In this document: positions 1 through 64,000 of the stretch, in pieces
Layout of the letters: each line of letters starts with the position of its first letter
Numbering within the stretch: the stretch's first letter is position 1
Source: Parasedimentitalea maritima
GTDB taxonomy: Bacteria > Pseudomonadota > Alphaproteobacteria > Rhodobacterales > Rhodobacteraceae
DNA: 64,000 nucleotides
Reading direction: 5' to 3'
NCBI RefSeq assembly: GCF_005771405.1
Contig: NZ_VAUA01000003.1
Coordinates: 124,001 to 188,000 of the forward strand
The notes under the pieces: model-generated
The model's database searches: none
The model's input: only the letters and a program-made list of their open reading frames with translations
What the model was told of the DNA's origin: nothing
Program-made: the position numbers and the translations under genes

Positions 1-1088
1 ATCAACGGCGCGAGCGGTTTCACCATCAGCGGCTCGACCACAAGATAGACGGAAATTGGCGTCTTACGGATATCGCTGAAATCAAAGTCTGAGGTTGCTG
101 TTGCACGGTCGATTGCAGGGTTAGACCATTGCTTGAGGCCCGATGTCATTAGGAGTGACAGGTAGGACGTCAGCGTGTCGTTGTTGGTCGAGGCCATGCG
201 CATGAAGATCAACTTGGCAGCTGGATTGACCACCTCGTCGGCGCGGCGGCGATATTCCTTCTGCTTGTCACCGCCTGATGCGGTGATGCGGTAGATCTCG
301 CCTAGGGTCGGCCGCTTGCGCTCAAACGCTAAAAGTCCCGCAGCCACGAACAGGTCAATCCCGCCATCAAGGAGCCCCTGAACACGGTCGTTTTCGGCTT
401 GCAGATACAGCGACGCCAAGAGCTGCAACTCCATCTGCTGGCGGTCGACATTTTCTAGCGCCGATATCCGCAGCAATGGGTTGTAGCGGTGCGAGCGGCC
501 GTCCTTCCAATCTGTGGGCGCAAACCGAAAGACCTTGTCACCCTGCATGGCCCGATGGCGCGCCGTCGCCCCAAAGTTTTCGCCCTTCACGTCCAGCACC
601 ACCGCACTGCCCTGATAGGTCAGAAGGTTCGGGATGACGAAACCCGTGGTCTTGCCGCGACCGGTTGGGGCCACGATAAGGGCATGGGGAAAGACCTTAG
701 ACATGACGAAGGGTTTTCGGCTAGTTGGCTTGCCCATTTTGCCGAGGACAAACCCTTGGCCGGGCTTGCCGAAAAAGCCGTTCCGCTTCATCTCTGACAT
801 GTACTGCCAATGGGTTTCACCGAATTTGGTCAGCGCGTCGTTCATCAACACAGCACTTAGCAAAACACCGGCGCAGGTGCATATCCCGACGATCAAGTGA
901 ACGATCTGCATATCGGCCGGATGGGTCGCACGAAGCCCTCCATAGCCGCGCGCCAGCATCAGAAAATCGATATCCGCGCCGACCCCGAACCAGCGGAACG
1001 TCAGAAAGGCCGACGCCAGAACATAGCCCAAAGCCGCGCCCAGAGCAGCAAAGCTCATGACGCCGAATGCGATCCGCGCCTTACCCAT
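1..1088 (-). CDS. VirD4/TraG-type coupling protein, C-terminus outside window
   Basis: Type IV coupling protein: an inner-membrane hexameric ATPase that delivers the relaxase-DNA complex to a mating channel. Reading leftward from ATG at 1088, about 362 residues are visible. Two hydrophobic segments (about 7-30 and 62-82) precede a Walker A loop, APTGRGKTT (about 140-148), and the segment VVLDVKGENFGA, which matches the DxKGE box of TraG/VirD4 ATPases. The start overlaps the end of the relaxase gene by 8 bases, so the two are probably translationally coupled. The C-terminal half lies beyond position 1. No other secretion genes are visible, so self-transfer cannot be distinguished from mobilization. 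Confidence 0.9.
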   Translation of the reverse strand, partial: MGKARIAFGVMSFAALGAALGYVLASAFLTFRWFGVGADIDFLMLARGYGGLRATHPADMQIVHLIVGICTCAGVLLSAVLMNDALTKFGETHWQYMSEMKRNGFFGKPGQGFVLGKMGKPTSRKPFVMSKVFPHALIVAPTGRGKTTGFVIPNLLTYQGSAVVLDVKGENFGATARHRAMQGDKVFRFAPTDWKDGRSHRYNPLLRISALENVDRQQMELQLLASLYLQAENDRVQGLLDGGIDLFVAAGLLAFERKRPTLGEIYRITASGGDKQKEYRRRADEVVNPAAKLIFMRMASTNNDTLTSYLSLLMTSGLKQWSNPAIDRATATSDFDFSDIRKTPISVYLVVEPLMVKPLAPL

Positions 1089-2889
1089 GCGTCACACCCT
1101 TTTCGCCATCGGTATCGACGTGCCGCTCGCGCTGAACATCAATTTCTTCATTGGCGATCTCATCAAGGACATGCTCCATCGCCACACTGTTCGCCAGAGC
1201 GGCGTCGCTCTGCAGATAGGCCTTGGCCGCATACAGCCGGTCCAGCCGATCGCCCACGTGGTGCTCTAGCGTGGTTTCATCGCCGATCGCCAAGTCGGGG
1301 GCCTGCTCTTCACCGACTAGTTCCTCCAGCTCGGCCCGCAAGGTCTCGCGCTCCAGGTCGCTGCGGAATGGATCTGCGGTTGGGTCGTCCCTCATTCGGC
1401 TAAGGATTTCTGATGTGGTCGGCGGCAACCTGTCGACCACGCCTTCCTGCCGGTCGGCCTCTACCGCCCCACTGTCTTTGAGAACCTCCCCCTCGGCCAA
1501 AACACGGCCCAGATCGCTGTGCACCTGGTCGAGACGGTCAATCGCCTTCTCCAGCTCATCGGCGCGAGACAGGTCAAAGCCCTCCTTCTCGGCAATCGCC
1601 TTCAAATCCTGACCAAGCCATTGCCGCTCCAGCGCGGCATTACCTGCGCCCATTTCGACGCGACGCGTCACCTCATGCGCTTCAATGCCAGTGCCTTTCA
1701 AAGCCTGTTCAAGACGTCCTGTGAGCGCGGGATCCTGCAGTGCACTTTCGGCGTCGGCCTGAATGTTCGCGGTCGAATAGATCCCACTTTTGGACGCATC
1801 TTCGAGCAAGATGTGGGACTGCGCTCCCATTGGGCTCAGATGTGACAAAGAGCGATAAATGTCGTTCAGCTCATGCTCCAGCGCGGCGCGCCGCTCCACC
1901 GGGGCGTCCGCTACGATGCGTTCAGCTTGGTGGATCTTGTCGTGAAAGGCATCCACGACCTCATCAAACGAATGCTGTTCTTCGGCCATACCATATACCT
2001 TTCCATCTGCTTCAATCGGTTTGCCCTGCGCCAGGAGCGTCGCGGCCTTGTCCAAGGCTGCTGCAATGTCATGCTGGTTTTCACGCGAGGCCTCGGCAGC
2101 CAGGCCGCGATAAAGCCGCGCGTTCTGCGCCACCTCACGCAAGGTATGGTCGAGCTCTGGACCAACGCGCTCGCGCTCGGTCAGCTTTTGGCCCGTGGCT
2201 TCCACGCGACGCTGGTCAACATCGCTCGGCCTCTTCGTCGTGATCCCGCGCTCGAGCTTTCGCGTCGCCTCAAGGCGCAGCCCATAGCGGTCCGACACCT
2301 CAACCATCGCCTCGCGAAAACTGTCGTAGTTGAAGTGGTGCCCTTCCTTCAGAAAGAAGAACTCCCCATCCTTACTGCGCCGGTTCAGAACGATATGAGC
2401 GTGCGGGTGGACCCGGTCTTCATGAACGGCAGCGACATAGTCGAAGTGGCTGCCTTCACCCTGAAAGAACCGTTCGCAAATTTCGCGCGTGATCTCGGCG
2501 ACATCCTCGCCGCGCGTCCCAATCGGGAAGGCCATCAGGAGATGTGAGGTGTGCCCGAGCTTCGGGTGGAACCCCTCATTCCACTGCGCCGAAAACCGAC
2601 GTGTGACCTGCTCAATCTCTTTACCTGACAGAACGCTTTGGCCGTCATAGGTGCCACGGCTGTCGATGATAAAGCTCGACTTGGTGGTCAGGTATTCCAG
2701 CTGGTTGCGCAGCTGCGCTTTGTTGTGCGTGCCGCCGTCGCGAATGGCTTTGAAGATCGCGGGTGAATGCCCCATGGCGGCGCGCGCCATCTGCTTTGCG
2801 CGGGCGCGCGGGACGCTGCCGCGAATGCGACTCCAGTCCCGATCGAAGAAGGCCTCCTGTGCGGCGGCAACGGCGCTATTCCGGGCCAT
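1081..2889 (-). CDS. Relaxase/mobilization nuclease, VirD2-like (MOB family)
   Basis: Nicks one strand at oriT and pilots it during conjugative transfer. About 602 residues. The N-terminal third carries the relaxase fold: a tyrosine in the motif LEYLTTKS (near residue 66) is the likely nucleophile, and HEDRVHPHAHIVLNRR (about 156-171) holds the metal-binding histidine triad. The remaining ~400 residues are charged, helical and unassigned. An ATG exists nine codons upstream, but the start at 2889 has GGGAGG eight bases before it and lies just inside the end of mobC, so it is preferred. The order mobC-relaxase-virD4 is the usual mobilization operon of rhodobacterial plasmids and integrative elements. 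Confidence 0.9.
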   Translation of the reverse strand: MARNSAVAAAQEAFFDRDWSRIRGSVPRARAKQMARAAMGHSPAIFKAIRDGGTHNKAQLRNQLEYLTTKSSFIIDSRGTYDGQSVLSGKEIEQVTRRFSAQWNEGFHPKLGHTSHLLMAFPIGTRGEDVAEITREICERFFQGEGSHFDYVAAVHEDRVHPHAHIVLNRRSKDGEFFFLKEGHHFNYDSFREAMVEVSDRYGLRLEATRKLERGITTKRPSDVDQRRVEATGQKLTERERVGPELDHTLREVAQNARLYRGLAAEASRENQHDIAAALDKAATLLAQGKPIEADGKVYGMAEEQHSFDEVVDAFHDKIHQAERIVADAPVERRAALEHELNDIYRSLSHLSPMGAQSHILLEDASKSGIYSTANIQADAESALQDPALTGRLEQALKGTGIEAHEVTRRVEMGAGNAALERQWLGQDLKAIAEKEGFDLSRADELEKAIDRLDQVHSDLGRVLAEGEVLKDSGAVEADRQEGVVDRLPPTTSEILSRMRDDPTADPFRSDLERETLRAELEELVGEEQAPDLAIGDETTLEHHVGDRLDRLYAAKAYLQSDAALANSVAMEHVLDEIANEEIDVQRERHVDTDGEKGVTHG

Positions 2890-3466
2890 CGGCAAAGCCT
2901 CCCAGTACGCGGGCAACCTCGCCAGACAGCGCGCTTCGTCGGCGCTGCGCCATGTCCTGAACCTGGTCGGCGATATCGAAGATCAGCCCGGCCAAGGCGC
3001 GGACTTGGCCATGGGCAGAATTGCCATAGGGCGGTGTCTTGCCCTGTCGCTTTGCCTCATTCAGGCGCTGTGCAATCTGGTTGATGTTGTTGCCGGTGCG
3101 ATTGAGTGAGGCCGAGAGCCCATGCATCTGATTGGCCAGTTCATCGTCAGGAACGAAAAGATCGTTCGCCGCATAGATCAGCCGCCGCAACCCGTCGGCG
3201 CGGCTGTTGATATCATGCCGCGTCAGCACCGCATCAAAGCTCGCAAGCTCTCTTGGCGTGAGCCGGACATTCACCAGTTCTGAACGCACGCGTGCATCCA
3301 ACTTGCGGCTTTGATCGGCCTTCAATGTGTAGAAGATACTGCGGGTCGTGACGCCGAATTCGCGGGCCAGATCCTCGATCGCCACCCCTTCGGCACGCTT
3401 GCGCACGATGGCAAAACGCTGGTTTTGCGTCAGTCGCTTGTGCCGTGGTGCGCGCGGTCGGCCCAT
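2876..3466 (-). CDS. MobC-like relaxosome accessory protein with N-terminal HTH
   Basis: Relaxosome protein expected to bind and open oriT for the adjacent relaxase. The 196-residue product begins with a basic helix-turn-helix segment (about 10-50, EDLAREFGVTTRSIFYTLKA) like the DNA-binding domain of resolvases. It ends with a MobC signature, GNNINQIAQRLNEA (about 125-138). A central MobC/ribbon-helix-helix-like stretch contains VRLTPRELASFDAVL. It is the first gene of the leftward mob operon, overlaps the relaxase start, and faces a palindrome-rich gap where oriT would be expected. Being both DNA-binding and promoter-proximal, it may also repress its own operon (inference). Confidence 0.8.
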   Translation of the reverse strand: MGRPRAPRHKRLTQNQRFAIVRKRAEGVAIEDLAREFGVTTRSIFYTLKADQSRKLDARVRSELVNVRLTPRELASFDAVLTRHDINSRADGLRRLIYAANDLFVPDDELANQMHGLSASLNRTGNNINQIAQRLNEAKRQGKTPPYGNSAHGQVRALAGLIFDIADQVQDMAQRRRSALSGEVARVLGGFADGPE

Positions 3467-3533
3467 GTGAAGTAATCACCCCTATTTCTTGCCAGCATCA
3501 TACAGGCAGCCCTGTTATGGCATTTCGCCATAA

Positions 3534-3561
3534 TTGATGCAATATTATAATATTGCATCAA
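3534..3561. repeat. Perfect 28-bp palindrome upstream of the mob operon
   Basis: The half-site TTGATGCAATATTA is followed directly by its exact reverse complement, with no spacer. It lies about 70 bp upstream of mobC. An AT-rich dyad of this length suits a dimeric repressor operator or a relaxosome binding site at oriT. Confidence 0.9.
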
Positions 3562-3580
3562 CTGCTTGTATTCCGTTTGG

Positions 3581-3600
3581 AGCAGCAGCGTGCTGCTGCT
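3581..3600. repeat. 9-bp inverted repeat (AGCAGCAGC / GCTGCTGCT)
   Basis: Two 9-base arms are separated by GT, 20 bases after the 28-bp palindrome. It would form a strong hairpin in single-stranded DNA, as found near some transfer origins. Its role is unknown. Confidence 0.75.
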
Positions 3601-3747
3601 ACCGGTGGGTGATGGACAGATGTACCAAAACGCCAGTATGTTCCCCGATGCGTGCTACGCTGCTCTTGCTTAAGAGGCGCGATTGACTTGGTACAGAACG
3701 CGAAGCTGCAACTGCCTAAAATCGAATAGACAAGAGATTTCCGAAGT

Positions 3748-4266
3748 ATGAGTATTTACGATTTTATCAGCCAAAACCTTCTAGCGACATATGGGGCGGC
3801 TGTAGGAACGATTGCCTTGGCGCTGAATTTTATGCGCTACCGTCACGCCATCACGGGCTCAAAAATCCGACTTCAAATCGAGGTGCTCACAGAAAAAACC
3901 GAAGAAGCGTTTCAAGCACACCTCAATCCCCCAGCAGAAGAGCTGAGCTTCTCGAGTGCTCCTACCTCCTGCATCACCCATAAAGTAAAGGTCCGTAATG
4001 TCGGCGGCGTGACCGCACATCTGCAAGACGTGTGGGTTGAGACACAGAACGGAAGAAAAAACGCCACGATGCCTTACGGCGGTAGTCAGCAAAACATTTA
4101 CGGGGCGGTCTCTGAGCGCGGCAACGTCGAAATCGCTCCTCGCTCCTCTCATTCTTTTTCTGTCTTCTCCACAAAAGAGGGTGGATACCTAGAAATCAAG
4201 AGCGCCCACGCAACCGACGAGACTGGCAAAAGCTGGCGAACATCTCGCTTTAAGCGCCCCACTTAA
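3748..4266 (+). CDS. Hypothetical protein with N-terminal membrane anchor
   Basis: 172 residues; family not recognised. A hydrophobic segment at about 10-30 (LLATYGAAVGTIALALNF) is followed by a basic stretch, a short charged helix and a predicted beta-rich domain (about 60-165, with KVKVRNVGGVTAHLQDVWVE and APRSSHSFSVFSTKEGGYLEIK). This suggests a small immunoglobulin-like domain held at the membrane. It is transcribed rightward, away from the mob operon, and converges on the ArdC operon, overlapping the last 17 bases of the 47-residue gene. No strong ribosome-binding site precedes the ATG. Confidence 0.6.
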   Translation: MSIYDFISQNLLATYGAAVGTIALALNFMRYRHAITGSKIRLQIEVLTEKTEEAFQAHLNPPAEELSFSSAPTSCITHKVKVRNVGGVTAHLQDVWVETQNGRKNATMPYGGSQQNIYGAVSERGNVEIAPRSSHSFSVFSTKEGGYLEIKSAHATDETGKSWRTSRFKRPT

Positions 4267-4393
4267 TTCCGATTGGGCCGGATATTGACTTAGAAAAACA
4301 GCTGACGCGACCATCGGAAACCACATACCCGCTGTTGACCCAGTGAACGCGGTTGCCCGTGTCCACTGCCGTTTTGATCTCTTCCAAAGTCAT
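4250..4393 (-). CDS. Small protein downstream of ardC (47 aa)
   Basis: Starts MTLEEIKTAVDTGNRVHWVN and continues GYVVSDGRVSCFSKS before a TAA at 4250. Its ATG overlaps the stop of the preceding 67-residue gene (ATGA), making it the third gene of the ardC operon. The IKTAVDTGNRVHW..GYVV pattern recalls short proteins often encoded beside ardC on alphaproteobacterial plasmids, which from memory are somewhat longer, so this copy may be C-terminally shortened. Function unknown. Confidence 0.5.
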   Translation of the reverse strand: MTLEEIKTAVDTGNRVHWVNSGYVVSDGRVSCFSKSISGPIGIKWGA

Positions 4394-4593
4394 CGCAACG
4401 CCTCCTCAAGGATTGCGAGAGCCCCAAGACAATCGTCGATATAGGGCTGCTCCTCGCCATCCAGATCGTTCAGCTCCAACCGGTTCAACACCGTGTAAAG
4501 CGTGGCGCGCGCCTCGCGGGCGGCGCTCCGCAGGCTCACGGTATCGTCCAGACGCGCCGTCGCAAAATCATCGCTGTGATAGTCCGGTGTCAT
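4390..4593 (-). CDS. Small acidic protein downstream of ardC (67 aa)
   Basis: 67 residues, acidic and helical (RLDDTVSLRSAAREARATLY, then LDGEEQPYIDDCLGALAILE). Its ATG overlaps the ardC stop codon as ATGA, and its own stop overlaps the next start in the same way, so the three genes are almost certainly co-translated. Family not recognised. An accessory role to ArdC or in plasmid establishment is only inferred from the coupling. Confidence 0.65.
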   Translation of the reverse strand: MTPDYHSDDFATARLDDTVSLRSAAREARATLYTVLNRLELNDLDGEEQPYIDDCLGALAILEEALR

Positions 4594-5468
4594 GCTGCCA
4601 CCTCCTTGCTTTGACCTGCTGCGTGCAAGACAAAATCAGCTGCCTTTTGCGCCTCAGACGCCGCACGAAAAATCGCTCGTTTGTCGTCTTTCAATGCCTT
4701 CAACCAGCCCTCAACATAAGCCGCACTTTGGCCAAATTCCGGCGCAACCCCGATCCGCGCTCCAAGGAAACACGCGCCAATCTCGGCTACCAGTTCTTCG
4801 AATGCATAGGCCTCACGGTTCGCAAATTTCTTGATCCGCTCAAGCCGCTTTTCACTGCCAGTCCAATGGATCACCTCATGGGCCAACGTACCATAGTAGC
4901 CTGCCGCATTGTGAAAGGTGGCAATCGGCGGCATGTGGATGTGATCTTTGGCGGGGCTGTAATAGGCGCGCGGGTTGTCACTGGTGAGGATCTCCGCCCC
5001 TGTCCGGCTGAAGAACGCCTCAAGCTCTGGATCTTCCGTCGTGCCAAGGTCGCGTGGGGCCTCGGGCCGGATGTAGTAATCCTCCGGCAACCCCTCGATC
5101 TGATCTGCATTGAACACGCGATAGGCGCGCGCATAAGGCAGCTCCTCCTCGATGCCCAATTCGTTCTCTCTGATGAACGTCCCGTATTTGACCACGGTGG
5201 ACGACGTTTCACCTTTGCGGACTTGGCCGCCCAGCTCTTGCGCCTGTTTGTAGGTCATCCAGCGGCTCGAAGCATAGCCATGCTTGGCCGCCATGACCCA
5301 GAGCAGCAGGATATTAATCCCGCGATACTCCTCGCCGTTGTGTCGGGTCGGCAGGGCAATGCCGGACGCGCTTCCGGTCCACGGCTTGCGCCATGGCGGC
5401 GTGCCTGCCTCGATCTCTGCAATAATGGTGTCGGTGACGTGGGCATAAACATCAAACTTCGGTGCCAT
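4590..5468 (-). CDS. ardC: ArdC-family antirestriction protein (DUF1738/zincin-like)
   Basis: ArdC proteins bind single-stranded DNA and protect incoming plasmid DNA from host restriction. The 292 residues show both family parts: an N-terminal ssDNA-binding ArcC-like domain (about 5-125, with TPPWRKPW and YRGINILLLW) and a C-terminal zincin-like metallopeptidase domain. The zinc motif is HEVIHWTG (HExxH at 197-201), with a downstream glutamate in EELVAEIGACFLG (about 224-236) as probable third ligand. AGGAGG seven bases before the ATG supports the start. It heads a three-gene ATGA-coupled operon. Finding it beside mob genes and a restriction-like operon suggests the element carries both a shield and a weapon. 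Confidence 0.9.
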   Translation of the reverse strand: MAPKFDVYAHVTDTIIAEIEAGTPPWRKPWTGSASGIALPTRHNGEEYRGINILLLWVMAAKHGYASSRWMTYKQAQELGGQVRKGETSSTVVKYGTFIRENELGIEEELPYARAYRVFNADQIEGLPEDYYIRPEAPRDLGTTEDPELEAFFSRTGAEILTSDNPRAYYSPAKDHIHMPPIATFHNAAGYYGTLAHEVIHWTGSEKRLERIKKFANREAYAFEELVAEIGACFLGARIGVAPEFGQSAAYVEGWLKALKDDKRAIFRAASEAQKAADFVLHAAGQSKEVAA

Positions 5469-5947
5469 TTGTGGCCTCCTCGATCAAAGTTACGCGGTTG
5501 AGGCTTCGCGCCCCCTTCCGCCGATGGGCTGCGCCTCGGCCACCTGATCTGACCGAATACGCATGTATTCGGCGGAACAGAGTGGGAGAGGGCAAAGCCC
5601 GACCCACGGCCCTGAACGGGGCTGTCAATCGGCCACATTTGCGAAGAAAATGTCTGCCCCAAAATCAGACACCAATTTGTCCCGCGAGGAATGGCTCGCC
5701 CGCGAGACAGGGGAAATTGTTGGCTGATTTTAGGGATGGACTAAGGTTGACCGCCACGGTCAGGGATGTTGGGCGGACCAAACAAAAAAAAGGATGTCTG
5801 AACCGGGGTGAGCGGGCCAACGGTCCGTTGAATCCTGGTGCAGTCTATTGCTAACAAGCCGTCCTAACGGGACGACAATCATCTGATTTCGTGTTTAAAG
5901 TATGCTGCGCAAGCAATCGTTAGAATCATGTTTTCAAGGAATAATTC
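5469..5947. other. Gene-free stretch between ardC and GIY-YIG gene
   Basis: No convincing gene. It holds the divergent promoters of ardC (leftward) and the nuclease gene (rightward). One clear inverted repeat, CCGAATAC / GTATTCGG with a 4-base loop, lies at 5553-5572 and could be an operator for the ardC operon. A 25-codon open frame at 5650-5727 is too short to support. Confidence 0.5.
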
Positions 5948-6865
5948 ATGCAAACAGAGGGCTCATTCGGTCGAACAATCCAGCTTTTCCTCGTAGACGG
6001 GAAGCCAACTGGGCTGCGAAAAGCGACGATCCATGGTTGGACAGGTTTGCTTTTTGTAAGCGGTGCTTCCGCTTTCGGTGACCTTACCGCTCGAGAAGAG
6101 GTCGATCGGACCGGCATCTACATCCTATCGGGTCCTGATCCAGAAAAGGGCGGTGCAACACGCGCCTATATTGGCTCTGGGAACTCTGTGGCTGAGAGGA
6201 TCAAGCAAAGCGCGATCAAAAGAGATTTCTGGGAAACGGCCATCACCATTACGACAAGTGACGACGACCTATCCAAAGGGCACGCGGAATACCTTGAGGC
6301 GCGGCTCATCGAGCAAGCCGCCCAAGCGGGTCGAGTGACGTTGGATAACGGCACGCAGCCGGACACCAGTAGGCGGCGATTGCCAGAGGCTGACGTCGCC
6401 AATATGGAGCAGTTTCTATCAAACTTGCGCATCATTCTGCCCGTGATCGGTCTGGACATGCTCAAGCCACAACCGCGCGCGGTGACACAGACAGCGAAGC
6501 CGCTCGACGAGCGGACCGAAGGAGAAGTGCAGTTCGAGATCCGCCACAAGAGCGGCGTCAAAGCAACTGCAGTCGAAGAAGACGGTGAATTTGTTGTGCT
6601 GGAAGGGTCCGAGGCGCTCACCGAAACCGGCTATGTCCAACAGAGCTATGGCAGCTTGAAGGAAAAGCTCATTTCAGACGGCATTCTAGTCGCAGACGGC
6701 AACCAAAAACTCCGATTCACGAAACCTTGGTCGTTCAATAGTCCTTCGGCCGCCGCTGCTGTCGTCTTGGACCGAAACAGCAACGGACGCCTGGAGTGGA
6801 AAGTTAAAGGATCGAAGCAGACGTACCACGACTGGCAACAAGCAGAAGCGAACACCCCCGACTAG
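5948..6865 (+). CDS. GIY-YIG nuclease family protein with DUF4357
   Basis: 305 residues. A GIY-YIG nuclease core lies at about 56-130: GIYIL (56-60), AYIGSG (73-78), an arginine in VAERI (84) and a glutamate-bearing helix HAEYLEARLIEQA (about 112-124) that should supply the metal-binding Glu. The C-terminal ~110 residues (YGSLKEKLISDG and KPWSFNSPSAAAAVVL) match DUF4357, a domain usually paired with GIY-YIG in small accessory nucleases. AAGGA lies about seven bases before the ATG. It is a single rightward gene converging on the leftward UvrD-Mod-Res operon, with only 74 bases between the ends. A defence or restriction accessory role is inferred from context. Confidence 0.85.
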   Translation: MQTEGSFGRTIQLFLVDGKPTGLRKATIHGWTGLLFVSGASAFGDLTAREEVDRTGIYILSGPDPEKGGATRAYIGSGNSVAERIKQSAIKRDFWETAITITTSDDDLSKGHAEYLEARLIEQAAQAGRVTLDNGTQPDTSRRRLPEADVANMEQFLSNLRIILPVIGLDMLKPQPRAVTQTAKPLDERTEGEVQFEIRHKSGVKATAVEEDGEFVVLEGSEALTETGYVQQSYGSLKEKLISDGILVADGNQKLRFTKPWSFNSPSAAAAVVLDRNSNGRLEWKVKGSKQTYHDWQQAEANTPD

Positions 6866-6939
6866 CTCGCTCCCCAAATATCACACAGCCAGTCGGACAT
6901 TCCTGGCGAAAGACACCATTTGGATATTCCTAACGGGTT

Positions 6940-9594
6940 CTAAGCCATCAAGAATTTGTAGTTGTGTGCTTCGGCATCAGTGCCCTTAATGATCGCATAT
7001 TCCATACCGGATGCGTCAGCCATCTGCTCAGCATATTCACGTTTAGCCTGCACAATCGGATCGTCGATCATATTGTCACCTTTCACTTCAACGATCACGT
7101 AAGTCCCGTCGTCTTTTTCGAACAGGAAATCAGGATAGTAGCTGCGGACCATTCTTGACTCGGGATCCACATACTGGATGAAGAACTCAGACTGGCCGTG
7201 GGTAAGCATCCCTGTGAAGTACAGTTTCTTGACAGCTCCTTCCCGGATCAAGTCCCAAAAGAGCGTCTGCTCTGGCCGCGAGTCAAACGCATATGTATCC
7301 AAGTGGAACGATTTCGAAGAAACAAGCGCATCGTCAACGTCTTGATCTGTCACCACCAGTTTTGGATCGGCCATTACAGAGTATGAGCCATTTTCGGGCA
7401 ATCTCACGAGTTCGACTTCATGCTCTTCGGTGAATTCGTGTTGCTCCAAATCGTACAAAAGACCAAAGAGGCGCGGGATCACCACGTCGTAGAGCAATTC
7501 GTTGTAATCGTTGATCGCGTCGAGGATGTTTTGAATGCCTTCACCGGTGGATTTAAGGATCGCTTCGATTTCCAACGGGCTGCGCCCCAAATACCTCGCG
7601 ACTTCGGAAACAAGCATGATCTCCGAGAACTCGACTTTCTGTCGTAGTTCCGTCCGGTCGATGGTTTTGGAGGAAGCCGTTTTGCCTATTTGAGATGGCT
7701 CGATGCCGCTTTGTACAGTCTCGAGGAGGTTGTACTTCCCGGTCAGCATTTGCCAAGCGCTCTTATCAGCGCGATTTATGCCAAGCTCCTGGTTTGGAAG
7801 CAGTTCCTTTTCGATCAGTTCAAACGAACGGCGAACGCGTTGCAGCTTGATCCGCTCAACGGGTTCTTTGACCAAAATCTCGTATCTTTGCTTATGGCTA
7901 TTTGCATTGTTCAGGTCGTCCGCAGACAGCCTGAAGTTTTGGCTTAGCTCGTCGTTCAGAATCTGAAGGTTGTCAGCGGACAGATAGACATGCGCTGTGT
8001 GCTGGGTTTCGCCGATTGACCGAAAACAACGCATAGTGGCCTGAAGAACAAATACCTTCGACTTTGGCGTCCGGAACATCGCCACGCTGAACAGCGAACG
8101 ACAGTTCCACCCCTCGCGCCCCTTGTTCACCAGTAGGATGAACTGCTTTTTGGAACCCGGCGTATCAAGGCGGATGAACTCGCGAATGTCGTCGTTCGTT
8201 GTCTTGTCGTCTCCGAGGTTTACGAGGATGCTGTCTGCAGGGAGCCCTTTCTCTTCAAGAATTTTCGCGACAAGCGGCTGGAGCTCGTTGCGCACCTCTT
8301 CAATCGTGGTGGCGAAAATCGCCATCTTTGGAAGCAGACCTTCAGGACGCAATTCGTCGGTTTTCGTGAGAAAGTCATCGATGGCGATGCGAAGGAACTC
8401 TTCGGACTTGGTGTTCGAATAGCCGTGCAGATCAGCTTTCTTCAGGTATTCGTTGGCGATCGCGTCGCTCAAACCATAGGCATAGACGACTTCGGGCAGC
8501 ACGGTTTGGCCGATATATGGCGTACCAGTGTAGTTGAAACAGGCGACAACGCGCGTTCCGGCCCGCTCGAGGCGTGAGGCCAGCTTGTCGATGGTCGTGC
8601 GCAGGCTATTGTCCGTTTCTTTCGCCCCGATGCCCATATCTTTGGCCAGTTTTTTGCCAAAGGCGTGGTGCGCCTCGTCCACGTAGATGCCCAGCTGTCC
8701 AAGGCGCGTTAGCTTCTCAAACCGTTGGTTGGTGGTCAGCTCGCCTTCTTCTTCCGGCGTGTCGAAATCGTATAAGTCAGCGGCATCGGCATAGACGCTC
8801 CCGCTCTCTTTGAACATATCCGGCGTTGCGCCGAACAGATCATCTATGGCGGTCTTTTCCTTGTTCTTTCGCTTCAGAATGATCTTCTGCGTGTTGGACA
8901 CAATGACGTTGAACATGGACTGGTCGAGTGTGTCGAGGGACGTTCCCGCCTCTTCCAGAAAGTGGAACCGGATGTGGGACGTCAGAAAGTTCACGTACTC
9001 AGGCGGCACTACCTTGGACAATTCAAAGGTTTCAAGCTCGCGCAGCGACAAAAGCACCGTTTTATCAGGCGAGAATACCAGCGCGTTGTGGCAGTATTTT
9101 GGGTCCTTCTTCCATTTGTTGGCCAAGATAAACTCGTAGAAGATGCACGTGGCCATCAGAATGGTTTTGCCGGTGCCCATGGTCAGCGCGAAGATGTAGT
9201 TCGGATAGGCCCGCGCGTTTTTACGCATGGCCTTGAACACGTCCTCGTATTGCTTCTGGGATACGTCCTCGAACAGGCTGATTTGCCCGGTATCGGCTGC
9301 GACGCCGCCTTCGGCGCGGTCAGCGAACACGCCCTCTTTTTCATACCATTCCTTGAAGATCTGTTCGATGCGTTTGTTGTCCAAGAACTCCTTCAAGAAC
9401 ACATAGATTTCCAGCGCCTCGAACTGCGGCGTGCGCAGGTAGGCGTGGGCGTTCTCGGGGTCGTTGAAGTCGAGGAACTTCTTGGACAGGTCGCGGTAGC
9501 TCACCCTGATCCGCTTTTTGTTCTGCTGGTAGAACGTCAGAAGGAACTTGAAGAAGGCGAATTCGCCAAGGGCGGCGTCGGTCTTTTTAGGCAT
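6940..9594 (-). CDS. Type III-like restriction subunit (DEAD/DEAH helicase-nuclease, Res)
   Basis: 884 residues. Superfamily 2 helicase fused to a C-terminal nuclease, as in type III Res subunits. Visible are Walker A MGTGKT (139-144), the Walker B box VDEAHH (near 305), the helicase C-lobe motif NKGREGWNCRSL, and a C-terminal PD-(D/E)XK nuclease with YYPDFLFEKDDG..YVIVEVKGD (about 825-845). It is the last gene of a leftward operon and overlaps the methyltransferase gene by 8 bases. Res translocates after binding the methyltransferase and cuts DNA between unmodified sites. The length suits a Res subunit. The unusual feature is the UvrD helicase-nuclease at the head of the operon. Confidence 0.9.
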   Translation of the reverse strand: MPKKTDAALGEFAFFKFLLTFYQQNKKRIRVSYRDLSKKFLDFNDPENAHAYLRTPQFEALEIYVFLKEFLDNKRIEQIFKEWYEKEGVFADRAEGGVAADTGQISLFEDVSQKQYEDVFKAMRKNARAYPNYIFALTMGTGKTILMATCIFYEFILANKWKKDPKYCHNALVFSPDKTVLLSLRELETFELSKVVPPEYVNFLTSHIRFHFLEEAGTSLDTLDQSMFNVIVSNTQKIILKRKNKEKTAIDDLFGATPDMFKESGSVYADAADLYDFDTPEEEGELTTNQRFEKLTRLGQLGIYVDEAHHAFGKKLAKDMGIGAKETDNSLRTTIDKLASRLERAGTRVVACFNYTGTPYIGQTVLPEVVYAYGLSDAIANEYLKKADLHGYSNTKSEEFLRIAIDDFLTKTDELRPEGLLPKMAIFATTIEEVRNELQPLVAKILEEKGLPADSILVNLGDDKTTNDDIREFIRLDTPGSKKQFILLVNKGREGWNCRSLFSVAMFRTPKSKVFVLQATMRCFRSIGETQHTAHVYLSADNLQILNDELSQNFRLSADDLNNANSHKQRYEILVKEPVERIKLQRVRRSFELIEKELLPNQELGINRADKSAWQMLTGKYNLLETVQSGIEPSQIGKTASSKTIDRTELRQKVEFSEIMLVSEVARYLGRSPLEIEAILKSTGEGIQNILDAINDYNELLYDVVIPRLFGLLYDLEQHEFTEEHEVELVRLPENGSYSVMADPKLVVTDQDVDDALVSSKSFHLDTYAFDSRPEQTLFWDLIREGAVKKLYFTGMLTHGQSEFFIQYVDPESRMVRSYYPDFLFEKDDGTYVIVEVKGDNMIDDPIVQAKREYAEQMADASGMEYAIIKGTDAEAHNYKFLMA

Positions 9595-11485
9595 CGATGC
9601 TGCCTTCCCAAGATTCCGACAACAGATCGGTGATCTTCACGCGCACCGTGCCTGCGTCTTCGGGCACTTTATAGCGGCCGCTGACCAACTCGTTCTTTTC
9701 GGGCACGTCCAATTCGACCGGCTGCAAGATCGCGCCGTCGTAGTTCCAGTCCACCATGATGCTTTCGACCATCTCGCGCCAATCGGTGACTTGTTCCTTC
9801 TGGAGCGAGAGCTTTTGCAGCAGGTTCATCGGGTAGAAGCGTTCGATTTCCAGATGGCCGTCCTTGATGGCCAAGCGCGCCTCGGAGTCACGTTTGAATT
9901 CGAGCTGGGACTTGTCGCGCAATATGTCCACGACCTCCACATCGATTTTGTGGGGTTTCACTTCGAGTTCGAGCTGCGCTTTCAGGTCGGGCTCGTGCCC
10001 CATGCAGACGAGCAGGATTTTTTCGACCGGCTGGTTCGGGTTGGCGTTTTGGCGGCGATCAAAGGCCTTGTAGTCAAAGCCTGAGATAAGCTCGGACAGG
10101 TCTGCTTTGGTTGCGATGCGGTTGACCGGCATGATCTTGACCATGCGCCCATCTTTTTCGCCATCGTATATGGAGCTGGTTTCGATTTTCTGGATTTCAA
10201 GGGCTTCCACAAGTAAGGCCTTCGCTTCCACAGGGTTCCTAAAGATGTCGTAGTTATTGACGTTGTAGACTTCGAAACCGGCCGACGTGTCTTCACCAAG
10301 AGAGGCAGGCTTACCCAAGATGTTTATCAACCTTTTTGTTGTGGTTTGAACGGAACCAAGGTTGATATCTGCCCCCAAGAAGCGTCTTTTGAGCTTGGCC
10401 GCCGCACTTTGCGTTGTCCCTGAGCCCATGAAACAATCAAAAACCAAGCTGCCTTCGTCGCTGGAGGCGGCAAGGATCCGTTCCAATAGCGCTTCAGGTT
10501 TCTGCGTTGGATAGTTTTCCTTCTCTTTTGCTTGCGAATTCAGTCTTGAAATGTCGGTCCAAAGATCAGACAAAACCATTCCAGGCATCTCATCAAGGTA
10601 CCGTTTATACCGCGCAACGCCATTTCTAGTGTAGTAAATTCTGCCAGCGTCCTCGAGCTTTTGCATGGATTCCTTGGGCCGTCTCCAAAGCTTGTCATGC
10701 CCATTCCATTCATACTGATAACCGCCGCCACTTAGCCCGTAGGCCGTCAGATTATCGTCTTCAAATTTCCTGCCGTCCGGATCTTTCTTCTGATAGTGCG
10801 AAGCCAAGTATTCATCATCATATGGCCCGTACAGTTGGTTCCAAATCGGCGTGTCCGTTTTCGTGTACATCAAGATATGGTTTTGCATATCGTTGAAGAA
10901 ACTCTGATCACTGTGTCCAGGCGAAGATTTCCAACAGATCCAAGACCTGAAGTTTCCCGTGCCGAATATCTCATCGCAAATCAGCCGAAGGTATGAACTT
11001 ACTCGCTGGTCGCAATGCAGATAGAGCGTTCCTTTGTCACTCATAAGCTCACGGAGAACGACCAGACGCTCATACATAAACTGGAGGTATTCGTCGTTGT
11101 TCCAAATGTCTGTATACTGCTTTTCCTCGAAGGAAGCGGTATCACTTTTGACTTCTTTCCCGCGCAGTTTGATTTTCTTCTTGTAGTCGGCCTTTGAGTC
11201 AAATGGCGGGTCAATATAAACCAAATCCACCTTGCCCCTGAAAACTTTCAGAAGGTGGCTCATGACCTGAAGGTTGTCGCCCCAGAAGATTTTGTTGCGC
11301 CAACCGTCAACCTCATCGCCATAGGTTTCTTTCAACTGTGCCGGATAGAATTGGGTCGAGGTAAAGGGCCGCTTACCGCGCCAATTGAGCATCGGATAGC
11401 CCTTGATCGGCTGGAATTTGTACCCATCCACAGACGTCGCCACAGCCTCTGCGCCCAAGTCCATTTTTTCTTGTTCGTCAGCCAT
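9587..11485 (-). CDS. Site-specific DNA methyltransferase (type III Mod-like)
   Basis: 632 residues. A beta-class N6-adenine/N4-cytosine amino-methyltransferase that would confer specificity and protect host DNA. Catalytic motif IV is DPPF in VDLVYIDPPFDSKADY (about 87-102), and the SAM-binding motif I, VFDCFMGSGTTQSAAAKL, comes later, which is the beta-class order. Between them lies LYLHCDQRVSSYLRLICDEI, typical of Mod-like enzymes. The C-terminal ~250 residues are unassigned and could contact Res. ATG at 11485 overlaps the helicase stop by one base (TGATG); a GTG one codon upstream is possible. Its end overlaps the Res start by 8 bases, so helicase, Mod and Res form one coupled unit. Confidence 0.9.
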   Translation of the reverse strand: MADEQEKMDLGAEAVATSVDGYKFQPIKGYPMLNWRGKRPFTSTQFYPAQLKETYGDEVDGWRNKIFWGDNLQVMSHLLKVFRGKVDLVYIDPPFDSKADYKKKIKLRGKEVKSDTASFEEKQYTDIWNNDEYLQFMYERLVVLRELMSDKGTLYLHCDQRVSSYLRLICDEIFGTGNFRSWICWKSSPGHSDQSFFNDMQNHILMYTKTDTPIWNQLYGPYDDEYLASHYQKKDPDGRKFEDDNLTAYGLSGGGYQYEWNGHDKLWRRPKESMQKLEDAGRIYYTRNGVARYKRYLDEMPGMVLSDLWTDISRLNSQAKEKENYPTQKPEALLERILAASSDEGSLVFDCFMGSGTTQSAAAKLKRRFLGADINLGSVQTTTKRLINILGKPASLGEDTSAGFEVYNVNNYDIFRNPVEAKALLVEALEIQKIETSSIYDGEKDGRMVKIMPVNRIATKADLSELISGFDYKAFDRRQNANPNQPVEKILLVCMGHEPDLKAQLELEVKPHKIDVEVVDILRDKSQLEFKRDSEARLAIKDGHLEIERFYPMNLLQKLSLQKEQVTDWREMVESIMVDWNYDGAILQPVELDVPEKNELVSGRYKVPEDAGTVRVKITDLLSESWEGSIDA

Positions 11486-14451
11486 CACGTACCGCCCGCC
11501 CTAAAATTCCAGTTCTTCATATCGCAATAGGCCCGCATATCGCAGTTTTCACACAGCTTTGCGGGACGTTCCTTGATCGCATAGTCGCGACCCTCAATCC
11601 GGTCCACGACGGCATCAAACGATGCGATAGTTTTGCCAATAGCCTTACCGTCCTTTTCGAACGAAATAAACGGGTTACTGTCCTGCTCGCCGGTATAGTA
11701 TAGATGCGTCTTGCTGACCTTCTCGCCCGTCCGTTCCTCAACCAAGTGGGCGTAGACCTCAAGCTGACGCTGATATTGGCGCAATCGGCTGCGGTCCTTC
11801 TCCATGTCCGGCTTACGTTCCGACTTGAAGTCTATCAGCTCGACCGTGCCGTTTTCGCCCCTGATCAGGTCCACACTGCCCTTGAGGATGTAGCTGTCCT
11901 TGACCAATGAGATGTCGACCTCGGCCTCCTTCAGCCGGTCGAAATTCTTACGTTCGCGTTCCACGTATCGTTCAACATGGCCATGCGCCGCCCTCAGCGA
12001 CGGCGGAGCCAGATATTGCCGCTCGCGCTTGGAGAGGTAGTGGTAGTTCGTGTCGAACCACCCTTTGATCTGATCCTCGGTGACCAGATGCGGTTCACCC
12101 CGCAGGACGGCCTTGTGCACGTCCTCAATTGTCTGGTGCACCAACGTACCAAAGAGCTGCGCCCCCGCTCGGATCGGCTGGAACTCGAGTTCTTTGAAGA
12201 AGCGGTACTGTTCAGCGCAGTTCTCGAACAGGGTGATGTGCGAGGTGAAGGAGTATTCCCGCTTGAGGTTCACGTCTTTGACCTGCTCGAAGTCAAAGTT
12301 CTCGACCACGAACTTCGGATCGCGCCAATGGGGTAGATCATGGAAGCAGTCATCGAAGTACCGCGACGGAGACCGGCCACGCCCTTCTTTGACCTCCGTG
12401 GCAAGTACCAAAAGGTTCTGTGCCCGCGAAAAGGCCGTGTAGTAGAGCCGTCGGAAGTCAAAGAACTTGGTTCGCTCCATCGGTTCGAACGGTGGTTTGT
12501 TCAGAAAGGGTTCGAGCAACTCATCGATGTCCGTCCATTGCTTGCGCGGCGTCGCCTCGAGCGATCCACAGATCACAATCGGGAACTCGAGCCCCTTGGA
12601 CTGGTGGATGGTCAGGAATGAGACGCACCCACTGGGTGCGTATTCGCTGTCATCCTCGTATTCATTGATCCCACCCTCGTGCAAAAACTTGAGGTAACGG
12701 TTGAACAGATCCCGGATATTCTGGTCCAAGAAGCGTGGGTTCAGAACCGTTATGTAGTGAAGATATTCGAATTTCACTAACAGCTGGGAAAACGTCGCCA
12801 AGTTGCGCGCCGCGCGTCCTTTATCAACGCCGGTCAGTTGGTCTTCTTCCAGAAACCTGCTGAAGAGCGGAAACTGAAGCAGCTGATAGAACAGCCCGGA
12901 AAACGCGTAGTCAGCATCTGCGGTCAGGTTGAGATGTCGTTTGGCCAACGGCCGCGCCCATTCCAGCAACCGCTTATTCTCTGGTTTGCGCAGTTCCTGA
13001 ACGAACAGTTTGAAACACTGCTCGTCATAGTACTCCCAAACACGCATCTCGAGATCTGCGCGCTCCTGTCGAACATCTGCAAACTGCGGGAACAGGAAGA
13101 TCAGCGCACCGATCATCAACCTAATCTCTTCGCGCTCAAAATAGAGGTTGGAGCGCGGCGAATAGACCGGGATGCCGTTGGACTCGAGGTGCCGGGCAAG
13201 CGCAAGCACTTTGTCGTTTTTCACAGACCGGAACAGAAATGCGACCTGGTTCCAGTCTGTCAGTTCGCCAGACGCCTCGAGATGGCGCAGGAACTCGTAG
13301 ACTTCATCCTGAAAGCTGTTGTCGTCAGTTTGGGTGATTTTCAGAACCGAGCTGACGTCCGCAAAATCATCGGGGCGCGGTTCGATAACCTTGTCATACC
13401 GGTATTGCGCGTCCTTATCGCTCCATTCTTCATCAGCGATCCAAGAGTTGTAGAAGTCGATAATTTTCGGGTCAGAGCGATAGTTTACCGTAAGGGATAC
13501 TTGTTCACATTCGCCCTTCGCAAAATTGCTGGGGTACTCAAGAATATTCCGAATAGTCGCGCCGCGAAACCGGTACAAACCCTGATCATCGTCGCCCACG
13601 ACGCACAGGTTTTTTGTGTCACCGGCCAAGTGGAAAAGTATCTGCTCCTGGATCGTGTTCGTGTCCTGGTACTCATCGACCATAAGGTGGGAGAACTTGG
13701 ATTTCAGGCTGTCTAAGACACCGGGGTGATCCTTCAACAACCGCAAAGCCTCGAACTGAATGCCCGAAAAATCGAGCGCATTCGCCTCTTCCAATAGGTG
13801 CTGATAGGTCGCGAAACACTCGGCAAGCGCCTGAAGTGACGCTTGCTCTGAGCCTTCGAGCGCCTTGATGTCCAGCGTCTCTTCTGTGACTTTGTTCAGC
13901 CACTTTAGGAGCTGCGTCGATTGATACCAACGTCCAGACCGGTCTTCGCCAATTAAATCGGTGATTCCATCGATGCCCTTGAACTCTCTGAGACGTTGGT
14001 AGAGGAAATATTGCTGATCAAATTGGTCGAGAAGATTGAAACTGCGCTTTAACCTCGTGAATTCGCTATGATCCTTTAAGATGCGGAGGCACAAAGAATG
14101 AAACGTGCCAATGTACATCTCGTTGACGTTGAAACTAAGCCCGGCAGACATCAATCGGTTCGAAATGCGGGTTGTTAGCTCTTGAGCCGCTTTTTCTGTG
14201 AAAGTTACGACCAAAAGAGATTCAGCCGTGGCTTGTCCGGCCGCGATCAACGCCACAACGCGCTCCACAAGGGTGTACGTTTTTCCTGAACCCGGGCCTG
14301 CAATAATTAAGACTGGCCCATCTGAGCATCCGATCGCACGCTTTTGACTTTCGTTTGCTAGCGAACTTGAAATTGTTCTGGCTCCCAAATGACTTTCTGC
14401 AACTAAATGGCGCTGGAATAAATCGAGCCATAGCCCGACTCGAACTGGCAC
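11485..14451 (-). CDS. UvrD/PcrA-like SF1 helicase with C-terminal PD-(D/E)XK nuclease
   Basis: 988 residues. All SF1A motifs are seen: I AGPGSGKTYT (51-60), Ia VVTFTEKAAQEL, II VDEYQDTN, III VVGDDDQGLYRFRG, IV VNYRSDPK, V FLTIHQSKGLEFP and VI YYTAFSRAQNLLVLA. The last ~250 residues form an AddB/Cas4-like nuclease with LKGSVDLIRG, VELIDFKSERK and a terminal cysteine cluster (CENCDMRAYC) that may bind iron-sulfur. The start is uncertain: GTG at 14451 follows an in-frame TAG by one codon, and no ATG exists before the ATPase motif. It is the first gene of the UvrD-Mod-Res operon, which suggests a DNA-degrading defence role. An origin as a stand-alone recombination helicase is the alternative. 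Confidence 0.9.
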   Translation of the reverse strand: MPVRVGLWLDLFQRHLVAESHLGARTISSSLANESQKRAIGCSDGPVLIIAGPGSGKTYTLVERVVALIAAGQATAESLLVVTFTEKAAQELTTRISNRLMSAGLSFNVNEMYIGTFHSLCLRILKDHSEFTRLKRSFNLLDQFDQQYFLYQRLREFKGIDGITDLIGEDRSGRWYQSTQLLKWLNKVTEETLDIKALEGSEQASLQALAECFATYQHLLEEANALDFSGIQFEALRLLKDHPGVLDSLKSKFSHLMVDEYQDTNTIQEQILFHLAGDTKNLCVVGDDDQGLYRFRGATIRNILEYPSNFAKGECEQVSLTVNYRSDPKIIDFYNSWIADEEWSDKDAQYRYDKVIEPRPDDFADVSSVLKITQTDDNSFQDEVYEFLRHLEASGELTDWNQVAFLFRSVKNDKVLALARHLESNGIPVYSPRSNLYFEREEIRLMIGALIFLFPQFADVRQERADLEMRVWEYYDEQCFKLFVQELRKPENKRLLEWARPLAKRHLNLTADADYAFSGLFYQLLQFPLFSRFLEEDQLTGVDKGRAARNLATFSQLLVKFEYLHYITVLNPRFLDQNIRDLFNRYLKFLHEGGINEYEDDSEYAPSGCVSFLTIHQSKGLEFPIVICGSLEATPRKQWTDIDELLEPFLNKPPFEPMERTKFFDFRRLYYTAFSRAQNLLVLATEVKEGRGRSPSRYFDDCFHDLPHWRDPKFVVENFDFEQVKDVNLKREYSFTSHITLFENCAEQYRFFKELEFQPIRAGAQLFGTLVHQTIEDVHKAVLRGEPHLVTEDQIKGWFDTNYHYLSKRERQYLAPPSLRAAHGHVERYVERERKNFDRLKEAEVDISLVKDSYILKGSVDLIRGENGTVELIDFKSERKPDMEKDRSRLRQYQRQLEVYAHLVEERTGEKVSKTHLYYTGEQDSNPFISFEKDGKAIGKTIASFDAVVDRIEGRDYAIKERPAKLCENCDMRAYCDMKNWNFRAGGT

Positions 14452-14570
14452 ACACGCCTAGATTGTCGCCGAAAATCCAGCGTTCGACCAGCCCAACTTC
14501 GGTCGTCAGGCCAATGAATTTTCAATGAAAAGCCCTTTCTCGACTTGGTTTCGTGAGGCTTTGCCCAAAA

Positions 14571-14595
14571 GCTAGGGCGGAATGCCCGCCCTAGC
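14571..14595 (-). terminator. Probable Rho-independent terminator after the 65-aa gene
   Basis: A perfect 10-bp stem (GCTAGGGCGG / CCGCCCTAGC, 5-base loop) followed on the minus strand by TTTTGGG. It ends the 65-residue gene and separates it from the UvrD-Mod-Res operon, whose promoter should then lie in 14452-14570. Confidence 0.75.
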
Positions 14596-14602
14596 GCTGA
14601 GG

Positions 14603-14800
14603 TCATTCGGTGACGGGATCGTCATCGCGGCGTGGAAAGGCGACCATCTCGACGTTGGGGAACATGCTGTGTTTGACGTTAATTGAGGTAATGTTGCCGC
14701 TGTCGTCGGTGTTGACGAAGAGGACACCGCAGCGGTCCCAGAAGTTCTTGCCGTCTTTTTCGCCGGATTTGACGTTCAGTTTCAGAGTTTGCGTAGCCAA
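14603..14800 (-). CDS. Small hypothetical protein (65 aa)
   Basis: 65 residues (KLNVKSGEKDGKNFWDRCG; SINVKHSMFPNVEMVAFPRR), beta-rich in appearance and ending in an acidic tail DDDPVTE. The start is TTG at 14800, with GAGG eight bases upstream and no usable ATG. A strong hairpin terminator follows. The compact beta pattern and acidic tail resemble small single-stranded-DNA-binding proteins, but I do not recognise the family and do not claim that function. It lies between hipBA and the restriction-like operon as its own transcription unit. Confidence 0.65.
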   Translation of the reverse strand: MATQTLKLNVKSGEKDGKNFWDRCGVLFVNTDDSGNITSINVKHSMFPNVEMVAFPRRDDDPVTE

Positions 14801-15121
14801 TTTTCAATCCTCACTTTGAGTGTTTCGATGAACATGGCCAAAGCGGGCACCAAGGGGATGTCAGCGGGAAAATTGCCTCGCGAGGAACGCGCTGGCGCAG
14901 GGGAATTTTCTTGTTGAAGCGGTGCTTGCACCGCGTCTGGCACGGCTGCCCGCTTATGTTCAGCAATCAGAAACACGGCGTTGAGGATCTGAGTTTGGTC
15001 ATCAATCTCTGGGCTGGCCCGTCAAAGCTGGCCTGGAACGCTGCAACTACTGTACTGGGCCTGCAGATTGCTCACAGTAAATATGATCTACCGACCATAA
15101 AACGGAAATATGATCTGCGGA
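14801..15121. other. Gene-free stretch between hipA and the 65-aa gene
   Basis: No supported gene. It holds the promoter for the 65-residue gene and the end of the hipBA unit. Two direct copies of AAATATGATCT lie near 15079 and 15108, and an inverted repeat ATGATC-TGCG-GATCAT at 15111-15126 overlaps the hipA stop. Their roles are unknown. Confidence 0.4.
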
Positions 15122-16414
15122 TCATACGGCATGAAAGGCAATCGCCCGACGTCGTATGCCAGCAGCAATGGCATCTGCCAATGGCTGTGGAAACCCATCC
15201 GGCAGGTCTGCTAGCGTCTTGTCCAAGGCGGGTTCAAGCTCAGACGCGACGCCCGACAAGACCTCTTCCGCCAGCGCCACACCAAAACCTGCCGCCTTCG
15301 CAGCCTGCAGGAAATGGCGCGGTACGACCTCGTTGATCCTATAGTGCCCGTCGATCGCCATCGCGAGACGCATCCGGTTCTGGCGGATTTGACCGTCATC
15401 CACGGCTTTCTGGGCGCTTAGCACGTCATAAAGCGGGGTTATGCGGAAACCGCCGGGGCGCAATGCAATGCTGAAGTTCTTGGCGTGCCCGTCCGTCGCT
15501 CCCAAAAGCCAAAACAGCACCTGCGCGCGGAAGAAGGCACGCTGATCTGCTTCAGGGTCATCACTACCGGTCAACAACCCGATCCCTTCAGTGATCCCCG
15601 GCCCGCCATCCATTTGGTATTTCTGGCTGGGTGGAACTGTGAGCGCCTGGCAAAAGTCTTCCTGCGGGAGGCGGATCAACCGGCCATCTTTGGTCCAGCG
15701 CCGATCGAACCGGGTCACAACAAGGCTCCGCACGTCCTCGAAGTCGGCAATCTCGACTTCAGCCACATCCATGCCCATGGCCCGACAGAGGTTCATGCAG
15801 AAAAATTCGTTCTCAACACTGTCAGACAAATCGATCTCTGCGGGCAGAACGCCAAGCTGCGTCTTGAGGATATGGGTTGTTGGGGTGAGCCCCGATGGGC
15901 GGATCCACGCGCCCTCGTGGCGTAGCAGCGCCGTTTTCTCCTGCGCCCCTGCGATAGAAATGCGGAAGTCGTCTTCCTCGTCTAAGCCAAGGGGGGCACT
16001 TGCGAGGTTGCGTAACATATCCGCAATCTGTGCCTCGGAAACGGGCTCTCCCTCGAGTGCGCCAACCTCGGGGATCTCACCCGAAACGAACTGCAAGGCC
16101 CCCACACAATCGCGGCCGATCTTCTCCAGCATGTGCCACGCGTCCGTGCCGCCCGCACGCACCCGTGCAGCAACGCGTTCTCGTATCGCCTGACTGTCCG
16201 GCAGCAGGTTTTCCAGGTAGGCAATGACAGGGCCGCCTTGGTGCGCCTCTTCGCGCAATGGCAGTGACAGCGAGATTGGCATGGCGTGCTCCCACGACAG
16301 CCAGTCCTGATCGTAAGTAAAACTGATCGCGCCCGAGCCAGCGAGACGTAAGGCCCCCACCAGCCTTCCATTCAGAAGCACCTGCATCGTGCCACTACGC
16401 CCGCGTTTGGCCAT
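15122..16414 (-). CDS. hipA: HipA-family serine/threonine kinase toxin
   Basis: 430 residues. HipA toxins phosphorylate a host target (glutamyl-tRNA synthetase in E. coli) and cause growth arrest. N-terminal HipA_N features (LNGRLVGALRLAGSGAISFTY; LPLREEAHQGGPVIAYLENLLPD) precede the kinase core: the autophosphorylation/P-loop-like ISIAGAQEKTALL, THILKTQLG, NEFFCMNLCRAMG, catalytic GATDGHAKNFSI and the metal-binding ITPLYDVLSA. Both the catalytic Asp and the second Asp are present, so it appears active. The start ATG overlaps the hipB stop as TGATG. It probably acts as an addiction or defence module that stabilises the island. Confidence 0.95.
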   Translation of the reverse strand: MAKRGRSGTMQVLLNGRLVGALRLAGSGAISFTYDQDWLSWEHAMPISLSLPLREEAHQGGPVIAYLENLLPDSQAIRERVAARVRAGGTDAWHMLEKIGRDCVGALQFVSGEIPEVGALEGEPVSEAQIADMLRNLASAPLGLDEEDDFRISIAGAQEKTALLRHEGAWIRPSGLTPTTHILKTQLGVLPAEIDLSDSVENEFFCMNLCRAMGMDVAEVEIADFEDVRSLVVTRFDRRWTKDGRLIRLPQEDFCQALTVPPSQKYQMDGGPGITEGIGLLTGSDDPEADQRAFFRAQVLFWLLGATDGHAKNFSIALRPGGFRITPLYDVLSAQKAVDDGQIRQNRMRLAMAIDGHYRINEVVPRHFLQAAKAAGFGVALAEEVLSGVASELEPALDKTLADLPDGFPQPLADAIAAGIRRRAIAFHAV

Positions 16415-16659
16415 CAGAAGATATCCTCGATTTCAAGCGAGCCACCGCGCTCCACCAATCGGAACTCAAGCCCAAGTGCCGCCATGACAGCGAGCACTGT
16501 GGCGAGCTTGGTTCCCGCGTCGCCATTCTCGAGCGACGAAATCGTCGCGACGCGCAAATTCGTGCGCGCGCTGATGTCGCTTTGGGTCCAGCCGCGCGCT
16601 TTGCGCGTCCGGCGGAGTGCCTCGCCGATCTGCTCGGCCGTTCGTGCTGTGAGGTCCAT
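16414..16659 (-). CDS. hipB: HipB-family antitoxin/repressor (XRE HTH)
   Basis: 81 residues with one XRE-type helix-turn-helix (GEALRRTRKARGWTQSDISA, then LRVATISSLENGDAGTKLATV) and a C-terminal tail LEFRLVERGGSLEIEDIF. HipB neutralises HipA and represses the operon by binding promoter dyads. Three evenly spaced TTACG-N6-CGTAA dyads lie directly upstream, the first starting 14 bases before this ATG. Gene order hipB-hipA and the one-base overlap are typical. Confidence 0.92.
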   Translation of the reverse strand: MDLTARTAEQIGEALRRTRKARGWTQSDISARTNLRVATISSLENGDAGTKLATVLAVMAALGLEFRLVERGGSLEIEDIF

Positions 16660-16672
16660 GATGTGGTTCCTT

Positions 16673-16742
16673 TTACGGCACAGCGTAAATCAAAACAAAT
16701 TACGCCGCAACGTAAATATCTACTTTTTACGCCATGGCGTAA
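16673..16742. promoter_or_regulatory. Three phased HipB operators upstream of hipBA
   Basis: Three 16-bp dyads share TTACG-N6-CGTAA: 16673-16688 (centre GCACAG), 16700-16715 (CCGCAA) and 16727-16742 (CCATGG, perfect palindrome). Start-to-start spacing is exactly 27 bp each time, so bound HipB dimers would keep a constant helical phase. The promoter must lie within or beside the array, giving cooperative autorepression. Confidence 0.85.
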
Positions 16743-16756
16743 CAATCGAGCCGCAC

Positions 16757-17620
16757 TTATGCCTGCAGCCCCGCAGCGCGCACCTGCTCGGGCGTCACCA
16801 GCTTTGATGCGATCAAATCCTCGATCTGCCGGTTGGTGATGTGGCGGCATAGAGGATGGCGCTCGTGGATCCATTCGGCGAGGCTCGCTCGGCCTTTGGC
16901 TTCGGCCTCTCGCGCCTTCTCGCGGTCGGCCTGCACCTGGGCAAGCCCCGTCTCCCACCGGCGCATCTTGAACCAATTGTCCGAGAAACAGACCTTGCTC
17001 CGCGTGTAGCCTTCGCTTTCCTTGGCATAGGCTTTGACCGCTTGCTTCAGATCATCGGGCTTCACTCCCGCCTTCACAGCTGCTGCGATCAGGCGCAGAC
17101 TGGTTCGCCGGTCTCGGATCCTGTCTTCGGGATAGGCCGCCAGGATCTTCTCAGCTTCAAAATCTTCAACCTCCGCCGCCGCCTCGCGCTTGCGCGTAGG
17201 TGGTTTATGGATGGTTTTAGGATGGTTTGGGGTCCACCGTGAACCCCGTACCCAGTTCACCGTGGACCCCGTACCGGGTTCAGGCTGGACGGGGTTCACA
17301 GTGACCCCCGTGTCGATGTCGGGCTCAGCCGTGGGTTCGAGCGCGGCCACGCGCTCCAGAACGATGCGGTAAATGACGGTGTAGCCGTTCTTGCAGTGCC
17401 GCCGCCCCGTCTCGATCAGAATGCCTTCGCGCAGGAAGTCGATGATGGTGCGCTTCACCGTGCTCTCGCTGAGCTCTGTGTGGCGCTGGATCGTCCCCTT
17501 GGAACACCAGATGCCTGAGCCGTCATCGCTCGCCTTGTCGGCCAGGAACATGATGATCTGCTTGCGCGCGGCGCTGCCAAAGCGGCGCTCGGCGCATTCA
17601 TTTGCGATGCGCCAGCTCAT
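16757..17620 (-). CDS. HTH replication-initiator-like protein of the left island
   Basis: 287 residues. The N-terminal winged-helix (about 1-80; GSAARKQIIMFLADKASDDGS, then CSKGTIQRHTELSESTVKRT and REGILIETGRRHCKNGYTVIY) is an HTH_36-like domain common in phage and plasmid initiators. The C-terminal half is helical and charged, ending CRHITNRQIEDLIASKLVTP. The prophage gene at 48413-49288 has the same layout and related sequence (ADxASDDGSGIW.SKG, RKCKNGFTVEYRIDL, PxICRHIT at the C-terminus). Between the domains the DNA carries iterons (17230-17313), as in lambda gene O. It is the last gene of the left island before the att copy. Confidence 0.75.
   Translation of the reverse strand: MSWRIANECAERRFGSAARKQIIMFLADKASDDGSGIWCSKGTIQRHTELSESTVKRTIIDFLREGILIETGRRHCKNGYTVIYRIVLERVAALEPTAEPDIDTGVTVNPVQPEPGTGSTVNWVRGSRWTPNHPKTIHKPPTRKREAAAEVEDFEAEKILAAYPEDRIRDRRTSLRLIAAAVKAGVKPDDLKQAVKAYAKESEGYTRSKVCFSDNWFKMRRWETGLAQVQADREKAREAEAKGRASLAEWIHERHPLCRHITNRQIEDLIASKLVTPEQVRAAGLQA
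17209..17313. repeat. Iteron array and AT-rich patch inside the initiator gene (candidate origin)
   Basis: Four imperfect dyads based on TTCACCGTG (variants TCCACCGTG, TTCACCGTG, TTCAGGCTG, TTCACAGTG) start near 17233, 17256, 17279 and 17295, giving steps of 23, 23 and 16 bases. Several are joined by CCCCGTACC. Beside them lies the AT-richer run GGTTTTAGGATGGTTTGGG. The arrangement matches an origin embedded in an initiator gene, as in lambdoid phages. Confidence 0.6.
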
Positions 17621-17726
17621 TGGACCACCTCGCCGGTCAGAGGTCGCGAAAAAGCCGACTGAGCGTTTGCGGAGCGATGGTGGCCCGTGCTAATGTGCTT
17701 CGAAAGCTGACAGGCTTTTTCTATTT

Positions 17727-17765
17727 GGCCCCGGTTCACAGTTGCCGCTGTGACGGGGCCTTTTT
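17727..17765 (+). terminator. Rho-independent terminator at the end of the left island
   Basis: A GGCCCCG / CGGGGCC stem extended inward by TTCACAG / CTGTGA is followed by TTTTT on the plus strand. It would stop rightward transcripts just before the att copy. No rightward gene immediately upstream explains it. Confidence 0.7.
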
Positions 17766-17870
17766 CGTTTTGAACCGGCGAATTTGGCTTTGAAACTTTC
17801 GCTTTTTGTTCACTTTTTGTTAGGGGGTGTTTTGCACCCTTAAGCCGTTGTTTTCGCTTATGCTCTTTCT

Positions 17871-17917
17871 GGATTGCAAATCCGTGTACACGAGTTCGAT
17901 TCTCGTACTCGCCTCCA
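17871..17917 (+). other. attL: 47-bp tRNA-Cys 3'-half fragment
   Basis: This 47-base segment is identical to 57597-57643. It contains a GCA anticodon loop (TTGCAAA), a T-arm (ACGAG TTCGATT CTCGT) and the 3' acceptor strand ending CTCGCCTCCA, which is the 3' half of a tRNA-Cys. No matching 5' acceptor (GGCGAG) or D-arm precedes it, and the 5' anticodon strand (CTGGA) no longer pairs, so it is an attachment-site remnant and not a working tRNA gene. Confidence 0.9.
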
Positions 17918-17975
17918 TTTAAAATCAATCACTTACACGACATTCCCAAACACTGAAAAAACGCTCGCAACACGT

Positions 17976-18022
17976 TTCGCAACATTCCTGTTTCGGTCCC
18001 GTTCTGTTCCTCGGCCTATTCA
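17976..18022. repeat. Imperfect direct repeat just inside the left prophage end
   Basis: This ~47-bp stretch (TTCGCAACATTCCTGTTT through GCCTATTC) is similar to 57516-57559 just inside the right end. In the circular phage both would flank the att core in the same direction, as integrase arm-type sites do. A relic of an earlier insertion is the alternative. The rest of 17918-18059 holds no gene. Confidence 0.5.
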
Positions 18023-18059
18023 CCAGTAATTTTTTGATGCCTGGACGAGGATTTGAACC

Positions 18060-19067
18060 TCACTCCATCGGCTCGGATTCGATGCTGGTGCGATAGCCGC
18101 CACTGTCCAGGTTATGGGTCGCGCGGGTGATCAACCATTCTCCATCGATGTAAGATCTGAACCCGGCCGCAAGCAGTTTCCCCTCCGCCATGGCATCGGG
18201 ATCACCCGGCATTGTGATCAACAAAGACCGCCCAGCGCGCTGCAGTTTCTGGAACTCTGAATCCGCGGCTGTCTGTGCTGCATCCTTGTTTGGAAACCGG
18301 CGCTTTAATCTGCGTACCGGTTCCCCCTCGCCCGCCGTGCGCTCCTCCGGCTTCCCCCTTGCAAGGTCCTGATACACAGCGACAACGGATCCGGCCTTGG
18401 CCTTCACGCTGTTGCGGTAGCGCCAGCGGCTCACCTTCTTCTGCGTCAGCAGCAAGGTCGGCATGGGTTGCCCGGATGCAGTCAGGCTTTCACCCCGCTT
18501 GGCCATGACAATACGTCCGTCCCCTGGTTTGGCGATGGCGTCAAAGTCCCGCGCCACCCGGGACAGCAGGTTCATGTCACTTTCATCAATCTGGTCGATG
18601 TGAGGCAAAGCCAGATCTGCCAGGCTCTGTGACACTGCAGGTTCCATATCGTGTTCACCTGCGATTTTCTCGACCAAGGCACCGATGCTGGTACCCTCCG
18701 GCCAGCTGCGCTTTTTCTGGTCAGTAAGAGCCGTTTTGCCGCTGGTTGTTTCGCCGTTGATCGTAGCCAAACCTGTGATCATCATCCGGTCTGGTGGGCC
18801 TTCAACCTCGACACTGTCAGCCGTGAACATCCCCATGTATTTCAGCTGCAGCGGGTAGCCCAACCAAACGCGGATCTCAGCCCCCGCCCGCGGCTCTACC
18901 AGCCTGCCAAACAACGTTGTGTCGCTGAGAGTGATTTGCACATTATCGGACTGAACCCCGGCAGCATCGGTCAGGGTCAGACTTACAAGACGTGGCGCAA
19001 GTACGCCGCTGATGTCCGTCCCATCAACGGTGATGCGAAAGAAGGGCAGGAAATCCATCAATCCCAT
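18060..19067 (-). CDS. Phage tail/late control protein gpD (P2-like)
   Basis: 335 residues, the GPD family. In P2-type phages gpD forms part of the central baseplate hub, structurally like T4 gp27 and VgrG. Family features are the N-terminal FRITVDGTDISGVLAPRLVSLTLTD, the long beta-barrel region, DESDMNLLSRVARDFDAIAKPGDGRIVM in the centre and the C-terminal GEWLITRATHNLDSGGYRTSIES. It is the last gene of the leftward tail operon (T-U-X-D order) and overlaps gpX by 10 bases. The length is normal. Confidence 0.92.
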   Translation of the reverse strand: MGLMDFLPFFRITVDGTDISGVLAPRLVSLTLTDAAGVQSDNVQITLSDTTLFGRLVEPRAGAEIRVWLGYPLQLKYMGMFTADSVEVEGPPDRMMITGLATINGETTSGKTALTDQKKRSWPEGTSIGALVEKIAGEHDMEPAVSQSLADLALPHIDQIDESDMNLLSRVARDFDAIAKPGDGRIVMAKRGESLTASGQPMPTLLLTQKKVSRWRYRNSVKAKAGSVVAVYQDLARGKPEERTAGEGEPVRRLKRRFPNKDAAQTAADSEFQKLQRAGRSLLITMPGDPDAMAEGKLLAAGFRSYIDGEWLITRATHNLDSGGYRTSIESEPME

Positions 19068-19279
19068 AGGCGCACCGTCTCGGATTCCTTAGGGGCATCA
19101 ATCACAGGAAGCTGCACCAGGGTACCGATCGGCAGAACAGGCCCTTTGTCAGCCAAGCCGGGATTTGCCTCGAGCACGATTTCCAACGCACCCGCTACTT
19201 GGTTGCCGTAGTGACGCCAGGCGATTTCGTCCAAGATCTCGCCGTCTTTAGAACGGTAGGAGGCTGCGAAGTCCGCCAT
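19058..19279 (-). CDS. Phage tail protein gpX (P2-like, LysM-like)
   Basis: About 73 residues (MADFAASYRSKDGEILDEIA...). The fold is LysM-like: SYRSKDGEILDEIAWRHYG followed by VLEANPGLADKGPVLPIGTLVQLP, the hallmark of P2 tail protein X, a small tail-hub protein. AGGAG lies five bases before the ATG at 19279 (an ATG one codon earlier is also possible); a longer frame reaching 19336 lacks support. It overlaps gpU by about 30 bases. Confidence 0.88.
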   Translation of the reverse strand: MADFAASYRSKDGEILDEIAWRHYGNQVAGALEIVLEANPGLADKGPVLPIGTLVQLPVIDAPKESETVRLWD

Positions 19280-19661
19280 CATATCTCCTGATGTTGAGAG
19301 TGAAGTCTTGCCGAAGGGGCGCACCCTGAGCGGCAAACTTGCGCTGCTCTTCGCGTACCCCCTCGATGACCCAGATGCCCATAACCTTCCCGGTGCCCGC
19401 CATCATGGGCATCGGAAAGCCCAGCTCTGCAGTCCGGCGCATACGGTTCAGCTGATCCAGGCCGCCTTTGAAGTGAGGGTAGATTACCCCCTGCAAGGTG
19501 ATTGTATCTGGCCCCAGCCCGGTAAATTGAAGCGCGTCAGCAGCGCCAACCTGTTCAATCGCGGCCCAGCGGTATTCGCTGGATCGGCTCAGGCTCTGAT
19601 AGGCCGCGTTATCGATGCTGAATTGATATCCGCCCAGCTGCAGCATGGTTCCTGCCATCAT
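19248..19661 (-). CDS. Phage tail terminator gpU (P2-like)
   Basis: 137 residues. gpU caps the P2-type tail tube. Recognised by MLQLGGYQFSIDNAAYQSLS, the aromatic RWAAIEQVGAADALQFTG segment, TITLQGVIYPHFKGGLDQLN and the C-terminal FTLNIRRYDGG. It starts inside the last bases of the tape-measure gene, and the gene order T-U-X-D is that of P2. The first two codons are both ATG, so the exact start is ambiguous by one residue. Confidence 0.92.
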   Translation of the reverse strand: MMAGTMLQLGGYQFSIDNAAYQSLSRSSEYRWAAIEQVGAADALQFTGLGPDTITLQGVIYPHFKGGLDQLNRMRRTAELGFPMPMMAGTGKVMGIWVIEGVREEQRKFAAQGAPLRQDFTLNIRRYDGGLRSLLPF

Positions 19662-22261
19662 CCGCCCCCGTACTGGCCATAGTCATGCGCACCGTCATAA
19701 AGCGCCCCCGCCTGCGCAGCCCGGCCACGGCGTTCCAGCTCGTCAGCGAGATCGGAAACTGACATGCTTTGCGCATTGATCTGGGCGTGAATAATGACCG
19801 GTGCTGGCTGCGCCGCTGGCGCCAGTGCTGCCATCATGGCCGGTGTCATAGTTTGCGCCGCCTGCTGAACCTGCTGCATCACTGGGGCTGCTACCGCCTG
19901 TGCCTGATCCATCGCCCGGCGCAAACCGCCGCCCAGCGCGGACATCAAAGGCTCGGCGCGAGCAGATAGCCGGCTCAATCGCTCGGTTGCGCTCGCATGG
20001 GCTACATAACCGCCCTTGGAGTTCCAGATGGTTTCTGGACCCTGCTCGCCAACACGGCGGAAACCACGGCCAATATCGCCGCCCAGGAATGAACCAGAGA
20101 TTTTGGGTAGCCGGTCTTCTGGTACGCCCAAGGCCCGCAACCGTTCACGTTGCTGGCGCAGTACGTCATTCTGGCGTTGTTGGCCTAACCCACTGGATCG
20201 CAGGCTATCCTCAGCAGGGATCTCACCCTGACCAGTTTCGCCCGAACCAAAATAGCCAATGCTATCGAGAGCGGCCACGCCCTTGTCCCGCAACCAGGTC
20301 AAGCCATCGAGGACCGGCTGCAGCTTGCCCATCAGCCAGTCGAACTTTTGGCCCAACCAATCGAGAACCTGCTGCAGTTCCGTTTTTACAGTCTGCCAGG
20401 CGCTGGTGATCGCATCGGTGATCCCCAGTATGTCTACCACGGGCTTGATAGCGTCATTCCATGCTGACGTGAACACATTGCCGATGCCACCAAAGATGAT
20501 TGCAAGGTGGCCCTCGGCTCCCTTCCAGGCTTTCGACAACCCATCGGCAGCCGCATCCATATCACCCCGCCATGCACCGCTGATAAAGCTGCCAATGCCC
20601 TGAAATGTGGTTTTCACACCTTCCCAATAGGTGCCGAACCAACCGCCCAGACCCTGCCAGGCCGCTTCGATCTCATCCGTCATGCCCAGCTTGTCGGTGA
20701 TCGGTTTAATGCCATTGGTCCAGGCGAAGCTGAACACCGCGCCGATGCCATCGAGAACAGTGGATAGGTAGCTTTTTGCTCCATCCCAAGCGGTGGAAAT
20801 TCCCTCAGCGGCAGCGTCCATATCCCCGCGCCAGACACCGCTGATAAACCCACCAATGCCTTGAAAGATGGTTTTGACCCCATCCCAAAGCTCACCATAC
20901 CACGGGCCGATCTTTTCCCAATTTTGGTAGATCAAATATGCGGATCCAGCAATTGCGGCAACGGCCAGACCAATGGGGTTCATAAGCAGAGCAGCGCCTA
21001 TTGCCCTGATGCCGGTTACAACCAGTGGAGTAATCCCGGCAAGGTTAGCAAGGGATAGCCCCAGACGGCCAACGGCAATGCCAAAGCTGGCAATACTGCC
21101 AATGGTACGCGCTGCAAAAACGGTCCCGATAACAATGCCGAAGTTATCCCAACCGCCAACCATTTCGGCGACTTTGGACATTACGGAACCAACTGTTGTT
21201 GCAACACGGCCCATCCCCTCGGCCACTTGCCCAATCACTGGCAAAGCTGCCTCGAGCTTTTCCGACGCGGTGCGGGCAAAATCTGCAATGTCATCGCGGT
21301 TGGTGATGGCCCAGGCGCTGAACGTCTTCATCGACCGGGTCACCACCGGCATCAGCTCGGCGCCGATAGTGTTTTTCAATCCCTTTATCACCAGTTGCGC
21401 ATCAAGCTGAGCATCGGCAAAGGCCTCGGCACCGCGGGCCGCGTCTTCACTGAGCACATAACCGGTTTTGCGGGCGTCCTCGCGCAGCTGCTGCAGTGCC
21501 TCAGAGCCATTGCCCAGCATGTTGACCATGCCAATGCCAGAGCGGCTGAACAGGGCGGCAGCGATGGCTGCGCGTTCGGCTGGGTGCTCAATCAATTGCA
21601 TCTGATCAGCAATGGCCGCCATCGCGTCTGCGGGCCCCATGTTCACCAGATCCTGAGCACTCAACCCGATTTGATCCAGGGCTTTCTTAGCAGCCCCAGT
21701 GCCCTGCGCCGCCTCACCTAAGCGCTTTTGCATCGCAGTCAGGGAGCTGTCGAAACTCTCAGTTGAGACGCCCGACCGCTCGGCCGCATAACGGTATTCC
21801 TGCAGCGCCTCGATGCCGATGCCAAGTTTTCCGGCTGTTTTGGCTACATTGTCACCATAGGTCGCGGTTGAACTCGTCAGGGCAAAAATACCCGCTCCAG
21901 CAGCTGTCAGTCCAACGGCCATGCGGCGACCCATACGGCCAATATTTGAGGTCATCCTGCCGAAAGTTTCGCCAACCCGGGCGCTGTCGCGCATGGCGCG
22001 TTCCCAGCGGCGCTGCTTTCGGACCAGATCCTCGAGCGTGCGCTCAAGGTCTTCATATTCCCGGTCCAGCGCCTCGACGGATTTGCCTTGTTTCTTCAAC
22101 AGGTTTCGGTCGCGCGTCAACTCGCGCTGCCGAGCCTTCACCAAACTGATGCTACTCCCGACCTTGTCAAAACCAGATCGGATCAGCCCTACATTTTTCT
22201 TAAAGGAGTTCTCGAGGACGCTGCCAATGGTGATTTCAGCGCTAAGTCTTTGCTTGCCCAT
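19658..22261 (-). CDS. Tail tape measure protein (P2 gpT-like)
   Basis: 867 residues; sets tail length and sits inside the tube. The N-terminal ~100 residues are basic coiled coil (KARQRELTRDRNLLKKQGKS). TMP-family sequence (DNVAKTAGKLGIGIEALQEY, FSRSGIGMVNMLGNGSEAL) and hydrophobic segments around 390-450 follow. Near residues 455-640 is a tandem internal repeat: VKT(I/T)FQGIG(G/S)FISG and WRGDMDAAA(E/D)G each occur twice, with a third diverged partial unit. The C-terminus is Ala/Gln-rich. It overlaps the E' frameshift product by 20 bases and gpU by 4. Confidence 0.92.
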   Translation of the reverse strand: MGKQRLSAEITIGSVLENSFKKNVGLIRSGFDKVGSSISLVKARQRELTRDRNLLKKQGKSVEALDREYEDLERTLEDLVRKQRRWERAMRDSARVGETFGRMTSNIGRMGRRMAVGLTAAGAGIFALTSSTATYGDNVAKTAGKLGIGIEALQEYRYAAERSGVSTESFDSSLTAMQKRLGEAAQGTGAAKKALDQIGLSAQDLVNMGPADAMAAIADQMQLIEHPAERAAIAAALFSRSGIGMVNMLGNGSEALQQLREDARKTGYVLSEDAARGAEAFADAQLDAQLVIKGLKNTIGAELMPVVTRSMKTFSAWAITNRDDIADFARTASEKLEAALPVIGQVAEGMGRVATTVGSVMSKVAEMVGGWDNFGIVIGTVFAARTIGSIASFGIAVGRLGLSLANLAGITPLVVTGIRAIGAALLMNPIGLAVAAIAGSAYLIYQNWEKIGPWYGELWDGVKTIFQGIGGFISGVWRGDMDAAAEGISTAWDGAKSYLSTVLDGIGAVFSFAWTNGIKPITDKLGMTDEIEAAWQGLGGWFGTYWEGVKTTFQGIGSFISGAWRGDMDAAADGLSKAWKGAEGHLAIIFGGIGNVFTSAWNDAIKPVVDILGITDAITSAWQTVKTELQQVLDWLGQKFDWLMGKLQPVLDGLTWLRDKGVAALDSIGYFGSGETGQGEIPAEDSLRSSGLGQQRQNDVLRQQRERLRALGVPEDRLPKISGSFLGGDIGRGFRRVGEQGPETIWNSKGGYVAHASATERLSRLSARAEPLMSALGGGLRRAMDQAQAVAAPVMQQVQQAAQTMTPAMMAALAPAAQPAPVIIHAQINAQSMSVSDLADELERRGRAAQAGALYDGAHDYGQYGGG

Positions 22262-22660
22262 TAATGCCCTCTATCCACCACAAAAAGCGGGTCACCCGCA
22301 TTCCTGTAATCTCTGCCTCTGACCACCCGGTGAAACGCGCCAGGGAAAGAACCCCGCCACGTGCCGTTTCAGGCGTCAGCCATTCATAAAACCCAGCGCG
22401 GCCTGCAGGCGGCCATAATCCCGCATCTTGGCGCTTTGAATGTTTTCCGGTGCGACCTCAGCGAGGTTGGCCAAGAGGGTCACCTCGCTCATTGCGCTTT
22501 GGCCCTTGGCAGCTTTGTCGGCCGCCAACATGTCCGAGACGGCGGGTTCCCGCAGGATTAGCGACATGCGCTTTGAGCCATCGATATCGATGCCGCGCGC
22601 CAAGGTGACGATCAAGGAGCCGTCTTCGCCCTCAGCGAGGAATTCTGGTAGTTCGTTCAT
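22242..22660 (-). CDS. Predicted -1 frameshift fusion of tail chaperones gpE + gpE'
   Basis: The gpE frame stops at 22376, but a slippery heptamer G GGT TTT lies ten bases before its stop codon (22388-22394). A -1 slip there enters a second frame reading YEWLTPETARGGVLSLARF and then GWSEAEITGMRVTRFLWWIEGING, to a TAG at 22242. This matches P2, where gpE' is made by -1 frameshifting just upstream of the tape measure gene. The extension adds about 48 residues and overlaps the tape-measure start by 20 bases. Confidence 0.75.
22376..22660 (-). CDS. Phage tail assembly chaperone gpE
   Basis: 94 residues, the unshifted product (EFLAEGEDGSLIVTLARGID; REPAVSDMLAADKAAKGQSA; ending LQAALGFMNG). Tail assembly chaperones of this class coat the tape measure protein before tube polymerisation. 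AAGGA lies six bases before the ATG. It lies between the tube gene FII and the tape measure gene, the expected place. The slippery site is at its last codons. Confidence 0.88.
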   Translation of the reverse strand: MNELPEFLAEGEDGSLIVTLARGIDIDGSKRMSLILREPAVSDMLAADKAAKGQSAMSEVTLLANLAEVAPENIQSAKMRDYGRLQAALGFMNG

Positions 22661-22669
22661 TATGTATCC

Positions 22670-23176
22670 TTAAATGCCGAGTGCGGCGCGCTGTTCGGCC
22701 AGGCGATCCACTCCGCCGACGATGCGAACCATGTTGATGACGTCTATTTCTGTCACGCTCACGCCGCCGATGGTTTCCTTAAAAGCCTCAAGCGTCATGT
22801 TGATGGTGATCGAGGCGGACTGCCCCGGTGACCAGGTGCCGCGATCCGGTTGCAGGATCTTACCGCGCATGTTGTGAACAACCGGCGTGACGGTACCGTC
22901 CTCACTTTCCAGCGCCCCGCGCGCGGTCACCTGGATCAGTTGGCCCGGCACAATGCCCCAAAGCGCCAGCACGTCAGCGGAATAATTCCGCAGGACATAG
23001 CTGGTGGTCATTTTTTCCATGCCCATATCGATATCAATTGGACCGTCCATCCCGCCCGCGCGGTATTCCTCGGCGGCGACAGAGGGGCTGGGCGGAGTGT
23101 AATCCCCCAGCTCGCCTGCAAACCCGCGGCCATCGACGAACAGGTTGAAGTTTTTCAGGATGTTACGAATAGCCAT
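22670..23176 (-). CDS. Major tail tube protein gpFII (P2-like)
   Basis: 168 residues. Forms the inner tube of the contractile tail. Family features are the N-terminal RNILKNFNLFVDGRGFAGEL, the ILKxxxxFVDGxGYxG-type start of P2 FII proteins, then GMDGPIDIDMGMEKM, SYVLRNYSADVLALWG and the C-terminal EIDVINMVRIVGGVDRLAEQ. It abuts the sheath gene with a one-base overlap. Normal length. Confidence 0.93.
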   Translation of the reverse strand: MAIRNILKNFNLFVDGRGFAGELGDYTPPSPSVAAEEYRAGGMDGPIDIDMGMEKMTTSYVLRNYSADVLALWGIVPGQLIQVTARGALESEDGTVTPVVHNMRGKILQPDRGTWSPGQSASITINMTLEAFKETIGGVSVTEIDVINMVRIVGGVDRLAEQRAALGI

Positions 23177-24372
23177 TATGCAAATACCTCCGCGATATAG
23201 TCATTGACCAGGTGCGACCGGAAAGTGACCCGCTCAGCTGGGTAAGGCGGAGTAAAGTCGAAATTGAACCACACCTGCCCATTCTGGATGCTGGCAGCGG
23301 TGTTGAGATCCGGATCCGCCCAGCACTTGCCTCCGAGCAAGGCGCCTTGGGCGACCAGCCCGGCAATGAAGCCATTCACCCCTTCGACCACATCCTCGAC
23401 GTAAGTTTTGGTGATCGCCCGGTCGACAGCCCAGAGGTGCGCCCGCTGGATGCTTTCGTTCAGCACGTCAGCTGTGCGGCGCACGCAAAGGAACTGCCAT
23501 TTTGCATCCCCCGTCGGCACCTGGTTGCCCCAGAGACGGAAGCCGTCTTGTCGAATGATGGTTGTCACAGCATTGGCATTCAGCAAGTTGGCACGGCTGG
23601 ATTGATCACCCAGCTTGAAATCAACCGGACGGGACGTGCCCATGATGCCAAAAATGCCCTTGTTGGATGGTGACACCCAGAAACCGATATCGTTGTCGGT
23701 GCGCGCGATCACGCCCGCAACCCGGGCAGATGCCGGTTCGCTCACGATACTGCCGTCGCTGGCCAACACTTTGACCCAGGGGTCAATCACATAGATGCGC
23801 CCGGTGGTGCCCCAGTCGCCCGCATAGGTCTGCGCTGCAGTGTCGGTGGTGTTCGGCCCATCGGCCACGATGATCGCGCCGATGCGGTCAGCAATACCCT
23901 CGAGTTCCGCAACCACTGGATTCGCCAGGTCACTGGGCCGCTGGTGGGTCCAGCCGGGGGCGCAAAGGATGCGTGGGGCATGTCCGACAACGCTCTCAGC
24001 GCCCAGCAGAGCATGCACGCCTTCAAACTGACCGGTGCCCGCGTTTACGCCGCCTACGATATTGGCCAGCGTTGCCGTCTCGTCTGCCCCCTCTTCGACG
24101 CGCACCACAATGACAACCGCGCCGATCTGGTCAAAGATGCCGTCCAGCGCACCGGACAATGTGCCGCCACCGGTGCCATCTACAGTGGTATCCAGTTTGG
24201 AGGCCTCAAGGCGGCTGCCTGCGATCAAAACCGGAGTGTTCAGTGGAAATGCAGCCGCGTCGGCCTGCGGTGCAGTGCCAACAATGCCGATTATGCCCGT
24301 TGAAACAGTACGAATTGGGCGTGGGCCTGAGTCAATCTCGAGCACTTCGACGCCGTGAAGAAAACCAGCCAT
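23176..24372 (-). CDS. Tail sheath protein gpFI (P2-like)
   Basis: About 398 residues. Forms the contractile sheath. Recognised by FLHGVEVLEIDSGPRPIRTV near the N-terminus (handshake strand), GIIGIVGTAP, the central QRPSDLANPVVAELEGIADR and the C-terminal VWFNFDFTPPYPAERVTFRS ending in a strand needed for sheath linkage. The frame is open further upstream, but ATG at 24372 has GAGG six bases before it and gives the family-like N-terminus. A copy of the recurrent late-strand element lies 59 bases upstream. Confidence 0.93.
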   Translation of the reverse strand: MAGFLHGVEVLEIDSGPRPIRTVSTGIIGIVGTAPQADAAAFPLNTPVLIAGSRLEASKLDTTVDGTGGGTLSGALDGIFDQIGAVVIVVRVEEGADETATLANIVGGVNAGTGQFEGVHALLGAESVVGHAPRILCAPGWTHQRPSDLANPVVAELEGIADRIGAIIVADGPNTTDTAAQTYAGDWGTTGRIYVIDPWVKVLASDGSIVSEPASARVAGVIARTDNDIGFWVSPSNKGIFGIMGTSRPVDFKLGDQSSRANLLNANAVTTIIRQDGFRLWGNQVPTGDAKWQFLCVRRTADVLNESIQRAHLWAVDRAITKTYVEDVVEGVNGFIAGLVAQGALLGGKCWADPDLNTAASIQNGQVWFNFDFTPPYPAERVTFRSHLVNDYIAEVFA

Positions 24373-24430
24373 TTGAACCTCGCTGCTGTATGCGTGTTGC
24401 AGCGATACTGCACGGCCCAGCGCGTCCATT

Positions 24431-24446
24431 CCTCTGGCGGAATTCC
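24431..24446 (-). promoter_or_regulatory. Late-strand element, copy 1 (GGAATTCCGCCAGAGG)
   Basis: Lies in the gap upstream of the sheath gene, 59 bases before its start, in the direction of transcription. It shares CCGCCAGAGG with four other copies (28399, 35354, 38124, 42273), all on the same strand. Function unknown. Confidence 0.5.
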
Positions 24447-24477
24447 GGCTAGTTAGACTGGAGTTTTGTTAGAAAAT

Positions 24478-25113
24478 TCAACTCCTGATCTGTGCGAGCT
24501 TTGTGAGTGTCTGTGTTTCAAGGGCGCGCAGCTGGGCAGTGATTGTATCGAGCTCGACAATAGTGGCAGCGGCGGGAATACGGTCTTCAGCCAGGCGTTC
24601 CATGCCCTCAACAAGTTGGTTAGCCTGGAAGAAAAGACCCGCTTTCTCCAGCGAACGGTCGCGGACGGATACGGGGTCTTCTCCGGTGATGTCAGCCTCA
24701 AGTTGGAACCCGGCCTGGGCGGTGGCGCTGAGCGAGGCAAGCAACGGATTAGCGGCCGCCTCGTTGACTTGCCAAACGGCGCCGTAAACCGCCTTGAGCA
24801 CCCAGGACAATGCCCGCTCGGGCGAGGCCGACGTGGCAATCTGGCGGCGCACTTCCAGAGCAATGCCGCGTGCCGTCGAAAGCGCGCGGTCCTTCTCAGC
24901 CTCCAGGTTTGGGGGCTTGACCATGACTGTTTGCAGATCAAAATCCACGTACATCTGCGCGACACCAACAGAAGGCAAAGCGCTCACATCCATAAGAAAA
25001 TGACGGGCATCCTCCGGTAAGACTGCTGCCAGATCGCTTGCAATAAGACCCGGAGCCGGGCTCATAATGGCCGCGGCGCCTTCATTGTTTTGATAGATAA
25101 TGACCTGACTCAT
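24478..25113 (-). CDS. Phage protein, putative tail fibre assembly factor
   Basis: 211 residues; family not firmly recognised. It opens MSQVIIYQNNEGAAAIMSPA and contains LPSVGVAQMYVDFDLQTVMV, then a helical, alanine-rich C-terminus. The position directly after the tail fibre gene (two-base gap, GGGAGG eight bases before the ATG) is where P2-like phages keep the fibre-assembly chaperone gpG. The chaperone role is inferred from order alone. Confidence 0.6.
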   Translation of the reverse strand: MSQVIIYQNNEGAAAIMSPAPGLIASDLAAVLPEDARHFLMDVSALPSVGVAQMYVDFDLQTVMVKPPNLEAEKDRALSTARGIALEVRRQIATSASPERALSWVLKAVYGAVWQVNEAAANPLLASLSATAQAGFQLEADITGEDPVSVRDRSLEKAGLFFQANQLVEGMERLAEDRIPAAATIVELDTITAQLRALETQTLTKLAQIRS

Positions 25114-25114
25114 A

Positions 25115-26572
25115 TTACAAGCCTCCCATGATCAAGATGGACACATTGTCCCAATCGCCAGCAGTGCCGTGAACATTCGTGGTGTAAAATTCCACATACG
25201 TGGTTGATTTATCGACGAGGTAGAAGTTGTTGCGTTCGTCCCCTGCAGTGGAGACATTACCGTGCAGGCCAAGGACGGCATATTTTGCATTTGCCATTGG
25301 GCTTGCAAAGTTGGCCCTATAATGTCCTGCGCCCAAATCGGTGATGCTTGAGACATTACAAGCCTCCCTGATCACCACTGTGCCCTGGCCGTTGAAGTTC
25401 ACCCACGCCGTTGGCAATGCATTTGACTGCACCGCTTTGATTGCCTGATGGGTACGCAGTGGGCTCATCACTTCGGAGGAATTCGTCCCGGTTTCCGCAT
25501 CGCCTTTCTCGGCAAAATCAACCGAGATCGTGCGGTTCGCTGTGAGCGCACCACCCCCAGTCAATCCAGTGCCTGTGCTGATTGTGCGGGCAGATCGGGC
25601 GAAGCTGGCGGACGAAAGCCCGTCCAATTTGTCGGCATCAAGGCCAGAACCAGCGCCGTCCACGGTCAGAAGCTTGGCCAGAATGTCAGCTGCGGTGTAG
25701 CTGGAAGCATTAAGTTTGGTGCCGATCAGCGAAGTCAGCGCAGCAATCGCATTATCGTTGTCACTTAGCTCATCAGCCAACTCCTTGAGCGTGTCCAGGG
25801 CCGCCGGAGCGCCATTGACCAAGGCATCGATAGCGGCTGTAATTGCCTGTTTGGTGCGCAGAGGCGTCATCAGTTTAGTTTGGATGGTGCCTGCCACAGC
25901 CTCATTTTGAGTTGGGATACTCGCGGAGATCGTGCGATTGCTGGCAAGAGTTCCGCCACCCGTCAGGCCCGCGCCCGCGCTGATTGTGCGGGTGGATCGC
26001 GCAAAGCTGGAAGAGGAAAGCCCATCGAGGCGATCAGCATCGAGGCCCGAGCCGTTTCCATCCACGGTTTTGAGTTTGGCCATAATGTCTGCCGCCGTAT
26101 AGTTCGCGGCATCCAGTTTAGCGGCGATCAGGGCAGTCAGGGCCGCTGACGTATCACCATTTGAAGTGATGGCTTCGGCAAGCTCGTTGAGCGTATCCAG
26201 TTGCGCAGGTGCGGCACCGACCAGAGCATTGATAGCAACGTCGATAGCCTGTTTGGTGCGCAGAGCTGTCATCAACTGAAGGTTATTGCTGCCCGCCTCG
26301 GCCACGGTCTGGCCAGCCAAGTCAGCTGAAAGGGTCAAGCCACCATCAAATGCACCGCCGCCGTTCAACCCAGTGCCGGTGGCTATCACAGTGGCAACCG
26401 CCGCCGCGATTTCGGCCTTAAGCCATACGGTACGCTCAGCAAGTTGCTGAGCCTGGACGTTGGCAATTCCCGCGCCGGTTTCAAGATTGGGCGGACCGCC
26501 CAGAACCGGGTCGGTCTGCTCGATCTGATAGATCCCGGCAACCCAGCCGCTGGCCTCTGGCAAGTTCGTCAT
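25115..26572 (-). CDS. Tail fibre protein (receptor-binding)
   Basis: 485 residues. The N-terminus (ASGWVAGIYQIEQTDPVLGG) should attach to the baseplate. Two copies of a ~115-residue shaft repeat follow, each with (P/T)LRTKQAI..AI.ALV, LD(T)L.EL, YTAADI.AKL.TVDG.GSGLDAD(R/K)LDGLSS(S/A)SFAR and G.GLTGGG.L..NRTIS. The C-terminal ~90 residues (GHYRANFASPMANAKYAVLG through DWDNVSILIMGGL) form a small domain typical of fibre tips. It sits in the P2 gpH position between gpI and the assembly factor. Confidence 0.88.
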   Translation of the reverse strand: MTNLPEASGWVAGIYQIEQTDPVLGGPPNLETGAGIANVQAQQLAERTVWLKAEIAAAVATVIATGTGLNGGGAFDGGLTLSADLAGQTVAEAGSNNLQLMTALRTKQAIDVAINALVGAAPAQLDTLNELAEAITSNGDTSAALTALIAAKLDAANYTAADIMAKLKTVDGNGSGLDADRLDGLSSSSFARSTRTISAGAGLTGGGTLASNRTISASIPTQNEAVAGTIQTKLMTPLRTKQAITAAIDALVNGAPAALDTLKELADELSDNDNAIAALTSLIGTKLNASSYTAADILAKLLTVDGAGSGLDADKLDGLSSASFARSARTISTGTGLTGGGALTANRTISVDFAEKGDAETGTNSSEVMSPLRTHQAIKAVQSNALPTAWVNFNGQGTVVIREACNVSSITDLGAGHYRANFASPMANAKYAVLGLHGNVSTAGDERNNFYLVDKSTTYVEFYTTNVHGTAGDWDNVSILIMGGL

Positions 26573-27135
26573 TGGATAACTCCATGAGTATAGCTGCCGT
26601 CGTAAGCCACGGCAGCGTTGTAACGGTGAGCGGCTTGGGTGAAGTACAGCCCTTTGAGATGACAGCGAGCCGGGGCAACATTGGTCAGGATCTCGCGCAC
26701 CTGGGCGGCCTGATCTATGGTAATCGGCCGGTCCAGATAGATCCGGTATTCGGCCCAGTGATCGGGGCCTTCGTGGATCTCTGCGCCGTCGTAGCGGACA
26801 GTGCCGTCATACAGCGAGCTGGGCTTGCCTTCGACAATGCGCGCCGTGCCGTAGCCAGCTGCAGTGAGAGCTTGGCGCACCGCGCCGACGGTGCCTTTGC
26901 GGCGATGCACCTCAACGGAACCGGCAATCACCGCCCGCTTGTCTTCCTCGGCCCATTTGGGATCCCAGTTGTCGACAGAGAACGACCAGGCAAGCCAGGG
27001 CAGCAGGTCCTCGGGGCAGATTTCCGGGTCCCAGAGCGCTTGCAACAGGACATCAGGTGCCAACGCCGGGCCAGTGACCGCCTCGATATCACGTTCCTGG
27101 CTGGTGGCGTTATGGGGCAGCAGACTATCAGGCAC
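26569..27135 (-). CDS. Baseplate/tail protein gpI (P2-like)
   Basis: 188 residues. Part of the baseplate wedge that carries the fibres. Family features are LLPHNATSQERDIEAVTGPA at the start, WDPEICPEDLLPWLAWSFSV and VHRRKGTVGAVRQALTAAGY, all strongly conserved in phage tail protein I. It overlaps gpJ by 8 bases and the fibre gene by 4, in the order J-I-H of P2. Confidence 0.93.
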   Translation of the reverse strand: MPDSLLPHNATSQERDIEAVTGPALAPDVLLQALWDPEICPEDLLPWLAWSFSVDNWDPKWAEEDKRAVIAGSVEVHRRKGTVGAVRQALTAAGYGTARIVEGKPSSLYDGTVRYDGAEIHEGPDHWAEYRIYLDRPITIDQAAQVREILTNVAPARCHLKGLYFTQAAHRYNAAVAYDGSYTHGVIQ

Positions 27136-28027
27136 CGGTACCCCCCACGGTTACAATGATACCTGTGCAATAGGGGGCTTGCGCTTCACCGATCACAATA
27201 TCCGCCGCCGGGCTCGTCAGCGCCACATTCTGGACGCCGGGCCGGTGAAGTGCCGCATAGAGGCCGGACAAAGTGACATCCCGGCCAAGGCGGTGTTGGG
27301 CAGTTGCAAAGGCAGCAGCGGCATCCTCGGCCGACTGACGCACAACTGTGCTATCAGGACCGGGCAACACCGTCAGCGTGGCCGTAATGGCATAATCCGT
27401 GATTGTGGCGGCTTGCACCGTCACCTGGTCTGTCAGCGGGCGCACATCGTCGGCGCTTATAACCGCCGTCACATTGGCAACCAATTCAGCGTCGGCGGTG
27501 CCATTGCCGGTGCGCGACAGGATTGAAACCAGCACCTGACCTGGCGCCGGGCTTTGGACGCTGGCGTCAGCGACCTCCGCATCAGCGCCCAGCGCGTGGA
27601 AGATATAAGCCCCAGCAGGGCCAGCGGTGCTCAGCCCCTCAAAAGCCAGCAACATGCGACGGCGGAAATCCTCGTCACTTTCCAGCACAGGCACCACTGG
27701 CGGCAGCGCATCTGGGTCGCCCGGGTCAATGACCAGGCGTTCGACACCGAAGCGTACGGCAATCTGGTCCAGATCGCTGCCAGTTGCATAGGCGGGCATG
27801 ACAGCGCGGGCGCCATCATTCACCCGCTGATCCGTCAGTGTTTTGTAATAGGCCGCGATTTCCAGAATTTTGTACGCCGGATCACTCTCGACCAAAGCAT
27901 CAAAGATCGGATCTCGGGCGCGAAGGTCTGCCAGCATTGCAGTCAGCGTGGCCTCGTAACTCACCGGCAGCACCACGTTTGGTGCTGGAAGTTGGGACAT
28001 ATCAATTGCTGTAAATCCACCAGCCAT
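27128..28027 (-). CDS. Baseplate assembly protein gpJ (P2-like)
   Basis: 299 residues, the baseplate J family that forms the wedge with gpW and gpI. Seen are FTAIDMSQLPAPNVVLPVSY at the N-terminus, YKTLTDQRVNDGARAVMPAY, GSDLDQIAVRFGVERLVI and the C-terminal RPGVQNVALTSPAADIVIGE. It shares one base with gpW. Length matches P2 J (about 300). Confidence 0.93.
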   Translation of the reverse strand: MAGGFTAIDMSQLPAPNVVLPVSYEATLTAMLADLRARDPIFDALVESDPAYKILEIAAYYKTLTDQRVNDGARAVMPAYATGSDLDQIAVRFGVERLVIDPGDPDALPPVVPVLESDEDFRRRMLLAFEGLSTAGPAGAYIFHALGADAEVADASVQSPAPGQVLVSILSRTGNGTADAELVANVTAVISADDVRPLTDQVTVQAATITDYAITATLTVLPGPDSTVVRQSAEDAAAAFATAQHRLGRDVTLSGLYAALHRPGVQNVALTSPAADIVIGEAQAPYCTGIIVTVGGTGA

Positions 28028-28365
28028 CAGCGTACCTCAATGCCATCAAGGGTGACGTGTTGGCCTGTCGGCAGATATTGCCCCTCAATTGAGACGACAA
28101 CGCCACCAGGCGCAGGCATTTCCACTGACACCTGATCGACCGTTAACCGCGGTTCCCAAGTCTCAAGCGCCTCATAGGTGGCGGCCATCATATCCAGGCG
28201 GGTGGCGTCATTCATTGGCGCATCGACCAACCGGTAAAGACGGCTGCCGTAATCACGACGCATCACGCGGGTCCCGATAGGGGTAGTCAGAATATCACGC
28301 ACTGACTGACGCAAATGCGCCATGCCTGAAAGCTGTTTACCAGTGGATGCGTCGAGACCAATCAT
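28027..28365 (-). CDS. Baseplate protein gpW (P2-like, T4 gp25-like)
   Basis: 112 residues. Lysozyme-related gp25-family protein that nucleates sheath assembly on the baseplate. Diagnostic are LRQSVRDILTTPIGTRVMRR followed by DYGSRLYRLVDAPMN, which contain the gp25 core. It starts the W-J-I-fibre run. In P2 it directly follows gene V, but here ~3.1 kb of opposite-strand cargo separates it from the PAAR gene. A late-strand element ends 34 bases upstream. Confidence 0.93.
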   Translation of the reverse strand: MIGLDASTGKQLSGMAHLRQSVRDILTTPIGTRVMRRDYGSRLYRLVDAPMNDATRLDMMAATYEALETWEPRLTVDQVSVEMPAPGGVVVSIEGQYLPTGQHVTLDGIEVR

Positions 28366-29027
28366 ACGACGACCATGGCCACAGGGTCAGTGGAAAGACC
28401 TCTGGCGGTTTTCCGATTTGATTATTCTGGGTCGTGGACGTTTCAAGATCAAAGCGACTGCATTGCTGGCTATTTCGGATCTTTTTACCAGATCCGTCAA
28501 CTGGTACTTTCGACCCTGACCTGCCGTTCGTGACTAACCCGTCTAACGGCAGCTACCAGCCCTTCTACGACATTCGTGCTGGGTGCAGCATAATGCGGCA
28601 TATGGGGCACTAAGGGCGGGTTCCGGTCCTTCGTTGTGAAATGCACCAACGGCAGCGAAGCGCAGAAAGCGCGCTTTGCAATGTCTAAGATTTTTCGCCC
28701 AGTTGACGTTGAAAGCCCATTATGACGGCGCTGGGTTTCGTCTTCAGGACCGCTTTAGGCTGAGACAAAACAACTGGCGAATGCCGTCGTGTTTTCACTA
28801 TGTCCGCGCTGCAGCAAAATTCCTGCGTTGAGGCAGTCCAGGAGCCCCTAGGGCACGCATTTCTTGCCACGTATCTGCCTTAGTCCCAACGAAATAATAC
28901 ATATGGATCAATGGATCGACCCACTTTGACGCAGTACCTTTATCTTTCTTGACACCAATCAGGTTTGGCGTTTCCTTACTAAGGATGTGCCTTAAGTGCA
29001 TATCTCTACAATGAGGGAAACGTAATA
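28366..29027. other. Gene-poor stretch at the edge of the baseplate cargo insert
   Basis: No convincing gene. It contains one copy of the late-strand element (28399-28414) and a degenerate repeat near 28528-28630 that resembles sequences at 53309-53357 and 56638-56713. It looks like decayed or imported spacer DNA. Confidence 0.5.
28399..28414 (-). promoter_or_regulatory. Late-strand element, copy 2 (GGAAAACCGCCAGAGG)
   Basis: 34 bases upstream of gpW in the transcription direction. It matches the copy at 42273 over a longer run: AGACCTCTGGCGGTTTT on the plus strand is identical at both places, at the edges of two different cargo inserts. Confidence 0.5.
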
Positions 29028-29360
29028 TTGAATAAATTTCTCAAAACTACTGGCGCTCTTCCAGCCGCCTTTGTCGTTCTAGTGATTATGGGCACAGCAG
29101 CTCAGGCAGATAAAATCCGGGTGTGGGATTCCGAAGACGTGACCTACAGTGCATATAGATCCAAGGGGGACTGCTTTGCAAATGAGAGCACGTGTGTAAA
29201 AATTAACGACAATTGTGGTGGAGGCATTTTGATCGTCAACAAACCCAGCTCTAAGAAACTCCAAGCCGATTTTAACCGGGGTGGGACATTGTACGTCAAA
29301 CTGCTCACCGACGCCGGCTACTTGGTCCGCAAGCTGTGTGAGATAAACAAGAACTTCTGA
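29028..29360 (+). CDS. Small secreted protein (110 aa), prophage cargo
   Basis: 110 residues, family unknown. A clear signal peptide (KFLKTTGALPAAFVVLVIMG, cleavage after AQA near residue 27) precedes a mature ~83-residue protein with four cysteines (DCFANESTC, DNC, KLC), probably disulfide-bonded in the periplasm. The start is TTG at 29028 with AGGGA about nine bases upstream; no ATG precedes the signal peptide. It is transcribed opposite to the phage late genes, the usual sign of a lysogenic-conversion gene with its own promoter. Confidence 0.65.
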   Translation: MNKFLKTTGALPAAFVVLVIMGTAAQADKIRVWDSEDVTYSAYRSKGDCFANESTCVKINDNCGGGILIVNKPSSKKLQADFNRGGTLYVKLLTDAGYLVRKLCEINKNF

Positions 29361-29686
29361 CGTCTTCGGCCTCCATCCCAGCTTAAATTTGAAAAGCAAC
29401 AACTCCGTGCGCAAAACGCGTGGGGCTGGCCCCATATGCCCAAAGCTGTCATTTCCGCCAACAAGGAACGGCCCGTAAAACATCTTTTGCATTTTCTGGA
29501 AGCAGCAGGTTTTCCGCAGATGCCAGCATCATCCTGCAGCCTGCTCTCTTGAAAAGCTTACTGCTCAACGTCAGGAACTTATGCCCTTCAGAGCCAACAT
29601 TAAGTCAGTCAAAAGTTATAACCCCGCCAAAAGTGGCGGGGTCAGTGGGCCTTAACTGCGTGCCCGGTGGCAATTTCGCACAAAGG
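29361..29686. other. Gene-free stretch with a hairpin between two cargo genes
   Basis: No gene seen. A 9-bp stem ACCCCGCCA / TGGCGGGGT with loop AAAG (29621-29642) lies downstream of the leftward 75-residue gene. On that strand it is followed by TATAACTTTT, so it may be its terminator. Confidence 0.5.
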
Positions 29687-29914
29687 TCACTTGCAACCTT
29701 GGCCTGCTAAGGCTTCGTCGAAAGTAGAGTAGATTCCCCCTCCGACATGGTAGTTGCCTGACATTTGTTTCAACACAATAGTTGCCCCACTTTCACATTG
29801 AACTGTGTGATCGAATCCGGTGGTGGTGGATTGCGACGATACCAACGTATAGGCATGGCCGGAGACGGCGGTTAGTAGTAAAGTTACTGCAGTTAATGAC
29901 GATAATTTCAGCAT
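29687..29914 (-). CDS. Small secreted protein (75 aa), prophage cargo
   Basis: 75 residues, family unknown. The signal peptide MLKLSSLTAVTLLLTAVSG with probable cleavage after GHA (near 21) precedes a 54-residue mature part (YTLVSSQSTTTGFDHTVQCE; GGGIYSTFDEALAGQGC) with two cysteines that could form one disulfide. It runs leftward between two rightward cargo genes. The ribosome-binding site is weak. A periplasmic or envelope role (for example superinfection exclusion) is inferred only from cargo position. Confidence 0.6.
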   Translation of the reverse strand: MLKLSSLTAVTLLLTAVSGHAYTLVSSQSTTTGFDHTVQCESGATIVLKQMSGNYHVGGGIYSTFDEALAGQGCK

Positions 29915-30091
29915 GTTCTATCTTTCTAGTATTTTCCCTTTTTAGCCGCGAAGCGGCATATTCCCCTTCACGGGAAACATTGCACTGCAGGTTAGGTTGG
30001 ACTCAAATGGGGCGCAACTGGTAAGTGTTTGAACAGATTTAGTTTGACCGCTTGTGCTTGCTGGGCACTGTGTATGACAAAAGGAAATATT

Positions 30092-30604
30092 ATGTGGCGT
30101 AAACTCCTGATCGTTCCATTACTGGTAATTTTTACTGGCGCGATGGCCGTCGCAGCGGAAAACCAATGGGTGTTAGCATCTGGCACGGACAATACAGGCC
30201 ACACCTATGCCCAGATGCATATTCAACAGGGCAAGTATGTGCTGAATCTCGGATGTGACGAACGCAATCAAAACACGCAGAAACTGGATCTAAAATTGTA
30301 TGTGCCGTCTTTGCCAAACCTGTTTGCGCAAGATGATGCAACCGCCCAGCTAGGCCTACAATTTCATCTTCCTGGAGGCAGCCTGTTCAAAGAAGTTGCC
30401 CCGTCATGGTACTTTGACGGGGATGGTGATGATGCTTGGGTCGGAAACGTGCCAGTGAGCGCCTCAATGCTGAATGCGTTTGCAGCGGCAAGAAAAGTGG
30501 ACGTTCTAAATCCAAACGGTGAGCTGGTTCTGAGGTTTTCGGCTCAAGGCACCGCAGCAGCAGTAGACGCCATTCGAAGCCAATGCGGGATTGGTTTGAC
30601 GTAA
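30092..30604 (+). CDS. Secreted hypothetical protein (170 aa), prophage cargo
   Basis: About 170 residues from ATG at 30092 (AAGGA about six bases upstream; the longer frame from 30029 is rejected). Signal peptide WRKLLIVPLLVIFTGAMAVA, then a beta-rich mature part (ENQWVLASGTDNTGHTYAQM; QDDATAQLGLQFHLPGGSLF) ending RSQCGIGLT. The mature part has two cysteines (LGCDE and SQCG). The layout resembles small periplasmic proteins of the invasion-associated-locus type, but the match is too weak to name. It is followed 48 bases later by the zinc-ribbon membrane protein, so the two may be co-transcribed. Confidence 0.65.
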   Translation: MWRKLLIVPLLVIFTGAMAVAAENQWVLASGTDNTGHTYAQMHIQQGKYVLNLGCDERNQNTQKLDLKLYVPSLPNLFAQDDATAQLGLQFHLPGGSLFKEVAPSWYFDGDGDDAWVGNVPVSASMLNAFAAARKVDVLNPNGELVLRFSAQGTAAAVDAIRSQCGIGLT

Positions 30605-30652
30605 TTATTGCCTATTCCCCCCGTAATACGGACATCAAGGAAGACAACTAAC

Positions 30653-31150
30653 ATGGCTGAAATTCGCAAATGCGCCAATTGCGAGGCGCCGGAAATGATG
30701 CCCGTGTCACGGGAAATGCAGATCTACCACTCGGTCTATCGTTACAAATGCCAGTCCTGCGGTGAAGACCTTGAGATGGTGCCGCTGGCTGGCGTGGGTA
30801 TCGAAATGACGGTTGGCGCACTTGCCTTGGGGTTCTGGGGAATGATCCTTTTCCACGGCGCAGGCAGTCCAGGATGGTTGGCTCTGGGGTTGCTGAGTGG
30901 GGCAAGCTTGCTCTATGCCTTTTTGGCGTTTTCAAAATTGGTGACATATTGGCGGTACCCGGTCGTGGCATCTGCCACAGTGGCAGCAGAATTGACGCAC
31001 TTGCCAACCAAACACATTGGTGATCGCTTGATGGCCGGACTTGAAAAGCTGGGATTTCTGGCCGGTCTGTTGGCGCCACTCCTGTTTATTGGCGTAATTC
31101 TGGGCATTGCTTTCCTAATTGGCTATGTAAACTTCACGTACTTCGAGTAA
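30653..31150 (+). CDS. Membrane protein with N-terminal zinc ribbon, prophage cargo
   Basis: About 165 residues. The N-terminus has two CxxC pairs (CANC near 7-10 and CQSC near 36-39) forming a zinc-ribbon-like finger. Three hydrophobic segments follow: TVGALALGFWGMILF, LALGLLSGASLLYAFLAF and the C-terminal GFLAGLLAPLLFIGVILGIAFLI. The ATG at 30653 is preceded by AAGGA about eleven bases upstream; an earlier ATG lacks support. It is probably an inner-membrane protein with a cytoplasmic zinc finger. Function unknown. Confidence 0.7.
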   Translation: MAEIRKCANCEAPEMMPVSREMQIYHSVYRYKCQSCGEDLEMVPLAGVGIEMTVGALALGFWGMILFHGAGSPGWLALGLLSGASLLYAFLAFSKLVTYWRYPVVASATVAAELTHLPTKHIGDRLMAGLEKLGFLAGLLAPLLFIGVILGIAFLIGYVNFTYFE

Positions 31151-31511
31151 GACGACATTGTCGAGTGGGGCACCTCATCAGACATTGTGACCCTCATTTG
31201 TGTGATGCCTGAAAGCTTAAAGCCTACTCCAAACGTTCCGTCGGCAATCAAGGTGTCTTTCTTCATAGAATACAATTCCTCCACTGGACTCAGATCAGCC
31301 ATTCGCCGCTTGCTGCACCAAGGTCCGCAATGAGCGGGTTGTGTCGCTTCAAGGCATCTGGGGCGGCCACTTTGCAAAGGTCGGTATCTGCGCATAGCCG
31401 CCGTTGGAGCAAACCGCAGCGAACGGCCGCAAACCGCCCTTCTAGTCGATATGTGCATGGTGCAGCATTGGTTGTTTAGATCCGAAGCCTTTGACGGCTC
31501 AAAAGTGTAGT
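31151..31511. other. Non-coding spacer closing the baseplate cargo insert
   Basis: The sequence has the look of the degenerate intergenic elements common in Roseobacter genomes (CGCAGCGAACGGCCGCAAAC and similar). A leftward open frame of 146 codons across it is low-complexity and lacks a ribosome-binding site; it is not called. No promoter could be assigned. Confidence 0.5.
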
Positions 31512-31802
31512 TTAATCTCCGGCAAAGACATTGCTTGACCCACCCGCAACCACTGATCCGCAATCAACAGGATCACCAATCCGCCCCAGCTGCTGACCAT
31601 TGGCTGACACTGAACCCGACCCGGAAGCAAGGCCACCGCCATGACACACCGGCCCCGGAATACAGTGGACTGCCCAGCTGTCGCCCTGGCGATGCACAGG
31701 AATGCCATTCGCAAACACAGTACCGCTGCCCCCGGTGCTGGCGCGTGGCGGAAACGGCCCGTGACCAGTGCAACTATCGCCTTTGCGCGTGACCCCAGGC
31801 AT
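31512..31802 (-). CDS. PAAR-domain spike-tip protein
   Basis: 96 residues. PAAR proteins form the sharp tip of the gpV/VgrG spike. Family features are PGVTRKGDSCTGHGPFPPRA at the N-terminus, GSGTVFANGIPVHRQGDSW, CHGGGLASGSGSVSANGQQL and GRIGDPVDCGSVVAGGSSNV. The histidines and cysteines can ligate the tip metal. Its start overlaps the gpV stop by one base, so the two spike parts are coupled. Confidence 0.9.
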   Translation of the reverse strand: MPGVTRKGDSCTGHGPFPPRASTGGSGTVFANGIPVHRQGDSWAVHCIPGPVCHGGGLASGSGSVSANGQQLGRIGDPVDCGSVVAGGSSNVFAGD

Positions 31803-32227
31803 CAGTTCAGATCAATCCGGGCGCCGTTTATGGCGACCCCTCCGGCGTCCACAACTATGGTTGATCCATTGCTGGACAAGGTGATTGCCGACCCGTTTAT
31901 CGTGATCGATGACCCGCCAATTTTGACACGATGCACGGCCTCCGTTGAACCTGCACCCGGGTTGCCATCGCTGAACACCGAACCAAGGATCACGCCCTGC
32001 GTAGTTTCCCCCGATTCAGACAGCACAACAACCTGTTCACCGATTGAGACTGGTGCCCAGACTGTAATCGCCGCCGCGCGCTCTGCCAGCCAGGGCAGCC
32101 AGGCGCTTTCGCTCTCGCCACCAAAGCTCACCTTGGCACGGGCCGTCCCGGCATCGACGGCCGTCACGACACCAAATCGCACAATACCCTCGCGGGCCTG
32201 CTCATTTCTGGCGGCGCCATAGCTCAT
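31802..32227 (-). CDS. Baseplate spike protein gpV (P2-like)
   Basis: 141 residues. Trimeric tail spike that punctures the outer membrane. An OB-fold (REGIVRFGVVTAVDAGTARA; ESAWLPWLAERAA; GEQVVVLSESGETTQGVILG) leads into the beta-helix needle (VHRVKIGGSSITINGSAITL and following strands). It is coupled to the PAAR gene. Slightly shorter than P2 V because the metal tip is provided by the separate PAAR protein. Confidence 0.92.
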   Translation of the reverse strand: MSYGAARNEQAREGIVRFGVVTAVDAGTARAKVSFGGESESAWLPWLAERAAAITVWAPVSIGEQVVVLSESGETTQGVILGSVFSDGNPGAGSTEAVHRVKIGGSSITINGSAITLSSNGSTIVVDAGGVAINGARIDLN

Positions 32228-32757
32228 GCGGTGCTGACCAATTCTGTATATTCGCCCTCTTGGCTGGGCCCAATAGTAGGCGAATAGCCAACCATGACAC
32301 GGTCTGGTGTCACCCCTTCACCTGTCCAGACACTCGCGCCCAGATCAACCTGCTGATCCCACTCAACCGCCCAGACCTCAAACTTGTCAAAGGCAGGGTC
32401 AAAGGCGTCAGGCCCGATCACTGTGACTTTTGCAGGATTCACGGACTGCCCCCAGCGATTGTCATGCACCAACACCGCCAGAGCCCCCGCCAGCTTGCGG
32501 ATCTCTCGTTTTACGTTTCCCTGCCGGAAGGAAAACACCACCCGCGCTGCCCATTTGGTCACCACTGCCAGCTGTTCGGTGCCTGGGTCACTATCCGGGT
32601 CAGCTTCCATGTCGACCAGCTCGAGCAACACCGCAGGCACCACCAGGTCTTTACGATCAGCGCCGTAGGCCTCGACAGTTTGCAGGCTTGGAAACTGCTC
32701 TTTGATCTTGGCCAAAATTGCATCATGCAGCTGGTCCAGGTCGATGTTATCCGCCAC
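32224..32757 (-). CDS. Phage protein, putative tail completion (Mu gp37-like)
   Basis: About 177 residues from GTG at 32757, which has GAGGG six bases upstream; an ATG at 32781 lies inside the preceding gene. Content includes IDLDQLHDAILAKIKEQFPS, VVPAVLLELVDMEADPDSDP and ARVVFSFRQGNVKREIRKLA, and a C-terminal acidic part. The pattern of an N-terminal helix plus mixed alpha/beta domain, and the position between virion-assembly and spike genes, fits Mu gp37/tail-terminator-like proteins. Assignment is by context. Confidence 0.65.
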   Translation of the reverse strand: MADNIDLDQLHDAILAKIKEQFPSLQTVEAYGADRKDLVVPAVLLELVDMEADPDSDPGTEQLAVVTKWAARVVFSFRQGNVKREIRKLAGALAVLVHDNRWGQSVNPAKVTVIGPDAFDPAFDKFEVWAVEWDQQVDLGASVWTGEGVTPDRVMVGYSPTIGPSQEGEYTELVSTA

Positions 32758-32758
32758 G

Positions 32759-33310
32759 TCAGTCCCTCTTCCCAACGCCATAGAGCGTCCGTGATCGCAC
32801 CTCAGCGCGGAAATTCATGAAAAACACCTCTTCGATCTCGTCAAAAACCTCGTCTTCAATGTAGATCTGCGCCTTGTCCTCGATGGACATGCGTTCCTCT
32901 TTGACCGGCCAGCGGGATTTGGAAACGCGCCGCATGACCGTTTGCCGCCCCTTCGCGTTCCGACCAACAAAAGCGCCATCAAAATCTTGCCCGGCAAATG
33001 AAGCCCCGGCGCCGGTGCGGGCTGCTCGCCCTTTGAATGCAGACACCCGCATATCGTTCAAACCAAACCACATGCGGACCTCGCCCATCGCCTTGCCACG
33101 CTTGAACCTAAAACCCTGCAGACGCTTGCGCAGCTCGGCGGCGTTGCGCAGCCCCAGCTCAGTGCGCAGCCCCTTGCGGCCCCGGGTTTTCATGGTGGAA
33201 GCGGTGCGCCGCAGGGCTCTGGAATAAGCATGCCACAGATCTTTTTCGCTGGCATCGAACTCATCAGCGATACGTTTCATCTCGCTCGTGTCAAAGTCGA
33301 ACGCTAGCAT
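32759..33310 (-). CDS. Phage virion morphogenesis protein (tail completion-like)
   Basis: About 183 residues from ATG at 33310 (AAGGGA six bases upstream; a longer frame from 33355 is not preferred). N-terminal helices (SEMKRIADEFDASEKDLWHA; RALRRTASTMKTRGRKGLR) and a basic middle (NAAELRKRLQGFRFKRGKAM) recall P2 gpS and minor tail proteins of the HK97 gp10 class. It lies between the head-tail joining gene and the gp37-like gene. Confidence 0.65.
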   Translation of the reverse strand: MLAFDFDTSEMKRIADEFDASEKDLWHAYSRALRRTASTMKTRGRKGLRTELGLRNAAELRKRLQGFRFKRGKAMGEVRMWFGLNDMRVSAFKGRAARTGAGASFAGQDFDGAFVGRNAKGRQTVMRRVSKSRWPVKEERMSIEDKAQIYIEDEVFDEIEEVFFMNFRAEVRSRTLYGVGKRD

Positions 33311-33314
33311 TGTT

Positions 33315-33626
33315 CTATCCCTTGGCCAGGCGCAGAACCGCAAAGCCGGTGCCATCAGCCTGCGGCCCAGTCAGCAGGTAATAGGGGACCCCATCAATCT
33401 GAACCGCATCTTTGGCCGCCAGATCAGCCACATCAGCAGCCTTGCAGGTCAGACGCGGCTCAACGACATCCGCGTCATACTCACCCAGCTGAGCATTCAG
33501 GTAAGGTTCGTCAAATATGCCCCGGACCACACGAGAAACGCCCCCCTGCGGCGTGACCGTCACCGCAATGGCAAAGTCGTCAAGCTGCAGGAAGGCATCA
33601 GGATTTTCCCAGGAGGGGGCGGGCAT
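33315..33626 (-). CDS. Head-tail joining protein (lambda FII-like)
   Basis: 103 residues (NPDAFLQLDDFAIAVTVTPQ; RGIFDEPYLNAQLGEYDADV; LLTGPQADGTGFAVLRLAKG). The length, beta-rich content and FDEPY..... pattern fit the lambda FII / head-tail joining family, which caps the portal ring to receive the tail. It starts at the stop of the 61-residue gene with a one-base overlap. Confidence 0.75.
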   Translation of the reverse strand: MPAPSWENPDAFLQLDDFAIAVTVTPQGGVSRVVRGIFDEPYLNAQLGEYDADVVEPRLTCKAADVADLAAKDAVQIDGVPYYLLTGPQADGTGFAVLRLAKG

Positions 33627-33811
33627 CAGTCTTTGGTGGCCGCAGTTTTGGAAGCGGGTTTCTTCGCTTTAGGCTTGCCCGGTTCAATCTTGCCACGGGA
33701 TTTCAGCGGTGCAGCCTGCGTATCCGTCAGGGCAATTGGATCGTCTGGCTTCATGATCTTCTTGTCCCAGACAAACGAGCTGGTGACTGTGTAGTCAGAT
33801 GGTTTTGACAT
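33626..33811 (-). CDS. Small phage protein between capsid and head-tail joiner (61 aa)
   Basis: 61 residues, with an N-terminal SDYTVTSSFVWDKKIMKPDD and a lysine/proline-rich tail (GKPKAKKPASKTAATK). The C-terminus looks disordered and basic. This slot in lambda-type heads often encodes a decoration protein or small head component. Family not recognised. Confidence 0.6.
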   Translation of the reverse strand: MSKPSDYTVTSSFVWDKKIMKPDDPIALTDTQAAPLKSRGKIEPGKPKAKKPASKTAATKD

Positions 33812-33881
33812 TCTGTGTCCTCTGTTTTGAGAGATAAAGCGGCGGGCCGGTTCAGCCCGCCAAAGAATTCAGATCTGCAAC

Positions 33882-35978
33882 TTAGGAGGCGTCGGAGCCG
33901 TAGCAGAAGCTCGCAGCATGACGGATCACAAAGTCCACATCCTGCATCGTTACGATCCGCAACCGGCCTTTCTTGCTGCCGGTGTAAGGATCAACGGTGA
34001 TGTCGAGACCTCCCCACATACCAAGGATAAGATCTGCAAAGTTGCCAAAGAACAGATCGCCATTTGCGATCTGGTTGGTGACCTCGGGCCGGTAGCCATT
34101 CACAGAATTTCCGTTTTCCCAAATCGGCTGACCACTGGTGCTCGAGAATTTCTCTGTGCTTTTGAAGTGACCGCGCATCCGGGCGTTAAACGCATAGGCC
34201 ATCGAATTGACATCAGCGTTGTCAGCAGAGATTTCAGTCTCCATCTGGATCACTTCACCCCAGGTCGGCAACGCAACGCCGCCACCGGATGCAGCCCCTG
34301 CAAAGTCGATGGCATTGACGCCATTGGTGTTCTTGATCCCCAGCGGCTCATTACCTGCACCAGATCCATAGAATCCAGCATGATCGATAGTCAGGGCCAG
34401 AGCCGATGCAAGGTCACGGCGCACCAGGGCCTCAACATCGAGGCTGGATTGTTTCAGAGTGCGGCGGGTGATTTCCGAATAGGCCGCCACGGTCTTGGGG
34501 CTCATCTGACGCTGGCCCAGACCAAGGATATCTTCCGGCGCATCATCGTCTTCACCGATCCAGTAGCCTGAGGCTCCCGATTCCTGCGTCGGAATATCAG
34601 GGTTTCCGGTCAACCCACCAAGCGGTGTGGCCAAGCGCATCAGCACAGCGCGGTTGCGCAGCATTTCGATAAAGCTTTGAGCCAGCAGAGGAGATCCAAC
34701 CGAAAACCCACCAGTATCACCAGCACTAGATCCACTGCTGTCAGTGTTCAACGCACGGGTCAGAACCTCGGTGGGCACCATTACGCCCTGCGCATCACGA
34801 CCCATTTTCTGGGCAGCTGCATCAGAAGCTTCAAATTCAAAGGCCGCCGCCTCCTGGGCGCGACGGTTGGTCGGGTCTGCCAGGGCGCGCATAGCCCGGA
34901 TAAAGGAAAAGTTCCCGGCCTCAGCATCGGTCAGGCCAACATCGCTGTTGTCAGACAGGTGGCGCTGGGTGCTGCGCTGGTGCAGGTGGTCATTCAAATC
35001 GCGCGTCATGTCTTCGACGCCTTTGCCTTCTGCGATCATGCGGGTGGCCAGATCGCCAGCATCATAGGCCGTACCCAGTTCGGTCAACTCGCGAACGCGG
35101 GTCTGCTCTTGCTCACGGCCACGGGTCACTGCAGCGGCCTCAACATCACTACTGACACCTGTACTGGCGCGCTCGAGCACTTCAATAACTTCGACGATTT
35201 CGCCGTTTTCATCCACTTTGGCCCGAACCTTATTGCCCTTAGCATCGCGGGTAATGATGGTGTTCATCTTGAGTTCCCTCTGTTGAGTATCAGCGGGCAA
35301 GCCATCCGCGCCCGTATCGTTCCCCGCAGTTTGCCCTGCAGGTGCGGGGCTTCCCTCTGGCGGATTTTCCGCACCCCGCCCCACGCCGACGCTCTGATCG
35401 GCTGGCACCGATACAATGGAAATCTCGTAGGGTTCCCATTCAGTGATCGTCACCAGGTTGGGCTGCCCCTCGCGCACCTCTTCCTCGATTTTGCTGACCG
35501 TGTAGCCCACGGACACATGGCGCCGGATACCATCGACAATGTCCTGAAAGATCTCTTGCGCCCGGGGGCTGTTGCCAAACCGGACAACGGCACGCCCCAT
35601 CTGGTCGCTATCGACGCGGGCTTTTTCCACCACGCCAACCTGATCGCCCCAATCATGGCCAACCAGGATCGCGCCGCCGTCATTCAAACGCTGTAGCTTT
35701 ACTGCTTTGCGCTTGTGTGACAGCACCTCCTCTCCGAACCAGCGCGCCACGGGCGTCGTGCTGGAAAAGGCCAGTTCCACTGTGCGCGCCTCTTCATCGA
35801 TGGCGCCGACCTCAACAGTCCGCAACAACCCACGGCTTGCACCCTGCTCGCCTGCGTTGATCTGTTCTGGTGTGATGTCTCGGGTTAGCGACCGGCCAAT
35901 CAACTCAGTCTCCGGCTTTGTCTTCAGTGTCGTCTTCACCGGGGGTTCCGGCTTTGGGGGAACTGCCTTGCTGGCCAT
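33882..35978 (-). CDS. Fused HK97-type prohead protease and major capsid protein
   Basis: 698 residues. The N-terminal ~200 residues are an HK97-type prohead protease (ARWFGEEVLSHKRKAVKLQR; GAILVGHDWGDQVGVVEKAR; HVSVGYTVSKIEEEVREG; EISIVSVPADQSVGVGR), with His and Ser in the expected places (GHDW and HVSVGY). A scaffold-like acidic/coiled segment (about 240-370) leads into the HK97-fold capsid (DTGGFSVGSPLLAQSFIEML; AAYSEITRRTLKQSSLDVEA; MWGGLDITVDPYTGSKKGR). AGGAGG precedes the start. An internal ATG at 35268 with GAGGGAA seven bases upstream could make the capsid-scaffold part separately. It overlaps the portal gene by 74 bases. Confidence 0.92.
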   Translation of the reverse strand: MASKAVPPKPEPPVKTTLKTKPETELIGRSLTRDITPEQINAGEQGASRGLLRTVEVGAIDEEARTVELAFSSTTPVARWFGEEVLSHKRKAVKLQRLNDGGAILVGHDWGDQVGVVEKARVDSDQMGRAVVRFGNSPRAQEIFQDIVDGIRRHVSVGYTVSKIEEEVREGQPNLVTITEWEPYEISIVSVPADQSVGVGRGAENPPEGSPAPAGQTAGNDTGADGLPADTQQRELKMNTIITRDAKGNKVRAKVDENGEIVEVIEVLERASTGVSSDVEAAAVTRGREQEQTRVRELTELGTAYDAGDLATRMIAEGKGVEDMTRDLNDHLHQRSTQRHLSDNSDVGLTDAEAGNFSFIRAMRALADPTNRRAQEAAAFEFEASDAAAQKMGRDAQGVMVPTEVLTRALNTDSSGSSAGDTGGFSVGSPLLAQSFIEMLRNRAVLMRLATPLGGLTGNPDIPTQESGASGYWIGEDDDAPEDILGLGQRQMSPKTVAAYSEITRRTLKQSSLDVEALVRRDLASALALTIDHAGFYGSGAGNEPLGIKNTNGVNAIDFAGAASGGGVALPTWGEVIQMETEISADNADVNSMAYAFNARMRGHFKSTEKFSSTSGQPIWENGNSVNGYRPEVTNQIANGDLFFGNFADLILGMWGGLDITVDPYTGSKKGRLRIVTMQDVDFVIRHAASFCYGSDAS
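35354..35370 (-). promoter_or_regulatory. Late-strand element, copy 3 (GGAAAATCCGCCAGAGG)
   Basis: Inside the protease-capsid gene, 86 bases upstream of the internal ATG at 35268. In frame it encodes ENPPEG. Confidence 0.45.
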
Positions 35979-37503
35979 TGCCCTGCCCTCCTTTGAGCTT
36001 TCCTGTCATAACTGCGGTGATGATGTCTTCGGAGATACCTGCGGCACGCATGCCCTCAATGTCTGCGGCGATCTCGCCGTAGACATCCTGCGGATCTCGC
36101 CCGCGTTCGCGGATCACCTGCCCGTGCGATTTGATCAGGTTGTCCATCGCCTCAACGTCAGCTTTCACATCCTTGGCCGGATCGATCCAGTCCCAGCGCC
36201 GGGGCTGAAATTGCACATCCATGAACTTCTGACGCTTGGCCGCTGGCAAGGGCGATCCGTTCTCAAGCGTGATACGACCACCCAGCAGAGCATAGGTAAG
36301 CCAGCGCTCATAGACCGGTACTGCAAAGCTCTCAACCATGCTCTCTTGCAGCTCTTTCCAATGGTCCCGCTCTGCGAGCATGCCGTGGCGAATGCTGCTA
36401 AAGTTCACCCCCTCGAGGTCATTGGACAGATCGTTGTAGGCGACACCCAGACCACTGGCGACACCACGCAGCATATGCTTGGAAAACACCGCCATTTCGC
36501 CGTTGGGATACTGGGACTTACTGTCAGCAATCTTCGCGCCTTGAGGCAAACTCTGATAAACGCCCGCCTCGCTCTCGATCTCGATGCCGTCTTCGTCGTC
36601 ATCCTCATCAAGTTCAGGTCCGAAACCCTCGGCCCACTCAATAAACCCTTGCCGGTTGGCGCCGTCACGAGCCGCAACCAAAGCTGACTTCTCAAATTCA
36701 CCCAATTGGTGCATGCGCCACAGGGCCGTGGCCATCCAGGGCAGGCCCCGTTTTTGCCCGACGATATCCGCCTCAAACCAATGCACAATCTCATCGGCCG
36801 GCACTTTTACAAAACCGCGTCCACCATAGTTATAGTCGGCTTCATTCGGGCTTAATGTGGTAAAGTAATAGGCAATGGGTCGGCCAAGCTTGGTGTACTC
36901 AATGCCCGCCCGGATGAACCCACCACCGGGGCGTTTTTCTTCATCCATATCCACCGGGCAGCGCATGGGGTCCAGCACCTGCAGAGCAAAGCCCCATGGC
37001 CCAGCGTCCCGCCCATAGACAAAACGCACCATGAATTCGCCGTCAGTGACACAGCCGTTGATCAGCTCTTTTTGGATCTGGCGGAACGACCGGCGGCCCG
37101 TCACATCGCAATTCTGAGCCTTGCACCAGGACTTCCAGGCCCGTTCAATGGCGCGGTTTGCACCCTGATCCAGTGTGCCCTTGGTGCCATCCTTAGTGCG
37201 GGCCTGCAGCACCAACCCCTGCTGGCCCACGATATTGCGGCGCGCACTGCGCTGGAAGGCTTTGCCATATGGATTATTGGCAGCCTGCTCGCGCGACCGC
37301 GCCACCAGGGTGCGCCAGTTCCGACGAATAATCTGATCCGCAGGCAGCGGTGTATTTGTCCAACCACTGGTAAGCCGGTCATTCTGCCCTGCGTCGAAAT
37401 TGCGGACGCCCCCAGATCGACGCTGGCGCGCCAGCATTGGCGGGGCCTTGCGGCGCGGCGCCTCTACCATTGGAGCGGAACGGGAGAACAGCTTGCCGAA
37501 CAT
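35905..37503 (-). CDS. Phage portal protein (lambda gpB family)
   Basis: 532 residues. The dodecameric portal through which DNA is packaged. Lambda-family features are RRNWRTLVARSREQAANNPY, RRSFRQIQKELINGCVTDGE, FALQVLDPMRCPVDMDEE, EIVHWFEADIVGQKRGLPWM and VAYNDLSNDLEGVNFSSIRH. The length matches lambda B. It overlaps the downstream protease-capsid gene and shares its first base with the end of the preceding gene. Confidence 0.93.
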   Translation of the reverse strand: MFGKLFSRSAPMVEAPRRKAPPMLARQRRSGGVRNFDAGQNDRLTSGWTNTPLPADQIIRRNWRTLVARSREQAANNPYGKAFQRSARRNIVGQQGLVLQARTKDGTKGTLDQGANRAIERAWKSWCKAQNCDVTGRRSFRQIQKELINGCVTDGEFMVRFVYGRDAGPWGFALQVLDPMRCPVDMDEEKRPGGGFIRAGIEYTKLGRPIAYYFTTLSPNEADYNYGGRGFVKVPADEIVHWFEADIVGQKRGLPWMATALWRMHQLGEFEKSALVAARDGANRQGFIEWAEGFGPELDEDDDEDGIEIESEAGVYQSLPQGAKIADSKSQYPNGEMAVFSKHMLRGVASGLGVAYNDLSNDLEGVNFSSIRHGMLAERDHWKELQESMVESFAVPVYERWLTYALLGGRITLENGSPLPAAKRQKFMDVQFQPRRWDWIDPAKDVKADVEAMDNLIKSHGQVIRERGRDPQDVYGEIAADIEGMRAAGISEDIITAVMTGKLKGGQGNGQQGSSPKAGTPGEDDTEDKAGD

Positions 37504-38036
37504 CAGAACCGTACCTTGTATTGCGGGCCAAGCCCACCGCCCCGGTGCGCACGTTTCTGCCCGGCCAGCTCGTCGCGGTATTTGGCACGCAGCTTCAGAA
37601 GATCATCCATCGGCGTCCGGGTCAGCGAGCGGTTGTTAATCTGGTAGTGCTGCTGATCGATGGTCGCGCGATTCTCGATCACGGCCTCAACGGCATCGAG
37701 AACCCGCTGCACATGATCGCGCCCGTCAAACCCTGCAACCTGAGCAGATAGGTCTGGCGAGATCTTCACTTCACCGGACTCAACTGTGACCACATCGTCA
37801 CCATTGCTGGCCCGGATCTCATAGCGATACCGTCCCGGTTTCCAGTCTTTGGTGACAGAGGCGGCGGCGCGCAACTCATGATTTTCGACGTTGCTGACGC
37901 TGCTGATATCAATCTGGCTGGGACCGCGCAGGATCAGGTCAATCGACCAGTCCGGCGCAGGGTATACAGGCAGGCAAGCAATAACCGTAAAGGTCACCCC
38001 TGCCCCGATTTCGCCGGGAATTGTGCTCACATTCAC
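37503..38036 (-). CDS. Phage protein between terminase and portal (gpW-like slot)
   Basis: 177 residues. The N-terminal ~105 residues look beta-sandwich-like (GVTFTVIACLPVYPAPDWSI; HELRAAASVTKDWKPGRYRY). The C-terminal ~70 residues are helical with an HYQINNRSLTRTPMDDLLKL motif typical of gpW/DUF6148-type head-joining proteins of lambda-like phages. The slot between terminase and portal is that of lambda gpW. The beta N-terminus is an addition compared with plain gpW, so this may be a fusion. Confidence 0.65.
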   Translation of the reverse strand: MNVSTIPGEIGAGVTFTVIACLPVYPAPDWSIDLILRGPSQIDISSVSNVENHELRAAASVTKDWKPGRYRYEIRASNGDDVVTVESGEVKISPDLSAQVAGFDGRDHVQRVLDAVEAVIENRATIDQQHYQINNRSLTRTPMDDLLKLRAKYRDELAGQKRAHRGGGLGPQYKVRF

Positions 38037-38043
38037 GCCCTAT

Positions 38044-39990
38044 TCAGATACCGCGCCGCCGCCTTTTGCTCATAGGCTTCCACCGGCGCTTTCTCGCAGT
38101 CTCCGGTTTTGGGGCGTCCTCTGCCTCTGGCGGTTTTTCCGCAGGTGCGGCCTCGGCCTGTGGCGTCTCTGGCAATTCAATATCGCGGCCCTGCTCTTCC
38201 AGCGCCCGCACCAAGCGCGGGATATTCGGGTTGAGGATGCGCAGCGCGGCATAGGCGTAGACCCGGCAGTCAAAGGCCTCGTTTCTGGGCCGCACATTGT
38301 GCCACTCACGCACGGTAAACCCTTTCACTTTCCGGCTGCGCAGGGCCTCGGCCGTGAACATGTCGTACCAATTGGGATCTCTGGTCAGAGGAAAGTGATT
38401 ATATCCCGGCCCCGGCTCAGAAATCCGCGCCCGCTGTGCCACCACCACCTTGGCCTCATCAACCCCAATCGGGAACAACTGAACCGGTCGAACGCCGCGT
38501 TGTTTTATTTTACTGGGCGCTGTGACGATGGGGCGGCCCCACCCGCCAACACCCTTGATGGCAAACAGCTTTCGACCAAGTCGCATTCGGGCATAATCAT
38601 AGGCGGCCTGCGTGTATCCAGCCTCGCCCCCAGTATCGAGGCAGGCAGCCGTGATCCGCAGCTCGACCCCAGTCTCGTGGGTCCAGGTTGCCTCGAGAAA
38701 TTCGTCCAGCTCTTTCCAGACATCAGGTCGCAGCGGGTCGCCCCAAAGAGTTTTATAGCCAAGCGACCACGATTCTTCGCCCAGCCCCCAGCCAACAACC
38801 TCCAGTTCTAGCCGGTCACCCTGCATGTCGATGCCAGCGGTCACGACACCAACACCCATCGGCGCCTGCGCCCCAAATTCTTTGGCCCGGGCCATCAGAG
38901 TGTCGGCCTCGAGCTTGTCACCTTCCTCTTCCCATGTTTCAGCCAGGGACACGTTGACGAAGGTTTGCAAATCCCCTGCAGCCTTCTTGTCCAGGAAGCT
39001 CTGAACAATGTCTTTCAGGTTACGAAAGCAGCTATAAAGTTCAGACAAATGGTAGGAAGCATGGCCGCGAAACGGTTTCTTAGCGATCCAGCCACCACCC
39101 AGGCGTTCGGCATTTCTGATGGCAGCACAACGCTCGCCGTCATTCCAAACCGTGCCGCAGCCATCCCCTTCGCAGTGATAGACGGCTGTTTCCGAAAGGT
39201 GCAAACCATCGTCGTTTTTGTCCCAAGTCACTTGCCCCCATTTTAAAACCTGCTTGTGCTCGCAGTGCGGGCAAACCACATGAAACTGCCGCTGATCCCC
39301 TTCCTCAAATGCGCTTTCAATCCAGCTGGCGCCCTTGATCGTTGGCGTGCTGATTTCCAGCAAGAGTCGCTGATCGCCAAAGGTCGCAGCCCGCTGCCAT
39401 AGCAAGCCAACCGGGTGACCCTCATCGGTTCGATCATAACCATCGGTTTCGTCGCAAACGATGAATGGGGCTGAGCGGCCGCGCATGGTCTTAGGTGAAC
39501 CCGACCAGCTGAACATCAGAAACCCGCCCGGGTAACTCTTCATGCGTTGGTTGTTCACCCCGTCCCGCCCGCGGGGTTTGGCGATCAATTCCTGCAACCG
39601 TTCGTTGGCATCGACCAGCGGGTTGAATTTGGTTTCCAGCCAAGTGGTCAGGTCACCCTGGCTCGGTTGCATCATCAGCTGAGAAACTGGATTGAACCCG
39701 ATCCGGTAAGCCTGAGCTGCCAGTGCCGTCTGGGTCTTGCCGACCTGCGCACCCCACATCAGCGTGATGCGGTTACAACTCGGCTCAACGGTCATGTCGA
39801 TCACTTCGCGCTGATAAGGCGCATTATCAAACCGCATGGGTCCGGGTACGGCATTGCCAACCGGGATTTGAATATTAGCCTCGGCCCATTGTGATGGTTT
39901 CAGGTTTGGCGGGGGCCGCAGAAAAGACCGCGCCCGCCGAACCGCGCGAATTACAGCACGGGCATTGGAAAAATCAGCCCGGGCGTTCAC
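38044..39990 (-). CDS. Terminase large subunit (lambda GpA family)
   Basis: 648 residues. Motor and nuclease for DNA packaging. Features are LKPSQWAEANIQIPVGNAVP at the N-terminus, the deviant Walker A WGAQVGKTQ (near 80), VCDETDGY (Walker B region), a zinc-like cluster CPHCEHK...CEGDGCG, and the C-terminal nuclease region (VGVVTAGIDMQGDRLELEVV; ACLDTGGEAGYTQAAYDYAR). Its start overlaps the small-subunit stop (ATGA). A late-strand element falls near its 3' end. Confidence 0.93.
   Translation of the reverse strand: MNARADFSNARAVIRAVRRARSFLRPPPNLKPSQWAEANIQIPVGNAVPGPMRFDNAPYQREVIDMTVEPSCNRITLMWGAQVGKTQTALAAQAYRIGFNPVSQLMMQPSQGDLTTWLETKFNPLVDANERLQELIAKPRGRDGVNNQRMKSYPGGFLMFSWSGSPKTMRGRSAPFIVCDETDGYDRTDEGHPVGLLWQRAATFGDQRLLLEISTPTIKGASWIESAFEEGDQRQFHVVCPHCEHKQVLKWGQVTWDKNDDGLHLSETAVYHCEGDGCGTVWNDGERCAAIRNAERLGGGWIAKKPFRGHASYHLSELYSCFRNLKDIVQSFLDKKAAGDLQTFVNVSLAETWEEEGDKLEADTLMARAKEFGAQAPMGVGVVTAGIDMQGDRLELEVVGWGLGEESWSLGYKTLWGDPLRPDVWKELDEFLEATWTHETGVELRITAACLDTGGEAGYTQAAYDYARMRLGRKLFAIKGVGGWGRPIVTAPSKIKQRGVRPVQLFPIGVDEAKVVVAQRARISEPGPGYNHFPLTRDPNWYDMFTAEALRSRKVKGFTVREWHNVRPRNEAFDCRVYAYAALRILNPNIPRLVRALEEQGRDIELPETPQAEAAPAEKPPEAEDAPKPETARKRRWKPMSKRRRRGI
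38124..38140 (-). promoter_or_regulatory. Late-strand element, copy 4 (GGAAAAACCGCCAGAGG)
   Basis: Inside the 3' end of the terminase gene, 88 bases upstream of the next start (38036). It is identical over 17 bases to copy 5 at 42273. In frame it encodes EKPPEA. Confidence 0.5.
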
Positions 39991-40553
39991 GCACCTTTCG
40001 CCCCTTCGCCCTCGGCATTGTCACCCTCATCATCTTCGAGATCGAGGTCTGCCTCATTGATCAGATCATCATCAGCCAGCGCACCAAGCGCATGGTCGAT
40101 CTCTTCCAGTAAAACCACCTTGAATTTGGTTTCATCCGTCTCACCAATCAACCGGCGTGCAGCCCGACCAGGCACCACATTGCGCATCCCTGCCCTCACT
40201 TCGCCAAAGGCCTTAGTCAATGCGCGTTCCAGCTGCTCGACCGGGACCAGCTCATCTTTTGCCTTTGCCAGATCCAGTTCGGCTTGCTCTGTTTCGGCTG
40301 CCAGCTTGCGCAGAAGCAACTCATCTTTGTTGGCATGTGTGGTGTGGCTCGCTTCAGCTCGAATATCATCCTCGCGCCAATTGCGAACTTCGGCGGTATT
40401 GAATTGCCACGCACGACCACGCCCGCCACGTTGGACAACAGGACAACCACGGCGGACCCAACTTTCAACGGTCGGAAGAGACACGCCATTGATTTCCGCC
40501 AACTCTGTTCGGTTTACTTCCCGACCACGTGTTTTCTCTTTTTTTACAGCCAC
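39987..40553 (-). CDS. Terminase small subunit (Nu1-like)
   Basis: 188 residues. DNA-recognition subunit for packaging. The N-terminal winged HTH (EVNRTELAEINGVSLPTVES, WVRRGCPVVQRGGRGRAWQF, NTAEVRNWRE) is the Nu1 fold. A long helix follows (ELLLRKLAAETEQAELDLAK) with an acidic C-terminus (LEDDEGDNAEGEGA) that should contact the large subunit. It heads the head-gene operon and overlaps the large-subunit start. Confidence 0.9.
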   Translation of the reverse strand: MAVKKEKTRGREVNRTELAEINGVSLPTVESWVRRGCPVVQRGGRGRAWQFNTAEVRNWREDDIRAEASHTTHANKDELLLRKLAAETEQAELDLAKAKDELVPVEQLERALTKAFGEVRAGMRNVVPGRAARRLIGETDETKFKVVLLEEIDHALGALADDDLINEADLDLEDDEGDNAEGEGAKGA

Positions 40554-40732
40554 TTGACCCTCTTATGAATATCAAACCTGTTTGGCTTGAAGACCGAGGC
40601 GATTTGGTGTTCCGAAACGGATTTTCTCATTCGCTTCATGCACTTGCCAGATCTATATAAACAACAACCCCAAACCCCAGCGGCACGCACACATGAATTC
40701 CTGCGCATATGAACACCCTCACAGCGTCCCCC

Positions 40733-41113
40733 CTAGGGAAGGACCCGCGAATACAGCCGACCAATGCCAGACGCAGCCGCCTTGCCGATCTGCATAGGCG
40801 TCGGCAGCAGCCAGCCCAGAAAGCCCAGCAACAGCTGCCAAGGCTTTGGGCCCTCATTCACCACGATGGTCTGCACGTTCTCGCTACGCACGCCAGTACG
40901 CCCTGCGCTCTGCTCGATGGATCTTGCTTGCGAGCTGCTGACCCGCTGGTCGGTGAAGTCAGCGACGCCCACTGTCTGGGCATTGGTGCGCCCCGCCTGC
41001 ACATTGGCTGCTACGTTTGGCCCGCCACCCATAGCTCCTGCCAGCTTCCCGACTGGTGTGCCACAGGCAGCCAAGGCCAGACAGAGAGCGAGAACCGGAC
41101 GATAGCCCATCAT
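40733..41113 (-). CDS. Lipoprotein with C-terminal hydrophobic segment, probable unimolecular spanin
   Basis: About 126 residues. It starts YRPVLALCLALAACGTPVGK, a lipoprotein signal with lipobox LAAC, so the mature protein would be tethered to the outer membrane. A periplasmic linker (VAANVQAGRTNAQTVGVADF; SEQ-rich) leads to a C-terminal hydrophobic segment (WQLLLGFLGWLLPTPMQIGK) that could span the inner membrane. That architecture is that of a u-spanin, which fuses the two membranes at lysis. The ATG at 41113 overlaps the endolysin stop as ATGA, as lysis genes often do. Confidence 0.75.
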   Translation of the reverse strand: MMGYRPVLALCLALAACGTPVGKLAGAMGGGPNVAANVQAGRTNAQTVGVADFTDQRVSSSQARSIEQSAGRTGVRSENVQTIVVNEGPKPWQLLLGFLGWLLPTPMQIGKAAASGIGRLYSRVLP

Positions 41114-41832
41114 ATGCCGCGCAAACACAACGACCGTTTGCTGTCTGCACGGCGATTGGACAGCCCGGGCCAGCGCTGTCCGCCAGCTATCACCCACCTA
41201 CGCAGCTCATTGCAAGCTCCAGCGTAGTCGCCCGCATTGGCCTTACGCACCATGGTCGACCGACACACCTTTGGCGATCCGACATTGAAAGCCAATTCCA
41301 ACATGGAAGCCTGCACGCCCGCAGGAATATCCGGGTTTGTCATGCATCCGGCGATGTCTGCATAAAATCTCTCAACGTCTTCCTGTAACCGCGCCACACA
41401 CTCTTCCATGGTGGCCGTGTCCCCCATCTGGACACCGTGTGTGTCGCCAAAGCAGATCGTCTCGACACCGACAATATCCTTGTAGGCCTCGAGCCGAACA
41501 CCCTCCCACTGGGCAATGAATGGCGTGGCCAGGGCCATAACCACAGCGGCGCTTGCGCCAGCAACTGCACCACGCCGTCCAATGGCTCCGCTTTCATCGC
41601 TACGAAAGCTCTGAAATACCTTGATGCCTTCCTGCATGATCACCCGGGCTGGGATAGCCAGTACATTGAACACCGACGCCACAACCGCAAACCAAACCGG
41701 GTTCCAACCCAGCAGGTCAGAGGACACAATGCTGAGAAATACACCTAGCACAGAGACAATGGCAGCAATCACCATGAGGCGCACCGACCAGGCACCCGAC
41801 AGCACCTGCTTCCAGTTTTTGACCAGTTTCAT
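41110..41832 (-). CDS. Endolysin (GH24 lysozyme) fused to an N-terminal holin-like domain
   Basis: About 240 residues from ATG at 41832 (AGGAG about seven bases upstream). Residues 110-240 are a T4-type lysozyme with the full catalytic triad spacing E-x8-D-x5-T: E110, D119 and T125 in WEGVRLEAYKDIVGVET. Before it are two hydrophobic segments (about 16-36 and 43-62) ending in ARVIMQEGI, like the small holins that normally lie in a separate gene in related prophages, and a third weakly hydrophobic segment (GAVAGASAAVVMALATPFIA, 88-107) resembling a SAR anchor. Holin and endolysin thus appear to be one polypeptide, so export and release timing may be unusual. Confidence 0.85.
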   Translation of the reverse strand: MKLVKNWKQVLSGAWSVRLMVIAAIVSVLGVFLSIVSSDLLGWNPVWFAVVASVFNVLAIPARVIMQEGIKVFQSFRSDESGAIGRRGAVAGASAAVVMALATPFIAQWEGVRLEAYKDIVGVETICFGDTHGVQMGDTATMEECVARLQEDVERFYADIAGCMTNPDIPAGVQASMLELAFNVGSPKVCRSTMVRKANAGDYAGACNELRRWVIAGGQRWPGLSNRRADSKRSLCLRGI

Positions 41833-41842
41833 GCAGCGTCTC

Positions 41843-42184
41843 CTATTGATTTTCTGGGTAATAGTTGGGCAACGGTGGCGACCGGCGGTCGAGCCGCGCA
41901 CGGATGTCCACCAGTGTTTCGAGAATGCGGTCTAGAGTGGCATCTTGTGCGCTGATCCGTTGCTCGACCTGACGCAGACGCGGGCCGAGATCTTCCAACT
42001 GGCGTTCCAAACGCTCAAAATCATCCATTGCCACGACCTGCCCGTCGAGCCGGTCAAGCTTGGCTTCTGTGACTTCCATGCGGGTATTGAACTGGCCCCA
42101 GGCAAACGCCAGAGAGGCAAGGATCGTCACCAGGCTCAAAATCGAACCCAGTGAAATGTTCCAGCTAACTGCCGGTCGTGTCAT
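41843..42184 (-). CDS. Membrane-anchored coiled-coil phage protein (lysis-associated)
   Basis: About 113 residues from ATG at 42184; the frame opens to 42247 but the shorter start places the membrane segment normally. One transmembrane helix (LGSILSLVTILASLAFAWG) is followed by a long charged coiled coil (TEAKLDRLDGQVVAMDDFER; LEDLGPRLRQVEQRISAQDA). The form resembles XhlA-type haemolysin or antiholin partners that sit beside holin-endolysin genes. It is 10 bases upstream of the endolysin, in the same operon. Confidence 0.7.
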   Translation of the reverse strand: MTRPAVSWNISLGSILSLVTILASLAFAWGQFNTRMEVTEAKLDRLDGQVVAMDDFERLERQLEDLGPRLRQVEQRISAQDATLDRILETLVDIRARLDRRSPPLPNYYPENQ

Positions 42185-42481
42185 GCAACGATGCCCCTTA
42201 TTGCAAACCGGGCACGCTATTGCGCGCGCCCAAGTGTTTGCAGACATCGTTACTTTTTGCCGGGGGGGGAGACCTCTGGCGGTTTTTCCTATAGAGGCTC
42301 AATGAGAGATAAAATTAGTGGAAACGCACCTGGTTACACAGCATCAATTGCCATTTCCAAATGTTCGATCTCTGCATCGATATGCTGGCCATTTCGGGCG
42401 GACAGCCGACCTTTTCTGCAAATGGAAAAATTGCATCGCTTGTCGGATCGCGGGAATTTGGTGCGCTTCACCATCTATGTC
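42185..42481. other. Gap between lysis genes and type III restriction genes
   Basis: No gene. It contains late-strand element copy 5 (42273-42289) next to a run of eight G on the plus strand. It is the left junction of the restriction-module insert. Confidence 0.5.
42273..42289 (-). promoter_or_regulatory. Late-strand element, copy 5 (GGAAAAACCGCCAGAGG)
   Basis: 89 bases upstream of the lysis operon start at 42184, in the transcription direction. Identical over 17 bases to the copy at 38124. Confidence 0.5.
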
Positions 42482-45139
42482 TCACCCGATGGTGCGATTG
42501 ATTAACTCAAAGTCTCGGGCAGTCGGCATACAAAATAGGCCTTCACCATTGCGGGCGTCAGCCCAAACGGCACCAATCTGTCGTTTGACCGCTTCCGCGT
42601 CGTAGAGATGCTGCCCCTTGTATTCGACGACCAGAATTCGCCCATCGGTCAGCATCGCGACAAAATCGGGGTAGAATTTCGCATGGGGCAATTGCAGCCA
42701 GAAGGACGACTTCTTGCGGTCCACATTGCGAACCCAGTAACGGACCTTTTCGTGCCGGTCGAGATATATGGCACAGTCGCACTCTTCTCCGCTGTCAAAG
42801 TCTCCAAGCAACGAAAAGTAGTGTTTGTTGAATACAGTACCACCAGAATACGGCCGATTGGGCGCGTAGGATTGTTCATCAAAGATCATGGACAAGTCAG
42901 CAGTGGTGGCAAAGTCTGCAGTATTTGCGGTAAAGAGCGCGCTGTATTGGCTCGTTTCCCGTTCGCCCCGCAAATCTTTGATAAACTGCCCCAAAGCTTT
43001 ACGAAGGTCGTACTTGTTGCGGGCAAGAACATCCAACGCCAACCCTGACGCGATCAATGCATCAATCGCACGGGAAATGAACACAACCGCGCTTGGTTTG
43101 GTGATGTCGGGATGAATAATGCCAGCATCAATCCAGTTAGCAAGGCGCGGGAGCGTCCAAGTCGGTTCCTTGATAACACCCGCCAGTTGTCCTTGGAGCT
43201 GTTTGACAAAATTGATTTCGACCTTGCCTTGGTCGCTCACATTGATTGTTCCGGTCCGGCTACTGTCCGCGACACTGAACCGATTGGTGATGTCGACCAC
43301 ATCGCACTCGTCCAAGCGCCATGGCAGGTCCAGAAAGTGTTCTTGCGAAAACAGTTGCAACTCGCCCTGCTTGCGGAACCCAAGCATCGGCACGATGAAC
43401 GGCGGTTTATCTTCATCGTCTGCGGCGCTGGTTTGGAAATTGTTGGATTTGGCATACAGTTTGTCTATGGCCTTGCCGACTTGCGGAACTGCCGCCAGCC
43501 CAAGATGAAGGATATTTCGGCTCTCGCGCGTCATCGGCCCTTTGTAAGTGATTGTGCGGGTCTCGGGGTTGAACGAAACCCGCGTCTTAACAGACGGCGG
43601 TAGTTTTTCAATTGCCGCAACAACACTCGAGGGCGCGGCAGAGTCATCGGGCAACGGGTCAGATTCGTGCCCCGTCTCGTCGGCGGCCGCGTCAAAGCCC
43701 ATGTTTTGTTGTGGTGCAATGATGTCGTCGGCTTCCATCTTGTTGAAACCCGCCCCCTCAATCAGCCCATTTCTAAGCTGTTGTGCGGTATCGTCAAAGC
43801 TGCGCGACACGATGTAGGCGTAGGACTGGTTCAAGGCGTCACGCCGTTTACGCTTGGCCTGCGGCATTCGCAGAATCCTGCCGAGGATTTGCTCTACCGC
43901 CACTGGCGACACTTGATCGGCCACTGAACATAGCACATAGGCAAAAGGGCAATCCCAGCCCTCTTTGAGCTTGGACACAGTAATGATGTAACGCACCGGA
44001 CATTTCGGGTCCCGGATATCAGAAATAGCATCAAGGTCTTTGCGCGGTCCTGTGTGAACAGCGATCTGTTCCTTGGGGATGCGCTGATCATCCGTCAGGT
44101 GTTTTTCAATTTTCTGCCACGTCAGGCGGTGCGGGTCGGTGGCCAAGGCACTCTGCGCTTGAAACAACACTATGGGACGGATGTATTCGCCGGTCTCCTG
44201 CTCTTCGGCTTTTGCGGCTTCTTCGAGCATTCTCTGGCTGTCCAACGCTGCGCCAACCGTTTTGACCCAATCGCCGTCCGTCGTTAGGCGGATGGGCATC
44301 TTGATCATCTCTTCCGCTTTAAGTTCTGCGGCTGAAACAGAATAGAGGATATTGGAAGCGTGCTTGCCCCTTGCGGGGACATGATCCGTCTGCGGTGTAG
44401 CGGTCAGCTCCAAAATCAGCGACGGCGTGAATCGCGCCAATGTACGAAACGACAGATCGCTGCGGCTGTTATGGGCCTCGTCCACGATAACCATCGGACG
44501 GTGTAGGCGTAGCAAGTTTGCCATAGACGCGATGGGGCGATTGGTGCCTTCAACCGTTTCCAGTGGGCCTGCTTGCTCTTCGGTCAGGTTGGCAAAATGG
44601 TCCATTAACGCGCCCGCGTCATCATAGACTTTCAAGCCCTCGGGATTCTCTTTGCCGCTATCATCTTCGCGGCGGAAAGATTGTATGGTGGACACGATCA
44701 CAACGGCCCCGCCCGTGGCGTCGGCGCGTGACATCGCCAAGGCCTCAGTCTTGGTCATGACGGTGAAGTTGCGGTTAAAGTCCTTGGCCAGTGCCGCGCG
44801 ATACGGGTGGCCTTCAGTCTTTAGGGCGTCAACAGTTTGATCAAGAATGGCGGTGGACGGGACAAGCCACAAAACCATCGGGTTAGCTGCCGTCAGATAC
44901 TCCCGAGCCGCAATACCAATGGAGTATGCGGCCAGTAGTGTTTTACCGCCGCCCGTGGGCACACGCAAGCAAACGTAGGGTGTGCCCTCTGCCACGGCGG
45001 GTGCACTTCTGAATGGCATGTTAGTGGCTTTGTAGAAGGCCACGTTTGCCCCGTCGTCGGTTGTTCCGCGCAGGTAGCTGGCGAACCGGTCCAGCGTGAT
45101 CTTCTGGTATTCTTTCAGTTCAAAATTGGTAGCTGCCAT
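42482..45139 (-). CDS. Type III restriction enzyme Res subunit (prophage cargo)
   Basis: About 885 residues from ATG at 45139, one base after the Mod stop. Seen are FELKEYQKITLDRFASYL (Q-motif-like start), Walker A VPTGGGKTLLAAYSIG (near 75), VIVDEAHNSRSD (DEAH box), VSKLKEGWDCPFAYVLCSVA (motif V/VI region) and a C-terminal PD-(D/E)XK site FYPDFVAMLTDGRILVVEYK. With Mod it forms a type III restriction complex that cuts unmodified DNA. It differs clearly from the Res at 6940-9594, so the two systems are not recent duplicates. Inserted between lysis genes and the Mor-like gene. Confidence 0.93.
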   Translation of the reverse strand: MAATNFELKEYQKITLDRFASYLRGTTDDGANVAFYKATNMPFRSAPAVAEGTPYVCLRVPTGGGKTLLAAYSIGIAAREYLTAANPMVLWLVPSTAILDQTVDALKTEGHPYRAALAKDFNRNFTVMTKTEALAMSRADATGGAVVIVSTIQSFRREDDSGKENPEGLKVYDDAGALMDHFANLTEEQAGPLETVEGTNRPIASMANLLRLHRPMVIVDEAHNSRSDLSFRTLARFTPSLILELTATPQTDHVPARGKHASNILYSVSAAELKAEEMIKMPIRLTTDGDWVKTVGAALDSQRMLEEAAKAEEQETGEYIRPIVLFQAQSALATDPHRLTWQKIEKHLTDDQRIPKEQIAVHTGPRKDLDAISDIRDPKCPVRYIITVSKLKEGWDCPFAYVLCSVADQVSPVAVEQILGRILRMPQAKRKRRDALNQSYAYIVSRSFDDTAQQLRNGLIEGAGFNKMEADDIIAPQQNMGFDAAADETGHESDPLPDDSAAPSSVVAAIEKLPPSVKTRVSFNPETRTITYKGPMTRESRNILHLGLAAVPQVGKAIDKLYAKSNNFQTSAADDEDKPPFIVPMLGFRKQGELQLFSQEHFLDLPWRLDECDVVDITNRFSVADSSRTGTINVSDQGKVEINFVKQLQGQLAGVIKEPTWTLPRLANWIDAGIIHPDITKPSAVVFISRAIDALIASGLALDVLARNKYDLRKALGQFIKDLRGERETSQYSALFTANTADFATTADLSMIFDEQSYAPNRPYSGGTVFNKHYFSLLGDFDSGEECDCAIYLDRHEKVRYWVRNVDRKKSSFWLQLPHAKFYPDFVAMLTDGRILVVEYKGQHLYDAEAVKRQIGAVWADARNGEGLFCMPTARDFELINRTIG

Positions 45140-45140
45140 G

Positions 45141-46778
45141 TCAAACTCCCTCAATCTGATAAGGGATTTGCTTGAACACAACGCCTTCGGCCTTCAATCG
45201 GTCAGGCGAAACGGTTGTACCTTCGGCAAAGACCACGCGGGTGCCCTCAAAGCCGTCTGGGGGAGTTGGAAGAGCTGTTAATGCGTCGGGCGTCAAGACA
45301 TTGCCCATAGCCTCGCGCGGCATGCCTTCCTGCCCTGAGGCAAACAGGAGGTAGACCGCTTTTTCGCCGTGCTTGCCTACATAGGAAGAGGTGCCATCGG
45401 CTTTGGCTGGGATCGGCGCACCGGTTTCAGAAAAGAAAATGTGGGCGGCAAGGTCAGGGAAGCTGACGGAGGTGTCGATGTCGCCAAACTCATTGAAAAG
45501 TGGTACTCCAAGGCGACAATAGCGAAAACCTCCGCCAAGCCCTTCTACCGGTTTCTCATTGTCGCCGCCTTTGTCATAGCCAACAATTACCCTGCGCATA
45601 CGCTCGGCAGTAATTTCAGGCGCAATCTTTTCATCCATCTCCACGAGGATAAATTGGCGATCTTCTTCGGATTGTTTGTTGAGTTCTAAAACCGCGTGGC
45701 CTGTGGTTCCTGATCCAGCAAACGAGTCTAAAATCAAATCGCCTGGCTGAGAGCCAATTTCTAGAACACGTTTTATCAGTGAAGACGGTTTTGGCGTCGC
45801 AAATACTTCCGATTGACCATGAAAAATGTCGAGAATCTGCCGCTTCGCGGCTTGGTTATGCCCAACGTCGCCATGTAGCAGAACGGTTCTCGGAACGATG
45901 CCACCAACTTCAAACAGGAATCTCTTATATCGGGGTGTAGAGTTGTTGCCATTCACTCCCCAGTACAACCTGTCGTCTTCAATATGCTTCTTATTCGTCA
46001 CTTCGGGATACCTCCAAACCGCAGTTGGGGAGGGCCAAATTTCTTCGCCCGTATTGGGGTTTACGACAGGATACCAGCCGTTTGGGCGCTCCTGCTTGTT
46101 CTTGTTCGAAGTATAATTGTCTGACTGCCATCTCCCACGCGGGTCATCATCGGGATTCTTGTATTTGTCATCTTGTTCCGCAGATCGAGCAATCTTGTTG
46201 GGTGACCATTGCGACTTGTTGCGCGCATAAGCGAGAATGTAATCGTGGTCATCGCTGAAATACTTTGCATCGTTCGCTGGTGCATATTTCTTCTGCCAAA
46301 CCATCGTCGCTACGAAATTTTGATGCCCGAATATTTCATCCAATAGCATCCTCAACCTATGATTTTCATCGTCATCAATGCTAACAAAAATAGCCCCGTC
46401 TGGCTTAAGGAAATCACGAAGCAACCGTAACCTTGGATACATCATGCAAAGCCATTTATCATGGCGGGACAGGTCTTCTGCTTCTTTACCTACAACCTTG
46501 CCAAGCCAAGCTTTAATCTCAGGCGATGCGACGTTGTCGTTGTAAACCCAGCCCTCGTTTCCCGTATTGTAAGGAGGGTCGATATAGATACATTTCACCT
46601 GCCCGCCGTAATAGGGCAGCAAAGCCTTCAAAGCCTCCAAGTTGTCGCCTTGAACGAGAAGGTTGCCTGCGTCCGGATCACCAGATGACAACTCCCCATC
46701 GCAATGGACAAGCCGATAAGGAACCTCGGCGTGGTGATGCTCCACCGCGTCTTTTCCAATCCAGTTCAATGTTGGCAT
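45141..46778 (-). CDS. Type III restriction-modification methyltransferase Mod (prophage cargo)
   Basis: About 545 residues from ATG at 46778 (GAGGGAA upstream; the open frame continues to 47012 but the extra N-terminus lacks family features). Beta-class N6-adenine methyltransferase: GNLLVQGDNLEALKALLPYY, then motif IV VKCIYIDPPYNTGNEGW, DKWLCMMYPRLRLLRDFL, GAIFVSIDDDENHRLRMLLD and motif I DSFAGSGTTGHAVLELNK. These are textbook Mod features. It recognises and methylates one strand of an asymmetric site and guides Res. The two genes are translationally coupled and could protect the lysogen from other phages. Confidence 0.93.
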   Translation of the reverse strand: MPTLNWIGKDAVEHHHAEVPYRLVHCDGELSSGDPDAGNLLVQGDNLEALKALLPYYGGQVKCIYIDPPYNTGNEGWVYNDNVASPEIKAWLGKVVGKEAEDLSRHDKWLCMMYPRLRLLRDFLKPDGAIFVSIDDDENHRLRMLLDEIFGHQNFVATMVWQKKYAPANDAKYFSDDHDYILAYARNKSQWSPNKIARSAEQDDKYKNPDDDPRGRWQSDNYTSNKNKQERPNGWYPVVNPNTGEEIWPSPTAVWRYPEVTNKKHIEDDRLYWGVNGNNSTPRYKRFLFEVGGIVPRTVLLHGDVGHNQAAKRQILDIFHGQSEVFATPKPSSLIKRVLEIGSQPGDLILDSFAGSGTTGHAVLELNKQSEEDRQFILVEMDEKIAPEITAERMRRVIVGYDKGGDNEKPVEGLGGGFRYCRLGVPLFNEFGDIDTSVSFPDLAAHIFFSETGAPIPAKADGTSSYVGKHGEKAVYLLFASGQEGMPREAMGNVLTPDALTALPTPPDGFEGTRVVFAEGTTVSPDRLKAEGVVFKQIPYQIEGV

Positions 46779-47153
46779 GGCTCGTTCCCTCTCGCACATC
46801 CGCTCGGCTTCGGGGCAGAGTCGGCAATCATTGCCATATATTGCGCAGGACATAGGCAAAGGCACAAGACGCAGCGGGCCTCGGAGGTAGCGGAAAGTTC
46901 TGAATACTCGCGGTTTTTCTTTGGTCCCACCCGCAAAGAAAACCAAACTCTTGTTACGGGAGACAAGCCCTGGCGCACGACTGCCCGAGTCCACCACCGT
47001 TATCCTCGACAAAAAGCTGCATGATGTACGAATGCCCGCAAAGTGAAAGCTGTGTCCAGCGTTGTTACGAGAAGGTAATGGTGGCTCGGGACGGAGATCA
47101 CCATCTTGAGTGGCCCATTTAAGAATCGAATGCCTTTTTGACTCCCCTCTGTT
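46779..47153. other. Promoter region of the type III restriction genes
   Basis: No supported gene. A long hairpin at 46912-46944 (GGTTTTTCTTTG / CAAAGAAAACC with one bulged base) lies about 130 bases before the mod start and could attenuate read-through from the early operon or regulate mod. A 33-codon cysteine-containing plus-strand frame at 47021-47122 is too short to call. Confidence 0.5.
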
Positions 47154-47720
47154 TCAGCACAAACGCGCCCGCCAATAGTCGGCATCAGCGAGCAATCCTC
47201 TAGCCGTTTTCTGCTCAACGCCCATTTCTCGCGCGATCTCGGACAACACCGCGCCACTGTCTGCCAGGCGCAAGGCATGGTCGGCCATGTAGGCTTTGCG
47301 CAGCGCAAAGCAGCTGGGTAGCTCTATGATGCAATTGGCGTGGCTATGGCTCAGCTGCGCGGCGGCCTCGAGCCCAATCATTTTAGCGATCCGGTGTTCG
47401 TCGTGCATGTCGCCCGGCACATAGAGCTGGCGCCGCCATTTTCTCTTGCCCGTTGCCCGAGTGCCTTCAACCAAGCGCACAGCATTGCCACGGCCGATCA
47501 CCTCTGCAATCTCAGCAACAGTGTCAGGCAGCGGCACATTCTGCCCACGAGCGCTTGCGAACTCTGCCAGTGGGTAGCGGACTACTTTTGGTAATTCGAG
47601 CTGTAGCGCAGGTGCATTACGGGCGCTGGGTTGCTGTCTTGCCCGCCCAGCGCTCTGCGCCGCTTTCAACAGCTTGCGCAGCTGTCGGTTCTCCGCTTCG
47701 AGATCGTGATGCTCGCCCAT
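47154..47720 (-). CDS. Mor-like phage transcription activator with C-terminal HTH
   Basis: 188 residues. A coiled N-terminus (EAENRQLRKLLKAAQSAGRA) precedes two successive Mor-type units (AEIAEVIGRGNAVRLVEG...LYVPGD and RIAKMIGLEAAAQLSHS...IELPSC). A terminal helix-turn-helix follows (LADSGAVLSEIAREMGVEQK, then TARGLLA). Mor/C proteins activate middle or late promoters in Mu-like phages. As the last early gene before the late region it is the best candidate for the late activator here. It starts two bases after the DUF1064 stop. Confidence 0.75.
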   Translation of the reverse strand: MGEHHDLEAENRQLRKLLKAAQSAGRARQQPSARNAPALQLELPKVVRYPLAEFASARGQNVPLPDTVAEIAEVIGRGNAVRLVEGTRATGKRKWRRQLYVPGDMHDEHRIAKMIGLEAAAQLSHSHANCIIELPSCFALRKAYMADHALRLADSGAVLSEIAREMGVEQKTARGLLADADYWRARLC

Positions 47721-47724
47721 CAGG

Positions 47725-48135
47725 TTAGCCTTTGGCCTTTGTGACCAGGATCTCCATCCCTTGAGCCGCCAGAATGGCCTTCTTCATTTTGAACACTTCC
47801 GTCTCGTGGCCCTTGCGATCCTCAATGACCATGACGCCCAGCGCATTGTCGACATAAACAAAATCAGCCCGGTACATCCGCGGCTGTCGGCCGCTGTCGG
47901 TCATGATGGGTCCGTCACGGCCCTCTAAAGCGATATCGACTTGTCGGCGCAGACCGCAGATGTCACCCACCTCCTGCAGTATCAGCAATTCATGCCAGCG
48001 CTGGGCTTCTGTCTTGCTGTCAAAGCTAACGCCATCGACCACTGTGCGCTTGGTGCCCCGCACACGGCGCCGGTCCTCTTTGGGTGCCGCTTGCTGTGCC
48101 TGATTGAACTCAGCAGCTGTCATGCGCTTTGTCAT
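47725..48135 (-). CDS. DUF1064 phage nuclease-like protein
   Basis: About 136 residues from ATG at 48135 (GAGG eight bases upstream). DUF1064 features are GTKRTVVDGVSFDSKTEAQR with a catalytic-type Glu, the middle ICGLRRQVDIALEG, and RMYRADFVYVDNALGVMVIE followed by DRKG, a PD-(D/E)XK-like core (E..D..E-D-R-K). Such proteins are thought to act as Holliday-junction or recombination nucleases in phage early regions. Coupled by ATGA to the preceding gene. Confidence 0.85.
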   Translation of the reverse strand: MTKRMTAAEFNQAQQAAPKEDRRRVRGTKRTVVDGVSFDSKTEAQRWHELLILQEVGDICGLRRQVDIALEGRDGPIMTDSGRQPRMYRADFVYVDNALGVMVIEDRKGHETEVFKMKKAILAAQGMEILVTKAKG

Positions 48136-48416
48136 TTTCTTTTCCTCTGCTCGTACGCTCTGATTTTGTTGCCTGCGAATTTCAGGGCTGCTGCAATGTC
48201 TCGGGCTATTGGGTCTGTCTTGGCTCGCGTTGCCTGTGCCTGGTGGGCCCCGCATATTTCGTCGAGGCTATGAAAATGGATGCGCCTTACCGAGGTGGTG
48301 ATTATTCCTTTCACTGGAGCCTGTAGAACGCAGTCCCCTGCGACTGGATCAATGGTCACCACGGCAACACCAAACACGATGCCATTTCTTTCAGGATCTG
48401 AGTGGGGAGACGTCAT
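48132..48416 (-). CDS. Hypothetical phage early protein (94 aa)
   Basis: 94 residues from ATG at 48416, which overlaps the stop of the initiator gene (ATGA). Its own stop overlaps the DUF1064 start the same way. A beta-rich N-terminus (ERNGIVFGVAVVTIDPVAGD) and a helical basic C-terminus (IARDIAAALKFAGNKIRAYE). Family not recognised. The tight coupling marks it as part of the replication/recombination unit. Confidence 0.7.
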   Translation of the reverse strand: MTSPHSDPERNGIVFGVAVVTIDPVAGDCVLQAPVKGIITTSVRRIHFHSLDEICGAHQAQATRAKTDPIARDIAAALKFAGNKIRAYEQRKRK

Positions 48417-49288
48417 AGGTTTATCCCTGCTGTCCGGCATTGCTCGACGGTCACCAGCTGAGCCGTGATGCATTCGCCTGCAGAGGCTGCGGTGATGTGA
48501 CGACAGATGAACGGCTTGCCTTCCAGGATGGTTTTGGCCCGAGCCTTGAGGATCTTCTTTGGATCCACTGGCTCTTTGGGTTTCGTGACAAGCTGGCGCC
48601 AGCGTTTCTGTTTCAGCCAGTTTTCAGAATAGAGGATGTACCGGGGCTTGTTGCCTTCCTGCTCAACCGCATAGGCCTTTGCCCCTGCCAGCACCACCTG
48701 TGGGTCAGCCCCCTCGCCCAGCGCGGTGCGCAACTCATCCTCGGTTTTCTCTGCATCGCCCATTCGGGGATAGGCACTCGAGAACTTCGAAATGAAATCC
48801 TGAAAATCAAATTCCAAGTCTTGTGTGTGGTCGGCGTCAGCCGGACATAAGGTTCTATAATGGTTAAAAGGATGGTTTGGGTGCATCTCCTGCACCGGTA
48901 GGGGTGCATTTCCTGCACCTGTCGGGTGCATCTCCTGCACGGGTGCATTTCCTGCGCCCGCTAGATGTTGTGGGACGGGTGCATTTCCTGCACGGGTCGA
49001 AGGGAGCGACAATACGGCGCCTAGGTCGATCCGGTACTCGACAGTGAAGCCGTTTTTGCACTTCCTCTGCCCCACCTCAAAGACAATCCCAGCCGAAACC
49101 AGTTCAGAGATATGCGTCTGCACGGTGCGCTTACTCTTCATCTCCAGATCGGCGGCCATGTTGCCCTTGCTGACCCAGATGCCGGATCCGTCGTCGCTGG
49201 CGGCGTCAGCCATATACAGCAGGATCGACTTCTTCGTCGGCGAACCAACCGACCGGCGCCTGATCAGTGAGTAGAGTTCAATACTCAT
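48413..49288 (-). CDS. HTH replication-initiator-like protein of the prophage
   Basis: 291 residues. An N-terminal winged helix (VGSPTKKSILLYMADAASDD, SKGNMAADLEMKSKRTVQTH, KCKNGFTVEYRIDLGAVLSL), a low-complexity middle with repeated GAGNAP and QEMHP units, and a C-terminal helical domain ending FICRHITAASAGECITAQLV. The repeats in the protein come from iterons in the DNA. The layout equals lambda O: origin-binding N-terminus, origin inside the gene, C-terminus that loads host replication proteins. The left-island gene 16757-17620 is a paralogue. Confidence 0.78.
   Translation of the reverse strand: MSIELYSLIRRRSVGSPTKKSILLYMADAASDDGSGIWVSKGNMAADLEMKSKRTVQTHISELVSAGIVFEVGQRKCKNGFTVEYRIDLGAVLSLPSTRAGNAPVPQHLAGAGNAPVQEMHPTGAGNAPLPVQEMHPNHPFNHYRTLCPADADHTQDLEFDFQDFISKFSSAYPRMGDAEKTEDELRTALGEGADPQVVLAGAKAYAVEQEGNKPRYILYSENWLKQKRWRQLVTKPKEPVDPKKILKARAKTILEGKPFICRHITAASAGECITAQLVTVEQCRTAGINL
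48862..48993. repeat. Iteron array and AT-rich patch in the prophage initiator gene (candidate origin)
   Basis: Five copies of the dyad GTGCATTTCCTGCAC (variants GTGCATCTCCTGCAC and GTGCATTTCCTGCGC) start at 48881, 48904, 48926, 48943 and 48979, giving steps of 23, 22, 17 and 36 bases. They adjoin the AT-richer run TGGTTAAAAGGATGGTTTGG. The last part, AGGATGGTTTGGG, is identical in the left-island origin candidate. Confidence 0.75.
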
Positions 49289-49608
49289 GCCGCTCTCTCC
49301 CTCGCTTGCTCAAAAAACGCAGGTGCATCCGGATCAGTGAGGATCACCAACAAGGCAATGTGGCTGGCTGGTGAGGTTACCGCTCCCCACCAGTTCAGCG
49401 CTGTTTGAAAGCTCACGTCGCAATACAGCGCCACTTCACGCGGGCTGTGGAAACGAGCGCGGAAATACGCTGACCAAAGGTCTGGTGCGCTTGCTTTCAG
49501 CTCATACGGGTCAAACTGATTTGACCAAGATCTTTGCCCAGCGCCCGCGGTATTCTGCGGACATGGATTTTCATTGTTCACAACCAGGGTCAGGCGGGGA
49601 CGGCTCAT
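49285..49608 (-). CDS. Phage early protein, possible DNA-binding (107 aa)
   Basis: 107 residues. The C-terminal half (SPREVALYCDVSFQTALNWW, then GAVTSPASHIALLVIL) reads like a small helix-turn-helix that pairs with an Nu1- or excisionase-type fold. The N-terminal 40 residues look unstructured. It lies between the cro-like gene and the initiator with four-base overlaps on both sides, so it is probably made with the first early transcript. Confidence 0.65.
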   Translation of the reverse strand: MSRPRLTLVVNNENPCPQNTAGAGQRSWSNQFDPYELKASAPDLWSAYFRARFHSPREVALYCDVSFQTALNWWGAVTSPASHIALLVILTDPDAPAFFEQARERAA

Positions 49609-49838
49609 GCTGCGTCCCTCCCCTTTTCTCCGTCTGGCGCTACTTGGAGAAAAGAGAACATCGAGCGCGGTGGCTCATCTATTCCCTTTTCCCGAGCCAT
49701 CCGGCACAGCGCGTCATACCAGGAAGCAGGGATTGTCCCCTCCTGCATGTGCGTGTGCACGGTGGTCGGTTTTTTGTTAAGACGCGTGGCTACGGCACGG
49801 TATCCGCCCAGCGTTTGGATCAAATTTCGAGTGGTCAT
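49605..49838 (-). CDS. Cro-like repressor (HTH)
   Basis: 77 residues. A helix-turn-helix of the YdaS/carph-isopro type: RNLIQTLGGYRAVATRLNKK, then PTTVHTHMQEGTIPASWYDA. It is the first gene of the leftward early operon, divergent from the XRE repressor 87 bases away. Two matching operators fill the gap. By position and size it is the Cro counterpart of the lysis-lysogeny switch. Confidence 0.8.
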   Translation of the reverse strand: MTTRNLIQTLGGYRAVATRLNKKPTTVHTHMQEGTIPASWYDALCRMAREKGIDEPPRSMFSFLQVAPDGEKGRDAA

Positions 49839-49849
49839 ACATGCTGTTA

Positions 49850-49907
49850 ATACGATATTTTCGCATTTTCAACAGTGCGATCTAAAATTAGTGCGAATAA
49901 ATCGTAT
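49850..49907. promoter_or_regulatory. Operator pair O1-O2 of the phage switch
   Basis: O1, ATACGATATTTTCGCAT (49850-49866), and O2, GTGCGAATAAATCGTAT (49891-49907), the second inverted, lie in the cro/cI intergenic gap. The shared form is ATACGA-N5-TCGCA(T/C). Two further matching sites occur at 50379 and 50410, a layout like lambda OR and OL. Confidence 0.8.
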
Positions 49908-49925
49908 TTTGGCGGATACATCACC

Positions 49926-50222
49926 ATGGACTATTTAGAGATCGAAAAACGCTGCCGCCGCGGAGACACCTCCCCTGAGGCCATTCACAAACGCCTCATT
50001 GCAGCTCGCATGATGTCGAGCTTCAGCCAAAAGGAGCTCGCAGCAAGTGCGGGCATTAAATACACGACCTTTCGGTCACAAGAGCAAGCCGGAGCTCCTT
50101 CGGTGCAGCTAATGACCTACTTTCTCTCTGCATTCCAAGTCGACTTTAATTTCATTCTTGGCGGAGACCCCGCCCGACTGCCTTCCGACGTTCTTCAAGA
50201 GATACTGAAGCACCTCGACTGA
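49926..50222 (+). CDS. CI-like lysogeny repressor (short XRE HTH)
   Basis: About 98 residues from ATG at 49926 (a longer frame from 49875 would cross the operators). The XRE helix-turn-helix is RLIAARMMSSFSQKELAASA, then GIKYTTFRSQEQAGAPSVQL. No LexA-like cleavage domain is present, so induction would not go through RecA-stimulated self-cleavage as in lambda. It is divergent from the Cro-like gene across two shared operators, and so is the probable lysogeny repressor. A second operator pair lies downstream, before the 50458 gene. Confidence 0.8.
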   Translation: MDYLEIEKRCRRGDTSPEAIHKRLIAARMMSSFSQKELAASAGIKYTTFRSQEQAGAPSVQLMTYFLSAFQVDFNFILGGDPARLPSDVLQEILKHLD

Positions 50223-50378
50223 CACGCCACCAAACTAAGGGCGCGAAAACCCAATTCAAATTCACGCCTAACAGCAACAAAAACCTGGCTACATGCCTGG
50301 ATACCATTCGATTCCCCCTAATGTTCACGTTTTATTCTCTTTTTGCGAACTCCGGCAAGCCCCCAATAATGGGGAAGT

Positions 50379-50426
50379 GTACGAAATTTTCGCATTATAC
50401 CCTTGACCGATACGAGAATTTCGTAT
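50379..50426. promoter_or_regulatory. Operator pair O3-O4 upstream of the integrase operon
   Basis: O3, GTACGAAATTTTCGCAT (50379-50395), and O4, ATACGAGAATTTCGTAT (50410-50426; arms ATACGA and TCGTAT exactly complementary), share the RTACGA-N5-TCGYAY form of O1-O2. They lie 32 bases upstream of the first rightward gene of the integrase unit, so the same repressor probably controls it. Confidence 0.8.
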
Positions 50427-50457
50427 CAAACGGAGTTACAAAACGATGGAGAATTAA

Positions 50458-50739
50458 ATGTCTGAAAAACAAACACAGAACATTCATTTGGCCCGCAAAA
50501 TAGCCCTGCGGCCAGAAGAATACATTGACGATCCAAGCCAGTTCACGACGGCCTGGGTCGCGCTGAAGGCCGCCCGTGGTCAGAGCATCGACACCAGCCG
50601 TCTGCGCGCTGCCCACCTGATTGAGCGCCCCCTGCCCGCCTCTGAGCCAACTGAGGTCGAGAAGTGTTTGCAACGGGTGGCTGAAAAGACCCGCGAACTC
50701 ATTCAAGCCCGACGATCCAATCTGCCGCCAGCCGCTTGA
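50458..50739 (+). CDS. Hypothetical phage early protein (93 aa)
   Basis: 93 residues (LARKIALRPEEYIDDPSQFT; VALKAARGQSIDTSRLRAAH; VEKCLQRVAEKTRELIQARR), mostly helical, family not recognised. It is the first gene of the rightward integrase unit, directly after operators O3-O4, so its expression should follow the lysogeny switch. It may be an anti-repressor or a regulator of excision, but nothing in the sequence proves this. Confidence 0.65.
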   Translation: MSEKQTQNIHLARKIALRPEEYIDDPSQFTTAWVALKAARGQSIDTSRLRAAHLIERPLPASEPTEVEKCLQRVAEKTRELIQARRSNLPPAA

Positions 50740-50888
50740 AGACTTTCGCGATGCTGCCCAGTAATATCACCTTCACCGACACCAGCAGCATGAACTCTGC
50801 TGCTGCAGGGGCGCGGCTCAGCCGCCACTCACGTGAACAAGCCGCGCCCCTAAGAACACACCCAACAACAGACAAAGGAGAGTGATCG

Positions 50889-51056
50889 ATGGGTGAGCGA
50901 CCGGTATTTAAGCCTGCTGACCTGAGACGCGCCGTAACGGAATGGGCGGCACAAGGGTTTTCTGTGCGAATAGAACCCGACGGAAGTGTTTTAATCACTC
51001 CACCTACTGCGCAGCCATCCCAAGATCCCTTTGACCTGGTAGATATGAAACGATGA
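50889..51056 (+). CDS. Small protein upstream of integrase, possible excision factor (55 aa)
   Basis: 55 residues: GERPVFKPADLRRAVTEWAA, then QGFSVRIEPDGSVLITPP. It is preceded by AAGGAGAG (50876-50883) and its stop overlaps the integrase ATG (ATGA), so the two are translationally coupled. Short proteins of this form commonly precede integrases in rhodobacterial prophages. An excisionase-like role is inferred from the coupling. Confidence 0.65.
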   Translation: MGERPVFKPADLRRAVTEWAAQGFSVRIEPDGSVLITPPTAQPSQDPFDLVDMKR

Positions 51057-52033
51057 GGCGAGACCTTCCAGCACACGTCTATGACAAGTACGGCATCCTG
51101 TATTTCCAGCGAAGAGGCTACAAGTCTGCACGCATTGCCTCACGACCCGGCAGCAAAGAGTTTGCCCTGGAGTACGCCGCGCTGCTGAATGGCGCACAAC
51201 CTGCCCCACCGTCGGGGAAGACTTTCTCGTCGCTGGTGACGAGCTATGAGCGCAGCCAGCGATATCAGAACCTGGCCCCTCGCACTGCACGGGACTACGA
51301 CAAGGTGCTGGCATGGGTACGAAAGAAGCTCGGTCCACTGCCAGTCGACAGTATGCGTCGCAAGGATTTGATCCGGGCACGTGACGCCAACGCTGAAACC
51401 GTTCGGTTTGCCAACTACATCGTGCAGGTCGTGCGCATCCTGCTCGAGCATGCCATCGATATTGGCTGGCGTGATGACAATCCTGCCAAAGGCGTATCGC
51501 TACTGAAATCTGAAACTCCAGCTCGGCAACCCTGGCCACCTGAAAAGATCGACGCATTCAGAAAACACGCCAGCGGGCGCGCGCTGCTGATATTCGAACT
51601 GTGCCTTGGGACAGGTCAACGCATCGGGGATGTGCTCAAAATGCGATGGAGTGACATTGAGAGCGACGGCATTAACGTCACCCAAGGAAAGACCGGTACG
51701 GTGCTATGGGTGCCCTTCACTGCGCCGCTAAGAACGCTAATTTCCGAAACACCTAAAGTCGGGCCGACAATATGCGCCTGGGGGCGTGGCAAGCCGTCAA
51801 GTTACCGCAGCGCCCATGAACTGGTCATGAATGTCCGCAAGCAGATTGATGGGGTTGACTACGACCTACACGGGCTACGCTATTCTGCAGCGGCGGAGCT
51901 CGCATCACTCGGTTGCTCAGATGAGCTTATCATGGCCGTAACTGGCCACCAGACACGAGCAATGGTTGCGCGCTACGCTGGGTCTGCCCGGCAAGTATCA
52001 AGGGCCAAGGAAGCCCAAAAGCTCCGAAAATGA
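51053..52033 (+). CDS. Tyrosine-type phage integrase
   Basis: 326 residues. Catalyses site-specific recombination at the tRNA-Cys 3' end. An N-terminal arm-binding region (PAHVYDKYGILYFQRRGYKS), a core-binding SAM-like domain (about 55-150) and a catalytic domain with all expected residues: R190 (GTGQRIGDVL), K213 (TQGKTG), H273 and R276 (LHGLRYSA), H299 (GHQTR) and Y308 (ARYAG). It lies 5.6 kb from the right att copy; the cargo block 52.0-57.2 kb fills the gap. Confidence 0.93.
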   Translation: MRRDLPAHVYDKYGILYFQRRGYKSARIASRPGSKEFALEYAALLNGAQPAPPSGKTFSSLVTSYERSQRYQNLAPRTARDYDKVLAWVRKKLGPLPVDSMRRKDLIRARDANAETVRFANYIVQVVRILLEHAIDIGWRDDNPAKGVSLLKSETPARQPWPPEKIDAFRKHASGRALLIFELCLGTGQRIGDVLKMRWSDIESDGINVTQGKTGTVLWVPFTAPLRTLISETPKVGPTICAWGRGKPSSYRSAHELVMNVRKQIDGVDYDLHGLRYSAAAELASLGCSDELIMAVTGHQTRAMVARYAGSARQVSRAKEAQKLRK

Positions 52034-52052
52034 CGGGCCCGCTTTAATGGCC

Positions 52053-53015
52053 TCAGAGGCCAGCCCAAATCCTATGTGCATTTAGAGCCTCCAAGCTCGG
52101 GCGCAGGTTTTCCTTTTCCGGAAAAGCAATGAAACTACCATTCAACATACCATAATGCTCGGATCCGCCAATCTCAGGCGCGAGCAGCACTCTGTATTCT
52201 CCGTCGATCGCGAGGAAGCCTTGATCGAAAAGCGAATGGATATCAGCGCGCAACAGCATCCCGTTAGGGATCCCATTTGAATGCTCGCCTTTGTAAGGGG
52301 AGATGTGGGCCGCCTCGAGCCCTGCAAGAACATCACAACCGGTTATGCAGCAGCGAGCATCATAAGCTCCGATAAGAGCATTTCGAAAACCTGCCTGGCC
52401 GCGCCGCTTGGCCACAAAGGACAGTGCAAACTCGCGCAAATCCTGATCTGACAATTCCCCTTCCGGCGTCTGGGGTTCCGATACGCTAAGAATTTTCGCT
52501 CGAGCGGCCGTTGCGTCTTGTTCAATTACTTCCAAATCCAGCTCGCCGTTGTCAGCAAGCCCACTAATCGTAAAATACCCTTTTTCCCAATTCGTAACGA
52601 AGCCGAGCCCTAGCACGTCATATTCCGCTCTGGGCTTATCCTGCCGCTTTATGAGGAAGCCCACCGGAATGCGCTGTTCCATGCAGAGCATCAGCCCACG
52701 GTTGCCTGCAGACTTATCTCGTTCGGACGGATCGTGCCGCTCCTGAAAATATTGACATGTCCAACTACCATCCGGGCGATACTCCACATCTTTATCCGGA
52801 TATGGTCCATCCTGCAGTGTACGAACACTCAACGCATGATCTGTATAACTAGGCTTGTATATGCCCTTTGGGGCCGACGATAATCGAACACCCTGGTCAG
52901 CGCGGTCCTTCATCTCGGCCCAAGAAACACGGCGTCCGCGGTTTTCATTGAACCAAAGCAAGGCACTTAAATGCGGACCCTCCAAGCCTTGCAGTGCATC
53001 ATTTAATGTTAGCAT
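52053..53015 (-). CDS. HNH endonuclease with SRA-like N-terminal region
   Basis: About 320 residues from ATG at 53015 (GAGGGG five bases upstream). The C-terminal part is an HNH_2-type nuclease: ARCCITGCDVLAGLEAAHIS, then PNGMLLRADIHSLFDQGFLA, with the metal and catalytic His residues. The N-terminal ~190 residues (KGIYKPSYTDHALSVRTLQD; GSWTCQYFQERHDP; NRGLMLCMEQRIPVGFLI) resemble the base-recognition SRA-like domains of modification-dependent restriction enzymes such as the McrA group. It is probably a cargo nuclease attacking modified phage DNA. It is convergent with the integrase gene. Confidence 0.8.
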   Translation of the reverse strand: MLTLNDALQGLEGPHLSALLWFNENRGRRVSWAEMKDRADQGVRLSSAPKGIYKPSYTDHALSVRTLQDGPYPDKDVEYRPDGSWTCQYFQERHDPSERDKSAGNRGLMLCMEQRIPVGFLIKRQDKPRAEYDVLGLGFVTNWEKGYFTISGLADNGELDLEVIEQDATAARAKILSVSEPQTPEGELSDQDLREFALSFVAKRRGQAGFRNALIGAYDARCCITGCDVLAGLEAAHISPYKGEHSNGIPNGMLLRADIHSLFDQGFLAIDGEYRVLLAPEIGGSEHYGMLNGSFIAFPEKENLRPSLEALNAHRIWAGL

Positions 53016-53063
53016 CACGCCCCTCTTAACAATTCGTTCACCAAATTTCTTGAAAATCACGCT

Positions 53064-53264
53064 ATGCGTGTATGGAAAGCTGAAGCATCAAAAACAGAAG
53101 ACAGGCAACCTAGCAAGTGGGGACATGTACTTGCAGTCTCTGAGACAGAAGCGCTGGACCTGTGCCAACGAACCAGCGGTCTCCCGTTCAATTGGGTTCA
53201 CGCCATGCAGGAGCGTATGCTCTGGCCTGGTGCGTCGGGAGAGATGACAAATTGGTCTGAGTAG
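53064..53264 (+). CDS. Small hypothetical cargo protein (66 aa)
   Basis: 66 residues (RVWKAEASKTEDRQPSKWGH; VLAVSETEALDLCQRTSGLP; WVHAMQERMLWPGASG). Codon use looks like real coding sequence and the composition is balanced. Divergent from the HNH gene with 48 bases between starts. No clear ribosome-binding site. Family unknown. Confidence 0.45.
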   Translation: MRVWKAEASKTEDRQPSKWGHVLAVSETEALDLCQRTSGLPFNWVHAMQERMLWPGASGEMTNWSE

Positions 53265-53574
53265 CCCTTTTTCCTGCTGTCGCCCCACTTGAGGCGTTTG
53301 CGCCGTAACCTGCCGTTCGTGCAAAACACGTCCAACGCCAGTTCCCAGCCCATAATGGACATGGCTGATCCGAACCTCCGACGGGAAGCGAACGTTCCCT
53401 GCAAGTGCGAACCAAACTCAAACAGAGTCTCTAAACAGACTTTGCATACCGACTGAAGTACCGTAGCTTGTCTAAATGTTCCGTTACACCTGCGCTTTTC
53501 AACGACTATTCAATTGGTTATGCATTCTCTCGATACAATCGATAAGACGATATCATTTAAAGTTCGGAAAAAGT
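53265..53574. other. Gene-free stretch with a degenerate repeat
   Basis: It holds a copy (53309-53357; CTGCCGTTCGTG, then CCAGCCC) of a decayed repeat also seen near 28528 and 56638. The promoter of the 53575 gene should be in the AT-rich part around 53480-53560. Confidence 0.45.
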
Positions 53575-55341
53575 ATGTTCCCAAATTATATTCGCGATCT
53601 ACCGCTCCCAAACGACAGTATTTCACCGAAGCTGAAGTCGCTGCTCACACCAATCGGTTTAGACCCCTTCGAGCGCCCAGAAATATCATCGCGCTATGAG
53701 CATGATCAGTACGGCTCGCAATACGAAGCCATCCACATGATTATGGCCTTAACAGATGGGCCTGAGACAATTTCAGTGGACGATTTTGAAGAAACGTCTG
53801 ACGGCGTCGTGAGCTTTTCAACTCCTATTGTTGACAAATTAGGTGGGCTGACTGACCCAGCCCCTAACATATCAGGCCATGACTATGTCGTGGCGTCTTC
53901 CGGGAACGGTTCTTTCTATACTTATCATTTAGCTGAGAAAGTATGGATGACACTAGGCTTGTCACCTCGATGTATCGGCGGAAGTGATCAAAAAATCATA
54001 TTTGATGATTTATCTCTTCCTGAGTTTGGTGTGGCTGAGGGCGAAATTTCTAGTTCGTATCATTTTGAATCCAGCCGAAACGTCAGTTGGCGAATGTCCA
54101 ATGAGTACCTTAGAAATTACCTTTGGATGCGTGGAAAATACGGGACGAGGGTTTTCTTTTACGAGGCAAATATTACTGAAACTCCCGATATTACTGCAAT
54201 GCTGGGTACAGAAACACACGTCACCTTGAAGCCTGAAGGCGGGTGGTATGACCTATGCGTCCAGCGCATCAACAGTGAAGTCCGGGTACAGCTTTGGGCT
54301 GTGGTTTGCGCAATCTCTCCCGAAAAATGTCAATTACAATCAGCGGATAACTTGACTTGGCCTGGGGTGAGCGGAGTGATGAATCATCAGCGCGCCAACG
54401 CCCTTATGAATACTTCAGTCATGTATCTTTGTGACAGTTTTCTGGATCGCTACGAGCAAAATAGCTTTTACGACACCACACCTTTTTACGGGTATGGCAG
54501 TTGGACATGCAATCCATCGTACTCTGGGCAATGGTCCTTCACTGACTGCCGTCGCATAGGTCGAAACTTGATAAAGGTGGGCCTCCGAGAATTGTATAAA
54601 GGCAAGCCAGACAGAGAAATAGTTTGGGCGCACTCGCATGTTGTTGCTCAAGGTGTGGTTGATCAAACTGACTTGAGCGAGGAGCATATCGTTGCCAAGG
54701 TTCAACGTTTTCTTGAGGCGCTTCTGGACCTTGCGGATGGGCTAGCATGGTTAGCGGAAGAATTGGGAACCGCGAGTGTATCCTGCGAAGAGTTGATTGG
54801 TATATCGCGCGAAGAGCTAAGCGCTGAGCGGTGGCTACCTTATCCCAAGCTTAGCCGCCTTGCTCAGGTTGCTCCCCTTGACATGACAGAGCAACAATTT
54901 CTCTCACGGTGCAAAGAAATCCATGAACTATGGCAAAAGCTTCCCAATGGTGTCGTCAGGAGGATAGTTGATCAAGGAGGCCACGACGTGAAGACATACA
55001 AAGGCTTCGGCAGCCTGAAACTCTTGCAGATTATGACAAATGTTCTCGAGCGGCTTAACCGTAACCACGAGACAACGGCCAACTTCAGTGCAGATCATCA
55101 AGATGCAGAAGTGATTGATCGCAATCCTAAACTGGCATCACTTTTCCTGACAGCTGACCTTCGAAATGCAGATGCTCACAACGGTGGATCAGTATCGCAG
55201 ACACTTAGCGATCTGGGGTTCGATATGTCTCAAACGAATTCAGGCTATGGAAGAGCATTAGACTACGTCTTTGATCAAAATATTACTTCCTTCACCCATG
55301 TAGCTGCGGAGGTCAGCGCCTTACGAAAACGAAGTTCTTAG
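53575..55341 (+). CDS. Large uncharacterised cargo protein with HEPN-like R-x4-H motif
   Basis: About 588 residues from ATG at 53575 (the frame opens to 53476 but that stretch is low-quality). Family not recognised. The N-terminal ~330 residues look beta/mixed (SGHDYVVASSGNGSFYTYHL; LKPEGGWYDLCVQRINSEVR). The C-terminal ~230 are helical and include FLTADLRNADAHNGGSVSQT, where R530-N-x3-H535 matches the canonical RNase motif (R-N-x3-H) of HEPN domains. This order (sensor-like N-terminus, HEPN C-terminus) occurs in ApeA-type abortive infection proteins. AT-richer than the phage genes, in the cargo block, with its own promoter. RNase activity is inferred. Confidence 0.6.
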   Translation: MFPNYIRDLPLPNDSISPKLKSLLTPIGLDPFERPEISSRYEHDQYGSQYEAIHMIMALTDGPETISVDDFEETSDGVVSFSTPIVDKLGGLTDPAPNISGHDYVVASSGNGSFYTYHLAEKVWMTLGLSPRCIGGSDQKIIFDDLSLPEFGVAEGEISSSYHFESSRNVSWRMSNEYLRNYLWMRGKYGTRVFFYEANITETPDITAMLGTETHVTLKPEGGWYDLCVQRINSEVRVQLWAVVCAISPEKCQLQSADNLTWPGVSGVMNHQRANALMNTSVMYLCDSFLDRYEQNSFYDTTPFYGYGSWTCNPSYSGQWSFTDCRRIGRNLIKVGLRELYKGKPDREIVWAHSHVVAQGVVDQTDLSEEHIVAKVQRFLEALLDLADGLAWLAEELGTASVSCEELIGISREELSAERWLPYPKLSRLAQVAPLDMTEQQFLSRCKEIHELWQKLPNGVVRRIVDQGGHDVKTYKGFGSLKLLQIMTNVLERLNRNHETTANFSADHQDAEVIDRNPKLASLFLTADLRNADAHNGGSVSQTLSDLGFDMSQTNSGYGRALDYVFDQNITSFTHVAAEVSALRKRSS

Positions 55342-55561
55342 GGTTACCTCGCGGCACGCGGGGATTGGAGATCGATATGCAAAATGAAAGCGTAAAACTA
55401 GCTTACTGCTGCAACAATAAGGTCTGCACCGCTGGACAAGACCTCCTGGCCAATGCTCGCTAGTGGGATGTTGCAAACCTGCCGTCGATGTTTACGGTAC
55501 GAACAACCGCTTTACGATACGGGCAAAAACAGCGCGGGCCTTTTGGCAGGCGGCAATCAGC

Positions 55562-56398
55562 TTAGGCTGTCCCTAGGTATATCGGCGTTGCCTTCAAGTC
55601 GATAAGCGGCACATTACACAATTCATGTCGAAGACTGTTCATCGCACTGTTCACATCGTTCCATGTATTGAGCGCCACGGTGACTTCAAGCGATTTCTCG
55701 ATAGGTAAGACGGCAAGCGCGTGCTTTCGAAGACTGCCCGTACCATGGATTTCAGGCGTTCTAGCTTTGTCTAACCGTTCAATCTTCTTCATCAAGATGT
55801 CCACCGCCGGATCAGGGAAAAACTCGCTAGCGTAAAATCGATCAACAAAGTCTCGGTATAGTGGGGGAATACTTTGAAAATCCATCACAAGCGAGTGCTG
55901 TAAGCCTTTGGGCAGATCACTCCACTTTGCAACGATCTTTCTAAATGCCTTCTTTTTACTGTTTGCACTGTGGTAACGCTCATATTTGTCGGGTTCATTG
56001 AGAAGAATAAGAAAACCAAGATACTTGTCCCAGAATGACCGAGCTAAGGTAATCACAGAAATCGCTGACTTGAGCATATCGAGCTTTGTTTCAAACATCC
56101 AAAAATCCTCAAGTGTGTCCGGCAGGCTATCAGAAAGCTCGTTATGAGCGATCCCGCTGATCTTGCTATTCCAATTGCCTGCAACAACGCCGTTTTCCTG
56201 CGCTATGAACGCATAGGTCAGACGCAAGTCCGTGAGGGCCGCGAGTAGCTTTGCGCCATTGTCCCGATGCTCCAAGGTTTGAAATGCATTGGCCATGAAG
56301 GTTCCGTATGCACTGGATGGGCCAACTTTTTTGGCGGTGGCCCGACAAACGAATTCATCAAATATCTGGTAATCTGCAAGTGAGTTTAAGGTGAACAA
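55562..56398 (-). CDS. Helical cargo protein with possible HEPN R-x4-H motif
   Basis: 278 residues, nearly all helix (LARSFWDKYLGFLILLNEPD; KAFRKIVAKWSDLPKGLQHS; MKKIERLDKARTPEIHGTGS). RTPEIH (213-218) fits R-x4-H, and the R..E.H pattern followed by GSLRKHA recalls the active site of Cthe_2314-type HEPN proteins. The family is not otherwise recognised. It faces the 53575 gene tail to tail with 220 bases between, so both may belong to one cargo set. The start codon and function are not certain. Confidence 0.55.
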   Translation of the reverse strand: MFTLNSLADYQIFDEFVCRATAKKVGPSSAYGTFMANAFQTLEHRDNGAKLLAALTDLRLTYAFIAQENGVVAGNWNSKISGIAHNELSDSLPDTLEDFWMFETKLDMLKSAISVITLARSFWDKYLGFLILLNEPDKYERYHSANSKKKAFRKIVAKWSDLPKGLQHSLVMDFQSIPPLYRDFVDRFYASEFFPDPAVDILMKKIERLDKARTPEIHGTGSLRKHALAVLPIEKSLEVTVALNTWNDVNSAMNSLRHELCNVPLIDLKATPIYLGTA

Positions 56399-56722
56399 TC
56401 CAAAGCCCTTTTTGTAACTAGTTTTGCACTATCATGTCTCGGTCTCTTGCCGCTCCACCTTTGCTAAACCAGAGGCTCTCACGTCAGCTTCGCTAACAAA
56501 AGATGAAAGTAGGAGGCAGAACTTACGGTAAGATGCTGTTTGATGAAACCCCACCAAAGTCAGGATTGGTCCGCTGATCCGTCGGCCACGACAAGACTTT
56601 GCAAAGGTTCCTATCTGCGCATTTCTGACGTTGATGCAGAATGCGTCTAATAGCTGCTCCCAGCCCTTTTACGACCTTGGTGCCCGGCACCGCATCCGGC
56701 ACTAAGGGCCGTCCAGAACGGT
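56399..56722. other. Gene-free stretch with a degenerate repeat
   Basis: No gene. A copy of the dispersed repeat lies at 56638-56713 (CCAGCCCTTTTACGAC; GGCACTAAGGGC), matching 28528-28630. The promoter of the leftward 55562-56398 gene is expected in the first 100 bases. Confidence 0.5.
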
Positions 56723-57232
56723 TCACGCCTCGCCAGAAAACTCAAGTGCCTGAACTGCATAGTTTAGAGCATCAGCTGTCGTAGAGTTTACTTTTTTGAA
56801 TTCTTCCCATGATGCCGAAGGCAATAAAAATCGGGTCTCAGAAGTTTGTGAGGAAATATTTTCAAGAAAATGTTCCATGCCGTCCAAACTGATTAGGGCA
56901 TTCACCACGATATCGATTTCATCCAGTTCGAGCAGGCCAAGATCGGCTGTAAGCTGCTCAGAAAACAACCTATGTATTCGACCAACAGATAAGAACTCAT
57001 CGTTTGGGCGCTGAGCTTCAATATTTTTCTTTAGCGCACGTGCATAGTTTCGGAGCTCTGCAGCCAGTATCCGTCGCAGTGCTGTGCGCCTAGAGCCGAG
57101 CTGCCTTCTATGTTCCTCTCGCGCATTTTTGGAATTGGCGCGTAGCGTCCAGATTACACCAACAAAACCAACAACACCCACGAGCGTTGTTTGGAATTGC
57201 TCTAGGATCGCAAGGAATTCTGGGCTTGTCAT
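56723..57232 (-). CDS. Membrane-anchored helical cargo protein
   Basis: 169 residues, family unknown. One transmembrane segment near the N-terminus (FQTTLVGVVGFVGVIWTLR, about 13-31) is followed by a basic linker (NSKNAREEHRRQLGSRRTAL) and a cytoplasmic helical domain (LAAELRNYARALKKNIEAQR; LLELDEIDIVVNALISLDGM). Small one-pass proteins of this kind are common in phage cargo and membrane-acting defence sets. It is the last gene before the right att copy. Confidence 0.65.
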   Translation of the reverse strand: MTSPEFLAILEQFQTTLVGVVGFVGVIWTLRANSKNAREEHRRQLGSRRTALRRILAAELRNYARALKKNIEAQRPNDEFLSVGRIHRLFSEQLTADLGLLELDEIDIVVNALISLDGMEHFLENISSQTSETRFLLPSASWEEFKKVNSTTADALNYAVQALEFSGEA

Positions 57233-57596
57233 CTAATGCCTGCAACTTTTGAGAAATGTGAAGGCAACATGCTCTAGTAATTGTTGGCAAACAACTCCCA
57301 ATCTGCGCCGACTACGGATTCTCGGTGCTTGATATACTACCATAAATATCTGCTTCGACGGGCCGCATTGCAGCATCGCGAGAGTGAGTTGAGCAGCGGC
57401 TTTGGACCGTCCCCGTGATTTTCAAAGTACCCTTTCTGCGTAATGTTGCTGTTGGAGTTAGCCGCAGTGGATGTCCAGTACTCGCCTTATTGAACCAATA
57501 ACCTTGCACTATTGCTTCGCAACTTTCCTGTTTTGTTTCCACTTCATTCCGCCTATTCCGCAACGCATACTGCATAAAAATCAGCTACTTGGCTAC
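57233..57596. other. Right-end non-coding segment of the prophage
   Basis: No supported gene. It contains the direct-repeat partner (57516-57559) of the left-end repeat at 17976-18022. An 87-codon minus-strand frame here lacks a ribosome-binding site and is not called. Confidence 0.5.
57516..57559. repeat. Imperfect direct repeat just inside the right prophage end
   Basis: TTCGCAACTTTCCTGTTT through GCCTATTC; partner of 17976-18022. Possible integrase arm-site region. Confidence 0.5.
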
Positions 57597-57643
57597 GGAT
57601 TGCAAATCCGTGTACACGAGTTCGATTCTCGTACTCGCCTCCA
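57597..57643 (+). other. attR: 47-bp tRNA-Cys 3'-half fragment
   Basis: Identical to 17871-17917. Here the anticodon stem is intact (ACGGA / TCCGT around TTGCAAA), but the D-arm and the 5' acceptor GGCGAG are missing, so it is not a functional tRNA. Just after both copies the sequence TCAAT(C/G)ACTTAC is shared, so homology runs a little past the tRNA end. Confidence 0.88.
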
Positions 57644-58429
57644 AATATTTTCAATGACTTACGGATATCCTCCAATGCAAGGATCGCATATTTTACACAG
57701 CGTTTTTCAGATTTGTTCACTGTTCAGCCCCTTTTGCTTGTTTCAGAAGGTGTGACGTCGGCACCTAACGCCTCCTGTGCCTTGGCCTTTGACAGACTGG
57801 TTAACGCTGTGACATGGGCTCCGCGACGCTTAGCGAGTTGCACGAAACTACCCGACGGGCGGTGATCAGGACGTTGAAGGTGCTGGATGACTTCAATCGC
57901 GAGGGTTCAGGCATCGAGTTGACTTTTCACTGCGCGCAGAGCGGGTTGTGCGCAACCTGAACCGGATCAGCGTGCGGCGTGGTAAACCCAAAATCCGCAT
58001 CACGATCCTCAACCACTACAACGCTCTTGTCATACCTGACACCGAAGCCGTAGGAAAAATCCGCTTGGGCAAATGGTGGCCCGGCCCAAAGCCGATTTGT
58101 GCAACAAGGCCTTTTGGTACTGCGACAGTGGGGCTCCGCAAACTTGGCACCCTCTGGTCCGGTCTGACAGACGTGACGCACACCGACACTATTCGACCAA
58201 ATCAATTGAGACGGTCCAGCGGCAGATCCCAGGGCAGTCAGCAGCACATCTGGTAGGAGATGTTAGAGGGAGGGCCATCCTCCATATGGTGCAAACTCCA
58301 AACAGGTAAGACCGCCCCCCGGTGATCCCCGCCACATTCCACACCAATGGCCCGCATGAAGGCCGGGAGTTAACGCCCCGCCCCTCATTATTATGTCAAA
58401 GTGCTCTCAGCGCGGAACACAAAAGAATC
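57644..58429. other. Chromosomal flank with an IS remnant, no intact gene
   Basis: Between attR and the halogenase gene. The only recognisable content is the IS3-type transposase fragment at 57868-57993. The rest shows no gene. Confidence 0.5.
57868..57993 (+). pseudogene. IS3-family transposase remnant with a frameshift
   Basis: Frame 1 reads RTLKVLDDFNREGSGIELTF and stops shortly after. One base later in phase the reading continues DFSLRAERVVRNLNRI, then RRGKPKIRI. Together this is the conserved DDFNREGLGIEVDFSLPAERV..LN.I...RGKP region of the IS3 OrfB integrase core. A single base is missing near GAGTTGAC. Only ~40 codons survive and no inverted repeats are seen. Confidence 0.75.
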
Positions 58430-60115
58430 CTAGAACAGTTGCAAATCTTTCTCACCGCTTTGGATCTCGGCGAGGTTCGGCATGTTCAGGATTGCCAGGG
58501 GTGCTGGTGACTCGCCCGGCATCGCAACTGTCGGCTTCATAGCCGCTCCCATTCCAAAGGCGGGTTGCTTCAGCTCCCCTCGGATATCGCGCAGTAGCGT
58601 TTTATGATCCGGCATCGTTTTGATTATCTGCGCAAGGTCAGCTTGTGCGCCCTTCTTCCATTGGAACCAAATCGGTTTCTTCAACGGCCGCAGACGATCG
58701 CGGATACCAGCACCATAGCCCGTGTCATAGACCTGTTTGCCCAAAAGAACCGTCTGATAAACACGATAGTCAAATAGCGTGGCGAACTCGATATCGTGGT
58801 CCATCGGCAGGCGGTGCTGCCACAGATCCAGGTTCTCGGCCAACCGATCCGATATCTTCATCTCTGTGCGCGCATCGATCCAATATTGGTCATCCGTGCG
58901 GTTGCCCAATCTATAGTGCAGGCAGATGAAATCCAGAACCTCTTCATTAAGCTTATTCACCTGCCGATTATATCTTGCCCGCAGGGACGGATCGATGTCT
59001 CGCGTGGGCAAGTGCTCAGCGAACCAACGCACCGCATGATCAATCATATGAATCGCAGTACTCTCTAACGGCTCAATAAACCCGCCGGAAAGACCGATCG
59101 CCACACAGTTCTTGACCCAAGCATTGCGCACACGCCCGATGCGCAACGGGATCACGCGCGGCGTCGCCCCTTTGCCGCTGTCGCCCAGCCATTCGAGATA
59201 TTCATCTGCTGCCTGATCATCTGTACGATGCGCGGAAGAGAACACATACCCCGTTCCCACACGGTTGTAGAGCGGCACCCGCCACGTCCATCCTGCACCA
59301 AGTGCAGTCGATCGCGTGAGGCTTTCGATTTTCTCTGGATCGGGGTGTCCAATTTGCAAAGCGAGGGCACGATCGTTGGGCAGATAGTCCGAGTACTCCA
59401 CAAACGGCTCGCCAAGTGCTTTATTGATTATCAACCCGCGAAACCCGGTACAATCTACGACCATTTCGATGTCATGACGGCCCTTGCGCTCTAGCATCAG
59501 ATGGCTGACGTTGCCCTGCTCATCCAACTCAACCGATTGCACTTCATCTTGGATATGCTCGACACCGCGCTTGGTGCAGATCTTGGTAAGCATGCCTGCA
59601 AATTTAACTGCGTCCAGGTGATACGCATACCCAAACCGCTGCTCAAATTCGGGCTGCCCCAATTGACGCGCGCCTTTGCATAGGCGGCCCAAATGATCGT
59701 GTGGCGAAATGGACTGAGTAAAATCTCGATCCCCATTGCCAAAGCGCAAGAAATATTCGGCGGCCTCTAGCCCATGCATCATCTGACCGTGAGCAAAGGG
59801 ATTGACATAATCGATGCGATTACCCTTGGCGTCCTTGTTCCAGTTGCAAAACTTCACCCCAAGTTTGAACGACGCATTGGTCTCGCGGAAAAAGTCCCGC
59901 TCTGAAATGCCCGCCTCACGGATCATGCGTGGCATGCGCGGAACTGTGGCCTCGCCGACCCCTACGGTGGCGATATTGGGGCTCTCAATCAGGCAGATGT
60001 GGGGACGATCTTTAGGCGCCGAAGTGCGGGAAAACATCATATCCAGGTTCAGCGCGGTCATCCAACCTGCCGTGCCGCCGCCCACAATGGTGATTTTTCG
60101 CAAACGATTGTCCAT
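58430..60115 (-). CDS. Flavin-dependent tryptophan halogenase
   Basis: 561 residues. Uses reduced FAD, oxygen and halide to make HOCl/HOBr, which is relayed to a catalytic lysine that halogenates tryptophan or an indole-like substrate. Features are GGGTAGW (12-18, FAD binding), GVGEATVP (52-59), FKLGVKFCNW (83-92, containing the candidate catalytic lysine) and the halogenase signature GWTWRVP (275-281). C-terminal FAD-contact residues are in LSGGFIEPLESTAIHM. The length matches PrnA/RebH. No flavin reductase or biosynthetic cluster is visible nearby. The natural substrate cannot be deduced. Confidence 0.92.
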   Translation of the reverse strand: MDNRLRKITIVGGGTAGWMTALNLDMMFSRTSAPKDRPHICLIESPNIATVGVGEATVPRMPRMIREAGISERDFFRETNASFKLGVKFCNWNKDAKGNRIDYVNPFAHGQMMHGLEAAEYFLRFGNGDRDFTQSISPHDHLGRLCKGARQLGQPEFEQRFGYAYHLDAVKFAGMLTKICTKRGVEHIQDEVQSVELDEQGNVSHLMLERKGRHDIEMVVDCTGFRGLIINKALGEPFVEYSDYLPNDRALALQIGHPDPEKIESLTRSTALGAGWTWRVPLYNRVGTGYVFSSAHRTDDQAADEYLEWLGDSGKGATPRVIPLRIGRVRNAWVKNCVAIGLSGGFIEPLESTAIHMIDHAVRWFAEHLPTRDIDPSLRARYNRQVNKLNEEVLDFICLHYRLGNRTDDQYWIDARTEMKISDRLAENLDLWQHRLPMDHDIEFATLFDYRVYQTVLLGKQVYDTGYGAGIRDRLRPLKKPIWFQWKKGAQADLAQIIKTMPDHKTLLRDIRGELKQPAFGMGAAMKPTVAMPGESPAPLAILNMPNLAEIQSGEKDLQLF

Positions 60116-60697
60116 GTATTTTGTTCCCCGATTTCAATACCCTTTCGAACACAATCATGTGATTTTCTACATAAGCAAGGAAATTTGCTAAATAAGTAAA
60201 TTTGAAGGCCGCTTTTCGACCGCCAACATGAAGCTATCGGTCTTTTTCAACGCGGCTAAAGCCATCATTGCGCTAGCGAAGTTGTGTAGCCAAAGGGGTT
60301 GCTCACTGGGTGTTGCGGCCCAAAGTGATCACCGGTTAAGACGCTGCTTCTCTACGGCATCTACCCACATTTGGGCCTCGAAGAGCTCACACCGTAGGAA
60401 CAAAACTAACGTACAAGAAACAACCTGCCCCTGAACAAAGCTAGCCCATAGACTGGCCCCGGTGGAGAGTGGCCACCAGTCTTGCGGTGAGACATTAACG
60501 CATCATGCATACGCCAAAAGACCCCTTTCTGCACTGGAGTAACTTGACCTGCATTTGGTGCTATTTTCATGCAACTGTGAACGACCCTGATACGGTTGTC
60601 CGATACTCGAATAGTGTTCCCACTGAAAATTCGAAGGTAGTTCCAAATTGGTCTCGCTAGGAACGCTAATTTGTCACTGCCAGATTGTTCCCCACTC
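60116..60697. other. Gene-free stretch upstream of the halogenase
   Basis: It contains the halogenase promoter region (AT-rich 60116-60230) and, from about 60400, decayed intergenic sequence like that seen elsewhere in the window. No gene supported. Confidence 0.5.
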
Positions 60698-62182
60698 TTA
60701 GGCCAAAGCACCGGCAATTTTGGCTAGATTATCAACTGCACCTTTCAGGGCATTTGCTTCATTGGCCGAATTCACAGCACCACGGATGATTGGAAAACTG
60801 GAACTTTGCGCTTCTTTATAAGCGTCGACGGCAGTTTCAGCTGCATTGTAAAGCTCCATATGTAGCTCATGTGCGCTCAGCACAGAAACCGCTTTTTCGA
60901 TGAGTTCAGCATTCGCGATCCTCAACTTTTGCAGGGTTTTGAGTTTGTCACTCTTCTCCACGCCCAACTTTTTGGTAATCAAATGCTCCATATGAGTGAG
61001 TTGGTTCATCCCACTTTCAGCACCACCCAACAACTCTTTGGCCTTGTCACGCACCTGATGGGTTTTAGCCAAAAGCTTGGTCATGTCATCTTCGGCAGCT
61101 TTACAGCTCTTTAAAAATGGAACACCCAAAATTGACAATAGCTCCTTAGCATTTGCAGAAGGGCTCGCAGCAGTTTTAGCTTCCAGCGCCTTGGAAATGG
61201 CTGCAACTTTCTTTTGCACGTCTGCCGCTGCCGCATCTGCACTTTGCGCCAGCTTCTTTATCGTCAGCGCGATACCCACCAGATCCTTGATCATCTTGCC
61301 GTAAACAATAACGGCTGTGCCAAAGGATGCCACACAGGCCACTGCCCCGGCGCTGAGACTCAGAACCCCAAAAGCGATTTTTTTAGCGCACTTAATCCGC
61401 ATCGCCTTTAGGGCATCCCGCCCTTTCAAAAGGTTCTTCCAGTGGTTCTCTATAGCCTTTACACAGTCATCCCCGGCTTTCGACGTGAATTGTTGTAGGT
61501 TTTTGTTCGCCAAAGTTTCCAAGCCATCCCATTCCAGAACGTTCAGATGTACAAATTCAACTTCGTCCAGCGCCTTTTTCTTGTACTTTTTGGAAATCTC
61601 AGCCTCTGCAACGCGCTGCATCGTGGCCAGGCTCACTCCCTCCACACCCTTGACGAGATCGTCCAGAAGATCGGATGGCAGTTTCATCTCAACCTCAACA
61701 ACGAAGCTGCTAACCTTCGCTGGATTGACGTTTGAGTATTGGCGGACCTCCGCTTTGGTTAGTAGCGCAACATTAGCTACGGTCTCTTGCGTGGTCTGCG
61801 CCTTGATCAAGCGTTTGCGTCTGGCTTCGATGCTCACAAGAATGTCCGAAATGGAATCTGCTAAGTCTCCGGGAGCTTCGCCGCCTTCGTACCAAGCGAG
61901 CTTGGCCTTTTTTGCGGATTTCTTCAGCTCCCCCTGAATAACCCCGATCCGACGCATAAGAGCGGGAATTTCGTTGCTCTTACTAAAGGCTGTTTCCTTG
62001 TCGAACCAGTCCACCATGCCGCTTGCATCATCTAAGCCCTTCAGGTGATTTCCGATTTTCGAACTTATGGAGACATCCTTGGCCTTTAGCCCAAACGCAT
62101 CGTTATCCAAAATTTGTTTGATGCAGTTGTCATAGCCGGTCAGCGCCCGCACCCATTGTTTTTGAAAATCAGTTTTGGGCAA
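60698..62182 (-). CDS. Large helical protein with central hydrophobic hairpin, function unknown
   Basis: 494 residues, nearly all alpha-helix and coiled coil. Long charged helices (RRIGVIQGELKKSAKKAKLA; SISDILVSIEARRKRLIKAQ) flank a hydrophobic stretch around 275-315 (IAFGVLSLSAGAVACVASFG; TAVIVYGKMIKDLVGIALTI) that could form a membrane hairpin. A second helical bundle follows (SADAAAADVQKKVAAISKAL; GMNQLTHMEHLITKKLGVEK). No signal peptide. The shape recalls alpha-helical pore-forming toxins (ClyA/HBL type), but no family signature is recognised and no immunity gene is adjacent. Confidence 0.6.
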   Translation of the reverse strand: MPKTDFQKQWVRALTGYDNCIKQILDNDAFGLKAKDVSISSKIGNHLKGLDDASGMVDWFDKETAFSKSNEIPALMRRIGVIQGELKKSAKKAKLAWYEGGEAPGDLADSISDILVSIEARRKRLIKAQTTQETVANVALLTKAEVRQYSNVNPAKVSSFVVEVEMKLPSDLLDDLVKGVEGVSLATMQRVAEAEISKKYKKKALDEVEFVHLNVLEWDGLETLANKNLQQFTSKAGDDCVKAIENHWKNLLKGRDALKAMRIKCAKKIAFGVLSLSAGAVACVASFGTAVIVYGKMIKDLVGIALTIKKLAQSADAAAADVQKKVAAISKALEAKTAASPSANAKELLSILGVPFLKSCKAAEDDMTKLLAKTHQVRDKAKELLGGAESGMNQLTHMEHLITKKLGVEKSDKLKTLQKLRIANAELIEKAVSVLSAHELHMELYNAAETAVDAYKEAQSSSFPIIRGAVNSANEANALKGAVDNLAKIAGALA

Positions 62183-62485
62183 TTTAAAACTCTCTTCCTA
62201 CCGTATTGCGAGATATCCTTAGAAAATCCGAAACTGACGGACAATGCTCCTCAGCTTCCTTAACAAGGTTACGTTGCAGAGGTTTTACGTCCCGATCAAG
62301 TTTTGTTTGACCACCCTGCAAAGAATACAACGTCCATTGAGCGACTTTGTTGAGCTGTGAATGGTTATCTTCTCACCCATGAGAAGATGCATATCTAAGC
62401 GCCGCGGTTGCTGCCCCCATCGACGTGCCTACCGACGGAGGGGGCAGCCCTTGCTTAACTTGGTGTACAAGCTCTTTCGCTCAGA
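62183..62485. other. Gap between the helical protein and pseudoazurin genes
   Basis: No gene. A 9-bp stem GCTGCCCCC / GGGGGCAGC (62410-62448, 21-base loop with further pairing) lies just downstream of the leftward pseudoazurin gene and may end it, though no T-run follows. Confidence 0.5.
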
Positions 62486-62932
62486 CTAGTCAATCGCAAG
62501 CTTTGACAGTTGTTCAGTAAAGCGTTGAACGGCCTTTTTGGGAATGCGACCTTCCAGAAATCCTTCGGGGGCTTGCAGGGTTTCGGCCCCAACCGCGACA
62601 GTCATCACCATGCCCATGTTGTAATGCGGTTTGCATTTTACGCCGTAAAAACCTTCTGCCTGAAAAACGAATTCAACCTCTTCGTTAATGGCACCTTTGA
62701 AGCCCTCCACGCCCGCGGGGACCATCGTCTTCACTGTTTCCGCATTATGTCCCTTGTCCGTCACGAGAAAGCGAACGGTGTCACCCGCATCTACCCTTAA
62801 GAACGAAGGTTCAAAAACCATGCGCCCTTCTTCTGATCGGTTCATCATGCGAACCTCATGGATTTCCGCACTCGAAACCGTCGCAAGTCCAGCCAATACA
62901 ACTGCAATCGCTGTGGTAACAAACTTTGCCAT
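62486..62932 (-). CDS. Pseudoazurin (blue copper electron carrier)
   Basis: 148 residues from ATG at 62932 (GGAG about six bases upstream; the longer frame to 63061 is rejected). Signal peptide (AKFVTTAIAVVLAGLATVSS, cleavage near residue 22), then a cupredoxin fold with type 1 copper ligands H62 (GHNAET), C100, H103 and M108 (CKPHYNMGM). In rhodobacteria pseudoazurin passes electrons to nitrite or N2O reductase in the periplasm. It is divergent from a truncated haemoglobin gene, which fits a nitrogen-oxide-related locus. Confidence 0.93.
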   Translation of the reverse strand: MAKFVTTAIAVVLAGLATVSSAEIHEVRMMNRSEEGRMVFEPSFLRVDAGDTVRFLVTDKGHNAETVKTMVPAGVEGFKGAINEEVEFVFQAEGFYGVKCKPHYNMGMVMTVAVGAETLQAPEGFLEGRIPKKAVQRFTEQLSKLAID

Positions 62933-63045
62933 ATCATTCTCCAATCTGAGCATTTTTGCCGCACCATCACTTACGATCTTAAATAGGTATTTACAATGCC
63001 AATTTAAAAAACTACACCAGCCTTGAACAAAATCGGGGTTGGCTG

Positions 63046-63501
63046 ATGACGAAAACTGCACATAGAACTGCCCTACTAAGGCGCACTGAGGTTCAAAGGC
63101 GCGCCGCTGAGATGGGCTTCAACACCGAGTCCATTCGGCTGGTCATAACTGTCTTCTACAGCAAGGTGCGCCAACATCAGGTTCTGGGCCCCCTCTTCCA
63201 TGCCTCGGTTGCAGACTGGGGCGAACACCTTACAAAAATGGAGCGGTTCTGGCGTGGGGTCCTGTTAAACAGCGGCGAATATTCAGGCAAACCGGTGCAG
63301 ATACACGCAGGCTTACCCACCCTGGAACCCGATCATTTTCCGATCTGGCTTGCACTTTTCTCCCAAACGCTATCCGAAGTCAGCCCGAATCCAGACTTTA
63401 CAGTACACATGATGCGGCGCGCGGAAAACATTGCCGTCAGTCTTGTTCGGGGGCTGGGTGGCACTGGCAACGGCGCGGCTTCAACTGAGGTGACGTCATG
63501 A
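63046..63501 (+). CDS. Group III truncated haemoglobin
   Basis: 151 residues. A 2-on-2 globin with features of the group III family: VITVFYSKVRQHQVLGPLFH, WGEHLTKMERFWRGVLLNSG, then HAGLPTLEPDHFPIWLALFS. Conserved Phe/Tyr and the proximal-side histidine are in the expected places. Likely roles are nitric oxide or oxygen chemistry. Divergent from pseudoazurin (113 bases between starts), and its stop overlaps the next start (ATGA), so it forms an operon with the membrane protein. Confidence 0.88.
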   Translation: MTKTAHRTALLRRTEVQRRAAEMGFNTESIRLVITVFYSKVRQHQVLGPLFHASVADWGEHLTKMERFWRGVLLNSGEYSGKPVQIHAGLPTLEPDHFPIWLALFSQTLSEVSPNPDFTVHMMRRAENIAVSLVRGLGGTGNGAASTEVTS

Positions 63502-63989
63502 CACCCAAATTTACATCTGCGGTTTTCTTTATTTGGGCTGGTCTGTCTGTAGGTGGCAACATCCTTGCCGCAGCCGCAAAATTTCAGGTTTCAACACTCA
63601 CCACGGCGGAGCTGTTGTTGGTGGGCCGTGCTCAGTTCGCTTGGTTGGGGAACGCGGAATGGATCCTCTGTGCGACAGTTCTTTTGCTTTTGGCAGCAGG
63701 ACGGCAACGTCCAACGCCCGCTCACTGTCTGATCATACTTCTACTGGTGTTACAGCAACATTGGTTGACCCCTTTGCTGCAACTCCGCACCGATATGATC
63801 ATCGCCGGCAACGTGCCCGATGGCCCTGCATTGCATTTTCTTTTCGTCGGGGCCGAAGTCGCAAAACTTACCCTCCTGATGTTCGCCGGGCTTTTGCAAC
63901 CTGACACTCAAAGAAAGGCACAGCGTCTGACATGGCAGTTGCCCCGTCACCCTCTCAACTTGAAAGGCTGTTCCGTTGAAAAACTTTGA
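63498..63989 (+). CDS. Integral membrane protein, globin-coupled operon
   Basis: 163 residues with four hydrophobic segments: SAVFFIWAGLSVGGNILAAA, WILCATVLLLLAAG, HCLIILLLVLQQHWLTPLLQ and HFLFVGAEVAKLTLLMFAGL. The start ATG overlaps the globin stop. Family not recognised by name; similar small membrane proteins accompany haem-copper or nitrogen-oxide genes. The last coding base is 11 bases from the window end. Confidence 0.7.
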   Translation: MTPKFTSAVFFIWAGLSVGGNILAAAAKFQVSTLTTAELLLVGRAQFAWLGNAEWILCATVLLLLAAGRQRPTPAHCLIILLLVLQQHWLTPLLQLRTDMIIAGNVPDGPALHFLFVGAEVAKLTLLMFAGLLQPDTQRKAQRLTWQLPRHPLNLKGCSVEKL

Positions 63990-64000
63990 TATTTCCGGTG

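What the first reader, a model, noticed from the sequence alone, without database searches (positions are those of the whole stretch)
17209..17313. A second iteron-in-gene origin on the neighbouring island, with a shared AT-rich core
The left island's paralogous initiator gene has its own dyads (TTCACCGTG type) with steps 23, 23 and 16, at the same relative place between N- and C-terminal domains. The iteron sequence is unlike the prophage one, yet AGGATGGTTTGGG beside it is identical. This suggests initiator and iterons co-evolve while a fixed unwinding core is retained. A mobilizable island with phage-type replication is unusual.
Basis: partly seen in the sequence, partly recalled or inferred. 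Interest (0 to 1): 0.75.

Follow-up and report, generated by a model that had tools for sequence, protein, structure and literature searches.

The report
Phage-type origin hidden in initiator gene
A gene in a conjugative DNA element carries its own start-of-replication signal inside its coding sequence, and part of that signal, an AACC motif repeated about once per turn of the DNA helix, recurs in the initiator genes of many unrelated phages, which points to a shared but so far untested step in how phage DNA is opened for copying.

Summary
Gene 16757-17620(-) is an O-like replication initiator. Its linker, predicted disordered, is encoded by dyad iterons (half-sites 17233, 17256, 17279, 17295; steps 23, 23, 16). 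The "AGGATGGTTTGGG core" is the iteron-proximal copy of three phased GGTT/AACC units (17202, 17213, 17224).

The element is not merely mobilizable. It is an apparently complete 42.6-kb ICE at tRNA-Cys with type IV secretion genes, relaxase and integrase. It stands in tandem with the prophage that carries the paralogue.

The main new result is that the core is not private to these two islands. Among 49 dereplicated O-like genes gathered by protein only, AACC leads all 256 tetramers for triples at 11-12-bp steps (15 genes; synonymous shuffles mean 1.4, maximum 5). It occurs in all three reading frames and, in one contig, beside iterons in non-coding DNA. It was seen in genomes or phages of Pseudomonadota, Actinomycetota and a cyanobacterium.

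Best reading: a lambda-type origin-in-gene in which variable iterons recruit the initiator and a phased, G-poor AACC tract is the opening and helicase-loading site (inferred). Lambda and 34 of the 49 genes lack the strict triple. Nine literature searches found no description of it.

The parts
16757..17620 (-). O-like replication initiator of the ICE, 287 aa (P0001): N-terminal winged helix about 1-92, linker 99-152 of low confidence (taken as disordered), helical C-terminal domain from 154
   Evidence: phrog_270 1.2e-18; AlphaFold2, pLDDT <50 at 99-121 and 124-152
17229..17311 (.). Iteron dyads, half-sites at 17233, 17256, 17279 (degenerate), 17295
   Evidence: beyond synonymous shuffles
17202..17231 (.). 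Phased core: GGTT at 17202, 17213, 17224 (AACC on the coding strand, steps 11 and 11); includes AGGATGGTTTGGG 17219-17231; the least stable 40-mer of the gene covers it
48413..49288 (-). Paralogous initiator of the prophage, 291 aa (P0002), 36% identical to P0001 in the pairwise alignment
48880..48993 (.). Prophage iterons GGTGCAT(C/T)TCCTGC(A/G)C, five copies at 48880, 48903, 48925, 48942, 48978
48851..48881 (.). Prophage phased core: GGTT at 48851, 48862, 48874 (steps 11 and 12)
17871..17917 (+). att copy (tRNA-Cys 3' end) between ICE and prophage
57597..57643 (+). Second att copy, taken as right end of the prophage
1081..2916 (-). Relaxase of the ICE (MobA/VirD2-like nuclease domain)
   Evidence: conserved near the initiator
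2876..3466 (-). MobC-like accessory protein of the ICE (below the Pfam cut-off)
4590..5468 (-). ArdC-like antirestriction protein of the ICE
15122..16414 (-). HipA-like kinase near the initiator
51053..52033 (+). Tyrosine integrase of the prophage

Best explanation
P0001 is the replication initiator of an integrative and conjugative element, and its origin lies inside its own gene, as in phage lambda. The N-terminal winged-helix domains bind the dyad iterons in the linker-coding DNA; this specificity co-evolves with the iterons. The assembled initiator then opens the adjacent tract, which is the least stable stretch of the gene, G-poor on the coding strand and marked by AACC about once per helical turn (11-12 bp, three or more times). 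The exposed A/C-rich strand is the site where initiator, helicase loader or helicase docks, so that theta replication of the excised circle can start. Shown from sequence: gene identity, iterons, phased core, their order, independence from reading frame, covariation of iterons with the N domain, ICE context. Inferred: binding, melting, strand choice, loading, and that the circle replicates. The AACC register is a shared element of many phage origins, not a local relic.
For: Unbiased set (genes gathered by protein or profile; 140 genes, 49 after dereplication at 60%): AACC is first of 256 tetramers for w-N7/8-w-N7/8-w, 15 genes; the next overlap it (GAAC 7, AAAC 6, ACCA 3), the first unrelated one is GGCG with 3. 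Steps 11-12 give 15, 10-11 give 8, 12-13 give 6, the other steps from 6 to 24 give 0-3. Five of the 15 (L099, L101, L102, L103, L534) are the window's own two families; without them it is 10 of 44. Synonymous shuffles give a mean of 1.39, maximum 5 of 200 rounds. All 15 have 3-6 repeats in the 130 bp upstream and 1-3 downstream. Frames of the first AACC in 105 genes that have an N domain and a core pair: 41/41/23. In loci L001-L141 and L486-L558, 88 of 815 open frames of 200 or more codons carry the triple; by my reading of the list all 88 are initiator-type genes or overlap one (some of these loci were found by peptides that include the core, or by the core itself). Complete viral scan: 75 stretches, 60 with an O-like domain over the motif (not dereplicated; many are one marine phage class); reversed pattern 27 stretches, 1 O-like. 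One contig has iterons plus core in non-coding DNA (L219). Core coding strand G 10.7% against 28.2% in iterons. The ICE core is the least stable 40-mer of its gene. Low-confidence linker 99-152. Lambda precedent: passages of PMC7466680.
Against: 34 of 49 unbiased genes lack the strict triple (30 of 49 have a pair at 10-13 bp; shuffles mean 12.9, maximum 20). 7 of 11 named phages lack the triple and 5 of them even a pair, although they were found with queries from core-bearing loci; lambda has none. The prophage core ranks only 30th of 834 for instability. With 12-bp steps the repeats keep frame (KPSNKPSNEP), so in some marine phages peptide repetition could contribute. C-domain similarity also correlates with iterons (Mantel 0.345, 0 of 2000; partial 0.177). 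No experiment was done.
Confidence: 0.72

Rival explanations
1. The repeats are protein-level: a low-complexity linker whose peptide repeats (GAGNAP, PNHP, KPSxEPS) are selected or merely duplicated, giving DNA repeats as a by-product.
For: The linker is repetitive in peptide too; 12-bp steps keep frame in the marine phage class.
Against: Synonymous shuffles do not reproduce the direct repeats or the number of AACC triples; 11-bp steps read each unit in a different frame; all three frames are used; iterons plus core occur in non-coding DNA in L219.
Confidence: 0.06
2. The AACC tract is a binding site of a host factor (bending, loading or priming) rather than a melting region read by the initiator.
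For: It stays with different C-terminal domains and also occurs in DnaD-like loader genes and in non-coding DNA; a recurring 4-base motif at helical phase suggests sequence-specific recognition.
Against: I matched it to no known host site (from recall; no motif library was searched); position and low stability fit the AT-rich tract of lambda.
Confidence: 0.17
3. The iterons are an autoregulatory or incompatibility site and the element replicates only by relaxase-driven rolling circle during conjugation; the initiator is a phage leftover.
For: ICEs often rely on relaxase-driven replication (recalled); the same half-site type occurs in a hairpin at about 17727-17765, upstream of the gene (my reading).
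Against: The initiator is kept at 87-97% identity in 19 other genomes, each with the AACC triple; several of these genomes have neither this relaxase nor this VirB4 (G038, G240, G232, G052, G100, G045).
Confidence: 0.12
4. The motif enrichment is an artefact of shared ancestry of one initiator lineage.
For: Close ICE relatives were over-sampled before dereplication; five of the 15 positives are the window's own families.
Against: Dereplicated at 60% identity, with different C domains, three frames and several phyla.
Confidence: 0.08

Closest known systems
Phage lambda / Stx phage origin in gene O (ori-lambda)
   Same: Iterons in the middle of the initiator gene, followed by an opening tract on the same side; O proteins interact with single strands rich in A and T (passages of PMC7466680; L266).
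   Different: Different iterons; no AACC pair in lambda O; opening tract there is A-rich; the carrier here is an ICE.
SPP1 oriL in gene 38
   Same: Direct repeats within the origin-binding protein gene, and an AT-rich DUE (passages of PMC6316719).
   Different: Firmicute phage; sequence not compared here.
PHROG families 270, 391, 1032, 678 (replication initiation / O-like)
   Same: P0001 and P0002 match.
   Different: The descriptions shown say nothing of an origin or of an AACC core.
DnaA-trio and 13-mer DUE repeats of oriC and iteron plasmids (recalled)
   Same: A repeated short motif next to initiator boxes.
   Different: 3- or 13-bp step and other sequence; here AACC at 11-12 bp.
ICE replication by relaxase (ICEBs1, SXT; recalled)
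   Same: Conjugative element with relaxase and T4SS.
   Different: This ICE also carries a phage-type initiator with iterons.

Membership tests
Lambda-type origin (ori inside O-like initiator gene) | Initiator protein of the O-like group | tested here: met
   phrog_270 1.2e-18, phrog_391 (O-like) 1.4e-10
Lambda-type origin (ori inside O-like initiator gene) | Several iterons between N and C domains | tested here: met
   (four half-site positions, the third degenerate)
Lambda-type origin (ori inside O-like initiator gene) | Unstable tract on the C-terminal side of the iterons | tested here: met
Lambda-type origin (ori inside O-like initiator gene) | Initiator binds iterons and opens the tract | not testable with these tools
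   needs purified protein
Lambda-type origin (ori inside O-like initiator gene) | Lambda iteron or lambda AT-tract sequence | tested here: not met
   lambda O has no AACC pair and its iterons read differently; so it works like ori-lambda but is not the same sequence family
Integrative and conjugative element | Integrase at a tRNA att site with flanking repeats | tested here: met
Integrative and conjugative element | Relaxase, coupling protein and T4SS genes | tested here: met
   relaxase and VirB4 near the initiator in 9 of 48 chosen genomes
Integrative and conjugative element | Excision and transfer | not testable with these tools
   no reads or cultures
AACC-phased core | Three AACC at 11-12 bp on the coding strand, downstream of iterons | tested here: met
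   for both window genes
AACC-phased core | Universal in O-like genes | tested here: not met
   15 of 49 strict triple, 30 of 49 pair

The most novel reading that the evidence does not exclude
A phased AACC/GGTT register, about one unit per helical turn, is a cross-phylum 'opening code' of temperate-phage origins. It is read by a common partner (the initiator or loader on the opened strand, or a conserved host protein) and stays fixed while iterons and initiator DNA-binding domains diversify. ICEs have adopted the same module. It would be the phage counterpart of the DnaA-trio of bacterial oriC.
Probability: 0.4. Interest if true: 0.9.

Novelty: new variant of a known kind. Interest (0 to 1): 0.74.

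Why it matters
Origins of many temperate phages and ICEs are unmapped (from general knowledge). A short phased motif that sits next to the iterons, independent of reading frame and seen in several host phyla, would let origins be read from sequence, would show that specificity (iterons with N domain) and opening (AACC tract) are separable modules, and would pose a testable question: who reads AACC once per turn? It also shows an ICE that carries a phage-type initiator besides its relaxase, which bears on how ICEs persist after excision.

Tried and rejected
Rejected: the 13-mer as a unique shared core (it is one of three units). The third genomic copy of the 13-mer as functional (it is inside a LysR-type gene). 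Peptide constraint as sole cause. 'Mobilizable island' (it has the genes of a full ICE).

Led nowhere or weak: tblastn of P0001 in phages gave no match. The genome contigs pattern scan (103 stretches) was mostly noise: 11 of 61 non-tandem hits had the iteron asymmetry. Of these 11 rows I read seven as initiator genes (L393, L402, L434, L435, L441, L466, L472); five of the seven were checked by PHROG; L391 (two rows), L398 and L468 were not initiators or unresolved. The phylum-wide pattern search hit 7 of 398 genomes with 0 reversed-pattern hits, 5 of them with the P0001 initiator family and one a tandem repeat. P0002 against solved structures gave no relevant hit. Foldseek against PDB gave no match below E 0.01 and mostly winged-helix regulators in the 50 rows shown; against viral models it gave HTH and O-type phage proteins with TM-scores to the query of at most 0.34 in the rows shown. 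Nine literature searches found no description of the AACC element.

Rows dropped before counts: hits without 130-bp flanks, and tandem low-complexity hits (forward 126 hits to 112, control 111 to 89, genome 126 to 61); one search left out loci L142-L150; 15 family loci without a recognisable N-domain frame.

Full report
What is at the coordinates. Positions 17209-17313 lie inside the minus-strand ORF 16757-17620, 287 aa (P0001). It matches PHROG replication-initiation families (phrog_270, 1.2e-18; phrog_391 O-like, 1.4e-10) and, below the curated cut-off, Pfam HTH_36. The paralogue at 48413-49288 (P0002) does the same, with HTH_36 above the cut-off; the two are 36% identical. AlphaFold2 on an alignment of 19 sequences gives a winged helix at about 1-92, pLDDT below 50 at 99-121 and 124-152, and a helical domain from 154. 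Iterons and core therefore encode the linker, which I take as disordered.

Is it more than chance and codons? Yes for both genes' direct repeats, and for the ICE gene's inverted repeats, against 300 synonymous permutations and 300 redraws. The prophage's inverted matches are not unusual in that test. The 13-mer AGGATGGTTTGGG occurs twice in the window against none in 100 shuffles, and a third time in the genome inside a LysR-type gene.

On the coding strand the ICE gene reads AACC at three places 11 and 11 bp apart (GGTT at 17202, 17213, 17224), the prophage gene 11 and 12 bp apart (48851, 48862, 48874). In both it is on the C-terminal side of the iterons. The least stable 40-mer of the whole ICE gene coincides with it; in the prophage gene it ranks 30 of 834.

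The element. A tRNA-Cys gene at C17:99290-99363 is followed at once by a tyrosine integrase (L007:15432-16463). Then come T4SS genes (VirB4, VirB5-type, TrbI, VirB11-type ATPase, TrbL, coupling protein), the relaxase, ArdC and, last before the att copy at 17871-17917, P0001. From tRNA end to att this is about 42.6 kb. A second att copy at 57597-57643 closes the prophage, so the two elements stand in tandem at one site. I then searched 48 genomes, chosen from the 86 positive ones because they hold a (near) full-length initiator. Relaxase (83% identity or more) and VirB4 (94% or more) lie on the same contig, with the initiator in a span of about 32-52 kb, in 9 (G000, G373, G372, G241, G257, G255, G308, G193, G013). 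In G112 and G127 the genes are on different contigs, and G049 has only VirB4 nearby. Several others hold the initiator without this T4SS or relaxase, so the initiator module is shared among elements. Relatives of P0001, fragments included, occur in 86 of 394 genomes sampled from the family.

Unbiased test of the core. I gathered initiator genes by protein or profile only, 140 genes, some of them fragments, 49 after dereplication at 60% identity. I then asked of all 256 tetramers which occurs three times at 11-12-bp steps. AACC leads with 15 genes; GAAC (7), AAAC (6) and ACCA (3) overlap it; the first unrelated is GGCG (3). Other step sizes give few or none. Five of the 15 are the window's own families (L099, L101, L102, L103, L534). 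Synonymous shuffles give a mean of 1.39 and at most 5; pairs at 10-13 bp occur in 30 of 49 against a mean of 12.9, maximum 20. All 15 have 3-6 repeats in the 130 bp upstream and 1-3 downstream. In loci L001-L141 and L486-L558, 88 of 815 open frames of 200 or more codons carry the triple; on reading the list all are initiator genes or overlap one. Some of those loci had been found by peptides that include the core or by the 13-mer itself.

DNA-side test. A first scan of viral contigs with AACCATC-N4/5-AACCATC-N4/5-AACC stopped at 120 stretches, while the reversed pattern gave 108, so counts alone do not separate them. Context does: 4 or more repeats upstream and at most 2 downstream in 74 of 112 non-tandem forward hits (mirror case 1; loci) against 15 of 89 (mirror 3) for the reversed pattern. 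In the sample, 68 of 103 non-tandem hits lie in a gene with an O-like N domain. A stricter pattern whose scan was complete gave 75 stretches, 60 of them with an O-like N domain over the motif, against 27 and 1 for its reversal. These 60 are not dereplicated and many belong to one marine phage class (frames 1, 2 and 0 in 46, 9 and 5).

Reading frame and non-coding cases. In 105 genes (dereplicated at 0.85 score similarity; DNA-pattern finds included) that have an N domain and a core pair, the first AACC is in frame 0, 1 and 2 in 41, 41 and 23 genes, giving peptides such as PNHP, KPS or QTIL. In 33 O-like genes with iterons from the sample (60% dereplicated) the frames are 6, 16 and 11. In L219 four iterons and the core stand between genes, next to a WhiB-like gene (name recalled); no ORF of 70 aa or more covers them. 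L247 and L262 have a core without a forward-strand ORF and without such iterons. DnaD-like helicase-loader genes (L178, L188, L191, L251) carry AACC runs too; by my reading they have no separate O-type iterons, although the script's repeat score called L178 positive. The core is therefore a DNA element and not tied to one protein domain.

Breadth. Initiator genes with iterons and core were read in named genomes: Oscillatoria, a Corynebacterium MAG, Pseudooceanicola, Caldimonas and a Hydrogenedentota MAG (PHROG-confirmed), and also in Alsobacter and a Dehalococcoidia MAG (not PHROG-checked). Of 11 named phages that I picked by hand for host breadth from the listed hits (whose queries came from core-bearing loci), the triple is in Pseudomonas JBD68 and LESphi3, Arthrobacter Abidatro and Gordonia DatBoi. 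A pair is in Vibrio D88 and Bifidobacterium Bbif-1. None is in Shigella SfII, Gordonia Soos, Lactobacillus Lc-Nu, Vibrio 1.116.O or Pseudomonas AF. Lambda has none.

Covariation. Iteron sharing (8-mers) between genes rises with N-domain similarity (Mantel r 0.517) and less with C-domain similarity (0.345); neither was reached in 2000 permutations; partial correlations are 0.441 and 0.177. Pairs with related N (0.5-0.8) and unrelated C domains share iterons in 42 of 86 cases; pairs with unrelated N and related C domains in 2 of 95; pairs unrelated in both in 266 of 4359. The domain-swapped relatives among L107-L122 illustrate this.

Mechanism. In lambda and Stx phages the origin lies in the middle of gene O, the AT-rich tract next to the iterons is described as crucial for unwinding, and O proteins interact with single strands rich in A and T (passages of PMC7466680). 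By analogy the AACC tract is most likely where the duplex opens. Its coding strand is G-poor (10.7% against 28.2% in iterons) and so unlikely to fold, which suits helicase loading. One unit per turn would place the AACC units on one face. Who reads it is open: initiator, loader or host protein.

Known or not. Origin-in-initiator-gene is known (lambda, SPP1). I found no description of the phased AACC element in nine searches of the held open-access library; papers outside it were not searched. I looked at passages of PMC7157519, PMC2647930, PMC7466680 and PMC6316719, and only at listings for the others.

Noticed in passing
window 17871-17917 and 57597-57643, tRNA-Cys at L007:15290-15363: ICE and prophage integrated in tandem at one tRNA-Cys end; where the tRNA gene has CCGG..CCGG in the T stem, both att copies have CGAG..CTCG, so pairing is kept.
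   Followed up: partly
window 6940-14451: Three-gene cassette: ResIII-type helicase with TnsA-like nuclease domain, N6/N4 methylase, UvrD helicase with PDDEXK nuclease; looks like a restriction or defence system.
   Followed up: no
L006:788-3242: Pyridine-nucleotide disulphide oxidoreductase with small membrane and heavy-metal-binding type ORFs beside it; looks like a mercury-resistance cargo (mer names recalled).
   Followed up: no
window about 17727-17765: Terminator-like hairpin between the initiator and att whose stem (GGTTCACAG..CTGTGAC) resembles the iteron half-sites; possible autoregulatory site.
   Followed up: no
L107-L122: Relatives that keep the C domain of P0001 but have an unrelated N domain and different repeats (TTTGCCC type in several), with a weaker core.
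   Followed up: partly
L247:9474-9520: AACCATCCACG repeated four times after a primase-like gene (name recalled), with inverted GGATGGTT repeats about 200 bp upstream: perhaps an origin in which the AACC units are themselves the iterons.
   Followed up: partly
L178, L226, L183, L191: Genes with AACCATCAAGC-type runs and, by my reading, no separate iterons; L178 and L191 match DnaD-like loader families, L183 and L226 match no PHROG.
   Followed up: partly
L586:680-950: Core pattern four times at 81-bp steps in one open frame.
   Followed up: no
L398: Dehalococcoidales MAG contig with GGGTTCACC repeats and a core but only an 81-codon open frame over it; non-coding or truncated origin, unresolved.
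   Followed up: no
window 15122-16660: HipA-like kinase with a small HTH-type ORF (my reading, not searched) next to the initiator gene, at the end of the ICE.
   Followed up: no
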